This document shows positions 1-64,000 of a stretch of 64,000 nt of DNA, piece by piece. The notes under the pieces are model-generated. The model searched no databases. It worked only from the letters and a program-made list of their open reading frames with translations, and had not been told where the DNA came from. This stretch comes from Phlebopus portentosus (Eukaryota; Basidiomycota; Agaricomycetes; Boletales; Boletinellaceae): contig JAYXKI010000005.1 of NCBI GenBank assembly GCA_037892935.1, positions 2,418,001 through 2,482,000 of the forward strand, given 5' to 3'. The number at the start of each line of letters is the position of its first letter. Positions within the stretch are counted from its first letter, which is position 1. The translations under genes were made by a program, and so were the position numbers.

Positions 1-1618
1 GTGGCGCCAAAGCCATCTTCGCCGTTCAAGAAAATCTGGAAACTGTGCTACAATGCGTCAAGTCGCTGGATCTTCCTGACTCGATGGTATATGTTGTAAC
101 GTTGCAAAAAGGCCCTTACATTGGTCTGAAGACCCTGGGGGATCTTTTACATTTCGGTGAGATGGGTTGGGAACGTCTGACTACAGAAGGATCGATGCGT
201 AAACGGCCAGTGCATTCTTGACATTTTCCTTGCTGATCGGAGCCTGACCGATTCAATTTCGTGCAGGGTTGCCGCCTTAAATTATAGCAGCGGAACAACC
301 GGCCTTCCGAAGGGCTGCATGATTACGATGTACAATGCGGTAGCTCATTGCGAACAGCAGCGCATCTTGCGCGATCTTGGTCGGGAAAAGCTGCGGGAGC
401 AAGGTGTGAGCATCCCCGATAACGACACCGTCATAGCATTTCTTCCCTTTTACCATGCCTGTGGGATATTATTTTGTCTTTGTTATTACAATGCTAAATC
501 ATCTGCGTAGTTGGACAGCAACACTACATTTTCAATGCTCCTCGGAATGGCGATACGACATACGTTATGTCTTCCTTTTCCTTTCCAGCCCTTCTTCGCT
601 ATATACCCGAGTATCGGATTACAACCTTCGCTGCCGTTCCGCCTGTAGCTGTTCTTCTTGCTAAGCACCCTGATACGCTCAAAACGGATTTCAGCTCCCT
701 TCATTCAATACTCTGCGGCGCAGCTCCTCTGGGTGCGGAGACGCAGCTAAAGGCCGAAGCTGCAATGAACACCTATAAGAAAGGAAACGTGCGAATAACC
801 CAGGGCTGGGGAATGAGCGAAGGTGTATGTGGATCCTGTACGATCGCTCTGCACGAACGCGACCCAGATGTCTCCGGCGTCGGTTATCTGCTTTCTAACA
901 TGTCCGCTCGTATAGTCCCGGTGGACGGTTCTGACCACTCCAAGTCTCTCGGTTTCAATGAGGAGGGGGAAGTTCTGTTAAAGGGGCCAAATATCTTCCC
1001 GGGTTATTGGAAGAGGGAGAAAGAAACACGTGAAGCATTCACGGACGACGGGTGGTATAAGACTGGAGACATTGGGGTGATGAAAAGAGACGGGATAATG
1101 CATATCGTTGATCGTAAGAAGGAGCTTATAAAAGTGCAGGGTACGTTTACTCCCGAGGAGGGGTCCTGGGAAGGAAGCTTATGCGTCTGATAGCCTTTCA
1201 AGTAGCACCCGCCGAGCTCGAAGACCTTTTGCTCAAGAGTGCTGACGTCGACGACGTCGCCGTCATTGGCATACCAGGGTCTGTGGCGTTTTCCTTGCAC
1301 TTTCTTGTCGAGCCAAGCTAACTCGCTCTTAGCGAAGGAACGGAATACCCTCGCGCATATGTTGTGCCTTCCTCTTCGCGTCGCTCGTCTAATGCCAAAG
1401 AACTTCAGGCACTCGCGGACGATATTTCACGATTTGTGGCAGCTACGTTAGTTAAGCACAAGCACCTAACTGGTGGAGTCGTCTTTGTCGAGACCATACC
1501 CAAGAATCCGAGTGGGAAGATCTTGAGAAGGCAGCTGAGAGACCGAGCCAAAGCGAGGGACAGTGAGGACACAGTTTGGTTGACAGAGAACAGTCGCAGA
1601 GCAAACGCTAGACTATGA
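1..1618 (+). CDS. AMP-dependent acyl-CoA synthetase / 4-coumarate-CoA ligase-like, 3' part
   Basis: ANL-superfamily enzyme that would adenylate a carboxylic acid and transfer it to CoA; the substrate is unknown. The gene runs in from the left edge. The AMP-binding P-loop motif YSSGTTGLPKG is read at about 283-315, the core GWGMSEG at about 805-825, the YKTGDIG hinge region near 1057, DRKKELIKVQ before 1140 and the C-terminal PKNPSGKILRR with its catalytic lysine near 1500-1535. Introns at about 461-510, 1141-1193 and 1279-1332 keep the frame and carry CTAA-type branch sites. The upstream exon (3 to about 198) reads well, but every GT donor I can find leaves phase 1, while the exon restarting at 267 needs phase 2. 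Either an exon is mis-seen or there is a frameshift. Stop TGA at 1616-1618. Confidence 0.8.
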
Positions 1619-1711
1619 AGTATGTACTACAACGCGGTGTGACTAGTGCACGTGCAGTGTGATTGGTCACGTACTCGAGTACTCGAGCTGTTCAGTAACT
1701 AACTTTTTAGT

Positions 1712-2583
1712 TTGCCTTATCACTGTATATACTATAAAATCAGGTTTCATATTACCTATTGGCACCCGGATGGTGATATCGTGCTTCGCGCTTCAGATGG
1801 TTTGTGTTTCCGCATACATACGATCATACTCAGACTTGCCTCGGGCTTCTTGCTCGATATTCCACGAGTACCCTCAGAGTCACCGACAGATGCAATTCCA
1901 CTCTCAGAACCAAGCGCTATTATAGCTTGTTTGCTCAACCTCATCTACCCAACGGCCAATGGAGCAGAGCCGGACAGTGCGGCACACCTTCCAAAAATCA
2001 CTTCGTTTGCCTTTGCACGGGATAATACAAACACTACAGACAACTACGAGATACCGCGTGCATTGGCTGCGCTTCGTGCGATCGTTGTGAGCTTCTAACC
2101 TCTATACGCCCAGCCACTCGGTTTATACGCGCTCGTGAGTCCGTTAGAATGGACAGAAGAGGCACGCATCGCATCGACAGCAGCACTTTCGCTGCCCTTG
2201 CTACGTCCGCAAAACTTTATTTCCCTGAGATCTATGGAAGCGGAAAGCCTCTAAGCTTCACGCGTCGGGAAAAGAGGCGATCCTCAGGTTCTTCGAACTC
2301 CTTATCGTTTAACAATGGGAATGCGGATGCTCGACAGGCCTGGATGGACAAAGACCGAGGCATTGTGCGAGTGTGGGACTCCATGCTATGTCATGTTATT
2401 GCCTCTCTCGAAGCGTCGCCTCTTGGTCAGGAGTTGCGAGGACATACCTTCTGGTCCAAAAAGGAGCTTAAACTATGGAATTTTACTTGCCATAACTTTG
2501 GCAATATCATCCTTAATAAGAATCACTTTGTCAAATGGAACGGCGAGGATCTTCAAACTGCGAATCTTCCTGCCTTTATATGA
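1712..2583 (+). pseudogene. BTB/POZ-domain protein, decayed
   Basis: The first stretch (about 1754-1960) reads like the BTB/POZ fold of Agaricomycete proteins: DGDIVLRASDG, then FRIHTIILRLASGFLLD, then a LLNLIYP segment. Reading continues in the same frame through an in-frame TAA (2096-2098) into WTEEARIASTAALSL and an LRSMEAESL segment, then meets a second TAA at 2252-2254. After that the family's next segment (KLHASGKEAILRFFELL) is in the next frame, and a C-terminal cysteine-bearing part (FTCHNFGNIILN) in the third frame, ending at 2583. In family members these pieces form one protein of about 300 residues. Two stops and two frame changes make a pseudogene the best call; unseen introns could explain some but not all breaks. 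The true 5' end is not defined. Confidence 0.6.
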
Positions 2584-2662
2584 TTGAAGGGTATACGTCG
2601 GCTGATTTGTTGCACTATTACTTCATACTATTGTAGAATACAATGAATAAACAATATACACA

Positions 2663-3727
<1,065 letters not shown>

Positions 3728-3854
3728 CTACACGAGTAGATGGTAGATGGTAAAGACGCGTCGTGACGTGTAAAGTCAATCACGTGTGATTATAGCAACA
3801 ACATAGCAGAGCGATATAAAAGATACAGGAGAAATTGAATAAAACAGCTTTTGG

Positions 3855-4910
3855 TCACATTTCGACATCCATATCCATATCCATTGGCTCTCCTGCCATC
3901 TCATCCTCCTGATCCATGCTCACACTCCCAACCGTAAAGTCTCCAGAGGGCGTGAAAGCACGAGCCTCCCTCTCATCAATCTCCTCCACTCGAACTTCAT
4001 CGTCCCCACCTTCCCTTTGTACGGCGTTATCCGATGGCGAAGGAGAGCTGAAGGCGGGAAGAGGCGGGGGCCTAAAGAGTACGAGCGCACCACTACTTTC
4101 TTCCCCGTCAGTCCTCGGCGTGTATGGGAAATTCGCCTGTCGCTTGATGTGGTCAAGTAAAATAGTCGAGATGCTATAGTCCGCATTGGAGTCCGCATGC
4201 TCCGATGCATCTGGGTGAGGTTCAGCCTCGGATTTATATTCCTCTTCTTCGGCTTCTTGAAGTGCCTCGTCTAGATCTGTAATAACTATCCCTGTGCGGA
4301 CTTCAGAAAAGCGAGACGTTCCATCCATGTTAGTCGACTCACTGTCTTTCTGTCGCTCGTACCAGGCTGGCTCAGCACTCTTCATACGCACTTCCATGAT
4401 CGTCGGCTCATGAAGATGTTCTGAGGATGACGATGGTTCCAGCTGCACGTCGCTCCGGAATTTAGGTGATGCAGGCTCTTCTACCGCATATTGAGGGAGA
4501 AGAGCGCTCTGTGCCACAGGACTGGTACTCCCAGCAGTGTACGCGTACGACACGTCGGATGCAGCCGAGAGCGAGGTAGACAAGGACGGGGCGGCCCAAG
4601 GTTTGTTCTGTGGATAACCAGCGTTCACCTGGCTTGGATCCGCGCTCCTCCCATCAATATACATGCGCGCCATTCGCCGCTCAATGGTGTCACATCTCCT
4701 GCGCTTCCTCTCGACATAATCCCCGTCGCTGTCGATGTAGCCTGCGCTCTCAGGTGGAGGAGTTGGGTAGAAGGATGGAGAGGTCTCTTGATCGCTGTCG
4801 GAATTGCGACCGTTGTCTTCGTCGGATGAATCTGAATGCTTCCGTTTGAGAGACGAATGGGAGAACCAGGGGTGTCGGATAGGATCAGACACCGCCCAGG
4901 CAGACATCAT
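3855..4910 (-). CDS. Hypothetical acidic, probably nuclear protein
   Basis: Single open frame of 351 codons without introns; I do not recognise a named domain. It starts MMSAWAVSDPIRHPWF, has two basic clusters suited to nuclear import (KRKH near residue 23 and RKRRR near 70), long Ser/Pro/Glu-rich disordered stretches, a short helical patch (ISTILLDHIKR) followed by a GALVLFRPPP segment near residue 270, and a very acidic methionine-rich tail of repeated MD pairs. The short patches look conserved and the rest low complexity, which suggests a scaffold or regulatory protein. Function unknown. It lies tail-to-head with the 5' end of DPM1, 130 bases away. Confidence 0.6.
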   Translation of the reverse strand: MMSAWAVSDPIRHPWFSHSSLKRKHSDSSDEDNGRNSDSDQETSPSFYPTPPPESAGYIDSDGDYVERKRRRCDTIERRMARMYIDGRSADPSQVNAGYPQNKPWAAPSLSTSLSAASDVSYAYTAGSTSPVAQSALLPQYAVEEPASPKFRSDVQLEPSSSSEHLHEPTIMEVRMKSAEPAWYERQKDSESTNMDGTSRFSEVRTGIVITDLDEALQEAEEEEYKSEAEPHPDASEHADSNADYSISTILLDHIKRQANFPYTPRTDGEESSGALVLFRPPPLPAFSSPSPSDNAVQREGGDDEVRVEEIDEREARAFTPSGDFTVGSVSMDQEDEMAGEPMDMDMDVEM

Positions 4911-5000
4911 GAGCGGGCTTGCGGTTAAGAGCGCCAGTGTGGACTAGTAATAGTGATAATGGTCGTTGATGCAATGCAGAGCTGGTAACGTAGTTATATA

Positions 5001-5022
5001 GTATGGTATGGTATGGTATGGT
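5001..5022. repeat. Pentanucleotide microsatellite (GTATG)n
   Basis: About four tandem copies of GTATG just upstream of the unknown minus-strand gene. Short simple repeat with no further signal. Confidence 0.8.
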
Positions 5023-5188
5023 ACTGAACGACTCACGGAACTGGAACTCTCAAGAAAGTTCCATCCATATCTGGTAATAATATGACACGTGGTCTTACAA
5101 CACATCAAATCAAACATACTCCAACTTCAACTTGCCAGTAGAAAAGCACGAACAATGGCACCCTCTCCATTACCCTTACCCCATAGAC

Positions 5189-5809
5189 ATGGATCACTGG
5201 GGGAAACTTGTGCTCACGTCCTGAGGCCCCTGTCGAATGACCAAAGGATTCAGAGCGTCCCGTCTATACCTCATTCACGGACGAGTCTGGCTCAAGACCT
5301 ATTACGACCTTCTCTGATGCCTCTGACAATTCTTTGGCCATTCTTGAATGTCACAGTCGCTTGGGTGATAAAATTTAAGTCTGGTGTGGCGAAATGCAGA
5401 GCCTACGTAAATGACTGAAACGCAAAAGGTAAGGCAGTGGAAAATAAGTATCTTTCTCCATTGATCTGCTTCGTTTATGAATCGATTCTTTAAGAGGAGT
5501 CTCGTTCTCGGATGTCCTAGGCAATGCTTACACTTGGATCTGCATTGAAGGAAACTCAGCTTTTCAAGTAAGCAACGATCCTCCAGTCATTATACTTTGT
5601 TCGCTGAACACTTCTACATAGCTTTTCGACTAGCATTGTACAGTCCACTTACGCGCGGCAAGAAATCCGAGCTGATCGAGTCTAAGCCGGCTATAATACT
5701 CCTCTCAGATCAGGCTATTCATAGTAGAGATGAAATCGTTTTACCCGTTCTGCTGCTTGAGAAGACCACTAAGCTGGCCAAAAAGCCCTTTTCCGGACAT
5801 CTGGTCTAA
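5189..5809 (+). pseudogene. DUF6593-like gene, decayed first tandem copy
   Basis: Starts MDHWG at 5189 like the next gene, then is broken at once by TGA, but recognisable segments follow in other frames: RPVYTSFTDESGSRPITTF and a DKI segment at about 5250-5375, GNAYTWICIEGNSAFQ at about 5520-5570, an intron-like gap, then IESKPAIILLSDQ and DEIVLPVLLLEK at about 5660-5770. The order of an iYtI-like strand, a YTW strand and a C-terminal DEIV..LLLEK strand resembles the small DUF6593 fungal family, whose function is unknown. Several stops and frame changes separate the pieces. Confidence in the family name is moderate; confidence that this is a broken copy of its neighbour is higher. Confidence 0.45.
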
Positions 5810-6092
5810 TGAGTTTCTGAACGTTGTAGATGGTATACTCGCGTTCATCCCATAATTCAGCTGGAGGTTCTTTACCGGAATATATAAAAGTACACATCAT
5901 GACGATGTATGCATCGTCGATTCTCATCCCCATCTTATGCCATTCTAGCGCCGAATTGATATTGATCGCTTATATCGCCTGAATCATGATGAACACTAGT
6001 ACTGTGCTTAGGCGGTAAATCCTCGTATCCTTCTCATATTACAATAAGTCTGTCTGGTCCCTTTCCCATCAGCGTTGCTCCTCCAATCAAAT

Positions 6093-6607
6093 ATGGATCA
6101 CTGGGAGAGCCTTCATCTGACTACTTTGGACGCCTGCCGCACCACCATTGTGAACTCCAAGGGGCCAGAACGTCCCATCTATACCATTACCACAGACGAA
6201 ACAGGCTCGAAGCCGGTCACGACCTTCGCTGACGCCGTTAGGAATGCCTTCGCTACTCTGGATTGACAGCTTCATTTAGCGACAAGCTCAGCATCCGAGG
6301 AGGTGAAAAGTTTAATGTGAGCAAGTGGTCGGAAAGCAAGAAGCTCAGCAAAAAGAAGTAATGCCCTTTGATACTGTCATTCGATGTTGATCTCGCCATA
6401 CAAGGGGAGCCTCGTTCACTAATGCTGAGGGACATACATACACGTGGGTCCACGTCCACGGAAGCTCAGCTCTTCAAGTAGGCCGGCACCCGGTGGTCGT
6501 ATGTTGGTTATGTATCGCTAACTGATATTGTTCTGTGCAGCTTTAGCGGTAAGGGTGCCTCTGATGGTAATGTGGACGTCATGGAGTCTGGTAAACTCAG
6601 TAAGTAA
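6093..6607 (+). pseudogene. DUF6593-like gene, second tandem copy, probably broken
   Basis: Starts MDHWESLHLTTLD, then reads ERPIYTITTDETGSKPVTTF. After FATLD at about 6264 the frame meets TGA, while the expected continuation (SDKLSIRGGEKFNVSKW) lies in the next frame, as if one base were missing. After a GT..AG gap (about 6358-6399) comes NAEGHTYTWVHVHGSS, the counterpart of the YTW strand of the first copy. The C-terminal DEIV-type strand seen in the first copy is not found here. The two loci together are a tandem duplication about 0.9 kb apart in which each has lost different parts. A live gene with a miscalled base is possible. Confidence 0.4.
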
Positions 6608-6874
6608 TCTGCTTGCCGGACTTTCACAATGCGGTTGCGCGGCAGGTGCTTCAAATTTCGTAATGAATTCAGTAAAGACTCCACATCGAACATCTGTCGA
6701 GATTACATTTCATGTGCAAATGAGAATGAATTTGCATCGGGACGATACCGTACATTGCTGCACATAAATTTAGATGAATCGTCATACAGAAAAAGAGGTG
6801 TCGTCAGCAACATGCGATCGGGCGCCCGCACATGCGCACAGTGGTTTTGGTGTGATGAATCGTGATGACCGAAT

Positions 6875-7811
6875 TTATTCCCACCCGCTCGTTGCAGCCG
6901 CCGCGTCAGCGCCCCATGCGTCTGTGGCCGCCGGCTCTGCGGCCCAATCACCCCCACCCGTAGCGGGCTCCGCGGCCCAGTCAAGCCCACCTTAAACGCA
7001 AATAAGGACAGAGATGACAGATAGACTACTGCTTGTACTTACCAGACTCGAGTACGGCCGGGTTGATGGCACCAGCTGCTGGAGCAGCCGCGTTATCCCA
7101 CTCTGGAGCCGCAGTCTCTGGTTGCTCGGCCGCAGCGGCCTTGGCCTGCGCCTCCTCTGCTTGTTGCTTCTCCACCTCCTCAGGGTCGCGATAGAAGAAC
7201 ATGTCAACCATGACGTCCCAACCGTCCTTCGTTCGGGGAACAGTGCCTCGAAGACGAAGAACCTCACGACACAGCAACCACCAGATCAGACCGACAGCGT
7301 GACGAGCCTTGTTGTTTGTCGGAATCGCGACATCGACAAATTGTAGAGGCGCATCGGTGTCGCAGAGCGCAATGACGGGAATGTTAACGTATGCTGCTTC
7401 CCGGATAGCCTGGGCGTCAACACGCGGGTCCGTTACGACCAACAGCCGAGGCTCCTTGAACGATCGAGTAATGTAATTCGTGAAGTTGCCGGGGGTGAAT
7501 CGACCAGCAATTGCCTGAGCACCAGTATTCGCAGCGAATTTGAGGACAGCACGTTGACCATATGGACGAGCAGATACAACGCATACGTCGTGTGGGTTTT
7601 CAACAGCGGCGATGATACGGGCAGCGAAGACAACCTTCTCCCAGGTCTTTCCGATGTTGATGATATGAATGCCATCCGGTCGTCGTTTCCAGACGTAGGG
7701 CTCCATGTGCTTATCGCAGTTTTTTGAACCTATGTGACACTGAGCCGCCAGCAGAAGCTGGATATCGTCTTCTGTCGCGCTGAGCGCCGAGGGGAGTTTT
7801 GTGGACGCCAT
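6875..7811 (-). CDS. RPS0: 40S ribosomal protein S0 (uS2 family)
   Basis: Small-subunit ribosomal protein needed for 40S assembly. Exon 1 (7811-7043) begins [18 protein letters not shown] and carries the uS2 hallmarks [62 protein letters not shown] and [15 protein letters not shown]. One intron (6991-7042, 52 bases) joins phase 1 to exon 2 (6990-6875), which adds an acidic, Ala/Trp-rich tail with two D-W-A-A-E-P repeats ending SGWE. The predicted length of 294 residues is normal. The tail with repeated W-containing motifs is typical of eukaryotic S0/laminin-receptor proteins. Not part of any operon. Confidence 0.95.
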
Positions 7812-8437
7812 CTAGTAAAAGATGGTCAGCGGGTGTACTTAACATGGGAGACGGTATCGGCACAAGCGACTGCTATCTTCGTGAATGCTCCCTGAGTACA
7901 ATCCAACCGTTACAATACAATGTCCATCCCGGAGCCATTCTTCAGTCTGCTAACCATCCATACCCTGTCCGACAAATCCATCCCCTTCTCCTCGTTCCGT
8001 CCAGATCTCAAACACGCAAGCCAAACCCCAACTGGTCTATAAAATGCGATACTCACTTTGTCAAACAGACTCTGACGTCAGTGAGGACGATGAGGACGAG
8101 TGCTTTGTCGTTGTGAACGGCGAAGAGGGACTACCAAGAATTGGTCAACAGCTGGGGCTGTGCAATAAGTCGCGTCTTCGATTCGCGCTAAGACCTTGTC
8201 TCCATTCCTGTATTTCCATATATACATACATGTTCAACAATGAATCCAATGTTAAATCACAAGAAATAACCAAAGCAAGTATCAGCGCGTTTTGGATATA
8301 TAATAAGGATGGCGTAGTTAGGTTAGCAGTCACTGTGGATCGTGTAAATAGAAACCGGGGCAGATAGATAGATATCGTCAAGGATGACCTTACAAAGGGA
8401 AACGAATGGAGGAAAATAATCAGCGAGACAACAAATT
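7812..8437. other. Intergenic region between RPS0 and the FHA-kinase
   Basis: Holds the RPS0 promoter and leader and the 3' flank of the kinase. No supported gene; short open frames here are not coding-like. Confidence 0.5.
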
Positions 8438-10602
8438 TTAAGCCGCAACATCCGCCGAGACGGCGCGTGTTCGCTTTGTCGGCGCCTCGTCGTGCATACT
8501 GGCGTCCTCGGACTCTTGAGAACCGGGTGCACTCCTCTTCCGGGCGTTAGAAGTGGATGCTTGCCCGTTCTCGTTCTCGATGTCCGTTCCGGGTGTCGAC
8601 GATAGGACAGGTTCGTCATTGCCTACACCTTCAGCCGTCCCGTTCTCACCCTTACGCGCAGTACTGCCCGTTTCTGCATTCTGTTCCGTCGGGGAAACAG
8701 GATCACCTTCACTTTGAGCATCGCTGCCCGTGCCGTTACCATTACCCTTCATATCACCAACAAGTACTGGGCTCGGATCAGCCGAACTTGCAGCGAAAGG
8801 ATGAAACGGTGTCAAATGTCCGCTTGCGTCGAACTCCGCAACCTGCATTGGCCGTCTCTCAAGTCTCCGTACTGGACTTCGACCCGCTGAAGGATCGCCT
8901 TGACTTGGCGCGTAGGGCTGGACCTCCGATACAGCCTCGGTTTCAGGAGGCGGAGCCTCGTCCATCCGGATCTGCTCGAAATTCCCGGTGATGCCGGTAC
9001 TTCGAAGCTCTTGAGACGCAGGAGTTTCTTTCGCAAGCGGTTCATACGGAGGAGGTCGTGGAGTGCTCATCGTCTCAGTGAAGGACCCAGCATTAGCCAT
9101 GACAGAGAAGATGCTATCGTTCCCGGGATCATCTAATGCTTCAGGTTCGCTAGCAGATAGCGGAGCTAGCCATGGATGCCTCAAGGCGTCTGTACAGGAT
9201 AACCGTTCCGCTGGGTTCTCCTCCAAGAGAACATCAAGGAAATTTCGACAATCAGGTGAAATGTTGTGGTCTTCAACGAGAGGCCAGTCAATATACCGAC
9301 GGCGAAAACGTATTGCTATCACTGATGCATCGTCATCGAGGAAGGGCTGCGCGTTGGCGATCCTTGAAGTATACAGATCAACCACGACATTCTAAGGCGA
9401 AAAGGAAAAGGGCTAACATCGCGAAAACGATGACACCAACACTCCAGCTATCAACCTTATGGTTGTAAGACTCTCTCGAATCCCGAAGTATGACCTCAGG
9501 AGCAAGATAAACCGGGGTTCCACACATTGTCTGTCGGAAATCAGCAGATGAATCTAGTACAGACTATGCAAATGCGCACCCTAAATTGCGTCACGCTATC
9601 GACCGCTTTCGCCAGGCCAAAGTCAGCGAGTTTCAAGTTCGGCGGGTCATCTTTTGTCATCAAAATGTTTTCCGGCTTTAGATCACGGTGGGCTATGGAC
9701 CTTGCGTGAATGTATTTCAAGGCTTTGCACAACTGGAATGTGAGGCGACGTGCTTCGCCTTCCGAAAGCCCCCCACGACTGATAATGTAGTCCAATAAAT
9801 CACCTCCGCCAACGTATTCAAGTACAAGAACGATGTTATCCGTTTCTTGGAAAGTAGCTTTGAGCTGGCAGATATTAGGATGACGCAGCGGTTCAAGAAT
9901 CGCTATCTCCTTCAGGAATACGTTTGATGCTGGTTCGGAATTTGTGCGCAGCCTGTTACGACTGATCATTTTGATAGCATACAACTGCCCGTCCTCGCGA
10001 CCCACGGCTCGATAAACCGTGGCAAAAGATCCGCGTCCGATTTCGGTACCTATGTCGTAGTACTGATGTACTCCGCCCTGCGGTAGCCCGTCAGCCAAGT
10101 AACGGAAAATGTATCTGTGATTATCGGGGGTAATGGCATGCGAATAAGGACCAAAGATGATTTCATTTCCTTCTTGTAGCATGGCCGTCATACCGCGTCC
10201 AATTCTACTTCCATTGATCTGCAGTCGTACTCTCAACAGCCGACCTCAGTCAACAGACTGTAATAGACGTACCCAGGTCCCATTGCTTGAAGTATCACGT
10301 ACCAAAACATTCCTTGTTCCGTCCCAGGCGAGGACACAGTGTCTGTTACTGATTTTAAGAGATTTGAGCGCCACGTCGTTTTCGTGTCCGCGACCAATGC
10401 TGACGCTTGTCTTTTCTTTCTTAAAAAAGATACGGGGAAGCAAGTGGTGGAAAGGCGTAAGGATGCCCCAAAGAGTGTCATCCCAGGCTTCCGGAACAAC
10501 CTGGGATTGCGATGCTTGCTGAGTCTGCTGGGTTTGTTCGAACTGACTGACAGCATATGGGTCGAACCCTGCATCGTCATAGGGGGACTGAGCATACATC
10601 AT
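8438..10602 (-). CDS. FHA-domain serine/threonine kinase, Chk2/Rad53/Cds1 type
   Basis: DNA-damage or replication checkpoint effector kinase. Exon 1 starts [12 protein letters not shown] with a Gln-rich SQ/TQ-like leader, followed by an FHA domain: [19 protein letters not shown] and DTSSNGTW, completed after an intron by INGSRIGRG. The kinase domain follows: GRGSFATVY glycine loop, AIKMI lysine, [11 protein letters not shown] catalytic loop, KLADFGLAK, then after an intron (9531-9579) the activation segment [13 protein letters not shown], and after a third intron (9363-9417) [17 protein letters not shown]. The C-terminal tail (about 200 residues) is Ser/Glu-rich with a basic patch (TKRTRA) near the end that fits an NLS. 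The first intron ends near 10229-10232 and its exact donor is uncertain. One FHA domain, unlike yeast Rad53, which has two. Confidence 0.9.
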
Positions 10603-11179
10603 ATTACAGTCGGCTGGGGTACTGTCAGTGGCTTGAACGCGTTGAGCAAGTGACGCGACTCACGGAAGCTGGACAATGAAGATGGGTCGCAGAATCAAAA
10701 GAGAGGGCGCGGCCAAGAATCCTTAGGGGTCCGTTGATATACTAGGTCTACCTTGTGCTCAAAAAAGGCAAGAAGTGCCAGATTCGTGGTGAGGCTGTTA
10801 TATGGGAAGGACGGGGACCTGAAAGCTAGTATCTCGTAATGATGAGAAGAAATCAGCACAGCATGTATAGGAGCAATGCCGTAGACGCTCGTCGTTGTCT
10901 TTGTCGTTGATATGGTGGTAAGAGGAGGGAAGCAAGAGGGACAACGATCCCGACTGGGACAAGGTTAAAGCCTAAAGAAAGACTTTGAAGCCATGGCCAT
11001 GGTGGTGGCTTGTTTCCACACGTGACCTCGACGCGTCTTATTTTCACTCAGCCACGCTTCTTTTCTTTTTGATCATCATCTACTACCAGTTCGTGAGTGT
11101 CCATGTCTATCACGGATTGCTGCGCTCCGCACATAACGCTCAAACGACAGTCTATCAACCCTATCTGATTTTGTGATTC
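10603..11179. other. Divergent intergenic region
   Basis: Shared upstream region of the minus-strand kinase and the plus-strand methyltransferase, about 580 bases, with a pyrimidine-rich stretch at about 11035-11095 just before the methyltransferase start, common in fungal promoters. No gene seen. Confidence 0.5.
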
Positions 11180-12486
11180 ATGTCATCCAAGTCATCTCTT
11201 CCTCGCCTCGTTCTTCTCGATGGCGGCTTGGTCAGTTATTTTCTTCTCCATAATTCCGATCCAGTACAAACGCCTGACATCCAATTAGGGCACAACTCTC
11301 GAAGATGTCTTTGAAAAAGATATTTCTAGCCCTTTGTGGTCAGCGTCAATCGTAGACAAGGACCCTGACGCAATTGTGCAGGTCCACTCCGCTTTCTTGG
11401 ATGCAGGCTCAGATGTCATCCTCACAGCAACGTGAGTTTCCAAAACAAGAGACGTTCAAAATCAGTTCTTAGAATAACATGTTTAGATATCAATGCGCAT
11501 TTGGGACATTTGAGCGCGCCGGTTATTCCAAGGTGGACGCCATACTTCTGATGCGCAAAGCCGTTCGTCTAGCAGCGCGTGCTAAAAACCAGGTCTCACG
11601 AGACAACGGGCCAGTTTCTATTGCTCTGTCGCTAGGACCATACGGAGCTACCCTGTCTCCACCTCAAGAATATGGTGGTTTCTATCCTCCACCTTACGGT
11701 CCGCGTGCATACACGGACGATAGTGAAAATTTCAATGCTTTCACGGATATGAATGATGAAAGAGCCGCTACCTTGGCTCTCGCTGACTTTCATTACGAAC
11801 GGCTCAAAGTTTTTGCCGACGATGGAGAAGATAGCGTATGGCCGCTCATTGATCTGATCGCATTTGAGACTGTTCCTATCCAAAGGGAGATTTATGCAAT
11901 ACGCATAGCAATGGACCGGCTAAAGTCTCATCTCAGTTCCAGAGGTTTGGCATACAAGCCGTGGTGGATCAGCACCATCTGGCCTATGGATGTCAGTTAC
12001 CACCCAGCGTATCCGGGAGGTGGTATCATCGCTTATAAGTGCATAGCGCATGCTCTACTATTCGGCCATGGACCTATTAAGCATAAAGGTTCAGTTATCG
12101 GAATGGCCGTCCCTGAAGGCATCGGTATCAATTGTACGCATATCGCACAGCTTGATGACGTTCTCCCCAAAGTGCGGGGCTCCGTAGCTAGAATGAGGAT
12201 TCAAAAGATGCCCTTCCTTGTTTTGTACCCGAACGGAGGCAATATGTATGATATCATGAATCGTCGCTGGATTCCCGAAGAGGAGCTGAATAAGGAAAAG
12301 GACAAGACATCTCCCGAGATGTGGGCTTCATGCGTTGCGAGTATTGCCTCTGCAGAGCGAGATTCGGGTGTTTGGCAACAGGTGATGGTTGGAGGCTGTT
12401 GCAAGACAACACCAAAGCATATAGAAATGCTCAGTCGCGCTTGGAATTCTTCCGGTTCGATTGAGAGGGATGCGATTCGAATCTGA
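11180..12486 (+). CDS. Homocysteine S-methyltransferase (Mht1/Sam4-like)
   Basis: Zinc-dependent enzyme that methylates homocysteine to methionine, using S-methylmethionine or S-adenosylmethionine in the yeast relatives. Three exons: 11180-11230 (MSSKSSLPRLVLLDGGL), 11289-11431 and 11487-12486; both introns (58 and 55 bases) keep the frame, giving about 397 residues. Visible family marks are LLDGGLGTTLED, PLWSA, HSAFLDAGSDVILTATYQ, SLGPYGA, IDLIAFETVP, GINCTH and, near the C-terminus, VMVGGCCKTTPKHI, whose cysteines bind zinc together with the cysteine of GINC. All three zinc cysteines are present, so the enzyme should be active. Confidence 0.93.
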
Positions 12487-12682
12487 GCGAGTTTTGAATA
12501 AATGGCGTTGCAGCAATATTACAGTAATGTTTGTATACATACATACAACTGTTTTGTAAAGAATAGTTCTTTATAACACGTGATGCCTTGGCCTATCATT
12601 ATAATAATGCATTGTAAGCACCGACATTCACCACAGAAGCTCGCTCCGATACAAGGCAGGAAGAACTTGTGTTAGTGTTTTC

Positions 12683-13522
12683 ATGGAGAATACTCAAGAA
12701 CAGGTACGTGCTCACTCTGCGCTTTCGCAGTCGTAGGACTGATTAAAAGAAAGAAACGGATAAGCAGCCTTCTCTTGTCTGTGACGGATATATCCAAGTA
12801 CAACTCTGCTACGCAGCATCCATTTCTTGAAGCCGCGCGCGTGGGGTCACTTGACGAAAGACTACTGTCTCTTTGGCTCTCGCAAGACCGCATATATGCA
12901 GCTCATGCTTATCCCCGTTTCATCGGTTCACTCATTGCAAAGATTCCATTCGCTTCTCATCACGCCATCGATAGCGAAGCGGAAGCATTGAATCAGCGTA
13001 TCCTATCTCTTCTGTCATACTCTCTTCAGAACGTTGTGAGGGAGGCACGTTTCTTCTTAGATACCGCCCGGAAGTACGGCCTTGATTTGGGATGCTGGAA
13101 GGAGCGTGCAGCGACGAAGGCATATTGTGCCGAGATGGCGCATGTAGCCAGTTGGGCGAGTCTTGAGGAAGGCCTCGTCTTTCTCTGGGCTATGGAGAAG
13201 GTACGTCTTTTATTTCGTTCAAGCCATGTCGATATATCGAATTATCGCGTAGCTTTATCTAGATTCATGGGCTTTCGTCTCTAATGGTTTATCAAAGCAA
13301 GGAGACTCTCGAGACGTCGCGTCACACGCGGTCAGGGAGTTCGCCAGTAATTGGACAAACGAGAAATTCGTCAATTTCGTAGATGATCTACGTAGCATCG
13401 TGGACTGTCTCAATCTTGAGGTAGGATCAGAACTCTGGAAGCGTGTGCAGACCGTATGGGATAGGGTGATAGAGCTTGAGACAGACTTCTGGCCCGAATC
13501 AGGAGAAGAGAACCAGGTGTGA
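12683..13522 (+). CDS. TENA/THI-4 family protein (thiaminase II fold)
   Basis: Heme-oxygenase-like helical fold used in thiamine salvage or pyrimidine degradation. Exon 1 (12683-12703) gives MENTQEQ; intron of about 50 bases to 12753; exon 2 (12754-13200) carries NSATQHPFLEAARVGSLDERLLSLW, the YAAHAYPRFIGSLI helix and EMAHVASWASLEEGLVFLWAMEK; intron 13201-13252; exon 3 (13253-13522) gives LYLDSWAFVSNGL and ends EENQV. About 245 residues, usual for the family. The expected pattern of an aspartate after the QDR motif and the Y-L-D-x-W segment is present. In fungi such stand-alone proteins often have no proven substrate, so a role in thiamine metabolism is inferred. Confidence 0.85.
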
Positions 13523-13855
13523 CCATGATACGCCCATGGACTTGTGGAGCGAGCCCAGGCTCGAAATCATGAGAAGTACTGTTGGCTATTGTCGCTGTTT
13601 AAAAAATTCAATTTGTGAATTATATGTGATTCTGTTCGGTGAAACCTGAGTTGTGCCTGCGAAGGCACGTATCAAAGATACTATACTGAGCACTTTTAAG
13701 CGGAGTTTGAAAGAGGACGCGTGTTGAACCCGTGACGAGCTGATTTGCTTCCGTGCGCGCCTTTTCTCTCGAACCATCCTCAGCTCTTCTCCCAACATCT
13801 GGTCTTTAACGCTGACTTTATCTTGCGGTAAATTCTTTTGTGACTCGAATGCGTG

Positions 13856-16800
13856 ATGGCGTCGTGGTCTCCGAGTGGCGACCGACCAGGTCGCTCCGAC
13901 TCCTCGCTCACAGTCAATGACGACAACTCTGAGCCATCTTCGTCCCAGCTCCCACACAGACCTCACTCGCCACAAGGGCCGCAGCTTGGTCGCAGAGCGC
14001 TTACAGAGTTGGACTTGGCTGCGTATAATCCTCGTCGGAACAGAGTCGCACGAGGCGGTGAGCGCGAGTGGACAGTGTTCGGCCAGCTCATGCAGGACAG
14101 CGGTCAACTCAGGACTCCAGACATTTCTCACAGCGTCAAGAAACGTCACTCGCAACGCAGCATCCGGGCTAGTGTTCCTTCCACGACCATGCCGAGCCGA
14201 CCTGAATCCATATTGCAGGAAGGCACTTCGGTCGTCCAATCCCCGGTTCAAGAAACGTTTCCAGAACTAGAGAGGACCGGCGCAGTGCACACCGACTATG
14301 ATTCAGATTCTGGCCCTGGCTCTGACTCCGAAAGCTCCACCTCAGTGCTACCTCCTCCTTCAGTGCCTCGCCGATGGCGTATACCAGAAATCCCAATTCT
14401 CTATCGTAACATCCTCAAATGTGCCGTGGCGTACTTTCTCGGCTCCCTTTGGACATACGTGACTCCATTATCCCTCATGATTGGCAGCATAACCTCTGGT
14501 GGAGATAGAGTGCCTTTCCCTTCTGGCCACATGGTTGCGACAGTGTAAGTGGCGTTACCTCACCATGTGACCCTCAACCCCTGACTATTTCGAAGAACGG
14601 TATATTTCAATCCGGCAAAGAGCGTGGGCGCAATGCTCGAGGCTGACCTATTCTGTCTTTACGGTCTCGCGTGGGCATCACTCATTAGTCTAGGGAGCAT
14701 GGCTATGTTCTGGTGGATTGACGTGAAACCCGGCTGGGAATGGCTCGCCGACGTAACAGTGATTACTTGGATTGGGCTCGGGATGACAGCTGTCGCGTTC
14801 ATGAAACTATGGATGGCTAAACCGACATTCAACACCGGTACGACGTCCTTCTTGTTCTTATTCCGACGCGTCATGCTAAGACTTATGGTAGCCTGTAGTA
14901 TGACGTCGATTATTCTATTCGTTGTGTAAGCTAGCTCGACAAGAGCTCCGTTTTCGAGGTAGTGCTGACGCAATCCATCAGTGTCGTCAAGGAGGGCGGA
15001 CCAGAAACACTGTTGCAGGTCGCAAAGGTAGTTTTCGTCGGTTCGACCATATCGAACCTTGTTTGCTATTGCCTTTGGCCGCAGACCGCATATTCTGGGC
15101 TACAGAAGAACATTACCCGCACTCTGGATTCCTTTGCAACGCTCCTTGACCTGCTAACTCGAACTTTCCTTATCTCGGACTCAGAAGCAACCGTTTCTCA
15201 GAGCCATCTTCAACGTGCAGTAAACGATCATCAGGCTAGCTTTACTGGCTTGAAGAAAAACCTGACGGAAGCACGGGGAGAATGGCTACTTGGAGGTGCG
15301 GAAGCAGCGCAAACTTATGAGGATGCTGTTGGTTGCATGAACCGTCTCGCTCAACATTTGAATGGGTTGAGAAGTGGAACGCGTTTACAAACCGAGTTGG
15401 CACAGGCAGCTCGCGAAGGTCGGATCGTACTTGAGAGAAATGCATCTAGTTCTCCGAGAAAGGACGGGCCAGCAGAAACTACCCAGAAGGATGGATGCAT
15501 TGATGACTCGGTGACATTGCAGATTGCTGCACATATCTTTGAGGAGCTGATTGACGACATGGGGCCGCCTCTCAAGGCTCTATCTGTAGGCATTTCAAGT
15601 GTAAACGAAAATGTCTGTACTCACTCTTTACGCCAGAATTCCTGCACGAATACTCTCCGCCAGCTTCGCAAATCCTTTGCTGAGCGTCAAGATTCCAGAA
15701 CAAGTGATATTCAGCGTTTCGTCGAGTTGACGGATGGCATACAACGGGCACTCTTCACTTTTGAGAGCACATCGAATCAAGCGGTTATGCGCGTGTATCG
15801 ACGCAGCAATCTTCTGGCGTCGGAAACTTTCTCCTCGGCAGCTGAGTCTATTGCTGCCATGAATAGCAGGAATAAGGACTTGTTCAGGGAAGATGAAAAT
15901 CAACTTCTTATGCGTTCCGGCGCAGACGAGACGGTTTTCTTAGTTTATTTGTAAGTGCTTTCTCTCACCCTTACCCGAGGAGCCTTGTGATGAAAGTGTC
16001 CAGCTTTATTTTTACCCTGCAAGAATTTGCGAAGGAACTAACGACTCTTACGGAAATAATGTGTCGTATCTATGTGATCGAGCATACTGTTAACGAACGA
16101 TGGTGGAGGAAACTTATCCATTTTTTTGCTTTCTCAAGCTGTAAGGAAAGAACACTGAGACTTCCGGCAAGTGTTAGCATGAAGCAGCGTAGACCAACAC
16201 TTTCAAAGCGCTTTAGTATGTACATGTACTACGCATGCATTGGATGACGGCAGCTGACATGCTCTATAGGTACGTTCATCTTGCCGAACGCGAGGCAACG
16301 TCACCCAATCTTTCCGAAAGTTCGCCCCCATGCGCCCAACACACTCTTGACTCCAGGGCGCGAGCAACTCAGCTTTGTTCAACGTGTTGGCCAATCGATA
16401 TGGAGACTGAACGAGACACTCAAGCAGAGCACTGTGAAATTTGCTTTCAAAGCTGGTATGGCTACAGCGCTTCTTGCGTCACCAGCCTTCTTTGATAGGA
16501 CGCGTCCGATCTTCACCGATTATCGTGGAGAATGGGCGCTGATTTCGGTAATCGATCAAAACCTGACCGTCGAATACCCTTTTTTACATTACTTCTTTAG
16601 TTCTTTGTTGTCATTTCTCCTACTATCGGAGCGGTGAATGTTTCGGTACTGTGCCCTGTTATTCGCGCTGATGGAATTCCTTTATTCCGAAGACGAACTT
16701 CCTTAGCCTCCATCGGGTTCTCGGAACTTTGTGAGATTTTCCCTCAGTACTGCTTGCCGTATCGCTGACAGAGACTTTCTCTTTTCGCCTCAGGCTTGGT

Positions 16801-18244
16801 GCCGTGGTGGCTGTCGCTGCTTTCACTCTGTTTCCAGAGAACCCGGTTGCATTGTCCATTTTCGGTTTTTTCTATTCCATTCCATGCTTTTACTACATCG
16901 TCGCAAAGCCTCAATACGCGACAAGCGGTCGCTTTGTCCTTCTGACGTATAACTTGACATGCTTATACTGGTACGTCAATAGCGCATTAGATGCACTGAC
17001 TCTCGGTAATCTCACTGAAATTCAGTTACAATGTCCGCCAGGACGATGTTCCGGTAACGGCTATTGCGTTCCGACGGACCGTCGCAGTAGCCACCGGTGT
17101 AATTTACGCCGGTGTGGTATCTCGATTGTGGTGGCCCTCGGAAGCTCGCAGAGAGCTCTCGAGCGCGTTGAGCTCGTGAGTTTTGTTTACTGCCTCTTGA
17201 TACACCTCGCCTAACCGTCCTGATAACAGGTTTTGCCTTAACATTGGTTGGCTTTACACTCATTTGGTCGCTGCCAACTCCGGCATTCTCGTCCGCGCGT
17301 CTCCTTCACAAGGAGATTTGCATCGTGAAGCACAAGAGGCAGTGAATGGCGTTGAGCGGGATCTGATACGGTACACTGGCACTAGCGGTACTACGGAGAC
17401 TGCCCGGCTGTTACCATCCTCAGTCAGCGAGAAGCTAAACGGGTCAATACAGACATTTATGGCAATGTATGTACGAGTATTCATCCATGCATTTGTTATT
17501 GATGGAACACAATTTTTAGGGAGCTGCATTTACAGATAAAACTAATTGAATTACAAGAACTATTGAAACAGACAGCACACGAGCCCCGTCTAAAGGGACC
17601 GTTTCCGATAGCGATGTATCGCTCCATCTTGACGAGCCTCCAGACAATACTGGACAGGTTGCATAGCATGCGTTGCGTTACTACGAGGGAGGAATGGTGA
17701 GTCCTTGCTTCGTGGTCAAGCTGTATCTAAAAACTAATGAACCGCTTGGCAGGCATACTGTGAGCGATTGGTCTTTAGATAGAGTACATTCGTTTACTTA
17801 GAACGAGTGGAGCAGTCTGTTCGTCAGGATTTCGTTCTTCCGGTCAACAGGGAGCGACGTGAAATGGTTGGAAATGTGATCCTGTATCTCTCCGTCCTTT
17901 CGGCGGCTTTTAAACTCAAGACCCCTCTTCCTCCGTATCTTCCGCCTGCGGAGAAATCTCGTCAACGATTGGTTCGTGATGTTTTTCCCTAGAATGTATG
18001 CCTTGTGACGATCCATTACTTTCAGGTTGAGGCAATTAGAGAACTGGACATCGTCAAGAATCGCGATGTTCGGGGTTCGCAGCAACTGCTATTCTTCGCT
18101 TATGCGCTGACCATGAAAGGTGTGATCCAGGAACTAGATTTCCTTGGAAGAACTTTACAGGACGCCTTTGGTGTTATTGGACAATCGAGAGAGGAGTTTG
18201 AGGCCATGTTTAGACCTAACGGGCAAATTGATAAGTTAGTGTGA
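13856..18244 (+). CDS. Fungal aromatic-acid-exporter-like membrane protein (BRE4 / ArAE_2 type)
   Basis: Large polytopic membrane protein with two membrane blocks. An N-terminal disordered Ser/Pro/Arg-rich region (about 170 residues from MASWSPSGD) precedes the first block, beginning ILYRNILKCAVAYFLGS and containing GGDRVPFPSGHMVATV and a tryptophan-rich helix (MAMFWWIDVKPGWEW). A long cytosolic stretch follows (from VVKEGGPETLLQVAKV), then the second block with VKFAFKAGMATALL, EWALISFFVVISPTIGA, FTLFPENP and WWPSEARRELS. The tail holds the conserved PLPPYLPPAEKSRQRL and LLFFAYALTMKGVIQELDFLG. I place introns at 14545-14595, 14926-14981, 15951-16003, 16216-16269, 16548-16600, 16634-16692, 16731-16793, 16971-17025, 17176-17229, 17467-17519, about 17697-17784 and about 17978-18027. 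The yeast relative BRE4 affects brefeldin A sensitivity; the transported compound is unknown. Confidence 0.85.
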
Positions 18245-18991
18245 TAGCACAATGCATGTGCGGCCTGGGTTATTTTCTTTTGTAACACGAACATGGGATA
18301 CACTAATTCACTGCATTTTCTTATCACTGTCTTGAATCTTCTACGGCTACGGAATAAATTTTATTACGAACACCTTATGGAGTCCATTTATGGTATCTAT
18401 ATTACACGACGCACGGACCACCGACGCGAGGGGGTATATAAGGCTTCAGGAGTGCGATTTTGAAATCCTCAGATTATACTCAGCTAGGATCTATTGTATA
18501 GGTGCTAACTCGAGTCTCGCATGTTTACACATGCCACACTCTTCAAATCCAGTAGATGACATCCGCGCTGCCTCGTCACACTGAGAACTATGCCTGTCTG
18601 CTTTCCAGCGTCGGGCTCGAGGACGTTTGGTTTGTCTTGCTATCACATCCCTTTGTGGGTGTGTTGGGTGAGCTAGCCAGCGAGAGCAGCGTTTGTCTGA
18701 TGGATTTCTTTTCTGAGTCTCATTATTTGTAATATAATTGATGCGTGAATATATCTTTGATTTTTCCTACATTTTTACTGAGCAATAGAGTGAAACTGGA
18801 TAATCACGTAAGGTCTACTAGTACATGTAGGTCATTGGCACCAGGCTCGTTAGAAGTAGGAAACTATTTATAAGCTAGAAGTTTCAGGCGACGACGAGCA
18901 CAGTATAAGCTGAAGTGATACTTTAAGCGAGTCCGTAGGGAGCAGAATCGGCGCGAGGTGCTTCTAAATAATATAGATCTAGATATTGGAC
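18245..18991. other. Intergenic region, nothing recognised
   Basis: Between two convergent genes. AT-rich with scattered short open frames that do not look coding; no repeat or RNA gene seen. Confidence 0.5.
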
Positions 18992-20816
18992 TCAGAGATG
19001 CCGCGAAGAAATGGAAACGCTGTGACCGCCTGAGTTGTTCCGTCGGTCGCGGCGACCAGATGTCGTGAGGCCGACATCATCAGCGTAAGGGTCCCCATGG
19101 CCATGCGAGCTTACACCGTCGTTTCTTTTGTCGTCTATTGGGCTGAAGCCGTCAACGTCACGCATCCCTGCGACAGGCTCTCCAACCTGCACAGTGCGCG
19201 TAAGGGGAGAATGGGCCGTCATTAGTCCAAGTGGGACGCCGTGCCCCGTCTGTGCATCCCGTTCTTGCCGGTATTGGCGCGGGAGAAGTGCGAGTCCGGC
19301 AGCGTACAGTATCGGAAGAACCTGTAGTTACTATTAGTTAAGAGCGAGCTTTCGCGTCTGACCATCCCAACTTACCACTACCCAAGCAATCCAAGCCTCG
19401 TTCACTCCTTTCGGTGCGGGTCCCCGTCCCATCGATTCCCATTCGCCCTTGTAGCCTGTTCGGACCTGATAGAACGATAAGCCAATGACGAGTAATCCAA
19501 TGACAGCATGAGCGTAGTTCTGCGGAGGACGTGTGCGTGTATCGTTTCTTCTAGGAGCAGGCTTTATGAAATGGATGATGCCACCAAGCGCACATTGGAC
19601 AAAATAAAGCACGAATATTGCTATTCCCCAGCGCTTATGGTCGTCGTTCAAGTGTTGTGCCCCGGCATTGCTCACGGCTGCGATACCGAGAGCGACCCCG
19701 ACCACGATAAGAGCACCCGCAAGATAAAATTGGATGATCCAATGCCCTATGAACCAGTGCGGCGAGAAGGTACGTAGCCAACGGGCCAGCAACGCTCCGG
19801 CTGGAAGCAATATGAGAAATGCGACGCCAAGAAGCACAGCGTGAGCGATAACGAGTTTCTGGAAACCCAGTAGAGGTACCGTAGACGAGCCTGAGCTACT
19901 TGCCGGATCTGTTGAGGACGATCCCGAACTTAGGGTTTTCGTTAGGTCAAGAGAAAACGTGCCGAAGGAGTCATGTTCCTGCAAACTCGCGGAAGTCGAA
20001 GAGTCCCCGGGGTTTGTGCTTGAAAAGGCCCATATAACTGACTGAGTAGTGTCCGAGTTTGCCTGATAGGAGCTGGGTAAGAAATCAATTGTGAATGCAG
20101 CGGGTTCGAATGTGCTTACTGGAACGCTGTAAGCGAATTCGGGCGTCGCACCAGACGTGCTTGTAATGTTTGACAGCAGAGTCGCAACACGAGACGGGGA
20201 AGAATCAACAGAAGGCTCTACATGACCGGATGCTATTCGCTGCGAGAGCGTGACCGACCCGTCTGAGTTGGTCCACATTATTACCATCGGTGAGTTGGCC
20301 ATTTGTGACCCAAATCCCCTTCACCAGCCACCGAAATAAGCAAGCGATTCTATCTGACATCCATCAAAACACCTACATCGCCATCCACCCAAGGGTACTA
20401 GAGCTCGTACTCTGCAGGATATATGAGACGGTTCCGCCGTTGACTACTGCGGATACACACATAACCTAGAGAAGCGGAAGGTGGAATCCAAATCCGGAAT
20501 GAACTCAGTGTTTATGACAAGTTGAGAAGGGCGAACGTACATCGCTGCATTGGCTATCGCCCGTCTGTCCCGTCAAGCCGCTCGAAGCCGCACTTGAGCT
20601 GGAGCTACTCGAAGCGGACGACGTCGTGGACAGAGTTGCACTTGAGCCGGAGCTACTCGAAGCGGACGACGTCGTGGACGGAGTTGCACCGCTTGAGTTA
20701 TCATCGTCGTCATTTCCCCCATGCCCGTTGCCATTGAAATCGTCGTCTTCACCAGGAGAACGTGCCACCGCGGAGAGTATAATTGGCAGTAAAGCGAAAA
20801 TGGTTGGGAGGCGCAT
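18992..20816 (-). CDS. Secreted/membrane DOMON-cytochrome b561 protein
   Basis: Likely transmembrane electron-transfer protein of the fungal DOMON plus cytochrome b561 type. Exon 1 starts MRLPTIFALLPIILSAVA, a clear signal peptide, followed by an Asp/Asn-rich and then a Ser/Thr-rich linker suited to O-glycosylation. After an intron (about 20428-20502) the DOMON-like heme or sugar domain begins (CVSAVVNGGTVSY), continues with GWMAMGFGSQMANSPMVIMW after a second intron (about 20309-20366), and ends before a GSSTVPLLGF linker. The cytochrome b561 part has about five helices with histidines placed for two hemes: KLVIAHAVLLG, FIGHWIIQFYLAG, DDHKRWGI and YAHAVIGLL. A last intron (19322-19375) leads to a hydrophilic tail ending SSRHL. 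Confidence 0.88.
20591..20686. repeat. 48-base tandem duplication in the linker of the DOMON-b561 gene
   Basis: Two adjacent 48-base copies (20591-20638 and 20639-20686) differing at two positions. In the minus-strand protein they encode repeated TLSTTSSASSSS-like blocks, so the duplication lengthens the Ser/Thr linker by 16 residues without breaking the frame. Confidence 0.85.
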
Positions 20817-21110
20817 CTCTAGATGCCAAGGGGCCGAACGCAGGCGAGAGTCGGGGAAAAGAAGTCACTGGTGCATTGCGGGGAAGTTGGGGCGTCGCCT
20901 CTTAACGAAGACAGATATAGCTAACCAGATATGAAGGCATCATTCTAACGACCGTCATCTGAAAATTATCATTGGCCACGGAGAACACTGCTCTTCTGGG
21001 CATTAGCTGACGGCATTAATAGAACAGAACATATTGGACACACACGGGGCTTGAATTCGCTTGGCAGCACATTATAGGGTTTATGCTGGCTTGTCAAATT
21101 GATCATAGAC

Positions 21111-21434
21111 ATGAGTGGTGACTTCTCCCACACATCCTCTGGATCTCATGCGAAGAACGTGTCCGCAGCAACGCCATCCGCAGCTCAGGGCGCAGGTCAA
21201 GCGAAAAAATCAATGCTCGAAGTTCAACGTGTTTGTTCAGACGTCAGCATATCATAGGAAGGACTGAACAGGCATGTATTCCCTCCTACCTCAGGCGACT
21301 ACTTACAGGCAATCCTAAACAAGTAAGAACGAGGACGTTGCTCGGCATCCGTCGCCACCGAGACCCCAAGCGTCATTCTACAACAATGGAAGAAGCACCG
21401 CGTCAAACTCGGAAACCTCGATAAAGCAATCTAA
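21111..21434 (+). CDS. Possible small spliced gene, unknown
   Basis: Starts MSGDFSHTSSGSHAKNVS and reads to KKSMLEVQR, then needs introns: AG sites near 21311 and a GTAAGA donor after AATCCTAAACAA at about 21323. A last segment reads VILQQWKKHRVKLGNLDKAI before TAA (21432-21434), which looks more protein-like than the alternative frame. I cannot fix a consistent splice model and do not recognise the product. It is upstream of, and convergent with, the API5-like gene's 3' end. Confidence 0.3.
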
Positions 21435-21470
21435 ATTCAAATGGGATAAGTAACTATGGCTCACTGGAGA

Positions 21471-24307
21471 TTAGCTCTTGGCCCGTTTCCTTTTCCGGCC
21501 ATCAGAGTGATCGGCCGGAGCACCGCCCCCAGCGGTATCCAACCTCGCCAACAGGCTGAGACCGCCACCGTTGAGCGCCCTAGCCTCATTGTCGCTTCCT
21601 TTCCGACGCTCCGCAGCACCTCGAATCTTAATCTCGCCCTGCGCTTGACTTGAAGCACCCAATATACTCATACCCATTGGCTCATTTAGAGAACTTCGAC
21701 GCGCCCTGTGTCTTAACTCCTCTTTTTCACCTAAAGTTGTCTGGGCTTCCCCATATGTCGAGAGATGTGATATATCCTTCCTCAGCGGGCCATGGAGTCC
21801 CACGACGGCGGAGGCCGGTGGCTTCTGTCCGCGGGAATTTGTATTGATGATGAAACGCGGCGAGCCTTTAGCCAAGTAAGTAGCGCTACAGAAAAGCATA
21901 TTCTTTCTTTGGTCCCGCATACCTTTTCTTATCGGCAATGCCGCAGAGTCTGTGATACGCGAAAGCAAGTCGCCGCCGCCGTTGGCATGTATGTATGCCT
22001 CACTGTTATCCGCGACGGAGCCGGAGACGCTTGATCGCATGTAATGAGATTTTACTGGGGCTGACGCTTCTGGCCCTAATCGGCTCAGAAGCGATGACGA
22101 TCCTCCACTGTCTCCCGGGAAACTGGTCCTATTCTCGCTTTTGAGCTTCTTCTTTGGCTGGGACGACGCATCGACGTATGCATACTCGCTCGTCTCCTTG
22201 CCTGCCACCATAGCTTGTGCATTAGGCAAGCTTGAAGTAGCAAGTCCAGAACGTGGCACTCGCGAACCGGGCAAAGCGGATGCCAGAATCCGGCTTGCGA
22301 AATTCGAAGATTCGAGTCCATGAGGTGGCCCCTGCTGTCCATTCGACGTCTGTGTTTGACGATCCGACCCTCGAACTCGATGAGCCCGGTTTCCAACCGC
22401 CTTCAATAAATTCTGTGAAGCAAAAATTTAAAAGGAGAAAATGTTGGAATCCTGTCACCCCGTAAACAAAAAAAAATAGAAACAACGGAAGACGTAATGA
22501 AAGACGTAGTTAAGAAACACAAATAGCTGCGATAGTGGAGTTTGCGACAAAAGAGGGACAGCGCGAACCCTTGATATTTCCATTGCTTGCCTGGCATCAT
22601 CGGGAAGTTGATGAGCGCGCGCTTCCATAGCTTCAACAGTGTTTGCATCCGCAGTCTGTGTTATCTTCGTATCTGTGTCAGATGTCATGGAACCAATTTC
22701 ATGTATGAGCGCATCGAGAGCGGCCGCTAAAGAAGGTGGAGGTAAAAAGTCCTCCTTGGTAACATTGATTTGCTGAAAGAACGTCAGCAGGCTTAGAAAC
22801 ACGGGTGTGGAATGGATCACACCTCCTCAATTGCACGCAACACTGCGTGGCATGAACGAGAAGTCACCTCAATTCTCTGCGTCGGCAAACATCTTCGCAA
22901 CATCTGAATAGAAACAATTAGAAGGCAATAAGCAATATTTTTGTAACGCTTACAGTTAGCAATCCCGGAGCAAGACCTAGAAATTGAACGGAAGAAGAAT
23001 TCTTATTCTCAGGAGTCGACGTTGAATCACATGTAGCGCAAAGGCATTCAGCGACCTTCAAAGCGGCTCCGCATGGAACACGGTCCAGCAACGAATAGTC
23101 TGCGAAGAATTTCAAGACCTGGAGCCCATCCGCTGCCGGCATGGAATGCATAGATTGAGTACGCAACGGCGGAAAGCCGGAGGATGTAGAGTGCGCAGCA
23201 AGCGATAGTGGTGTAACTACACGGACAGCCTCCTCAAGCAATTGACAAAGTTTATTGATGTCCGTTTGTTCCGCCTCCAATGACAACTTTACGGCATCAA
23301 GTAGAGTTTGGAGGACGGCGTTTCCACTCTGCGATGGTCCGCGAGAAAGGGAAGGAAGATTTAACAGAATGTCAGTAACAATCATGTGCACTTCCGAGGG
23401 GGATGCTTGAGGGATTGCCTGGAGACGAGATAAGCAGGATGAAAACGTCCAGGAGCTGATGATGTACCTCTAGCATTCCCTTCAATAGAATTGATTCAAC
23501 TTCCTGATTCTTGACCACCCTAATAATACACACGCGGTACTTGTCGGCCAGAAACTGAAGCACCAAACTGCGTAACCGTGAGCGTAATAGCCTTTCCTCG
23601 TCATCCCCGAGATCTGCAGGATTAAGTACACATTGTTCACACAAAACTTGCAATGTGCCCCGAGGATCCAAGTCAACGTGTTGTTGAAGAGCCCGCTTGA
23701 CGACCGCCACCTCTCTTGGGTCGTCTGCGGATACATGAGTTAATCTGGTTTGGGCAGGAACACGAATATCACGCGCACCGCTCTGAAGCAGCTGGACAAG
23801 CACATCTGCGTTGCGCATAAGCCAGCTCTTATCTACTTTCGACACCGATGTGATGGCCCCGTATCCGGCAATGCGAACCTACAAAGTCAACGGACTCAGA
23901 GATAGCTTTTTTACAAGACGAAAGAAGGCGACTGATACCTCTTGATCCTGATCTTCGCACATGTCATATACGATATTGATCGCTTCATCTTGAAACTCTG
24001 GGAAGTCAATGAAGAAGTCCTTTACTCTCTCAACGATGAGTTTCTTGCAGAATGAATCGAGATCTGGTTCTTTGGCAAGTTCTAACATGCGCATAAAAGC
24101 GCACCGTCGCTGAAAAGGATCGGATGAGAGTTCTGGCTGAAAAGAAGAGATGAAGAGAAGTGTACTTACAAATTGACTCTGTCTGTTGTAATCATTTGCA
24201 GCACGTCTGAAGTGATCCTTAAGCTCGAGTCGCTGAGCATCTGTCCTCGTCGGCATCGAAGAGGTGAACACAGGAGTTGCAGCAACATAGGGGAAAGCAG
24301 AGTGCAT
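21471..24307 (-). CDS. API5 (apoptosis inhibitor 5)-like HEAT-repeat protein
   Basis: Helical-repeat nuclear scaffold; animal API5 opposes apoptosis and binds Acinus, and its fungal role is unknown. Start at 24307 (MHSAFPYVAATP); the region DAQRLELKDHFRRAANDYNRQ is followed after an intron by RRCAFMRMLELAKEP and by DFPEFQDEAINIVYDMCEDQD, matching the API5 helix that reads FPELADSAINAQLDLCEDED in animals. The next exon (from about 23879) gives VRIAGYGAITSVSKVD, VLVQLLQSG and LDPRGTLQVLCEQC. Further exons end with a long Ser/Gly/Arg-rich disordered tail (22406-21471) finishing in DGRKRKRAKS, an NLS like that of API5. Multiple short introns; the 22410-22920 part is uncertain in detail. Confidence 0.75.
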
Positions 24308-24383
24308 GATTACATAATCATACAGCTTACTTTAGCATGGTACTGGACTTGGCGTCAACCGTACCTCTTCGTCCTCGACAACC

Positions 24384-26758
24384 ATGGCAGAGAACAAGGT
24401 CCTTCACCGTGTGCTTCGTAGGCTCGCAGGCTGGGCGGTCTGGTCCTTCTTCTCTGAAGTACGTATCATCGGCGAAGAAAACGTGCCAGCAGACGGACCA
24501 TTGATTGTGTATGTCCCGTCTGGATTGCTCAATATACAACCTAAGAAATGACGAGCGCACACTAGTGTTGCAACACATCATAATATGATGCTTGATCCGG
24601 CCGTTTTATGTGAGCAAAGAGACTCTCAAGTGTTCAAAGAAAACACGCTCTGACACGAAGACAAGCGTCCTACTTCCCCCACAAGCGGATACTCAATTAT
24701 TGGACAAAGGCTTCTCTCTTTGCTAACCCGGTACTGCATTGGATCTTACTCAGCTCAGGAAACATTCCCGTCACTCGAAAGAGCAAAGATAACCGTGTCC
24801 TGTTCAAAGGCACTTTTGATGTCCTTGCTCGCGGAGAAGCCGTTGCACTCTTTCCCGAGGGAACGAGCTATACAGAACCTCGTATTATGCAAGTCAAGGA
24901 CGGTGCCTCCTGGAGCGCACTCGAGTATATGAAATGGGCAAAGGAAAATCCCGATAAGACCGTTGACAGGCCGCTTCTGGTTGTCCCAGCGGCGATCGTC
25001 TACACGAACAAATCCAAATACCGAAGCCAGGTGCGCATGATTTGTTCAGAGCTGGCACAAACTCACGTCTTTCTTGCTTTTCGTGCTTAAGGTTATTATT
25101 GAGTACGCCTCTTAAATCTAGTACTATGCGGAAATTGATGCAATCCAGGTTCGGCGAACCTATCTCGATGACAGACTACGAGTCACAGTTCTTATCCGCT
25201 GTCGAAGGTGAACCCCGCGTAGCGGTTAAGAGGTTGACACAACATATTGAAGACGAGCTGACCCGTGCTACTATAAATGCGCCCGACTGGTAAGAGCTTA
25301 CTATCTAATGTTCATGCACGATAAGGATAAGCTCTGTCCAGGGATACTCTTTATGCCGCGCGAATGGCTCGAAGCATATTGTGGGAAAAGAGCAAATCGA
25401 TTGACCTAAATGATTTCGTCGCCATCTCTCAGACGTGAGTGTTTTTTTCTTTAATTCTTCCTGTTAGACAAATTAAATTTGAATTATTCTAGTCTCGTCG
25501 ACTTGTTATCAACTCCAAATGTCACACCCAATTCGGTGCAGGTACGGCGCCGCCTCTTGGAGTACTACTCTTTACTGCAGTCATCGAAATTAAACAATTC
25601 TGCCCTGGCATCTCTTCCGCTGCCGAAGACGCTGGATCCACGACGGGCGGAGCCATTGCCCTCCCGATTGCGAACTCTGCTTGTCTTACTACGCGACACG
25701 CTCTCGGTTCTTGTCAGGATCCCACTTTTCCTATTCCCGTTAGCTGTGCATCTTCCCGCATATCTGGCTTCTCAGGCAGCTGCACGCCTAGTCGAAGATG
25801 AAGAAGAGACCCAAGCACAGAATAAAATTGTCTTCGGACTTATACTCCTTATTATGATCTATCCGGCCGCGTTCTTTTTCTTATGGGCATTGTTTTGGTA
25901 CACTCCGACTGGTGCTCTTGTAGCAGCCGCGATCGTTTGGTTGTTCGCGGTATATCATGTGAAAATGATCGATGGTGAGGTCGCTCATCTAAATCTTGTG
26001 CTGCGGATATAGACTAACCTATGTTCGTTCAGATGTCTATGATCAGTAAGGCTTGACGTTCTACAAATGATGCCGATTCTGATCGCTTTGTAAATAGCGC
26101 GAAACAGCTTGTTGTGGCATGGCGCGTACTAGTTGGCGTATGGTCTCCGAAGAATACTGAATTGTCGATAAACGCGTTACAACAGTATCTGACTCCAAAG
26201 ACACCTCCAGAAAATCCCTGGATTGACAAGAACAAATCGAGAAGGCCGGAAACCCAGTCGCCGACGTCAAGTTCATCTCAGAGAGCGAACCCTGTGGGAA
26301 TATCTCCTGCTCAGGTACAAGCAAAGACTCGAGGCCGCAAACACTCGCCACCCACGCGTCGGCTCATTCGACATGTCTTACGGGCTCGGGCTCGTGCTGT
26401 ACATGCCCTTGCGTCATTCTTCGCTGAGCTTGAACGAGCTCCAGAAGAAAAGCATGTACACGCGAGTACACACCTCGCTCAAAGTTACGGTTGTTTTTCG
26501 AGCTCTTCTGATGATGAAGATGGTGTGGTCTCTGGACTACAGGGTTGGCGCAAAGCTCGCGAGGTGCTAAGATTTTTGCGAGACCGCGGTGCAAATTTCT
26601 CGTCTCTTGAATCGCAAATTGCGGATGACTATTGGGCTGAGAGCCGAGCGATCCTTAGCGATCCCGAGGAAGATGGAGAGACGGAATACAGTAGCGACTT
26701 TCCAGAAAGTTCTCCGGGAGATGAAGACCTAAAATGGGTTGCACCCGCGATACAATAA
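24384..26758 (+). CDS. Glycerol-3-phosphate / DHAP sn-1 acyltransferase (SCT1/GPT2-like)
   Basis: ER enzyme of the first step of glycerolipid synthesis. Starts MAENKVLHRVLRRLAGW at 24384. PlsC motifs are in order: HHNMMLDP (the HX4D catalytic pair) in exon 2 (24566-24609), GNIPVTRK, FPEGTSYTEPRIMQVKDGA and PAAIVYTN. Later exons give DYESQF with a helical stretch, then VRRRLLEYYSLLQ and, at about 25660-25980, hydrophobic helices (LVLLRDTLSVLVRIPLFLFPLAVH and LLIMIYPAAFFFLWALFWYTPTG) that anchor the protein. Two small introns after MID (about 25974-26091) lead to YAKQLVVAWRVLVGVWSPK and a long Ser/Glu-rich tail ending at 26758. The membrane segments and tail match yeast Sct1/Gpt2 design. It is divergent from the API5-like gene, 76 bases away. 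Confidence 0.88.
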
Positions 26759-27096
26759 TTATTCCTGATGGTTTTACTTAGCTAACAGATATACGGGTTT
26801 TCCCTCGCCTACAGAAATCCCTGTACTCGCATGATTTCACTACTTTTTTGGACACACAGCGGGCAAGTAAGGCTAGGCTCGGGTGTGATATAACAATAGA
26901 TATTAATAAGGATATTTTGGATATATATATCACAACAGGCAATTACAGCGCTTTGTATAAGTAATGGCACTCTGGACTTTTTTGAACAAAAAGAGTTTGT
27001 TTCAGAAAGCAGGTGGGAAAATGGACTTCACTGTCAGATTTCTGTCCAAACTTGCCTCCCGCCTTTCCTCCGATAGTATTCATTTTGTCCAGGGCT
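26759..27096. other. Transition from gene-dense DNA to transposon-rich DNA
   Basis: AT-rich spacer with no supported gene or repeat structure. It marks the left boundary of the accessory region. Confidence 0.5.
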
Positions 27097-27098
27097 TA

Positions 27099-28181
27099 CA
27101 GCTAGTTGCAAAATTGTTGGCAATCATGTGATTTCATCACTTTTCATGTCACAAGAGCCTCAAAACACAAATAAAATCATATCTCACCCAAAACTCAACG
27201 GTTTCACATCATCTAAGTTGTTAAATTCATCTTTTCGAAAGGACTTTCATTTAGAAACAAAGATTGAGAGAATAGGTAAAAATGTGACCCCAAAATGGCG
27301 AAAATATTGTTTTTTGCCTCTTCCTTGCATGTGCATTTTTTTCTGTGCTCCATGCTGGTTCAGCACCTCCCCAAAGCTGTCCAGAATGATAATATGATTA
27401 TAATATGAATTTACAGACTGAGTTTGAGTTGAATTGTGCACCAGAATGTACTGCTTTGAGGCATGCCTGAATTACTCAAAACTCATCATTTACCCCTAGT
27501 CTCCCAAGTTCCAGGAAAAATTCTTACAGACCAGATTGATGCATAAAAATTCATTTTGGATATAATAGACTAGGTTTGTGTGCTAGCTAGGGCCTCAGCA
27601 TCCACTGGTGAGCTGGGCTGAGCATAAGGTTCTAGTTGTATGCACTATTCTAGATAGTATCTTCCCAGCTCACCAGTGGTTGCTGAGGCCCTAACTAGCA
27701 AACAAACCTAGTCTATTATATCCAAAATGAATTTTTATGCATCAATCTGGTCTGTAAGAATTTTTCCTGGAACTTGGGAGACTAGGGGTAAATGATGAGT
27801 TTTGAGTAATTCAGGCATGCCTCAAAGCAGTACATTCTGGTGCACAATTCAACTCAAACTCAGTCTGTAAATTCATATTATAATCATATTATCATTCTGG
27901 ACAGCTTTGGGGAGGTGCTGGACCAGCATGGAGCACAGAAAAAAATGCATATGCAAGGAAGAGGCAAAAAAAATATTTTTGCCATTTTGGGGTCACATTT
28001 TTACCTATTCTCTCAATCTTTGTTTCTAAATGAAAGTCCTTTCGAAAAGATGAATTTAACAACTTAGATGATGTGAAACTGTTGAGTTTTGGGTGAGATA
28101 TGATTTTATTTGTGTTTTGAGGCTCTTGTGACATGAAAGGTGACAAAATCACATGATTGCCAACAATTTTGCAACTAGCTG
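27099..28181. mobile_element. Foldback / MITE-like palindromic element flanked by TA
   Basis: Two inverted arms of about 519 bases (27099-27617 and 27664-28181) are near-identical and separated by a 46-base loop. The outer ends read CAGCTAGTTGC inward and are flanked on both sides by TA (27097-27098 and 28182-28183), the target duplication of Tc1/mariner transposons. A related end (CAGCTATAGCTAATTGC, also preceded by TA) stands at 28551 next to a mariner-like transposase, so the element was probably moved by that family. It has no coding sequence of its own; open frames in the arms are mirror copies of each other. Single-stranded, it would fold into a long hairpin. Confidence 0.85.
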
Positions 28182-28550
28182 TATATCATTTTGGACTTGC
28201 CTGTAGGACTGTAGAAGTAGGGATGAGGGCAGGAAAAACTGCACATGAAAGATGTGTCTAAAATCAGCCTTTTGTGACATATCTCACTTATTATTTGCTC
28301 ATTTCTATTTATCATTGTTGCAGTTTGAAGCAGATCTTAAAACTATAAATTTAGCAACTTAGATCATGCAGAATGGTCAAGAATTGAGTGAGATATAGTG
28401 ATTTTTATATTTTGAGGTGTTCTGTATGACAAAAATTACAGAAGTCACGAGTGACAATACATATGAAAAAGGCTGTAAAATATCATTATGCATATCCTCA
28501 TTTAGGATATTTTAAATATTATCAAAGCAGACATTTTGATTGACCAATTA

Positions 28551-29692
28551 CAGCTATAGCTAATTGCAAAATTGTTGGCAATTTGGAAAATCATGTGTAT
28601 TTTTGATGCAAAGTGCATCCTGGATGAGCAAAACAAAACAAAATAGCAAATATCTCAGTCAATACAGCATATAAAAATCTGATATAACTATGTAAAAAAC
28701 CTGCTCGAAAATGCGCATACCCAAGACAACAGTTTTCTGGATAATATGAGAGTTCAAGCACAATGAGACTGTTGCTGCGCATGAACTTGGTTTTCGTGGA
28801 AGGCCTCAAGTGCTTGATTATATCCACACCGAGGTATGCACATGTTGAAACCTGTCCTGGTAGCTGTTGGTTCACATCACGTAGTTCCTTTTTAGGTCAC
28901 TAAGCAATCTCAATAACCATTACATCGATAAGTTGAGGCTACTGCTCCAGGAAAGATGGAAGAAGGAGGCTTCGAATGCAACTATACGCAGGTCCTTGCT
29001 GCATGCCGGTTTCACACTTAAGAAGGTGGCTGTCTCTGTCACTTTGCTTCCCCATGCAGTCCACGCAAACTGAAATTGTTGTGGTCTAGTTATCGAAAAG
29101 GGCTCTCGAGCGGAATGAAACTCTGCGTGCACAGTACGTTGCATGTATTGCCTCTCAGTACACAGTGGAACAGCTGGTATTTGTCGATGAGAGTGCTTGT
29201 GATCGGTGGGCTTTTCTTCGCAACACTGCTTGGGCCCTTGAGGGTCGCCGTGCGTGTCGCAAGCAGTTTTTCAATAGGGGAAAATGGTGATTCTGCCTCT
29301 TGTGGTGCATTACAAGCTTCTGATTCACTCCATTAGCTTCTTCATCTTGCCAGCTATCAGCCTTGATGGGACAATCAACTACACTATCATACAGGGTGCA
29401 TTCAATACCAAATTGTTCACGGAATTCATCGCCAGCCTGTTAGACAAAATGCATCCCTTCCCCGGTAATCAATCAGTCATCGTAATGGACAACTGCCCGA
29501 TACACAAGGCTCCCGAGATTCAGAAGCTCATCAAATCTCAGTCTGTCTCACTAGCAATGCAAGTTGCAGCATGTACTGACCCCTTTGCTTAGGGGTGTCA
29601 GGCTTGAATTTCTTCCTCCTTACTCACCAGACTACAATCCTATTGAACTTGTATTCTCCATAATCAAGTTCAGGCTTTGTAGAATCTGACGA
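28551..29692 (+). pseudogene. Tc1/mariner-type DDE transposase, decayed (copy 1)
   Basis: The terminal-repeat-like end at 28551 is followed by IPKTTVFWII (the DNA-binding HTH region, about 28712-28744), an in-frame TGA, then HELGFRGRPQVLDYIHTE and, after a possible intron, LLQERWKKEASNATIRRSLLHAGF. The DDE core is present: VFVDESACDRWAF (first D) at about 29175-29215, MDNCPIHKAP (second D) at about 29485-29515, and [20 protein letters not shown] (E) at about 29610-29665. Stops and frame changes break the frame at several points. A TA dinucleotide precedes the left end. A matching right end is not clear; a diverged GGTGCACTTTGCA block at about 30075 may be part of it. Confidence 0.75.
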
Positions 29693-30787
29693 GTTTATTT
29701 TATTTCCTCTTGCAGGCAGGGATCCATACCTAGTTCTATAAAGTACTCAACATTCACCGTTGTCTTTGCTATAAGAACATACCGCTTTGACAGAACAACC
29801 AATGAGGATGCTGGCCGAAAGTTGATTTTAACAAAGTCGACACCAAGTGCATTTGGAATCACTTTTGGCCTTAAATGCTGGTACGTTGACCATCATAGGA
29901 GTATGGCAATGCCTGACAGTTCGATAGCCATCGCATTTGATATACAACCAGATAATAGATGCAACCCATCAATTCTATCTTACATGTGCTTCATGAGAAA
30001 TCTCGAATGTAAAATTAAGGGACAGCACGCTCCCAATGAAAGACGATTGATACTCATTGTTCTAGTTGACGAGGGGTGCACTTTGCACAAAATGTACATC
30101 AAACTGCAACATGACATAATGATGTGCATCAGAATGCCACCTCGCCGCGGTTCAAGGAGGTTATCACAATGTTCCATCATAGTACCTCAACTCCAATGAA
30201 GGCCTGGGTGAACTTGTTAAAGGATATAGCACTGATGAACACGATTGATGAATGATAAGTGCGATTGTTTGCCTTGCCCCTTTCCTTGCATTGTGCGCTT
30301 ATTTGTTCCAATAGGAAGTGTTCCAAACGCTCAGGAGACGCTTTCACCAGTGCGGCCCATGTAGCTCCAGGGAACCTCAATGCAATGCTCACATTTTATA
30401 TGTGTGAGTATAAATAGAGATCATTGTCTGCAGAGCCAGAAACAATCAAAGAAGCTGTGATTCTCATTTATGAAGTAGCAGCCGCTTTTAGTGAGTTCTT
30501 TTGAAGAGTATGCTTCTTTTTGATAAAGCATCCGTAAATATCTATTTGGTCTCATGGCATGACTTTGCTTTCCCATGAGATTGAGTCGATTGATCGATAT
30601 CAATGTCTGTTCCCCTCTGACCACAACCGACATGTCTGTCGAACACCAGGACGGAGATTTATGTGGGTCCTTATCCTCCACTCTCCTTGACATGTTCTGA
30701 AATTGTCTTAGACTTATCCGTGCCCAACAATGATCGTAAGTATCTTCTCTTATATAGAGTTCATTCTCATTGTAATATTAGGTATAA
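29693..30787. other. Spacer with fragmentary open frames
   Basis: No complete gene. A minus-strand fragment at 30177-30392 (FPGATWAALVKASPERLEHF) looks protein-like but is isolated. A short block near 30075 resembles, inverted, the sequence at 28600-28615 near the left transposon end. Confidence 0.4.
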
Positions 30788-31129
30788 GTGATCGCAGATG
30801 ATTTAAAAGGTGTAATATACAAGTGGAACAAGGCTGTGCTGAAAGTTGAGGAAGCCCGGGACAGCAATGTCAGTTACATCTGGGGCTATCGGGATGCGGT
30901 TGAGCATGTAGCACCCTGCATCCATGCACTTTTTGAGGCAAGCATACATGTCTCGCAGCTTGCGGATGCCCTGTTTGACGAGGTGAAGAAGATCAGAGAT
31001 TTGTCAAATAACCTGTCCCTCAGGATGACAGAGGTGAGTTTTAGCACTTTCTTTCAAGGACTTATAGTTGCTTATATTCTCTTAGAAGATGACAGCAAAT
31101 CTGGCCATCGGAGGAAGGCTTGCTTTTGA
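30788..31129 (+). CDS. Hypothetical helical protein, fragment or first exons
   Basis: Open stretch reading DDLKGVIYKWNKAVLKVEEA and HVAPCIHALFEASIHVSQLAD, mostly amphipathic helix. Reading can be continued downstream (TANLAIGGRLAFDIGLEMFG at about 31090-31150, then GGILNDSGNDARLRAF), but with stops unless introns are assumed. Not recognised. It may belong to one broken gene with the Gly-Lys repeat frame that follows. Confidence 0.35.
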   Translation: MIADDLKGVIYKWNKAVLKVEEARDSNVSYIWGYRDAVEHVAPCIHALFEASIHVSQLADALFDEVKKIRDLSNNLSLRMTEVSFSTFFQGLIVAYILLEDDSKSGHRRKACF

Positions 31130-31603
31130 TATCGGCTTAGAGATGTTTGGCTAAATTAGCTCAATACTTGCAGAGATCGGTAGAAAGGATGGAGGCATTC
31201 TCAACGACAGTGGCAATGATGCAAGGCTTAGGGCCTTTGTGACTTGTTTTGACAATTATGGCAAACTCAAGCTATCTACTTTCCTTTTGCATTTGGCTTC
31301 CTTATTAATCAGACTCGGGGATCTTACAGTGGAGGAGGGGAAGGAACCGGAAGCAATCCCTATAGTGATGGCACTTTTGAATGCTGTATCAACGTGAACC
31401 AGTCCTTTGAAGGACTCCCTCAAAACTGTGGCAATGAGCCTATGGTCATGGTGTGAAGACCAGGTATGGGCACTAGAGTGCTTTCTGCAGGCCTTCCCGT
31501 CTGTAGAAGGGTCCGCACGAATTGTGGTCCTTTACTTTTTTGTTAAAAAAAATCTATTAAAAAGAATCTGATTCGACAATTCGGTAACAATGCAGCGTAT
31601 CCC

Positions 31604-32263
31604 TTGGAGATCGGGATGTCTTACTCTTCTATGGAATTTTTGGTGGAGCAGGTTGACATAAACGCGGAGGATAAGGAAGTTTTGTGCCAAATCTCCCACA
31701 ATATGGAGAAGATTCAGGATGAGTTCAAAGGTCTCAAGTTCGGGTATAGGTTGAAGGAGCCAAAGAAAGAGAAGGGGAAGGGGAAGGGGAAGGGGAAGGG
31801 GAAGGGGAAGGGGAAGGGGAAGGGGAAGGGGAAGGGGAAGGGGAAGGGGAAGGGGAAGGGGAAGGGGAAGGGGAAGGGGAAGGGGAAGGGGAAGGGGAAG
31901 GGGAAGGGGAAGGGGAAGGGGAAGGGGAAGGGGAAGGGGAAGGGGAAGGGGAAGGGGAAGGGGAAGGGGAAGGGGAAGGGGAAGGGGAAGGGGAAGGGGA
32001 AGGGGAAGGGGAAGGGGAAGGGGAAGGGGAAGGGGAAGGGGAAGGGGAAGGGGAAGGGGAAGGGAAAGGGGAAGGGGAAGGGGAAGGGGAAGGGCGATGT
32101 CATTTTCAGCCTATTCGGTGACTCAAAAAAATGCTCACCCATAATCCTGACATGGACTAGCGATACGTTTGTATCAAAGAGGCTGGTCTGCCAAGTACCT
32201 CAACCAAGTGAGCTTGAAGTGCCACTGATCAAATGGAGCGTAGAAGGGAGTGACAAAGTGTAG
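31604..32263 (+). CDS. Hypothetical protein with a long Gly-Lys repeat
   Basis: 219-codon frame. About 50 ordinary residues (SSMEFLVEQVDINAEDKEV, then SHNMEKIQDEFKGLKFGYRL) are followed by more than 50 Gly-Lys pairs encoded by the hexamer array, and then by ordinary sequence (DVIFSLFGDSKKCSPIILTW) to the stop. The flanks look like real coding sequence into which a microsatellite expanded. The repeat length is a multiple of six, so the frame is kept whatever the copy number. A (Gly-Lys)n tract would be strongly basic and nucleic-acid binding if made. Upstream exons are unclear. Confidence 0.45.
   Translation: MEIGMSYSSMEFLVEQVDINAEDKEVLCQISHNMEKIQDEFKGLKFGYRLKEPKKEKGKGKGKGKGKGKGKGKGKGKGKGKGKGKGKGKGKGKGKGKGKGKGKGKGKGKGKGKGKGKGKGKGKGKGKGKGKGKGKGKGKGKGKGKGKGKGKGKGKGKGKGKGKGDVIFSLFGDSKKCSPIILTWTSDTFVSKRLVCQVPQPSELEVPLIKWSVEGSDKV
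31771..32094. repeat. Hexanucleotide array (AAGGGG)n, about 54 copies
   Basis: Nearly perfect tandem AAGGGG for about 324 bases with one variant unit near 32064. The plus strand is pure purine; four-G runs every six bases with AA loops could form G-quadruplexes, and the duplex could form triplex H-DNA. Confidence 0.97.
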
Positions 32264-32305
32264 TAGAGGGGAAAGACAAAGAGAAGGCGAGGCCAAGTAC
32301 AGAGG

Positions 32306-32698
32306 TGTTGAGTGTAGAGGAAGAGAGAGAAGCAAAGAAGAGAAGATGATTGTATACTTTACTTTAGTCCAAGCTCTGTGTTCTCTGCTCTAAAAAGATT
32401 CAAAGAAAGTGTGCGGTACTAGGCTACACTATATAATAGAGACTAGGTCAGGTGACCTAGATGTTAGTCAGCTGAGTCTTTGTAAAATTCAGCTTGTCTC
32501 CGTATATAAGGGAGCCAGGGATAGATGATCCCTAGTACCCACTTTGCCTCTTCCCACCATTATTGGTAACTCCTCCCCTTTCCTACACAGATCTCCCCCC
32601 ACTTAAACTCTGTCTGAGCAGTGTCATGCACTCCTCTCAAGCTACTGTTAGGGGCTGTGAGTATCAGCTGTTATTGTTCAAAGTACTGAAAACAACTA
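32306..32698 (+). mobile_element. Possible solo LTR
   Basis: Begins TGTTGAGTGTAG and ends near AACAACTAAACA, with a promoter-like TATATAAGGGAGCC at about 32508, a GT..AC-rich palindrome (AGGTCAGGTGACCT) at about 32449, and CT-rich sequence after the TATA box. This layout is like a copia-type LTR, but I cannot prove ends or a target duplication. It lies between two gene fragments of unknown function. Confidence 0.3.
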
Positions 32699-32786
32699 AA
32701 CACCTCCACCTAGACCTGAGTTCCAGAAGAATTCCCTAGCTGGAGAAAGTCAGCCTAGGTATGTTTCCTCAGTTGAATGCTGTAGT

Positions 32787-33963
32787 ATGCACACTCTCGA
32801 ACTCTTTCGATCAGCATCTAAGATGGTAACTTCTGCAAAGTCTGTATCTCTAGATGCAGAAGCAGTAAAGAAGAAGCAGGAGGAGGAGGAGAAGGTGTTT
32901 GCAGATGGCATGTGCAAATGTTTTATGTCTATGCATGAGCAAATTGGATCTGGAGTTAAGGATACTGAAGAAAAATTTGCCACCTTATGTGAGGAATTGC
33001 AAAAACAGAGAGAGCATTTAAAGAAAGACAAGAGCTACCTTAATTCCATAGGATTCCCCTTTTTTTCGGTATAATGAGAGGTTTGATATGTTATATTTAA
33101 TAGGTACTCCGGACAAAAGCAGACGAGGCAAATCCAGAACTTCTCAAGAGAGCGTTGACCATTATATATGATGCAGTCACTGCTTATGTGGATAGTCTAC
33201 AATCCACAAACCAGCAGGTTCCTGGGGGTGTCGACTGGAGACTGAAGGAAGCAAAGACTTCCGATGGATGTATTAATGCCAAGATTCTCATGCAGAAGCT
33301 CCAGGAATTCCTCAAACTCGAGCACAATCCCATTCAGAGAACAGAATTGGCATGGTTATCACAGCATTTCTGCCGAAAGCTGGTTGATTGGGCTAAACTT
33401 GCAGAAGATCAGCTCAAAAGTACCAAGGAGTGCAGCACCTTCAAGCCAGATATAGATCTGGCAGAGGATCGATTTCGTTATCTAAAGTGGGCACTTCAAT
33501 ACTTTCTGAATGATAATAGCTCGATTAAGATCCTATCCTTTCTGGTTTTCACGCCGGAGACCTCTGGTAGTGTGACTGAACATAAAGTGGTTGCGATGAA
33601 GGATCTACATAATTCCCATCAGTACCGAGGAGACACGCACGACTTTAAGGCAAGGCGTGACAATGAGCATGGCAATGAACTGATTGAAGTGAAGATGCAT
33701 TTCAGTCTTTTGATCAATCCTCAGTGTTCGCAATTCTGCAGGATCGGGTCAGGTGGGCCAAATCCGACGACCAGATATTGGACGACCGAAATTGTAGTTC
33801 TCTCATTCTCACTCAAGTGAACATGGATGGTGATTTGGATGATGGTTCTGATAGTTCTAATGGTTCTGATAGTTCTGATGCTGAGACTTCCAACATGTAT
33901 ATGAGCGACGAGAGCAAATCCTCGATGTCACACAGTTCTTCACCGGAGGCGAGCTTTATATAA
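32787..33963 (+). CDS. Hypothetical coiled-coil protein with acidic Ser-rich tail
   Basis: Exon-like frames joined by GT..AG gaps. The first (32787 to about 33040) gives a Lys/Glu-rich coiled coil (VKKKQEEEEKVFADGM and EELQKQREHLKKD). The next starts after the AG at 33104 (VLRTKADEANPELLKRALTIIYDAV) and runs through RFRYLKWALQYFLNDN and GDTHDFKARRDNEHGNELIEV. A final segment (about 33750-33963) is DRVRWAKSDDQI, then an acidic Ser/Asp-rich repeat (SDSSNGSDSSDAE). No known domain. Codon pattern and exon layout look genuine, but the exact splice sites are not fixed. Confidence 0.45.
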
Positions 33964-34270
33964 ATTCTTAAGGTATTTGGGCCTCTGCACTATTTTTCAT
34001 AGTCGTAACTGACCTGATCTAGGTTCACTCCTTGCATTTGGGCCTTGAGTTCATGTAATTTTTAGAAATTGACTTGTTCTCATTTCGTTACAGCGGTTTA
34101 TTTGACATGCATACCAGTTTTTTGATAGGAATTTCTGGAAACATTATTGATTTCGGATTGTCTTTAGCTAGGAGTTTGTTCCCACTTCCTTTCTGTACCC
34201 TTATTTATTGTGCGCATGACTGTATATAATACATATCATGTTTACTATTGAACGTAATTGTCTTTGTTGT

Positions 34271-36409
34271 TCAGCCAATGTCCTCCTGGGTATAGAAAAG
34301 CACAGCGGATGCAAGCCCGTGCGTGATATGAACACCCAACTGTGACGCTATTGAAATCAATTCATCAGTTGTCAACCCGAGTAGAATCAGGTTGATGTGC
34401 AGATATCTATTATATTTCAGAACATTGGCCAGCACTGAGTAATTCATGTTGTCGCGCCCTCGTTCTATGTGATCATCACATATCTTCAGCCAAATCTCCA
34501 CCAAAGGATAATCACAAATTTTATTTCTCGTGGACGGGGAGCCTTGAGTTCTGTTGTAGTGACCTTTGCAATGATATCCACTACGATGTGATGCAGAGTG
34601 TCTGTTTCAATAACTGTGATGTCTGTAGTCATCCTCAGATAATGAACTGTGATCGTGATAACCCCTTTCTGTAGAGCTTTTGGAGTCCGCCCACCCTGAT
34701 GATGACGAGGATTGATAGCGACGTTTATGACCCCTCTTTCTGATGGATTGGCTCCTGCCACGATGACACTTCCCTCCATGCGATGATCCACGGTACCTTC
34801 TATCATCCCTCAGCCTGTCTCGTGCAGGCTGGGAGGCAGGCAATGGTGATGCATGGCGAGTCCTTCCAGCACTGGAATTTTCTACACCTGGTTTGGTCTG
34901 TGGATCCCCATCCACTTGTGCTTGACCAGCACCAGTTTGGTTTGTAAGCCCCTGCTGCATGCCTATGGCAGTTGAACCTAAGGTGGTCTGCACAGTTCAC
35001 TTTGATTTGTGGTAGTCAAGCAAGTTCAGCTGCTTGGGAACCTCTAAAGCTGTCACGCTCAGAGCTTTACTTAGCTACAAAAGCTCAGAAGCCTCCAGAA
35101 TCACATAGATGAGAGTAAGACACGTACTAGGAGCCTTGCATGATCAAAATAATTCTTCATTGTATAATATATATAGGTGCCATTGGCACAAACATAACAA
35201 ACTTCCTCCGGATATGTGCTGCACCGTAGGTTCTGCTTGATCTCCTTGATATGAGGCATGAGCATTGCATTCAGGTCACCTTTCATTGCTTCGGCTGCAC
35301 TGGTTGGTTTGGTCGCATTCTGAAGTATGCTTCCTGAGCGTTTAGAACCCTTCTAAATGGAACGTAATTTACACATCAACATGTGAAAGAGAGAAAGGCA
35401 AACAATCACATTTACCCATTCATCATTCATGTTCATATGTACAATTTTGCCTGCACTATCAACCTTGCACTTCTTCTTCAGCTCCTCGAGATACTTCTTG
35501 AACCCTTGTACAAGCTCATCAAGATCTACATCAGATTTGAGATACCATGGTTGAATCTTTGTCCCAATCTTCTTAAACCATGGACCGGTATAGCCTAGTG
35601 TAACTAAGGTGGGATAGCACTGAAGAATACTTGCCACATTCTGACGCACATCGATTATGCTGTATTGAGGTTCAACGTTCATTTTGCACAAAGCCCGCTC
35701 ATCGTCAACCAGAACAACAAGTGTTGATCACATTTCTTTAGAAGCTTGCTGCTCCTCTTTTTCACGTTTGAGATTTTCCATAAAATGCACGTAAGATACA
35801 ACTGATGAGTCACATCTATACTCTTAGTCCGAATTGTCAGCATAGTCTATTAAATCATTAGAGACTGACAAACTCCTATAATGGTCTATGCACCAGCTGC
35901 AAGCAATGGATTATCAAAGTCTCAAGGATCACCAGTACTGACTCTGTTGGTATCTGACTCTTGACCCGGATCGTCATTAGCCATTCAGGCAATATCAAGT
36001 TGTGATGGTTCTTCATCATAGGGCTCTTCATATTGATATGTCAGGTCCTCGTCAGCAGCTCTCTGGCCCCTTGCTTTTGTCGTGGTGAGCTCCACTTCCA
36101 TGTTTTTCTGTTATGAAGTATGAGTGCAATACCGGAAGACAAGACTATCAGTACTACCATCTCTTCAACACCATTCTTGTTGACAGCAGGCTGCTCTGCC
36201 TTCCTTGGCCGGCATCATTTCTATGGTCCTTCAGCAATGACATCTGCATTTTGAGAGTTTGAATGAGGGCTATTTGCTTGCTGGGGCTCCAGAGCTGTTG
36301 CTGCTTTTTTGGGAGAGGAGTTTCTTGTGACAGCGGATGCCTGCTTCATCCCGGCAGTCTTACGAGCCACAGTCTTGCAAGCTGCAAGTTTTCTAGAGGT
36401 AGGACTCAT
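34271..36409 (-). CDS. Hypothetical multi-exon protein with RS-like region and SAM-like C-terminal domain
   Basis: Minus-strand frames in order: a basic Ala/Lys-rich start (36409, MSPTSRKLAACKTVARK); after a gap, VRQNVASILQCYPTLVTLGYTG and KKCKVDSAGKIVHMNMNDEWV (35691-35410); an intron; KGDLNAMLMPHIKEIKQNLR and a TYIYYTMKNYFDHARLL segment (35286-35130); an Arg/Ser/Asp-rich stretch (34993-34607); and a last exon (34504-34271) reading IWLKICDDHIERGRDNMNYSVLANVLKY, LTTDELISIASQLGV and a QEDIG end. The last part resembles a SAM-like domain found at the C-terminus of many expanded, transposon-associated Agaricomycete proteins (inference from memory of the pattern). Function unknown; some frames may be broken. 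Confidence 0.4.
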
Positions 36410-36689
36410 GATGGTAAGAGATAAAAAAAAAAGTGATGTGGCAATGAAGGTAGCTGCTTATAAACGTGTTCCCAGCTCGCTTACTAGCCCTCTGGAGATT
36501 GACAATCCAAAGTCCGCAAACATACACTATCTTCAGATTCAATGGCCTATACAAGCACATCATAGCAACAGTGGCAAAAGAAGGAATAACTATCCAAAGA
36601 ATTAATGGAATACACCTGCCTGCAGAATTGCTCAACAACTGAAGCATCATCCTGAGGACCGGGACCCTGCCATTTTCACCTGGACTTGA

Positions 36690-37590
36690 TTATGGAGAAT
36701 GCAAGTTCAATAGGATTGTAGTCTGGTGAGTAAGGAGGAAGAAATTCAAGCCTGACACCCCTAAGCAAAGGGGTTAGTACATGCTGCAACTTGCATTGCT
36801 AGTGAGACAGACTGAGATTCGATGAGCTCCCAAATCTCGGAAGCCTTGTGTATCGGGCAGTTGTCTATTACGATGACTGATTGATTACCGGGGAAGGGAT
36901 GCATTTTGTCCAACAGGCTGGCGATGAATTCCGTGAACAATTTGGTATTGAATGCACCCTGTATGATAGTGTAGTCAATTGTCCCATCAAGGCTGATAGC
37001 TGGCAAGACGAAAAAGCTAACGGAGTGAATCAGAAGCTTGTGACACACCACAAGAGGCAGAATCACCATTTCCCCCTATTGAAAAACTGCTTGTGACACG
37101 CACGGTGACCCTCAAGGGCCCAAACAGTGTTGCGAAGAAAAGCCTACCGATCGCAAGCACTCTCATTGACAAATACCAGCTGTTCTGCTGTGTACTGAGA
37201 GGCAATACATGTAACATACTGTGCACGCAGAGTTTCATTCCGCTCGAGAGCCCTTTTCGATAACTAGACCACAACAATTTTAGTTCACGTAGACTGCATG
37301 GGGAAGCAAAGTGACAGAGACAGCCACCTTCTTAAGTGTGAAACCGGCATGCAGCAAGGACCTGCATATAGTTGCATCCGAAGCCTCCTTCTCCCATCTT
37401 TCCTGGAGCAGTAGCCTCAACTCATTGATGTAAAGGTCATTGAGATTGCTTAGTGACCCAAAAAGGAACTATGTGGTGTAAACCAACAGCTACCAGGACA
37501 GGTTTTAACATGTGCATACCTCAGTGTGGATATAATCAAGCACTTGAGGCCTTCCACGAAAACCAAGTTCATGCACAGCAACAGTCCCAT
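36690..37590 (-). pseudogene. Tc1/mariner-type transposase, decayed (copy 2, inverted)
   Basis: Near-copy of the transposase at 28.76-29.69 kb in opposite orientation. It retains HELGFRGRP (about 37560), the VFVNESACDR-like region at about 37155-37180 where the first catalytic Asp codon appears changed (GTCAATGAG on the coding strand), IDNCPIHKAS at about 36865-36840 and [12 protein letters not shown] at about 36735-36700. The homology to copy 1 stops abruptly at about 37590, inside the DNA-binding region. Stops and frame changes are present. Together with copy 1 it brackets the gene fragments between 29.7 and 36.6 kb. Confidence 0.75.
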
Positions 37591-38558
37591 TGTAGAGATA
37601 CCTGCAGATTTGAGCTCGGATCTACTCTATTTGGACAATCTGACATGCCGATCATCAGAACGATTGACCTTGACCATATGTGGAAGGATCTGTAGTGTGG
37701 ATCAGTAGGTTGTGCATTTACAGTTTAGCAGCCTTCTGTTCCCCTCCATCTAGCCTCACTCTCTATTGTCTACCTCTTTCAGGTGACAGACTGTGATGCA
37801 GATGACTTGGTTGGATGTCCATATTTACATTTTATTTGGTTTCTTTCCTTATTTATCTCCCTGAATCATGTTTCGAGCCTTTGTTGTATAGGTGGCTCAT
37901 TACTGTATATAAGCCTCTTGTGCCGCTCTAATGAAAAGGAGAGCCCCAGAACGCCCCAGTTTAACTCATATCATCTCCAGTCGAGTTCCCTAGTCTCCCA
38001 GCTTTGTCTCAGTCCGTTCCCTCAAGTTCCAGTCCAGTTCCGACAGTTGCACCAGTTATGCATATACTCCAGCCTAGCAGACCGTCGATTTTGCTATATC
38101 TCCATCAGTTCTCCACCGATCACCTCAGTCTAGCATTTGTTCGATTTGTCTCATCGTTCTGCATCTTTGAGTATTTTCACCCACGAGTTCCGCAGAGTTC
38201 TGCTTCATTTTGCCAAGTTCCAATTTTGCAATAGTTTTCCATTATCTTGTTCAGTCTGTATCTCCTTCATTTCTTATCCGTTCATTGTGATTCTTAATCT
38301 GTTAGGATCGTGTCGATGAGTACTTTTGATCTCTTATTTTACATCATTGACTTAGCTAGCTAGTTTTTGACCTCAGAGTAGGTGGCTCAGTTTACACTTC
38401 TGACATGGCACCCTTTTGTATTTTGTTTCCCCCTTCTCTAAGCCATTCCCCTCAACAACAGCATACACTCCTCACATTTTAGACTCTCCCTCTTACATTG
38501 TACACATCTGGTTGACCCCCAGAGGTCAAACTCAGACCTTCAAACAGTCAGTTGGCCT
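37591..38558. other. Insert or LTR-like non-coding stretch
   Basis: Begins where transposase copy 2 breaks off. Contains a promoter-like TGTATATAAGCCTCTTG at about 37904, followed by CT-rich repeated GTTCC/AGTTCC motifs, the look of an LTR leader. No protein is recognisable and no element ends could be proven. Confidence 0.35.
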
Positions 38559-38744
38559 TCAGAGCCAGCAGACACGTTTTACCGTTTTACTGTTACGCTT
38601 GAACTCTCGTATTATCCAGAAAACTGTTGTCTTAGGTATGTTAGTCAAGGCTGCAATCTGAGAGGCGCTGAGTTTCTTGTTCATAGTGATGATGCATTCC
38701 CGTAAATTGTTGAACAGCCGTCTGCCACATTGCCAGGGTTGCAT
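38559..38744 (-). pseudogene. Fragment of a Tc1/mariner transposase DNA-binding domain
   Basis: 61 codons ending the HTH: NKKLSASQIAALTNIPKTTVFWIIREFKRN. The segment IPKTTVFWII is identical to transposase copy 1 at 28712-28744, but the sequence after EFKRN differs. It is thus a fragment of the same or a sister family, lying just outside the LTR element. Confidence 0.6.
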
Positions 38745-38852
38745 GAATGAATGCTCAATATAAGCTGTAGAGATGGTGACTGTGAAGATGGTGATGGCTC
38801 GAGATCAAGTAGTGACTTGACACGTGAGTTAACCCTTTATCCTCACATGCGT

Positions 38853-40682
38853 TGTAGACTATCAGACTCTCCTAGACAGGGACAAAGGCGGCGGCGGCGG
38901 CGTTCGACCACAGGGAGGCGATGTCAAAGGTGTCGAGAGGAAAAAGGGGAGGTCCTACCAGATCTACAGACTACCTACAGGCTTTCAGAAGCGACACTCA
39001 GCTCAGATGCACAGGGATCTGGCCGTTAGGCAGATCCGCCGCGCCTTCGAATAACTCGCCGCGGCGATACGGACCTCGACGGGTGTATAGGGATCACCGA
39101 GTCTGACTGAACTGGCGAAGGGGTCGCAGCGGCGGACTGGGTGCGGCGCCGGCGGAGGTTCGCACCAGTGCAGTTCCGCCTGGTAGTCGGGGAGATGACG
39201 TCGGAACGACACAGAGAAGGTGCGGGAGAGAGAGAGTCGACACCACTTGAAAGGGTAGTAGTGTCGGCGGTGGAACGACGCGGAGGCGGCGAGAAGCGGG
39301 AGACTGGATTCAGTCGAAAAGGGGTGCCGGCGCCGACGGTAGCGGCGAACACAAGAAGAGTGACAGCTGCGTCGAGACGTCGAGGAAGTATGACAGATGC
39401 CTAGAAGAGTGATGGCTGCGTCGAGGCGTTGAGGAAGAATCACAAACGATCTGAACCAAGCGGCGGCGGCGAAAGACAAAAGGGGCCTCAGGCGCAGGGA
39501 GAAATCGAAGACCGCGGGATTGATTACTAGAGGAGTGACGGCTGCGTCGGGACGTGGAGGAGGAATCCCAAATGCTCAGGACCGAGCGGCGGCGGAGGCT
39601 AGAGAGAGAGGGACAGCGATGCAGATATAAGTGGGAAGTCCTCGGAGCGATTACTAGACGAGTGACAGCTGTGCAGAAGGGAGATGACCAGGGCGGTGAA
39701 TGAGCCCAGCGGCTTCTATCCTGTGAGATTGGGGCCGACGCCGTCAGGACGGGGTCGGCGGGGGCACGTGACCGGGAGTTCGCCCGATCCAGCTGTCTGG
39801 TTCTCTGTATATACTGGTTTCTTGAAGGAGGCTTCTTTACTTGTGGTTGGTCTCTGATAACTGCGTTCTAGAGTGTATATCTCCTGCTTTTTAGGATAGA
39901 TACATGCTCTCTATATATACTATGAGTCCTTGATAAGAAATATCACTTAAGGCGGCGGGCGGCGAGGCATGACAGGCGCGCCGTGATGGCGGGGGCCGCC
40001 CCTGAGATGCGCCGCCAAGCCACCAAGACCTAGGGGCGCCCCAGTCGGAACGGCGGAGTGCTGGTACGTCGTGTCGAACGTCGGGGCCGTTTGGATCGGT
40101 CAGGGCGCACTCTATATGGATCTGAAACGCCAAGGGGTCGAATAAAACTAAAAGGGGGAATATACGGACGGCCGCCGGGCGCGCTACCGTGCTCGGCGTA
40201 CAATGTGGGATGATAAGAATATGAAACAATCAACGAAATGGACCTGAGATTGGTTATCGTTCACCCAGCCGGCGCGGTGGCGGGTATACACCTCCGCGAT
40301 GGCGCGATATACATCCGCCGCAGCGTGTCTGGCCGCCGTGCGAGCATTTCCGAAGCCCGGAGTCACCGGATTCGGCGGAACCATTCTTGAGAGAGGCTGG
40401 AGAAGGGGAACTAGGGTCTGGTCGAAGGGGGGACAAGGTGATCATAGGATAGGAGTGGAGGCGTCGCCGCCGGTTCGTATGGTCGGCGGCGGCGGCGGCG
40501 TGGGTGCTGTTCCCAGGCCGCCGAAGGTCCGGCGGCCGCTGAGCAGGCTGTAATATGGGTAACGGCGGCGAAGGCTGGTTTGCTGACAATAGTACGCGGG
40601 GTGTCCTGGGTATGGCATAGGGGAGTACAGCCCTTACAGGCCTGTGCCGCTGGACCGGTACAGGTTAGTGCGGCGCACTACA
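38853..40682 (-). repeat. LTR 1 (3' LTR of the outer element)
   Basis: Begins TGTAGACTATCAG and ends GCGCACTACA, so it is bounded by the short inverted repeat TGTAG/CTACA. About 1830 bases, 115 longer than the two inner LTRs, because a module around GTGACGGCTGCGTCG is present in an extra copy (39400-39560). A TATA-like TATATATAG on the minus strand is at about 39912. Confidence 0.93.
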
Positions 40683-40806
40683 TCTCCTTCTGACGAAGTA
40701 AAAAAATGATTAAAAAAAATGCTGGGTAGTGTAGGGGAGGTTTTTAGGCGAAGTTGAGCGGGGGTTGTGATGTAACTGGGTGGTATGTCTGTGACTTGCT
40801 CCTGGA

Positions 40807-41754
40807 TTAGTCTTCGGTTGTGAGATCGATCATCGGCGGATCGTGGATTGGTGCGGCGGTGTGCGGTGGAGGGTTGGCTCTGTCCGCCGCATCTTGTTGA
40901 GGTACGTTGTTGAGGTATGGGTGATATTCAATGGATTCCCGAAGCTCGGCGAGGTGCTCTTCGATGTCCTGGGCGGCTGCGATTGCTGAGAGCGAATACT
41001 GTTGTGCTTGGAGTATAATGGCGATGACGTTGGCGGCGCAGTCGCGTATATCGTCATCGCCGCACTCGTTGAAGAGGCGTAAGACTTGGATTATGGCATT
41101 GTGGGATAGTTCTGAGGCGGCGTCGGAGTAAATGACGGCGTTTTCGAGTGCAATAGGCCCATCTCTGAGGATGGCGAGGGGGGCATTGGGTAGTACGCCA
41201 TCGCCGAGAGGCGCGCCGAGAATTATGGGGATCGTAGTGAGGGCGCCGCCGATGTGGAGCGTTTCTCGGATGCGGCAAACGAGTGTCGCTTTGTTGGCAG
41301 GCGTCAGATGGTGTCTGGCGAAGAGTTCGGGGATGATCTGAAGCATCGCGGGGACGTGTCTGGCGGGGAACGGTATCGCCGCAGGAAACGCGTCGGCGAG
41401 GAGGTCGCAAAATGATCCCCAGTTTCCGCCGGAGAGGCGTGGGTCTTGACAGAGGAGCTGCTGGGCGTCCGGCGAGGCCCAAATGTACAGCAGGAAGATT
41501 AGAGTCGCCGTGTCGGGGCAGGGGTGGTGAAAACTGCGAAGGGCAGCGATGAGAATATTTGGTAGAGCGGTGTAATCAGGGTGCCATGGGTAGAGGAGCA
41601 TGGGGTGCCCGGGAAGTGTGATTAATTGGGCGAAGTTGAAATCTAAAAGGTGTTGGGCATGGCGGGGGAAGTGGACTGGGTGCGGGACTTGGAGTAGTGG
41701 TGTCGCCGGTGCGAATGGAAACGCTTCGGCGAGGCTGGGAACCAGCTGGGGCAT
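40807..41754 (-). CDS. Retroelement accessory ORF (315 codons), outer copy
   Basis: Intact 315-residue frame lying between pol and the 3' LTR in the sense direction. It begins MPQLVPSLAEAFPFAP, is rich in Ala/Pro/Leu with helical repeats (IIQVLRLFNECGDDDIRDCAAN and AQDIEEHLAELRESIE) that could be armadillo-like, and ends DPPMIDLTTED. The M-I-D-L-T plus acidic tail fits a SUMO-interaction motif. A TATA box (TATATAAA on the minus strand) at about 41831-41838 lies about 78 bases before the ATG and suggests its own promoter. It matches no retroelement protein I know. It differs from the inner copy at about six residues, without stops. Confidence 0.7.
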   Translation of the reverse strand: MPQLVPSLAEAFPFAPATPLLQVPHPVHFPRHAQHLLDFNFAQLITLPGHPMLLYPWHPDYTALPNILIAALRSFHHPCPDTATLIFLLYIWASPDAQQLLCQDPRLSGGNWGSFCDLLADAFPAAIPFPARHVPAMLQIIPELFARHHLTPANKATLVCRIRETLHIGGALTTIPIILGAPLGDGVLPNAPLAILRDGPIALENAVIYSDAASELSHNAIIQVLRLFNECGDDDIRDCAANVIAIILQAQQYSLSAIAAAQDIEEHLAELRESIEYHPYLNNVPQQDAADRANPPPHTAAPIHDPPMIDLTTED

Positions 41755-41949
41755 GTTGTAAGGAGCGCCGATGGTATTCGTAATCTGTAGGGTAGATGTT
41801 TTGGGGGCGGTGAGTAGGTCGCCGACCGCTTTATATATTTTTGGCGAGTGTTTTCCGGGTTGGCCGGAAGGTATGACGGCTTTTGGCGAGGTGAAGTTGC
41901 CAGTATTATAGTGTAGGGGCTAATATAGGCGAAAGCCGAAGTAGTGTTC

Positions 41950-42300
41950 TAATGGAAGGGGGCCTAGGCGAAGGTGTTTCGTGTAGGCGGATCGTCGGCG
42001 GGACGAGTAAGTGGGATGGGAGGCTAGCGGCGAGGCTGGTTCGCCGGTAGTTCGGGTATGGTGGCCTGTAGCGGCGTGGGGCGAAGCGAACTTCGAATGG
42101 GATGGGGGCCTGGGTGAAGGAATTTCGTATAGGCGGGTCGTCGGCGGGACGAGTGAGTGGGATGGGGAGCTCGCGGCGAGGCTGGTTCGCCGGTAGTTCA
42201 GGTATGGTGGCCTGTAGCAGCGTGGGGCAAAGCGATCTTCGAATAGAAGGGGGCCTGGGCGAAGGAATTTCGTATAGGCGGGTCGTCGGCGGGACGAGCT
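41950..42300. repeat. ~146-base tandem array, about 3 units (outer copy)
   Basis: Units contain GCCTGGGCGAAGGAATTTCG, then a TCGTCGGCGGGACGAG block and GGTTCGCCGGTAGTTC. It lies between the two divergent accessory genes of the element. Confidence 0.85.
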
Positions 42301-42895
42301 TCGATTTAGAAGGGAGTTCGGAAGTAAAGTTTAAATGGTTAATCATGGAAGGTGTCGTCATATCATGATCTTGATCTGGTACCAGATATGGATACAATGG
42401 CCTTGTAGTCAGGGGTAGTGGTACATCGGAAATACAATTCGGCAGGATTTTGGCGGTCCGGGAACCAGTCGGGGACGCCAGGTAGTTAATTAGGGCGGTG
42501 TAGGTCGTAGCATATAGGTTGAGGATTTGTTAATGGGTGTAGGTACGGCTAGAGTAGGGTGTGCGGCGATATTTGATGATCGGCAGGGGGGATCGGCGTA
42601 GAATGTTGTATCGGCCGGCTTGGCAGGGGTCTGGAAGGTTGGGGCTGTGTTGTGGCGGGGTTTGGCGGATTGTTCCAGCGAGTTTTGGAGGGGGGAGAGT
42701 CGCCAAGGGGTTTGTGGAATTTGAGTGGAGATTGCGGCAGAGCAGTGGGGAGGATTTGGTAATTGATTAGTAAAAAGGGGGCGGGGAGGTCGCGTGTATG
42801 GAGGGCTGAAATCGGAGTTTGAATTGGGTGCGGCGAGGATATAGATGACGGGGACTCGTGTCTGAGTTCCCCGTTTCTCTTTTTCTCTTTCCACC
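42301..42895. other. Upstream region of the antisense accessory gene
   Basis: Non-coding in the plus direction. Ends in a pyrimidine-rich CCCCGTTTCTCTTTTTCTC stretch directly before a strong start context (CCACCATGG). No clear TATA box; a GGATATAGA lies about 55 bases before the start. Confidence 0.5.
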
Positions 42896-44543
42896 ATGGC
42901 GCCGACGATTCTCAGCGTCAGCAGCAGCAGCGACAGCAGCAGCAACAACAGCAGGGAGGGGTCGGAGGCTCCCTCCGACCAGATGGAGGTGGACGCCGGG
43001 GTGGCGACGGGGGCTCCTGCCGCGGGCGGGATGTCGCGGGCCCCCAGCGGGCAAGAGGTCCTGCCGGAGTCGCAGGGGGAGACGGAGGAGGAGGGTGGGG
43101 AGGGGGGGGAGGGAGGGGAAGAACTGGACGCAGCCATGTGGGCGGCCATTACAGCGGTGAGGGGGTGGATCGAGCGGGCCCGAAACGATGAGGGGCCCGC
43201 TGCCGATGAGCTCGATGGGCTCTTGGTAAATTTGCGTTCCCTTGATAATAACCGTGTGAGCTGACGATCTGGTTTACTTTTTCAGAAGGGGCTTGGGGAG
43301 CGCTTCCCCGCGCTATCCGACGACGCGAGGGCTGAAAAGCCCAAATATTATTGCGCGGGGAGGTGGTTGGTGAACCGGGCGACGGTGGTGCGGATGGCCG
43401 CCGGGGAGGCTAAGGATGCTGCCAAGGCGTTGGACAAGGCCGCCCAGTCGGAGGTGAATCGCCTCCGACGCGTCGCGAAGAGGCTGGCCGAGCGCCGGGA
43501 GGAGGAGGCTCGTGAGGAGGCGAAGCGGAGCGCGGCGAAGGTGGCCGAGGAGGCGAAAGCCTCCTTCCTCAAGACGCTCGCCACCCTGCGAGTTGGGGGC
43601 CCGGAGGTCGTCGAGGCCTTCTGTAGGTCCTCAGGGCGCGATGAGGCGGGGAACCTGGTAAGTCGTTGTCTTGAATTTTGTTTTTTACTGTCTCTGATAA
43701 TATCTTCTTAGGTCGCGGCGCCTAAAACGAGCACCAAAGCGAAGGTGCAGGCGCGTCCCGCGGCCAGGCCGGCGACGGGAAAGACGATTACTCTTCCTGG
43801 GTCGTCGATCCCTGGTCTTGAGGTGGCGGGTTCGTCCAGCGAGACGCTCAAGGGGGAGAGTGGTCGAGTGACGCGAGGGGGACGCTCAGGGACAGTCACG
43901 GGAAAGACCATTACTCTTGAGGTTGAGTCTGATGAGGGGTCAACGCGAGCGAAAAGGTCGAGTGGAAAGGAGGTATATGTCGATGTGTGTTTTATGTCCT
44001 GGATCTTATTCTTCACTGACATGTTTCGTTTCTAGGTGCCTCCCCTTCCGAAGCGCGTACGTGAGCCGGTGGTCGAGCCGCCGGCGAAACGAGCAAGAGC
44101 GCCGGGAGCGGCGGCCTCGGGTGGGGGAAGGGTGAAAGAGGAGGCGACAGGAAGAAGGGACGGGGCGGTGAGTGCTGTCTTGAATTTTGTTCTCGACACT
44201 CTCTGACTATAATATTCAGAGGGAGGAGGGGGGTTGGGAGTTCGAGAGGGTGGGGCGGCTCCCCAGGGGTCAGAGCCGCCGCCTCCTCGAGTTCATGTCG
44301 ACGGGGTGCGAGCGGTGCATCGGGCGTGGGGAGATGTGCACGAGGCGCCCGCCGGCGCTCCTGTGCCAGGCGTGCCGGGTATCGCACCGATGGTGCGATA
44401 TCTTGGAGTCGGACGTGACCTTCCTGGTGCAGCAGGAGGTCCTCGCTCTCCGCCGGCAGCTGGAGGGGATGGAGTCGACGTTGGCGGGAGAGAGTGCGGG
44501 TGGGGGGGTGGAGGAAAAGGCCCAGGGTGAACGCCGTGGATAG
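42896..44543 (+). CDS. Antisense accessory gene of the retroelement: coiled-coil, NLS, Zn2Cys6-like protein (intact copy)
   Basis: Runs opposite to gag-pol. Five exons (42896-43225, 43286-43657, 43712-43972, 44036-44167, 44220-44543) joined by four introns (60, 54, 63 and 52 bases), all phase 0, give 472 residues. The start CCACCATGG is an ideal context. Order: Ser/Asp/Glu-rich acidic N-terminus (to about 95), an Ala/Glu/Arg coiled coil (ALDKAAQSEVNRLRRVAKRLAE and on), a Ser/Thr-rich linker containing the repeated GKTITL, a basic NLS-like PPAKRARAPG, and near residue 395 six cysteines spaced CX2CX6CX8CX2CX6C (GCERCIGRGEMC, then LLCQACRVSHRWC). That is the spacing of fungal Zn2Cys6 clusters. 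A short leucine-rich helix (QQEVLALRRQLEGME) follows. A DNA-binding regulator or nucleic-acid-binding protein is inferred; no product is named. Confidence 0.75.
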
Positions 44544-44983
44544 GCGGTGAGCCAAACGACGCAAACGGCGTCGGCTCGCGGTCTTCAGCGACCATGAAGC
44601 GCCCTTGGGCCGAAAAAAAAATATAAAAAAAATAGGAAAAATATAAAAGTACAAAAATATTGTATTTTTCTTTTTCTTGTGTACTATAGTGGCTTGTAAT
44701 AACAAGCCGAATGTTTTTCTTGTGAGGATGGTTCTTTGTGAGATCAGGGAATGTAAGATTGAGATGGGCTGGAGTGAAATAGGGAGGATAGGCGCCCTAA
44801 AAATAGCGCCGGGGCCGAAAGAATGACTTGAGTAAGGTGAAAATGTGGGAGGGGGTGACTCGGCGTCTCGCCACAGTCGTTTGGGTGATGATTGGAGAGT
44901 GTGAAGATAGCGGCGGGTCCGAATAGGTGACTTAGGGAATGTGTATATAAGGGAGAGGGTGATTATGAGGCTTCGGCGGATCT
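44544..44983. other. Convergent spacer between antisense gene and pol (outer copy)
   Basis: AT-rich block with A-tracts and TACAAAAATATTGTA (hairpin) at about 44650-44670, and a GGCTTGT/ACAAGCC stem at about 44690-44708. Likely holds transcription end signals for both directions. Confidence 0.5.
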
Positions 44984-45970
44984 TCATAAGTTGGATTCGG
45001 CGTCTAGGTCATCCGCCGCGGTCTCTTGTGCTAAGTTGTCGAGTTCCGGCGTGGATTTCTGAGTGAGGTCTTCGACTGAGTCGATGATTCGAGTGCGTGC
45101 GTGGTAGGGGATAACTCTGAATGCTGCATAACGAAGTGCTGAAATGGCGCCGTTTGCTTCGGCGAGAACATAGGATCCTCCTTTGGTTCGCCGCACGACA
45201 ATCATGGGCCCTAGGTATTTCGGCTTTGTCTTCCTGTTCAGCTCGTTTTCTATCTGGGAGTTCCTGACCAGCACAAGTGAGCCGGGGGCGAAATTGTAAT
45301 CCTTAATTGTTGCGGCGTGGGTTTTCTCGAAGTCCTGTATGGATTTGAAGCGTCCCTGGATGACAGATTCCTTGACTCGTTGGAGGCCCTCGGGTCGTTT
45401 CTGGAGTGCCCTTGCTCTTGCCGCGATGAGTTGTGCATCGGACATCTTGGAGGTGACCGCCGGCGAGATGTACGTCTGTTCGGCGAGGTCGAAGGGGAGT
45501 ACTGGTTCGACGCCGTGGGCCATAAAGTATGGGCTATAGCCTGTGCGGCGTTGGATCGTGATTCGTTCAGCCCAAATGGCGTGGTATATATGCTGGGACC
45601 ACTTGTCTGGGCTTGCGTCGGCGAGCTTCATTAGGGTTTCTCTAAGGTCCCGGTGTCGCCGCTCAATGATTCCGTTGGCCCTTGAGTTGTACGGCGATAT
45701 TCGGATGTGCTGGATATTGTATTTGGCGAGAAGGCGGGGTAAGTCCTTGGAGAATGAGGCGCCGTTGTCGGTTACGATCTCCTCGACTCGTCCCCATCTT
45801 GACAAAATATCTTCGAAAACGAAGCGTGCTATCGAGGCGGCGTTATCTTTGCGCAGCATTCGGAATTCGGGGTATCCGGTGAGCGAGTCTCGGGCCTGAA
45901 CGATATACTTGAATCCGCCAGAGGGCGGCATTAACATCACGTCTATATGCACCCTGGAGAATAGTGGCGC
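44984..45970 (-). pseudogene. Integrase 3' part of the outer pol
   Basis: Open frame from HIDVMLMPPSGGFKYIV through VTDNGASFSKDL and NGIIERRHRDLRE (the D, D, E catalytic residues) to the C-terminal binding part (GSLVLVRNSQIENELNRKTK and KYLGPMIVVRRTKGGSYVL) and stop at 44984. It is cut at 45970 by the 3' LTR of the inner element; the missing upstream part resumes at 60734. The frame within this part is intact. Confidence 0.9.
45967..45970. repeat. Target-site duplication GCGC, left
   Basis: GCGC directly before TGTAG of LTR 2; the same four bases follow CTACA of LTR 3 at 60734-60737. The uninterrupted copy of this site inside the inner pol (about 53274) has GCGC once. Confidence 0.85.
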
Positions 45971-47686
45971 TGTAGACTATTAGACTCTCCTAGATAGGGA
46001 CAAAGGCGGCGGCGGCGGCGTTCGACCACAGGGAGGCGATGTCAAAGGTGTCGAGAGGAAAAAGGGGAGGTCCTACCAGATCTACAGACTACCTACAGGC
46101 TTTCAGAAGCGACACTCAGCTCAGATGTACAAGGATCTGGCCGTTAGGGCAGATCCGCCGCGCCTTCGAATAACTCGCCGCGGCGATCTGGGCCTCGGCG
46201 ACTGTATAGGGATCGCCGAGTCCGACTGAACCGGCGAAGGGGTCACAGCGGCGGACTGGGTGCGGGGCCGGCGGAGGTTCGCACCAGTGCAATTCCGCCT
46301 GGTAGTCGGGGAGATGACGTCGGAACGACACAGAGAGGATGCGGGAGAGAGAGAGTCGACACCACTTAAAAAGGGGAGTAGTGTCGGCGGTGGAACGACG
46401 CGGAGGCGGCGGAGGCGGCGAGAAGTGGGAGACTGGACTCAGTCGAAAAGGGGCGCCGGCGCCGACGGAAGGGGTGAACACAAGAAGAGTGACAGCTGCG
46501 TCGAGGCGTCGACGAAGTATAACAGATGCCTAGAAGAGTGACGGCTGCGTCGAGGCGTTGAGGAAGAATCACAAATGTTCAGGGCCCGAGCGGCGGCGGA
46601 GGCTAGAGAGAGAGAGACGGCGATGCAGATTTGAGTGGGACGTCCCCGGAGCAATTACTAGACGAGTGACAGCTGCGCAGAGGGGAGACGACCAGGGCGG
46701 CGAATGAGCTCGGCGGCTTCTATCCTGTGAGATCCGGGGCCACGCCGTCAGGACGGGATCGGCGAGGGCACGTGACCGGGAGTTCGCCCGATCCGGCTGT
46801 CTGATTCTTTGTATATACTGGTTTCTTGAAGGAGGCTTCTTTACTTGTGGTTGGTCTCTGGTAGCTGCGTTCTAGAGTGTATATCTGCTGCTTTTTAGGA
46901 TACATACATGCTCTCTATATATACTATGAGTCCTTGGTAAGAAATATCACTTAAAGCGGCGGGCGGCGAGGCGTGACAGGCGCGCCGCGACGGCGGGGGC
47001 CGCCCCCGAGATGCGCCGCCAAGCCACCAAGACCTAGGGGCGCTCCAATCGGAACGGCGGAGTGCTGGTACGTCGTGTCGAATGTCGGGGCCGTTCGGAT
47101 CGGTCAGGGCGCGCTCTATATAGATCTGAAACGCCAAGGGGTCGAATAAAACTAAAAGGGGGAATATACGGACGGCCGCCGGGCGCGCTACCGCGCTCGG
47201 CGTACAATGTGGGATGATAAGAATATGAAACAATCAACGAAATGGACCTGAGATTGGCTATCGTTCACCCAGCCGGCGCGGCGGCGGGCATACACCTCCG
47301 CGATGGCGCGATATACATCCGCCGCAGCGCGTCCGGCCGCCGTGCGAGCACTTCCGAAGCCCGGAGTCACCGGATTCGGCGGAACCGTTCTTGAGAGAGG
47401 CTGGAGAAGGGGAACTAGGATTTGGTCGAAGGGAGGACAAGGTGATCATAAGATAGGAGTGGGGGCGTCGCCGCCGGTTCGTATGGTCGGCGGCGGCGGC
47501 GGCGTGGATGCTGTTCCTAGGCCGCCGAAGGTCCGGCGGCCGCTGAGCAGGCTGTATTATGGGTAACGGTGGCGAAGGCTGGTTTGCTGGCAATAGTACG
47601 CGGGGTGTCCTGGGTATGGCATAGGGGAGTACCGCCCTTACAGGCCTGTGCCGCTGGACCGGTACAGGTTAGTGCGGCGCACTACA
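45971..47686 (-). repeat. LTR 2 (3' LTR of the inner element)
   Basis: TGTAGACTATTAG to GCGCACTACA. Minus-strand TATA candidates lie at about 46915 and 47112 (TATATAG). Nearly identical to LTR 3, differing by small indels (a GGAGGC repeat at about 46400, CGACGG at about 46985) and C/T changes. Confidence 0.95.
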
Positions 47687-47695
47687 TCTCCTTCT
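47687..47695 (-). promoter_or_regulatory. Polypurine tract
   Basis: On the minus strand AGAAGGAGA directly abuts the TGTAGTG start of the 3' LTR, the standard plus-strand DNA primer position. The same sequence follows LTR 1 at 40683-40691. Confidence 0.8.
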
Positions 47696-47810
47696 GACGA
47701 AGTAAAAAAATGATTAAAAAAAATGCTGGGTAGTGTAGGGGAGGTATTTAGGCGAAGTTGAGCGGGGGTTGTGATGTAACTGGGTGGTATGTCTGTGACT
47801 TGCTCCTGGA

Positions 47811-48758
47811 TTAGTCTTCGGTTGTGAGATCGATCATCGGCGGATCGTGGATTGGTGCGGCGGTGTGCGGTGGAGGGTTGGCTCTGTCCGCCGCATCTTG
47901 TTGAGGTACGTTGTTGAGGTATGGGTGATGTTCAATGGATTCCCGAAGCTCGGCGAGGTGCTCTTCGATGTCCTGGGCGGCTGCGATTGCTGAGAGCGAA
48001 TACTGTTGTGCTTGGAGTATAATGGCGATGACGTTGGCGGCGCAGTCGCGTATATCGTCATCGCCGCACTCGTTGAAGAGGCGTAAGACTTGGATTATGG
48101 CATTGTGGGATAGGTCTGAGGCGGCGTCGGAGTAAATGACAGCGTTTTCGAGTGCAATAGGCCCTTCTCTGAGGATGGCGAGGGGGGCATTGGGTAGTAC
48201 GCCATCGCCGATAGGCGCGCCGAGAATTATGGGGATCGTAGTGAGGGCGCCGCCGATGCGGAGCGTTTCTCGGATGCGGCAAACGAGTGTCGCTTTGTTG
48301 GCAGGCGTCAGATGGTGTCTGGCGAAGAGTTCGGGGATGATCTGAAGCATCGCGGGGACGTGTCTGGCGGGGAACGGCATCGCCGCAGGAAACGCGTCGG
48401 CGAGGAGGTCGCAAAATGATCCCCAGTTTCCGCCGGAGAGGCGTGGGTCTTGACAGAGGAGTTGCTGGGCGTCCGGCGAGGCCCAAATGTACAGCAGGAA
48501 GATTAGAGTCGCCGTGTCGGGGCAGGGGTGATGAAAACTGCGAAGGGCGGCGATGAGAATATTTGGTAGAGCGGTGTAATCAGGGTGCCATGGGTAGAGG
48601 AGCATGGGGTGCCCGGGAAGTGTGATTAATTGGGCGAAGTTGAAATCTAAAAGGTGTTGGGCATGGCGGGGGAAGTGGACTGGGTGCGGGACTTGGAGTA
48701 GTGGTGTCGCCGGTGCGAATGGAAACGCTTCGGCGAGGCTGGGAACCAGCTGGGGCAT
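47811..48758 (-). CDS. Retroelement accessory ORF (315 codons), inner copy
   Basis: Intact homologue of 40807-41754 with the same start (MPQLVPSLAEAF) and the same C-terminal MIDLTTED. About six residue changes, mostly conservative (I/M, L/I, D/E, E/D, Y/H, H/R). It remains open while neighbouring genes in this copy are broken, which hints at recent or continuing selection on the element's source copies. The ACAACATG start context and a TATATAAA box about 80 bases upstream are kept. Unknown function; helical-repeat scaffold with a SUMO-interaction-like tail is inferred. Confidence 0.7.
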   Translation of the reverse strand: MPQLVPSLAEAFPFAPATPLLQVPHPVHFPRHAQHLLDFNFAQLITLPGHPMLLYPWHPDYTALPNILIAALRSFHHPCPDTATLIFLLYIWASPDAQQLLCQDPRLSGGNWGSFCDLLADAFPAAMPFPARHVPAMLQIIPELFARHHLTPANKATLVCRIRETLRIGGALTTIPIILGAPIGDGVLPNAPLAILREGPIALENAVIYSDAASDLSHNAIIQVLRLFNECGDDDIRDCAANVIAIILQAQQYSLSAIAAAQDIEEHLAELRESIEHHPYLNNVPQQDAADRANPPPHTAAPIHDPPMIDLTTED

Positions 48759-48832
48759 GTTGTAAGGAGCGCCGATGGTATTCGTAATCTGTAGGGTAGA
48801 TGTTTTGGGGGCGGTGAGTAGTTCGCCGACCG

Positions 48833-48842
48833 CTTTATATAT
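48833..48842 (-). promoter_or_regulatory. TATA box for the accessory ORF
   Basis: Minus-strand ATATATAAAG about 75-85 bases before the ATG at 48758, conserved at the same place in the outer copy (about 41831). Confidence 0.5.
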
Positions 48843-48956
48843 TTTCGGCGAGTGTTTTCCGGGTTGGCCGGAAGGTATGACGGCTTTTGGCGAGGTGAAG
48901 TTGCCAGTATTATAGTGTAGGGGCCAATATAGGCGAAAGCCGAAGTAGTGTTCTAA

Positions 48957-49600
48957 TGGAAGGGGGCCTAGGCGAAGGTGTTTCGTGTAGGCGGATCGTC
49001 GGCGGGACGAGTAAGTGGGATGGGAGGCTAGCGGCGAGGCTGGGTCGCCGGTAGTTCGGGTATGGTGGCCTGTAGCGGCGTGGGGCGAAGCGAACTTCGA
49101 ATGGGAGGGGGCCTGGGCGAAGGAGTTTCGTACAGGCAGGTCGTCGGCGGGACGAGTAAGTGGGATGGGAGGCTAGCGGCGGGGCTGGGTCGCCGGTAGT
49201 TCGGGTATGGTGGCCTGTAGCGGCGTGGGGCGAAGCGAACTTCGAATGGGAGGGGGCCTGGGCGAAGGAGTTTCGTACAGGCAGGTCGTCGGCGGGACGA
49301 GTAAGTGGGATGGGAGGCTAGCGGCGGGGCTGGGTCGCCGGTAGTTCGGGTATGGTGGCCTGTAGCGGCGTGGGGCGAAGCGAACTTCGAATGGGAGGGG
49401 GCCTGGGCGAAGGAGTTTCGTACAGGCGGGTCGTCGGCGGGACGAGTGAGTGGGATGGGAGGCTCGCGGCGAGGCTGGTTCGCCGGTAGTTCGGGTATGG
49501 TGGCCTGTAGCGGCGTGGGGCGAAGCGATCTTCGAATAGAAGGGGGCCTGGGCGAAGGAGTTTCGTATAGGCGGGGCGTCGGAGGGACGAGCTTCGATTT
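48957..49600. repeat. ~146-base tandem array, about 5 units (inner copy)
   Basis: The marker GGCGAAGGAGTTTCGTA recurs at about 49114, 49260, 49406 and 49552, with a variant at 48971. Same array as 41950-42300 but expanded from about 3 to about 5 units. It sits between the divergent accessory genes. Confidence 0.88.
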
Positions 49601-50188
49601 AGAAGGGAGTTCGGAAGTAAAGTTTAAATGGTTAATCATGGAAGGTGTCGTCATATCATGATCTTGATCTGGTACCAGATATGGATACAATGGCCTTGTA
49701 GTCAGGGGTAGTGGTACATCGGAAATACACTTCGGCGGGCTTTTGGCGGTTCGGGAACCAGTCGGGGACGCCAGGTAGTTAACTAGGGCGGTGTAGGTCG
49801 TAGCATATAGGTTGAGGATTTGTTAATGGGTGTAGGTACGGCTAGGGTAGGGTGTGCGGCGATATTTGATGATCGGCGGGGGGGATCGGCGTAGAATGTT
49901 GTATCGGCCGGCTTGGCAGGGGTCTGGAAGGTTGGGGCTGTGTTGTGGCGGGGTTCGGCGGATTGTTCCGGCGAGTTTTGGAGGGGGGAGAGTCGCCGAG
50001 GGGTTTGTGGAATTTGAGTGGAGATTGCGGCGGAGCAGTGGGGAGGATTTGGTAATTGATTGGTAAAAAGGGGGCGGGGAGGTCGCGTGTATGGAGGGCT
50101 GAAATCGGAGTTTGAATTGGGTGCGGCGAGGATATAGACGACGGGCACTCATGTCTGAGTTCCCCGTTTCTCTTTTTCTCTTTCCACC

Positions 50189-51851
50189 ATGGCGCCGACG
50201 ATTCTCAGCATCAGCAGCAGCAGCGGCAGCGACAGCGACAGCAGCAGCAACAACAGCAGGGAGGGGTCGGAGGCTCCCTCCGACCAGATGGAGGTGGACG
50301 CCGGGGCGGCGACGGGGGCTCCTGCCGCGGGCGGGATGTCGCGGGCCCCCAGCGGGCAAGAGGTCCCGCCGGAGTCGCAGGGGGAGACGGAGGAGGAGGG
50401 TGGGGGGGGGGAGGGGGGGGGGGGGGGGAGAACTGGACGCGGCCGTGTGGGCGGCCATTACGGCGGTGAGGGGGTGGATCGAGCGGGCCCGAAACGATGA
50501 GGGGCCCGCTGCCGATGAGCTCGATGGGCTCTTGGTAAATTTGCGTTCCCTTGATAATAACCGTGTGAGCTGACGATCTGGTTTACTTTTTCAGAAGGGG
50601 CTTGGGGAGCGCTTCCCCGCGCTATCCGACGACGCGAGGGCTGAAAAGCCCGAATATTATTGCGCGGGGAGGTGGTTGGTGAACCGGGCGACGGTGGTGC
50701 GGATGGCCGCCGGGGAGGCTAAGGACGCCGCCGAGGCGTTGGACAAGGCCGCCCAGTCGGAGGTGAATCGCCTCCGACGCGTCGCGGAGAGGCTGGCCGA
50801 GCGCCGGGAGGAGGAGGCTCGTGAGGAGGCGAAGCGGAGCGCGGCGAAGGTGGCCGAGGAGGCGAAAGCCTCCTTCCTCAAGACGCTCGCCACCCTGCGA
50901 GTTGGGGGCCCGGAGGTCGTCGAGGCCTTCTGTAGGTCCTCAGGGCGCGATGAGGCGGGGAACCTGGTAAGTCGTTGTCTTGAATCTTGTTTTTTACTGT
51001 CTCTGATAATATCTTCTTAGGTCGCGGCGCCTAAAACGAGCACCAAAGCGAAGGTGCAGGCGCGTCCCGCGGCCAGGCCGGCGACGGGAAAGACGATTAC
51101 TCTTCCTGGGTCGTCGATCCCTGGTCTTGAGGTGGCGGGTTCGTCCAGCGAGACGCTCAAGGGGGAGAGTGGTCGAGTGACTCGAGGGGGACGCGAGGGG
51201 ACGGTCACGGGAAAGACCATTACTCTTGAGGTTGAGTCTGATGAGGGGTCAACGTGAGCGAAAAGGTCGAGTGGAAAGGAGGTATATGTCGATGTGTGTT
51301 TTATGTCCTGGATCTTATTCTTCACTGACATGTTTCGTTTCTAGGTGCCTCCCCTTCCGAAGCGCGTACGTGAGCCGGTGGTCGAGCCGCCGGCGAAACG
51401 AGCAAGAGCGCCGGGAGCGGCGGCCTCGGGTGGGGGCAGGGCGAAAGAGGAGGCGACAGGAAGACGGGACGGGGCGGTGAGTGCTGTCTTGAATTTTGTT
51501 CGTGACACTCTCTGACTATAATATTCAGAGGGAGGAGGGGGTTGGGAGTTCGAGAGGGTCGGGCGGCTCCCCAGGGGTCAGAGCCGCTGCCTCCTCGAGT
51601 TCGTGTCGCCGGGGTGCGAGCGGTGCATCGGGCGTGGGGAGGTGTGCACGAGGCGCCCGCCGGCGCTCCTGTGCCAGGCGTGCCGGGTATCGCACCGGTG
51701 GTGCGATATCTTGGAGTCGGACGTGACCTTCCTGGCGCAGCAGGAGGTCCTCGCTCTCCGCCGGCAGCTGGAGGGGATGGAGTCGACGTTGGCGGGAGAG
51801 AGTGCGGGTGGGGGGGTGGAGGAAAAGGCCCAGGGTGAACGCCGTGGATAG
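50189..51851 (+). pseudogene. Antisense accessory gene, inner copy, broken
   Basis: Same five-exon layout as 42896-44543 (exons 50189-50534, 50595-50966, 51021-51281, 51345-51476, 51529-51851) with all splice sites kept. Three breaks are visible: an expanded G-tract at about 50402-50430 that shifts exon 1, a TGA at 51255-51257 where the outer copy has CGA, and a G-run one base shorter at about 51535-51541 that shifts exon 5. The six-cysteine cluster is itself unchanged (GCERCIGRGEVC, then LLCQACRVSHRWC). Start CCACCATGG is intact. Confidence 0.75.
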
Positions 51852-52292
51852 GCGGCGAGCCAAACGACGCAAACGGCGTCGGCTCGCGGTCTTCGGCGAC
51901 CATGAAGCACCCTTGGGCCGAAAAAAATATTAAAAAAAAAATAGGAAAAATATAAAAGTACAAAAATATTGTATTTTTCTTTTTCTTGTGTACTATAGTG
52001 GCTTGTAATAACAAGCCGAATGTTTTTCTTGTGAGGATGGTTCTTTGTGAGATCAGGGAATGTAAGATTGAGATGGGCTGGAGTGAAATAGGGAGGATAG
52101 GCGCCCTAAAAATAGCGCCGGGGCCGAAAGAATGACTTGAGTAAGGTGAAAATGTGGGAGGGGGTGACTCGGCGTCTCGCCGCAGTCGTTTGGGTGATGA
52201 TTGGAGAGAGTGAAGATAGCGGCGGGTCCGAATAGGTGACTTAGGGAATGTGTATATAAGGGAGAGGGTGATTATGAGGCTTCGGCGGATCT
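51852..52292. other. Convergent spacer between antisense gene and pol (inner copy)
   Basis: Same AT-rich block and GGCTTGT/ACAAGCC stem as 44544-44983. Confidence 0.5.
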
Positions 52293-54638
52293 TCATAAGT
52301 TGGATTCGGCGTCTAGGTCATCCGCCGCGGTCTCTTGTGCTAGGTTGTCGAGTTCCGGCGTGGATTTCTGAGTGAGGTCTTCGACTGAGTCGATGATTCG
52401 AGTGCGTGCGTGGTAGGGGATAACTCTGAATGCTGCGTAACGAAGTGCTGAAATGGCGCCGTTTGCTTCGGCGAGAACGTAGGATCCTCCTTTGGTTCGC
52501 CGCACGACAATCATGGGCCCTAGGTACTTCGGCTTTGTCTTCCTGTTCAGCTCGTTTTCGATCTGGGAGTTCCGGACCAGCACAAGTGAGCCGGGGGCAA
52601 AATTGTAATCTTTAATTGTTGCGGCGTGGGTTTTCTCGAAGTCCTGTATGGATTTGAAACGCCCCTGGATGACGGATTCCTTGACTCGTTGGAGGTCCTC
52701 GGGACGTTTCTGGAGTGCCCTTGCTCTCGCCGCGATGAGTTGTGCGTCGGACATCTTGGAGGTGACCGCCGGCGAGATGTACGTCTGTTCGGCGAGGTCG
52801 AAGGGGAGTACTGGTTCGACGCCGTGGGCCATAAAGTATGGGCTATAGCCTGTGCGGCATTGAATCGTGATTCGTTCGGCCCAAATGGCGTGGTATATAT
52901 GCTGGGACCACTTGTCTGGGCTTGCGTCGGCGAGCTTCATTAGGGTTTCTCTAAGGTCCCGGTGTCGCCGCTCAATGATTCCGTTGGCTCTTGAGTTGTA
53001 CGGCGAGATTCGAATGTGCTGGACATTGTATTTGGCGAGAAGGCGGGGTAGGTCCTTGGAGAATGAGGCGCCGTTGTCGGTTACGATCTCCTCGACTCGT
53101 CCCCATCTTGACAAGATATCTTCAAAAACGAAGCGTGCTATCGAGGCGGCGTTATCTTTGCGCAGCGTTCGGAATTTGGGGTATCCGGTGAGGGAGTCTC
53201 GGGCCTGAACGATATACTTGAATCCGCCGGAGGGCGGCATTAACATGACGTCTATATGCACCCTGGAGAATAGCGGCGCGGGCGTTGGGCTTTGCGGCGT
53301 GGTATATATTTTCGTAAACTGCCTCGTTTGGCATTGGTGGCAGGTTCTGATATACCATTTGATGTCCTGATGCATTCCTGGCCACCAGAATCGGTCTTGA
53401 ATTGTTGTTCTGACAGAGAAGAAGCCTTTGTGGCCGAGTTCGTCGTGGGCAGTTCTGATAATGGAAATTCGGCGTTCCGGCGGAATAACGAGTGCGGCGT
53501 GACCTTTGTCGTTCTTTCTGTAGAGTTCGCCGTGCTGTAGGAAGAAACGAGTGGCTCGGCGTACGAACTGTTTGAATTGGGCGTCTGAAAAATCGGCGGG
53601 GCGGGATGGGGCGGCGAGAAATTTCTTGATACAATCGAGGTCTTTGAATCCTTTTTGTGAGGCTTTGTGATCGGGGAGTTGTACGGGTTCGCTGTTTGGG
53701 GTATAGGCCGTGTCGGAAAGGTCTTGGTTTAGGAAGGAGTATTGATGGTCGATCCATTCTTTGAAGCCTTCGTCTCGCGGCGGATCGGTTTGTGCGGCGC
53801 CGCGGCGTGATAGGCCGTCTGGGCCGAGGTGTTTGGGCGCCGGCGTATGAATGATCGTGAAATTGAAAAGTAAGATGCCGGCGATCCATCTATTGATAGT
53901 GGCGTTGGGTTGGAGGTCTGGGTTGTTAATCATGCCTTTAATATAGCTGGCGTTGACTTCGACGAAAAAGTGATCGATGCCGACGAGGTATATGCGCGCC
54001 TCATATAGAGCTCTGAAGAGGCCGAAGAGTTCTAGCTTCGCCTGGGAGTAGTTTCGTTCTCTGTTGTTCCAAGTTCCGGACATGAAACGAGATGGGACCC
54101 TTTCGCCGTTTTCGCCGAGCTGTAACAAGATGGCGCCGTAGCCATGAACGGAGGAGTCTACACAGAAATGAACAGGTTGTCCTGACTCGTAGTCAATAGA
54201 ACGAATGGCGCCGGAGGATGCTACGGCGTGTTTTAGTAGATCCATAGATCGGCGGGCGTCTTCGTCGAATAGGAAGGGCTGGTCTTTGCAGAGTAGTTTG
54301 TTGAGACCGGCGGATAGTCTGGCGTAGTTCTTCACGAAGTGTCTAAGGACGCCGGCCGTACCTAAGAATGCCCGAACATCGTGGACATCCCGCAGCGGCG
54401 GCCAATCCATTATCGCCTTGACCCTGGATGCGTCTGGGACTCGGCCGGCGTAATTACAGGTGTGTCCTACAATGACTGCTTCTGGTGCGGCGATGATGAG
54501 TTTCTTACCCGAGACAGTGGCGCCGACTACTTTGAGGCGTTGGAGGACGCGGTTGACGTCGTTGAGATGTTCCCAGATGAAGCGGCGGATGTTCGGGTTC
54601 CCCGGAATGGTTTCGTAGTTTCCGGCGGCGAGCTCGTA
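52293..54638 (-). CDS. Pol, second part: RT thumb, RNase H and integrase (inner copy)
   Basis: Open from the stop at 54639 to 52293; first Met at 54410. After the RT end (MDWPPLRDVHDVRAFLGTAG) comes RNase H: FCVDSSVHGYGA, AKLELFGLFRAL, FFVEVNASYIKG and GPDGLSRRG. The third acid, Asp in the outer copy (VEVDAS), is Asn here (codon 53952-53954), so RNase H is probably dead. The integrase zinc finger is HDELGHKG with CHQCQ, the core D-D-E is HIDV, VTDNG and IIERRH, and the C-terminal part has YLGPMIVVRR. Total length fits Ty3/gypsy pol. There is no chromodomain at the end. Confidence 0.92.
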   Translation of the reverse strand, partial: YELAAGNYETIPGNPNIRRFIWEHLNDVNRVLQRLKVVGATVSGKKLIIAAPEAVIVGHTCNYAGRVPDASRVKAIMDWPPLRDVHDVRAFLGTAGVLRHFVKNYARLSAGLNKLLCKDQPFLFDEDARRSMDLLKHAVASSGAIRSIDYESGQPVHFCVDSSVHGYGAILLQLGENGERVPSRFMSGTWNNRERNYSQAKLELFGLFRALYEARIYLVGIDHFFVEVNASYIKGMINNPDLQPNATINRWIAGILLFNFTIIHTPAPKHLGPDGLSRRGAAQTDPPRDEGFKEWIDHQYSFLNQDLSDTAYTPNSEPVQLPDHKASQKGFKDLDCIKKFLAAPSRPADFSDAQFKQFVRRATRFFLQHGELYRKNDKGHAALVIPPERRISIIRTAHDELGHKGFFSVRTTIQDRFWWPGMHQDIKWYIRTCHQCQTRQFTKIYTTPQSPTPAPLFSRVHIDVMLMPPSGGFKYIVQARDSLTGYPKFRTLRKDNAASIARFVFEDILSRWGRVEEIVTDNGASFSKDLPRLLAKYNVQHIRISPYNSRANGIIERRHRDLRETLMKLADASPDKWSQHIYHAIWAERITIQCRTGYSPYFMAHGVEPVLPFDLAEQTYISPAVTSKMSDAQLIAARARALQKRPEDLQRVKESVIQGRFKSIQDFEKTHAATIKDYNFAPGSLVLVRNSQIENELNRKTKPKYLGPMIVVRRTKGGSYVLAEANGAISALRYAAFRVIPYHARTRIIDSVEDLTQKSTPELDNLAQETAADDLDAESNL

Positions 54639-55778
54639 TCAGGATTTAGGCCCTTTTACAGGAATATCGTCGATGTATGGGATACAGACGTGAGGTATCT
54701 CGTCTTTGAGTACGAAGGTGACGTCGGCGTGCATAATTTGTTGCGAGTTGGTGTATCCCATAGGAATCGACGTGAGGCGAAACGCGCCGAGAGGTGTTTG
54801 GAATGTTGTGAGGTCGCGGGATCGTACGTCGAGCTTTCTCTGGTCGAAGGCGACGAATAGATCGAGTGTGGTGTAGCAGGCATGGCCGCCGAAGGTCTCG
54901 GCGATGTGTTCTGTGGGGTAAGGGACGGAGGGGTCGCGTATGGAGACTTTGTTGAGTGGCTGGAGATCGTGTACAAGCCGAAGGGATTTTCCATCCTTTT
55001 TAACGACGCAGAACCATCGGGAGCGGTAAGAGGAATTGGACGGCTCGTAGACGCCGGAGTTAATTTTGTCTTTGATTATGCGGACCACTTCGTTGAAGAT
55101 GCCCGGCGGAATAGGGATGTTTTTCATTACCCACGGCGTATGGTCGACGGTAGGAATTAGAACCGGCGCGAAGTATTGATAGTCGAGGGAGCCCTTTTCT
55201 GTTTCGTCCCAAGCTAGGCCGTCTTCGTGTTGTAGAAGGGTCCAGTATGCGAGATTCTTTTCTTCCTCTCTGAGGAAACCCGTTGGGTCGATGTCTAGGA
55301 CGTCGAAGCGTTCTTGTGTAAAGCGGCGTCCTGGAATGAACTCCGGCGGATCGATCGGGAGTTTCGGTAGGTCTGTGAGCGGCTGCGGGTGTGATTTGCG
55401 TATGATGCGGTAGTCCTCTGGAAGGGTCGCCGATATAGGTTTGGTTCGTTGGGCGACCTTTTTGTACTTGTAGGCGTGCCCGGCCGGTTGAGCGGCCGTG
55501 GTATTAAGAGTGCTGTTGGAGCGGGGTATTCTGTTGCGTACGGGGAGTGATTCGTCGTCGAAAATAGAGTTAATGAAGAAGGCTGGATGTTTTTGGGCTT
55601 TGTTCTGGGCTGTGAAACCCTTTTCGGCGGATCGATCAGAAAATGAGGTGGAGATATCTATGGTGCGGGGATTGAAGGCGATATTTACAGTCGCCGGGCC
55701 GTGATGGAGCACATATGCGTCGGGTATGGTTGGGGATATACGCCGCATATGTTCCGGCGGATGCCGCTGGGACGTCAT
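54639..55778 (-). pseudogene. Pol, first part: reverse transcriptase (inner copy), ended by a nonsense codon
   Basis: Starts MTSQRHPPEHMRR at 55778, with the ATG overlapping the protease TGA. RT motifs: YRSRWFCVVKKDGKSLRLVHD, CYTTLDLFVAFDQ (motif A Asp), QTPLGAFRLTSIPMGYTN and IPYIDDIPV (catalytic YIDD). It stops at TGA 54639-54641 directly after GPKS, where the outer copy has CGA (Arg). Without that change the frame would run on into RNase H and integrase. Confidence 0.9.
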
Positions 55779-56287
55779 TGTCTAGGGGGGCGCTGTTTTT
55801 CTGTCCTGGCGCCGCGCTGAATCGTCGGGATCGACATGGTTTCGTTCGTATCGGGATGAGTAAGGTATAGCGTCTGTTCGCCGTCGGCCTCGTCTATGAC
55901 CTGCGCCCTAGTGTGTACGAAAAACGGCCGGCCTAATAGTAACTGAAAGGGGGCCTTTTCGACGACCTGGACTTGGACAACAATAGAGAAGGCGCCTATG
56001 GTGAGTCTGACGCGAGGGATGAGTCCCGCCGAGCGTGAGGTTTGTCTGTCGGCGGTTTCTACTGTGATTGCTTGGCTCATTATCGTCGGGGACCCGAGGT
56101 CCTTCCATACCTCTTTTGGCACGGCGATAAATGTCGACCCTGAGTCGAGCAAAGCTTTTACTTCGAATTTATCATCGAGCCAGACCTCGATTTCGCGGAG
56201 GGGAATGTTCGGCGGGGCGACGGAAGGATCTTCGTCGCCGAAGTTAACCGGCGAGGTGGGCCTCGGGATCGAGGCGTACATTGCCAT
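55775..56287 (-). CDS. Retropepsin-type aspartic protease (inner copy)
   Basis: 170 residues from MAMYASIPRPTS. Catalytic LLDSGSTFIAVP near residue 46-57, a hydrophobic flap region and the LLLGRPFF segment near 115. The stop overlaps the RT start (ATGA). It begins 23 bases after the Gag stop in another frame. Confidence 0.88.
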   Translation of the reverse strand: MAMYASIPRPTSPVNFGDEDPSVAPPNIPLREIEVWLDDKFEVKALLDSGSTFIAVPKEVWKDLGSPTIMSQAITVETADRQTSRSAGLIPRVRLTIGAFSIVVQVQVVEKAPFQLLLGRPFFVHTRAQVIDEADGEQTLYLTHPDTNETMSIPTIQRGARTEKQRPPRQ

Positions 56288-56310
56288 CTCGTGATCAGGA
56301 TTTTCCCTAA

Positions 56311-58233
56311 TTAGTTCTCGGCGCCCCGTGACGAATTCTTTACACTTCTTTCTGATTTCGGGAGAGGCGGCGAGCAGGCTTCGGATCGGCAGGGTGACTT
56401 CCGAGTCCAGAATCTTGTCGAAAACGTTCGATACCGCGGAGTCATCGTATGCTGGTACGGTGGTTCGGTATTGTGGCTTCGGATCCGCCGCGTCGTCCCT
56501 GTGCGGCGCCGAGGGCGTCGGCGGCGGGGCCGGGCGTTGTCCGGGTGGTTTCCCCTTCTTGCTGTTATCTCCCCATTTCGGGTTGGGGTCTCGAGGCGGC
56601 TTTCTGGTGGGGATTTCGATTCCGTCGAAAACTTCTCTGGGGCCTGGCCGTCTTCCGGCGGCGGCGAAGGCATTCTGCGGTTGTTCGGGGGATTCTTCTT
56701 GTTCAAAAAGGAGCGCGACTCCGTCGCAGGCATCGTCGTCTGGGGGTCTTCTGGGGTGATAGCCTCGAAGTAGTTCGATTCCTGGATTCGCGGCGGCAGG
56801 CCGTTCGGCGGATTTGTATTGTAGGCTAAGGGAGGCGGTGCCCGGTTGAGGCCCTGGTACATAGATTCCTGTGATGGAGGGTGTGACTGATACATGGATT
56901 GTTGAGTCGGCGGTTGTCCCTGATATGTGGGATCCTGCCTCGGCGGAGCGATCCTCGGCGGCGTGTCGGATACGGGCTGAATGGGGAGCTGGACGCCAAC
57001 TGGTGCGTAGTTTGGATTCTCTATGAAGAGCTTATTAATCCTGTCCAGTACTGACATCCCCGGTTCTCCCTGAGGAAGTCGGCCATTGGAGGGGTACAAG
57101 TACCCTTTGGCGTCGGCGAGCATGATTCCCCTCTGGATCAGGGAGATCTTGGTGGGACAGTCGCAGGTAGAGTGCGTTACACTGGCGCATACGGCGCATT
57201 TTCCGTTAAATCTGGCTTGTCGGGGCTGCGGCGGGGCTCCTGCAGTTGGCGGCGGAGCGCGGCGGTTTGACTTCTCGGTGGCTTCACGGAGGGCGCGCAT
57301 TTCCTGGATTAGGAGGGACACCCACGGTTCTTCTTGCTTGACCTGGGGTTGGTTGATGACTCCGTAGGCCGGAGCGCCGGGTTGCGGCGGCGGCGTGTAC
57401 GTCGTAACTTGTGTATAGGTGGGCATGGCCGCTGTCGCCGCATACATCAGTGGTTGTGAGGCGGTTGTGAGGCGGCCGCCGGTTAGGATGCGTTCTAGTT
57501 CTCTTACAACTGTGTCGATGTCCCAGGGCACGCCGGTAGGGTGGTCGTGCTTGACAAACCGCAAATTAAGATCCAGCTCTCTGTTTAGCGTCGGGTGGAG
57601 GCCTTCTCTGAACATACGCTTCTGTTCGAACTCCGATAGCATGCCGGCGTCGATAAGATACGAGGAGACGGTGATAAAGTTCCTATGGTATTCGCCGAGG
57701 GCGGCGGTGTTCAGCATAATTTGGTTGCGGCTTATGTTAATAAGGTTGTGGAGGTCGCCGAGTGTGTACTGGGTCGTAGCGTTTGGGTAGTACTTTAGGA
57801 TAGCGTCTTTGAATGCCATAAAGTCGTTTCCTCTCGTTTCGGGCCTTTTGCACCATAGCTGATCGTCTTTAGCGTCGGCGTAGCATCTTGCCCAAGCGAT
57901 CATTTGTGCATCTGTTAGGCCGGCGCTTCGTCCAAATAGCCGGACTCTGTTAAAGAAGATGGGGATTTCCGCGGGGTCGCCGGAGGCGTTGAACTTCGGC
58001 GCACGGCGGTCTCCCGGGTAGGGCATTGTAGCTCCTGGCACTGGTGGGTTGGGACCACTTAATGGATGGGTATCTGGGTCACTGAGGTCTGGGAGAGGGG
58101 GAAAGGCGCCCGCGGGGGTTGGTGCTGGTGCGGCATAGGCTGGTGCGGCGGGGGACGGCTGTTGGGGGGGCGGCGGGGTCGATCCTGAGGCTGCGGGGGG
58201 CGCGGCGGGAATGCCGGTATGGGTGCTGGTCAT
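56311..58233 (-). CDS. Gag polyprotein (inner copy)
   Basis: 640 residues. A Pro/Ala-rich start (MTSTHTGIPAAPPAASG) precedes a capsid-like core (APKFNASGDPAEIPIFFNRV, FMAFKDAILKYYPNAT, LGEYHRNFITVSSYL and REGLHPTLNREL) typical of Ty3 Gag, a second Pro-rich linker, and one zinc knuckle CAVCASVTHSTCDC (CX2CX4HX4C). A long Pro/Gln/Glu-rich tail follows with repeated QGQPP/YQSHPPSQ motifs. ATG overlaps the stop of ORF1. Confidence 0.9.
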   Translation of the reverse strand: MTSTHTGIPAAPPAASGSTPPPPQQPSPAAPAYAAPAPTPAGAFPPLPDLSDPDTHPLSGPNPPVPGATMPYPGDRRAPKFNASGDPAEIPIFFNRVRLFGRSAGLTDAQMIAWARCYADAKDDQLWCKRPETRGNDFMAFKDAILKYYPNATTQYTLGDLHNLINISRNQIMLNTAALGEYHRNFITVSSYLIDAGMLSEFEQKRMFREGLHPTLNRELDLNLRFVKHDHPTGVPWDIDTVVRELERILTGGRLTTASQPLMYAATAAMPTYTQVTTYTPPPQPGAPAYGVINQPQVKQEEPWVSLLIQEMRALREATEKSNRRAPPPTAGAPPQPRQARFNGKCAVCASVTHSTCDCPTKISLIQRGIMLADAKGYLYPSNGRLPQGEPGMSVLDRINKLFIENPNYAPVGVQLPIQPVSDTPPRIAPPRQDPTYQGQPPTQQSMYQSHPPSQESMYQGLNRAPPPLAYNTNPPNGLPPRIQESNYFEAITPEDPQTTMPATESRSFLNKKNPPNNRRMPSPPPEDGQAPEKFSTESKSPPESRLETPTRNGEITARRGNHPDNARPRRRRPRRRTGTTRRIRSHNTEPPYQHTMTPRYRTFSTRFWTRKSPCRSEACSPPLPKSERSVKNSSRGAEN

Positions 58234-59090
58234 TGTTGGTATCGAGGCCGTCTTAGGAGGTGTACTGGGGGTGGGTGGTTGGGCGTTGTCAATTGGGGAG
58301 AGCCGCGGCCTCTGAGCTGGTGTCGGCGGCGTAAGAGGGGGGGTGGGGAGAGCCTCGCCGATCGCTCTTCTTCGACGGGGGATAGTGGAGAGTCGGGGGT
58401 GATTGCGTGGCCGTGTACGAGGGAGTCGGGGACGTAAAGGTCGTCGTCCTCCTGTTCTTCTGCGGCGGAGTATAACTGTAGGCCGGTGCGGCGGTGGAGA
58501 TCTGGGGGGTTGTCTATGTCGGAGAAGAGGTCGGTTTCGATGGGGCCGGTGGCTGGAGGTTCCTGGAGGGATATTGACAGGTCCTCGATGCCGCCGGGGA
58601 CACGAACGTGAGTACTGGGGCGAATTTCGGATTCGCGGAGGTCTTTAGGAACGTGGATGAAACGAGGGGGAATTATAGGCGATATAGGGTGTGCGGCGGC
58701 GGTGCTTGCGCTTTCGCCGGGCGGTGGGTTACGTGTAAAAGGAGTGATAGATGCTCTTCTGGGACGCCGGGTGGGTGGGTCGTCTGCGGCGATGGACGCG
58801 CGTCGACGGTTCGGCGCGGACGGAGATCTGGGTGCGGTGGGACGGGGTTCTTCTGTTCGGCCTCTTGTAAAGAGTGTGGAATAATGGTATGGTTGGCCGG
58901 CGGTTGTGGCTGAGGCTGTTTGACTGTTTTCCGCCCTTCTTTGCAGCCTTAGTGAGTATCGCGTGCCCTTGGAAGGGCCTGAGATCGGTTGGAACGACAC
59001 CTTTTTACCTCCCTCGCCGTGGGCTCCAAAATGTAGACTATTAGACTCTCCTAGATAGGGACAAAGGCGGCGGCGGCGGCGTTCGACCAC
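58230..59090 (-). CDS. ORF1 of the retroelement, open frame without any ATG
   Basis: 286 codons open from inside LTR 3 across the primer-binding site to a TGA that overlaps the Gag ATG (58230-58233, ATGA). There is no Met codon in the whole frame; the first codon shown is GTG. The translation is disordered, Pro/Arg/Ser-rich, with two RRAS kinase-type sites (RRRASI and RRASIT) and an acidic stretch (EEQEDDDLYV). It may be an N-terminal Gag extension reached by splicing or non-AUG initiation, or only a leader. The GC-rich sequence makes long open frames by chance more likely, so confidence in translation is low. Confidence 0.4.
   Translation of the reverse strand: MVERRRRRLCPYLGESNSLHFGAHGEGGKKVSFQPISGPSKGTRYSLRLQRRAENSQTASATTAGQPYHYSTLFTRGRTEEPRPTAPRSPSAPNRRRASIAADDPPTRRPRRASITPFTRNPPPGESASTAAAHPISPIIPPRFIHVPKDLRESEIRPSTHVRVPGGIEDLSISLQEPPATGPIETDLFSDIDNPPDLHRRTGLQLYSAAEEQEDDDLYVPDSLVHGHAITPDSPLSPVEEERSARLSPPPLLRRRHQLRGRGSPQLTTPNHPPPVHLLRRPRYQQ
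59011..59028 (-). promoter_or_regulatory. Primer-binding site
   Basis: On the minus strand TGGAGCCCACGGCGAGG, three bases after the CTACA end of the 5' LTR. The plus strand reads as a tRNA 3' end (CGTGGGC, T, CCA). A T/U at the discriminator position is a mark of tRNA-Cys in eukaryotes, so tRNA-Cys is the suggested primer. Confidence 0.7.
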
Positions 59091-60733
59091 AGGGAGGCGA
59101 TGTCAAAGGTGTCGAGAGGAAAAAGGGGAGGTCCTACCAGATCTACAGACTACCTACAGGCTTTCAGAAGCGACACTCAGCTCAGATGTACAAGGATCTG
59201 GCCGTTAGGGCAGATCCGCCGCGCCTTCGAATAACTCGCCGCGGCGATCCGGGCCTCGGCGACTGTATAGGGATTGCCGAGTCCGACTGAACCGGCGAAG
59301 GGGTCGCAGCGGCGGACTGGGTGCGGGGCCGGCGGAGGTTCGCACCAGTGCAATTCCGCCTGGTAGTCGGGGAGATGACGTCGGAACGACACAGAGAGGA
59401 TGCGGGAGAGAGAGAGTCGACACCACTTAAAAAAGGGAGTAGTGTCGGCGGTGGAACGACGCGGAGGCGGCGAGAAGTGGGAGACTGGACTCAGTCGAAA
59501 AGGGGCGCCGGCGCCGACGGAAGGGGTGAACACAAGAAGAGTGACAGCTGCGTCGAGGCGTCGACGAAGTATAACAGATGCCTAGAAGAGTGACGGCTGC
59601 GTCGAGGCGTTGAGGAAGAATCACAAATGTTCAGGGCCCGAGCGGCGGCGGGAAGAGAGAGAGAGACGGCGATGCAGATTTGAGTGGGACGTCCCCGGAG
59701 CAATTACTAGACGAGTGACAGCTGCGCAGAGGGGAGACGACCAGGGCAGCGAATGAGCTCGGCGGCTTCTATCCTGTGAGATCCGGGGCCACGCCGTCAG
59801 GACGGGATCGGCGAGGGCACGTGACCGGGAGTTCGCCCGATCCGGCTGTCTGATTCTTTGTATATACTGGTTTCTTGAAGGAGGCTTCTTTACTTGTGGT
59901 TGGTCTCTGGTAGCTGCGTTCTAGAGTGTATATCTGCTGCTTTTTAGGATACATACATGCTCTCTATATATACTATGAGTCCTTGGTAAGAAATATCACT
60001 TAAAGCGGCGGGCGGCGAGGCGTGACAGGCGCGCCGCGCGGCGGGGGCCGCCCCGAGATGCGCCGCCAAGCCACCAAGACCTAGGGGCGCTCCAATCGGA
60101 ACGGCGGAGTGCTGGTACGTCGTGTCGAATGTCGGGGCCGTTCGGATCGGTCAGGGCGCGCTCTATATAGATCTGAAACGCCAAGGGGTCGAATAAAACT
60201 AAAAGGGGGAATATACGGACGGCCGCCGGGCGCGCTACCGCGCTCGGCGTACAATGTGGGATGATAAGAATATGAAACAATCAACGAAATGGACCTGAGA
60301 TTGGCTATCGTTCACCCAGCCGGCGCGGCGGCGGGCATACACCTCCGCGATGGCGCGATATACATCTGCCGCAGCGCGTCCGGCCGCCGTGCGAGCACTT
60401 CCGAAGCCCGGAGTCACCGGATTCGGCGGAACCGTTCTTGAGAGAGGCTGGAGAAGGGGAACTAGGATTTGGTCGAAGGGAGGACAAGGTGATCATAAGA
60501 TAGGAGTGGGGGCGTCGCCGCCGGTTCGTATGGTCGGCGGCGGCGGCGGCGTGGATGCTGTTTCTAGGCCGCCGAAGGTCCGGCGGCCGCTGAGCAGGCT
60601 GTATTATGGGTAACGGCGGCGAAGGCTGGTTTGCTGGCAATAGTACGCGGGGTGTCCTGGGTATGGCATAGGGGAGTACCGCCCTTACAGGCCTGTGCCG
60701 CTGGACCGGTACAGGTTAGTGCGGCGCACTACA
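59032..60733 (-). repeat. LTR 3 (5' LTR of the inner element)
   Basis: 1702 bases, TGTAGACTATTAG to GCGCACTACA. Minus-strand TATA candidates at about 59963 and 60165. Followed on the right by GCGC and the interrupted outer integrase. Confidence 0.95.
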
Positions 60734-60737
60734 GCGC
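60734..60737. repeat. Target-site duplication GCGC, right
   Basis: Partner of 45967-45970. Confidence 0.85.
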
Positions 60738-62279
60738 GGGCGTCGGGCTTTGCGGCGTGGTATATATTTTCGTAAACTGCCTCGTTTGGCATCGGTGGCA
60801 GGTTCTGATATACCATTTGATGTCCTGATGCATTTCTGGCCACCAGAATCGGTCTTGAATCGTTGTTCTGACAGAGAAGAAGCCTTTGTGGCCGAGTTCG
60901 TCGTGGGCAGTTCTGATAATGGAAATTCGGCGTTCTGGCGGAATAACGAGTGCGGCGTGACCTTTGTCGTTCTTTCTGTAGAGTTCGCCGTGCTGTAGGA
61001 AGAAACGAGTGGCTCGGCATACGAACTGTTTGAATTGGGCATCTGAAAGATCGGCGGGGCGGGATGGGGCGGCGAGAAATTTCTTGATACAATCGAGGTC
61101 TTTGAATCCTTTTTGGGAGGCTTTGTGATCGGGGAGTTGTACGGGTTCGCTGTTTGGGGTATAGGCCGTGTCGGAAAGGTCTTGGTTTAGGAAGGAGTAT
61201 TGATGGTCGATCCATTCTTCGAAGCCTTCGTCTCGCGGCGGATCGGTTTGTGCGGCGCCGCGGCGTGATAGGCCGTCTGGGCCGAGGTGTTTGGGCGCCG
61301 GCGTATGAATGATTGTGAAATTGAAAAGTAAGATGCCGGCGATCCATCTATTGATAGTGGCGTTGGGTTGGAGGTCTGGGTTGTTAATCATGCCTTTAAT
61401 ATAGCTGGCGTCGACTTCAACGAAAAAGTGATCGATGCCGACGAGGTATATGCGCGCCTCATATAGAGCTCTGAAGAGGCCGAAGAGTTCTAGCTTCGCC
61501 TGGGAGTAGTTTCGTTCTCTGTTGTTCCAGGTTCCGAACATGAAACGAGATGGGACCCTTTCGCCGTTTTCGCCGAGCTGTAACAAGATGGCGCCGTAGC
61601 CATGAACGGAGGAGTCTACACAGAAATGAACAGGTTGTCCTGACTCGTAGTCAATAGAACGAATGGCGCCGGAGGATGCTACGGCGTGTTTTAGTAGGTC
61701 CATAGATCGGCGGGCGTCTTCGTCGAATAGGAAGGGCTGGTCTTTGCAGAGTAGTTTGTTGAGACCGGCGGATAGTCTGGCGTAGTTCTTAACGAAGTGT
61801 CTAAGGACGCCGGCCGTACCTAAGAATGCCCGAACATCGTGGACATCCCGCGGCGGCGGCCAATCCATTATCGCCTTGACTCTGGATGCGTCTGGGACTC
61901 GGCCGGCGTAATTACAGGTGTGTCCTACAATGACTGCTTCTGGTGCGGCGATGATGAGTTTCTTACCCGAGACAGTGGCGCCGACTACTTTGAGGCGTTG
62001 GAGGACGCGGTTGACGTCGTTGAGATGTTCCCAGATGAAGCGGCGGATGTTCGGGTTCCCCGGAATGGTTTCGTAGTTTCCGGCGGCGAGCTCGTATCGG
62101 GATTTAGGCCCTTTTACAGGAATATCGTCGATGTATGGGATACAGACGTGGGGTATCTCATCTTTGAGTACGAAGGTGACGTCGGCGTGCATAATTTGTT
62201 GCGAGTTGGTGTATCCCATAGGAATCGACGTGAGGCGAAACGCGCCGAGAGGTGTTTGGAATGTTGTGAGGTCGCGGGA
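60734..62279 (-). pseudogene. Outer pol: RT C-terminal part, RNase H and integrase N-terminal part
   Basis: Frame from GAFRLTSIPMGYTN through IPYIDDIPVKGPKSRYELAAG, RNase H with all acidic residues (FCVDSS, AKLELF, VEVDAS, GPDGLSR) and the integrase zinc finger (HDELGHKG, CHRCQTRQ), cut within a TPQSPTPA segment at 60734 by the inner element. The intact RNase H Asp (61410-61412) contrasts with the inner copy. Confidence 0.9.
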
Positions 62280-63236
62280 TCATACGTCGAGCTTTCTCTG
62301 GTCGAAGGCGACGAATAGATCGAGTGTGGTGTAGCAGGCATGGCCGCCGAAGGTCTCGGCGATGTGTTCTGTGGGGTAAGGGACGGAGGGGTCGCGTATG
62401 GAGACTTTGTTGAGTGGCTGGAGGTCGTGTACAAGCCGAAGGGATTTTCCATCCTTTTTAACGACGCAGAACCATCGGGAGCGGTAAGAGGAATTGGACG
62501 GCTCGTAGACGCCGGAGTTAATTTTGTCTTTGATTATGCGAACCACTTCGTTGAAGATCCCTGGCGGAATAGGGATGTTTTTCATTACCCACGGCGTATG
62601 GTCGACAGTAGGAATTAGAACCGGCGCGAAGTATTGATAGTCGAGGGAGCCCTTTTCTGTTTCGTCCCAAGCTAGGCCGTCTTCATGTTGTAGAAGGGTC
62701 CAGTAGGCGAGGTTCTTTTCTTCCTCACTGAGGAAGCCAGTTGGGTCGATGTCTAGGGCATCGAAGCGTTCTTGTGTAAAGCGGCGTCCTGGAATGAACT
62801 CCGGCGGATCGATAGGGAGCTTCGGTAGATCCGTGAGCGGCTGCGGGTGTGATTTGCGTATGATGCGGTAGTCCTCTGGAAGGGTCGCCGATATAGGTTT
62901 GGTTCGTTGGGCGACCTTTTTGTACTTGTAGGCGTGCCCGGCCGGTTGAGCGGCCTTGGTATTAAGAGTGCTGTTGGAGCGGGGTATTCGGTTGCGTACG
63001 GGGAGTGATTCATCGTCGAAAATAGAGTTAATGAAGAAGGCTGAATGTTTTTGGGCTTTGTTCTGGGCTGTGAAACCCTTTTCGGCGGATCGATCAGAAA
63101 ATGAGGTGGAGATATCTATGGTGCGGGGACTGAAGGCGATATTTACAGTCGCCGGGCCGTGGTGTAGCACATATGCGTCGGGTATGGTTGGGGGTATACG
63201 CTGCATATGTTCCGGCGGACGCCGCTGGGACATCAT
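62280..63236 (-). pseudogene. Outer pol: reverse transcriptase N-terminal part, ended by a nonsense codon
   Basis: MMSQRRPPEHMQRI to FDQRKLDV, then TGA at 62280-62282 where the inner copy has CGA. Motif A (TLDLFVAFDQ) is present; motifs B and C lie beyond the stop in the same frame. ATG overlaps the protease stop (63233-63236). Confidence 0.9.
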
Positions 63237-63745
63237 TGTCTAGGGGGGCACTGTTTTTCTGTCCCGGCGCCGCGCTGAATCGTCGGGATCGACATGGTTT
63301 CGTTCGTATCGGGATGAGTAAGGTACAGCGTCTGTTCGCCGTCGGCCTCGTCTATGACCTGCGCCCTAGTGTGTACGAAAAATGGCCGGCCTAATAGTAA
63401 CTGAAAGGGGGCCTTTTCGACGACCTGGACTTGGACAACAATAGAGAAGGCGCCTATGGTGAGTCTGACGCGAGGGATAAGTCCCGCCGAGCGTGAGGTT
63501 TGTCTGTCGGCAGTTTCTACTGTGATTGCTTGGCTCATTATCGTCGGGGAGCCGAGGTCCTTCCATACTTCTTTTGGCACGGCGATAAATGTCGACCCCG
63601 AGTCGAGCAAAGCCTTTACCTCGAATTTATCATCGAGCCAGACCTCGATTTCGCGGAGGGGAATGTTCGGCGGGGCGACGGATAGATCTTCGTTGCCGAA
63701 GTTAACCGGCGAGGTGGGCCTTGGGATTGAGGCGTACATTGCCAT
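63233..63745 (-). CDS. Retropepsin-type aspartic protease (outer copy)
   Basis: 170 residues, nearly identical to 55775-56287, with LLDSGSTFIAVP and LLLGRPFF; no breaks. Confidence 0.88.
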   Translation of the reverse strand: MAMYASIPRPTSPVNFGNEDLSVAPPNIPLREIEVWLDDKFEVKALLDSGSTFIAVPKEVWKDLGSPTIMSQAITVETADRQTSRSAGLIPRVRLTIGAFSIVVQVQVVEKAPFQLLLGRPFFVHTRAQVIDEADGEQTLYLTHPDTNETMSIPTIQRGAGTEKQCPPRQ

Positions 63746-63768
63746 CTCGTGATCAGGATTTTCCCTAA

Positions 63769-64000
63769 TTAGTTCTCGGCGCCCCGTGACGAATTCTTTA
63801 CACTTCTTTCTGATTTCGGGAGAGGCGGCGAGCAGGCTTCGGATCGGCAGGGTGACTTCCGAGTCCAGAATCTTGTCGAGGACGTTTGATACCGCGGCGT
63901 CATCGTATGCTGGTACGGTGGTTCGGTATTGTGGCTTCGGATCCGCCGCGTCGTCCCTGTGTGGCGCCGAGGGCGGCGGCGGCGGGGCCGGGCGTTGTCC
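63769..64000 (-). CDS. Gag C-terminal end (outer copy), cut by the window edge
   Basis: Aligns with 56311-56542 of the inner Gag at a constant offset. Only the last 77 or so codons are inside the window. Confidence 0.8.
   Translation of the reverse strand, partial: DNARPRRRRPRRHTGTTRRIRSHNTEPPYQHTMTPRYQTSSTRFWTRKSPCRSEACSPPLPKSERSVKNSSRGAEN

Follow-up and report, generated by a model that had tools for sequence, protein, structure and literature searches.

The 64-kb window, by which we mean the whole stretch of DNA that was analysed, contains two nested retrotransposons of one Ty3/gypsy family (family A), and the outer one carries, between its integrase and its 3' LTR, a gene that runs antisense to pol (Table 1). 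This antisense gene occupies positions 42896-44543 of the plus strand and comprises five predicted exons and four introns, with 472 codons plus a stop. A preliminary description of this DNA had reported an unbroken five-exon gene opposite gag-pol with four GT..AG introns, all in phase 0, and our model reproduced both its coordinates and its introns exactly, the latter measuring 52-63 nt each. The start codon, in the context CCACCATGG, lies 2.2 kb away from the 3' LTR of the outer element, toward its interior. Each intron has a branch-like CTGAC or CTGAT motif (recognised by eye) ending 12-20 nt before the intron end, and retention of any one of them introduces an in-frame stop. None of 3000 dinucleotide shuffles of the spliced coding sequence was open, the mean being 9.4 stops, and no mirtron-like hairpins were seen in the introns, which fold weakly (-4.2 to -9.2 kcal/mol). 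The N-terminus of the predicted product is acidic, as had been proposed, with a net charge of -18 over residues 1-110. A 324-aa sense ORF on the strand facing the gene, at 44013-44987, was considered and taken as spurious; it starts in the pol stop codon, lies in low-complexity UTR and has no Pfam match.

The host element shows the traits of Ty3/gypsy retrotransposons, with TG..CA LTR ends, a target duplication and minus-strand ORFs in the order PR-RT-RH-INT, and its LTRs begin with TGTAGACT and finish with CACTACA. The inner element splits the outer one at 45970/60734, with a 4-bp GCGC duplication, and contains a copy of the antisense gene that is frameshifted, in agreement with the earlier statement that the inner copy is broken. 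A gag-like ORF with a CX2CX4HX4C motif (58233-56311, minus strand) is followed there by the protease, RT and RNaseH-integrase ORFs. In a Pfam scan of the inner element protease, RNaseH and Integrase_H2C2 scored above the curated cutoffs, rve fell just under its cutoff (30.3 versus 32.6 bits), and RT reached 26.0 against 29.6 bits, the ORF there being shortened. The two LTRs of the inner element agree at 99.4% of 1702 aligned sites and those of the outer one at 97.9% of 901 compared sites, which is still fairly recent; the outer element thus seems to be the older of the two, in keeping with the nesting.

Some minor features of the window were also recorded. In both window copies the protease ORF shares an ATGA with the RT ORF (55775-55778 and 63233-63236, minus strand), which suggests stop-restart translation, and an ORF pair of the inner copy overlaps in like manner at 58230-58233. 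The stretch 27097-28183 is 95% identical to its own reverse complement, 28760-29674 and 36679-37593 match each other at 95% in opposite orientation, and self-comparison revealed a 54-bp tandem repeat array at 31765-32094.

Table 1. Features of the antisense gene and of its host elements (window coordinates).
Feature	Position	Strand	Remarks
3' LTR of outer element	38853..40682	-	pol on minus strand; 5' LTR begins outside the window (L043:2592)
146-bp tandem repeats upstream of antisense gene	41947..42298	+	2.4 copies; 4.4 copies in inner element at 48951-49591
Exon 1	42896..43225	+	acidic N-terminus; G-rich tract
Intron 1	43226..43285	+	60 nt, phase 0; GT..AG in 26/26 copies
BRR2-like patch	43227..43261	-	34/35, 32-nt exact run; abuts intron 1 donor; antisense to host mRNA; E 5.9e-8
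Exon 2	43286..43657	+	charged stretch; no net indel in 26 copies
Intron 2	43658..43711	+	54 nt, phase 0; resembles intron 4 (z 8.2)
Polyubiquitin patch, intron 2	43663..43694	-	28/32; 22/23 over 43672-43694; 23/23 in inner copy; E 0.016-0.029, 7e-4 in 13 other copies
Exon 3	43712..43972	+	repeated TGKTITL motif
Polyubiquitin patch, exon 3	43775..43795	+	20/21; E 1.3, not significant alone genome-wide
Polyubiquitin patch, exon 3	43896..43930	+	33/35, 28-nt exact run; genome-wide E ~1e-6
Intron 3	43973..44035	+	63 nt, phase 0
Polyubiquitin patch, intron 3	43995..44018	-	23/24; 24/24 in one other copy; E 0.03-0.05 alone
Exon 4	44036..44167	+	NLS-like KRVREPVVEPPAKRAR (pattern read by eye)
Intron 4	44168..44219	+	52 nt, phase 0
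Polyubiquitin patch, intron 4/exon 5 junction	44195..44225	+	30/31; 26-nt exact run in 26/26 copies; E 4.8e-6
Exon 5	44220..44543	+	six-cysteine cluster and C-terminal helix
3' end of outer pol	44984..45952	-	converges on antisense gene, 440 nt between stops
Inner nested element, same family	45971..60733	-	LTRs 45971-47686 and 59032-60733
Inner antisense-gene copy (L015)	50189..51851	+	frameshifted
RNaseH-integrase of inner element	52293..54410	-	query for finding related families

Copies of the gene and traces of selection in family A

A DNA search of the 38.4 Mb genome with the antisense gene gave 40 matches at E ≤ 0.001, of which 38 were element sequence (26 at full length) and two were host loci. 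When the integrase was used as query and the best 63 of 598 candidates were scored, all 31 matches at 94-100% identity had the antisense gene downstream, in full length in 26 cases and partially in five, usually 439-452 nt from its integrase. In this pairing the script matched the split outer element to the nearer inner gene, the outer element's own gene being the one described above. Among the best-scored candidates all the full-length copies of the gene lie in elements. The earlier proposal that the gene belongs to the element was therefore upheld, by its presence beside 31 of 31 strong integrase matches and by counterparts in two other gypsy families (see below), and we regard it as almost certainly a real gene of the element. 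The DNA itself shows where the gene lies and on which strand, its intron signals and open frames, how many copies there are, and that it recurs.

GT and AG were kept in all 104 introns of the 26 full-length copies. An intact frame from ATG to stop was present in six (L001, L004, L014, L017, L018 and L022) at scattered loci, so the outer copy, which had been singled out as the intact one, shares this state with five others; in addition, L025 has the full frame with ATA in place of ATG. As for the 20 copies without an intact gene, 11 carry a net frameshift in exon 1 and the remaining ones have stops or indels elsewhere. The exon 1 frameshifts probably fall in its G-rich tract, a region in which errors of assembly may also arise. 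Fifteen of the 26 copies have exon 1 in frame (p 0.009 versus one third), or 14 of 25 when the reference is left out (p 0.016), values that are no more than indicative since the copies are related. Conservation of the cysteines in other copies, which the preliminary description had linked to its reading of the protein, was found in every one of the 22 in-frame exon 5s, that is in 22 of 26 copies, whereas in the other four a single base is deleted close to the beginning of exon 5. This invariance is nevertheless weak evidence within family A, because non-CpG changes are rare in that region anyway.

CpG transitions make up most of the changes among the copies and hit replacement and silent sites about equally (ratio 0.88), the pattern that methylated, decaying copies would give. 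Non-CpG changes favour silent sites, with ratios of 0.55 for transitions and 0.36 for transversions (Mantel-Haenszel OR 0.48, p 0.002), and the N:S counts of singleton and shared changes were alike (92:73 and 54:42, Fisher p 1.0). The selection among copies that the earlier work had envisaged was thus supported by the synonymous excess at non-CpG sites but not by the CpG changes or by the comparison of singleton with shared changes. Since the CpG changes look neutral and the two N:S counts agree, purifying selection inside family A appears modest, and past constraint on the gene within the family is likely, with modest support.

Counterparts in two further families and the six-cysteine cluster

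The protein search suggested earlier, in which the best 7996 candidates by shared words were scored, yielded three Sanghuangporus relatives with identities of 61-95%, namely P0001 (95%) and P0002 (84%) of S. sanghuang and P0003 (61%) of S. vaninii, while the two remaining matches were ubiquitin proteins. P0003 aligns over exons 2-4 and the start of exon 5, its annotated end being without the cysteine cluster. Judged by these matches, the DNA of the window probably belongs to a Sanghuangporus, a wood-rotting mushroom.

The integrase search (best 63 of 598 candidates) also gave 32 further matches at 48-50% identity. Nine loci of this set, family B, were read, eight of which were aligned and one of which (L034, with an internal deletion) was left out. 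As in family A the antisense gene lies between the integrase and the element end, where repeated matches point to an LTR. In the reference copy three exons are separated by two phase-0 introns, and the 730-aa product has CDQCQKRGRDCVGLPQRTCAPCLKQAKGC near its C-terminus. GT..AG was found in 14 of 16 introns, the other two having AT donors, and five of eight frames reach the final stop, one of these with an AT donor. The cluster pattern is retained in seven of the eight copies, in two of which it follows a premature stop. An annotated S. weigelae protein (731 aa) aligns straight over both exon junctions, and gap-free values between species were 93-97% for the basic region past the cluster, 89% for the coil and 86-89% for the cluster, mostly above those of the other segments (65-86%).

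A search with the C-terminus of family B revealed a third set at ~33% identity, family C. At the one locus read (L038), where alone the antisense position relative to the integrase was established, the gene model covers the last intron and the last exon, with a phase-0 intron of 55 nt and a last exon of 401 codons bearing CERCARAGRVCEGFPGQACDYCRTKARRRC. Nineteen last-exon copies were found at ≥ 91%, 15 of them without a stop, and seven share one score, which suggests a recent burst; in a dN/dS analysis of seven intact last exons the differences look neutral.

The RNaseH-integrase regions are 51% identical between A and B, 47% between A and C and 75% between B and C, the B piece covering 362 aa. 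Judged by profile comparison (hhalign E 6e-10) families B and C have homologous C-terminal domains. The family A cluster gave a weak match to C (E 4e-4, probability 34%) and an alignment of only 15 residues to B. Sequence therefore counts for less in assigning the family A gene to this lineage than do its position and orientation, its phase-0 introns and its cysteine pattern. Taken this way, the class of antisense gene is very probably shared across the three families.

The preliminary description had read the CX2CX6CX8CX2CX6C pattern of the product, which we found as CERCIGRGEMCTRRPPALLCQACRVSHRWC, as having the spacing of a fungal binuclear cluster. Fungal Zn2Cys6 domains follow the consensus CX2CX6CX5-12CX2CX6-8C, and this spacing is compatible with the family A cluster as well as with those of B (CX2CX6CX7CX2CX6C) and C (CX2CX6CX7CX2CX7C). 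The antisense-gene cluster shares with Zn2Cys6 (PF00172) the six cysteines and a predicted helix after them. It differs in its C-terminal place, in a scarcity of basic residues from Cys 2 to Cys 3, and in scores that stay below the Pfam cutoff in each protein tested: against 21 bits for Zn_clus, exon 5 of A scored 10.4, the B cluster alone 13.7 and a separate gene, L040 (see below), 12.1, and the 730-aa B and 401-aa C proteins gave no Zn_clus match in the Pfam scan. AlphaFold models were poor overall, with pLDDT < 50 for the cluster. The spacing part of the earlier reading is thus retained, whereas filing the protein as Zn2Cys6 is not, given 10.4 versus 21 bits; from its sequence we place the domain of A, B and C as a six-cysteine cluster outside the Zn2Cys6 family, which may nonetheless act in a Zn2Cys6-like manner. 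Neither bZIP nor TRP28 was matched in the Pfam scan of the antisense-gene product.

Host-gene patches in the antisense gene

Six patches of 21-35 nt in the antisense gene, one of them counted by its 23-nt core, are 94-97% identical to host genes, five to polyubiquitin and one to BRR2, a spliceosomal helicase. They came from a whole-genome DNA search in which 39 of 39 first-look candidates were scored, and other patches may have been missed. Both strands are represented, and four of the six lie in or across introns; those in introns 1-3 are antisense to the host mRNA, while the one at the intron 4 acceptor and both in exon 3 are sense. Taken singly, three reach genome-wide significance, their exact runs extending to 32, 28 and 26 nt. 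The intron 2 patch is borderline in this copy, and the intron 3 and 43775-43795 patches were counted because the same host gene is matched by other patches. Patch edges are sharp and the flanks, compared by eye, are unlike those of the host.

The BRR2-like patch corresponds to C5:1547025-1547059 (L052), antisense of a helicase gene of which a 241-aa stretch best matches BRR2 structures (U5 200-kDa helicase, E 3.5e-149; chains named BRR2, 1.3e-115). The polyubiquitin gene (C1:2928841-2929750, L050) matches five places in the antisense gene, and all the polyubiquitin matches listed for the 64-kb window at E < 0.01 fall in this gene or its inner copy. The reverse search with polyubiquitin DNA (27 of 27 candidates scored) gave three ubiquitin loci, one decayed relic and 23 family A places. 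The relic (L053:1160-1573; C5:442059-442472) retains scattered patches, all on one strand. No short host matches were found in the 2196 nt just upstream of the antisense gene, where the 48 listed matches were all element sequence of at least 180 nt. Compared with these two host genes, neither the family B gene nor 2.5 kb of C gave a polyubiquitin or BRR2 patch; in a genome-wide search with B 40 of 81 candidates were scored, and host patches may have been missed there.

Across the 26 copies the longest exact runs were 22-32 nt for the BRR2 patch, 21-28 for 43896-43930 and 26 in all for 44195-44225, followed by 17-24 in intron 3, 14-23 in intron 2 and 11-14 at 43775-43795, with a background maximum of 13 in 760 windows. 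Intron 2 traces in part to antisense ubiquitin sequence, which the portion that it shares with intron 4 resembles (NKIQD codons); the corresponding stretch of intron 4 has a host exact run of only 8 nt. The likeness of these two introns brought introner-like elements into consideration, but the shared exact 15-mer lies in family A copies at 41 of 42 places and this explanation was rejected. The S. vaninii protein has VKTLTGKAVIL at the corresponding place in exon 3, which overlaps the TGKTITLEV of the window gene without being identical to it; the patch, perhaps in a more extended form, may therefore predate the species split.

Two other explanations of the patches were discarded. The protein searches pointed to a captured intact ubiquitin domain, but the DNA resolves into separate short patches on both strands. 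Selection on the patches was likewise rejected, since in comparison with the divergent copy L027 their conservation gave p 0.016 over all sites and p 0.22 at non-CpG sites, and since in the 26 copies 7 of 177 non-CpG columns were variable in patches versus 59 of 1106. The patches are probably short captured host fragments, which could have been acquired through templated repair or when a polymerase switched templates; for LTR elements in plants, abnormal template switching has been described as a capture route (PMC13317346). We found no direct parallel for the patches in the open-licence literature.

Possible role and comparison with known systems

The reading we favour, to which we assign a probability of roughly one half, is that a Ty3/gypsy lineage of this fungus encodes the antisense gene as an accessory, that the gene was probably present in the ancestor of three families or more, and that it acts as a regulator of its own family. 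The antisense mRNA would start at its own internal promoter upstream of 42896, run toward the integrase and be spliced. The introns would survive retrotransposition since the packaged RNA is the opposite strand, on which the splice signals are not read, and the antisense arrangement would thus account for their persistence inside a retrotransposon. The product, with its NLS-like stretch, would enter the nucleus, the C-terminal six-cysteine cluster and the coiled coil would bind DNA or chromatin, the acidic N-terminus would serve as an effector, and the protein would tune transcription or integration of its own family. That the product is a nuclear regulator can be put forward tentatively, at slightly less than even odds, and the regulatory or nucleic-acid-binding role proposed earlier is in this sense plausible. 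The patches would represent short captured fragments, several of which now lie in introns. With an intron-bearing antisense gene and its six-cysteine cluster in three gypsy families of one genome, what seemed a curiosity becomes a lineage feature.

Antisense accessory genes are already known from the plant elements Grande and Retand, from Boty (brtn) and from HTLV-1 (HBZ), and Boty-like elements with brtn were reportedly described by Zhao et al. in 2011. In the accounts cited, maize Grande (gene23) and Retand (the TRP28 ORF) have antisense ORFs between pol and the 3' LTR (PMC7264820, PMC11963269); an own promoter and a nuclear product are reported for Grande (PMC7264820), and antisense TRP28 ORFs occur together with tandem repeats in Retand (PMC11963269). 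Our gene resembles them in its Ty3/gypsy host, antisense orientation, position between pol and the 3' LTR, presence in most copies and suspected DNA-binding or nuclear role, and the region likewise has tandem repeats, here at 41947-42298. Unlike what these accounts describe, it has no TRP28 match, four predicted short introns, a C-terminal six-cysteine cluster and a fungal host; the word 'intron' is absent from the main text of PMC11963269. The Boty-like elements of Botrytis cinerea carry the extra antisense gene brtn between pol and the 3' LTR (PMC7264820, PMC8365987), and so are fungal LTR elements with an additional gene in the same place; Boty has an ascomycete host, and the likeness, as far as these texts go, lies in position and orientation rather than in brtn sequence or exon structure. 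HBZ is an antisense, spliced nuclear regulator transcribed from the 3' LTR, with bZIP features (PMC10186651). We propose a functional analogy to HBZ, the gene studied here being likewise antisense and predicted to be spliced, and claim no homology; it differs in starting 2.2 kb inward of the LTR, in its cysteine cluster and in having no bZIP match.

Two further explanations were weighed. The convergence of the antisense gene and pol would also suit a role as RNA, in which the antisense transcript overlaps the genomic RNA and the resulting dsRNA and small RNAs limit or modulate the element, a possibility already discussed for such transcripts (PMC7264820). The patches would then yield small RNAs matching polyubiquitin and BRR2 mRNA, and in every one of the 26 copies the exact host runs of the three strongest patches reach 22, 21 and 26 nt or more, which is the size of small RNAs or longer. 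Such a role needs neither a 472-codon spliced frame nor a recurring cysteine cluster, however, and the three other patches have shorter exact runs in many copies, the patches are not significantly better conserved at non-CpG sites, and ubiquitin and BRR2 patches are missing from the B gene and from the 2.5 kb of C; we consider it unlikely. We think it equally improbable that the gene is a drifting chimera of element sequence with polyubiquitin and BRR2 pieces, passively amplified and without function for the element. Sharp-edged host patches on both strands, the neutral-looking CpG decay and the 20 non-intact copies would fit this, but it leaves aside the counterpart genes at the same place in two other families, the 61%-identical S. 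vaninii homologue, the GT..AG ends of all 104 introns and the synonymous excess among non-CpG changes.

The capture of host genes by transposable elements, and the conflict over silencing to which it can lead, was reportedly the subject of Muyle et al. in 2021. Conflict over captured host genes is thus an existing idea, reviewed for plants (PMC13317346), where likewise elements carry host sequence and silencing the element may touch the host gene; compared with that account, the pieces here are of 21-35 nt, on both strands, and concentrated in one antisense gene and its introns. The patches raise the question of whether such fragments guard an element against silencing or supply material for new introns. 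In the first case the antisense gene would hold the host hostage, small-RNA-sized host copies making the silencing of convergent transcripts hit ubiquitin and BRR2, which would shield the element or let it damp these genes; silencing aimed at the element would then also strike two essential host genes. In the second, milder case captured host fragments would be raw material for the introns of the antisense gene. We give these ideas a slim chance.

Host takeover, which the preliminary description had raised and for which the complete frame of the outer copy speaks, is very improbable, since six of 26 copies are intact at scattered loci (five besides the outer one), all full-length copies among the best-scored candidates lie in elements, the outer copy's element is disrupted and fairly recent by its LTRs (97.9% over 901 sites), and L040, a single-copy gene with a similar cluster, is another gene.

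L040 itself (L040:799-1530; C3:2959398-2960129) has a cluster like those of B and C and is the single such gene among the matches listed, with no integrase-like ORF in the 3 kb read. Distinct from the antisense gene, it could be a host relative or the source of the six-cysteine domain.
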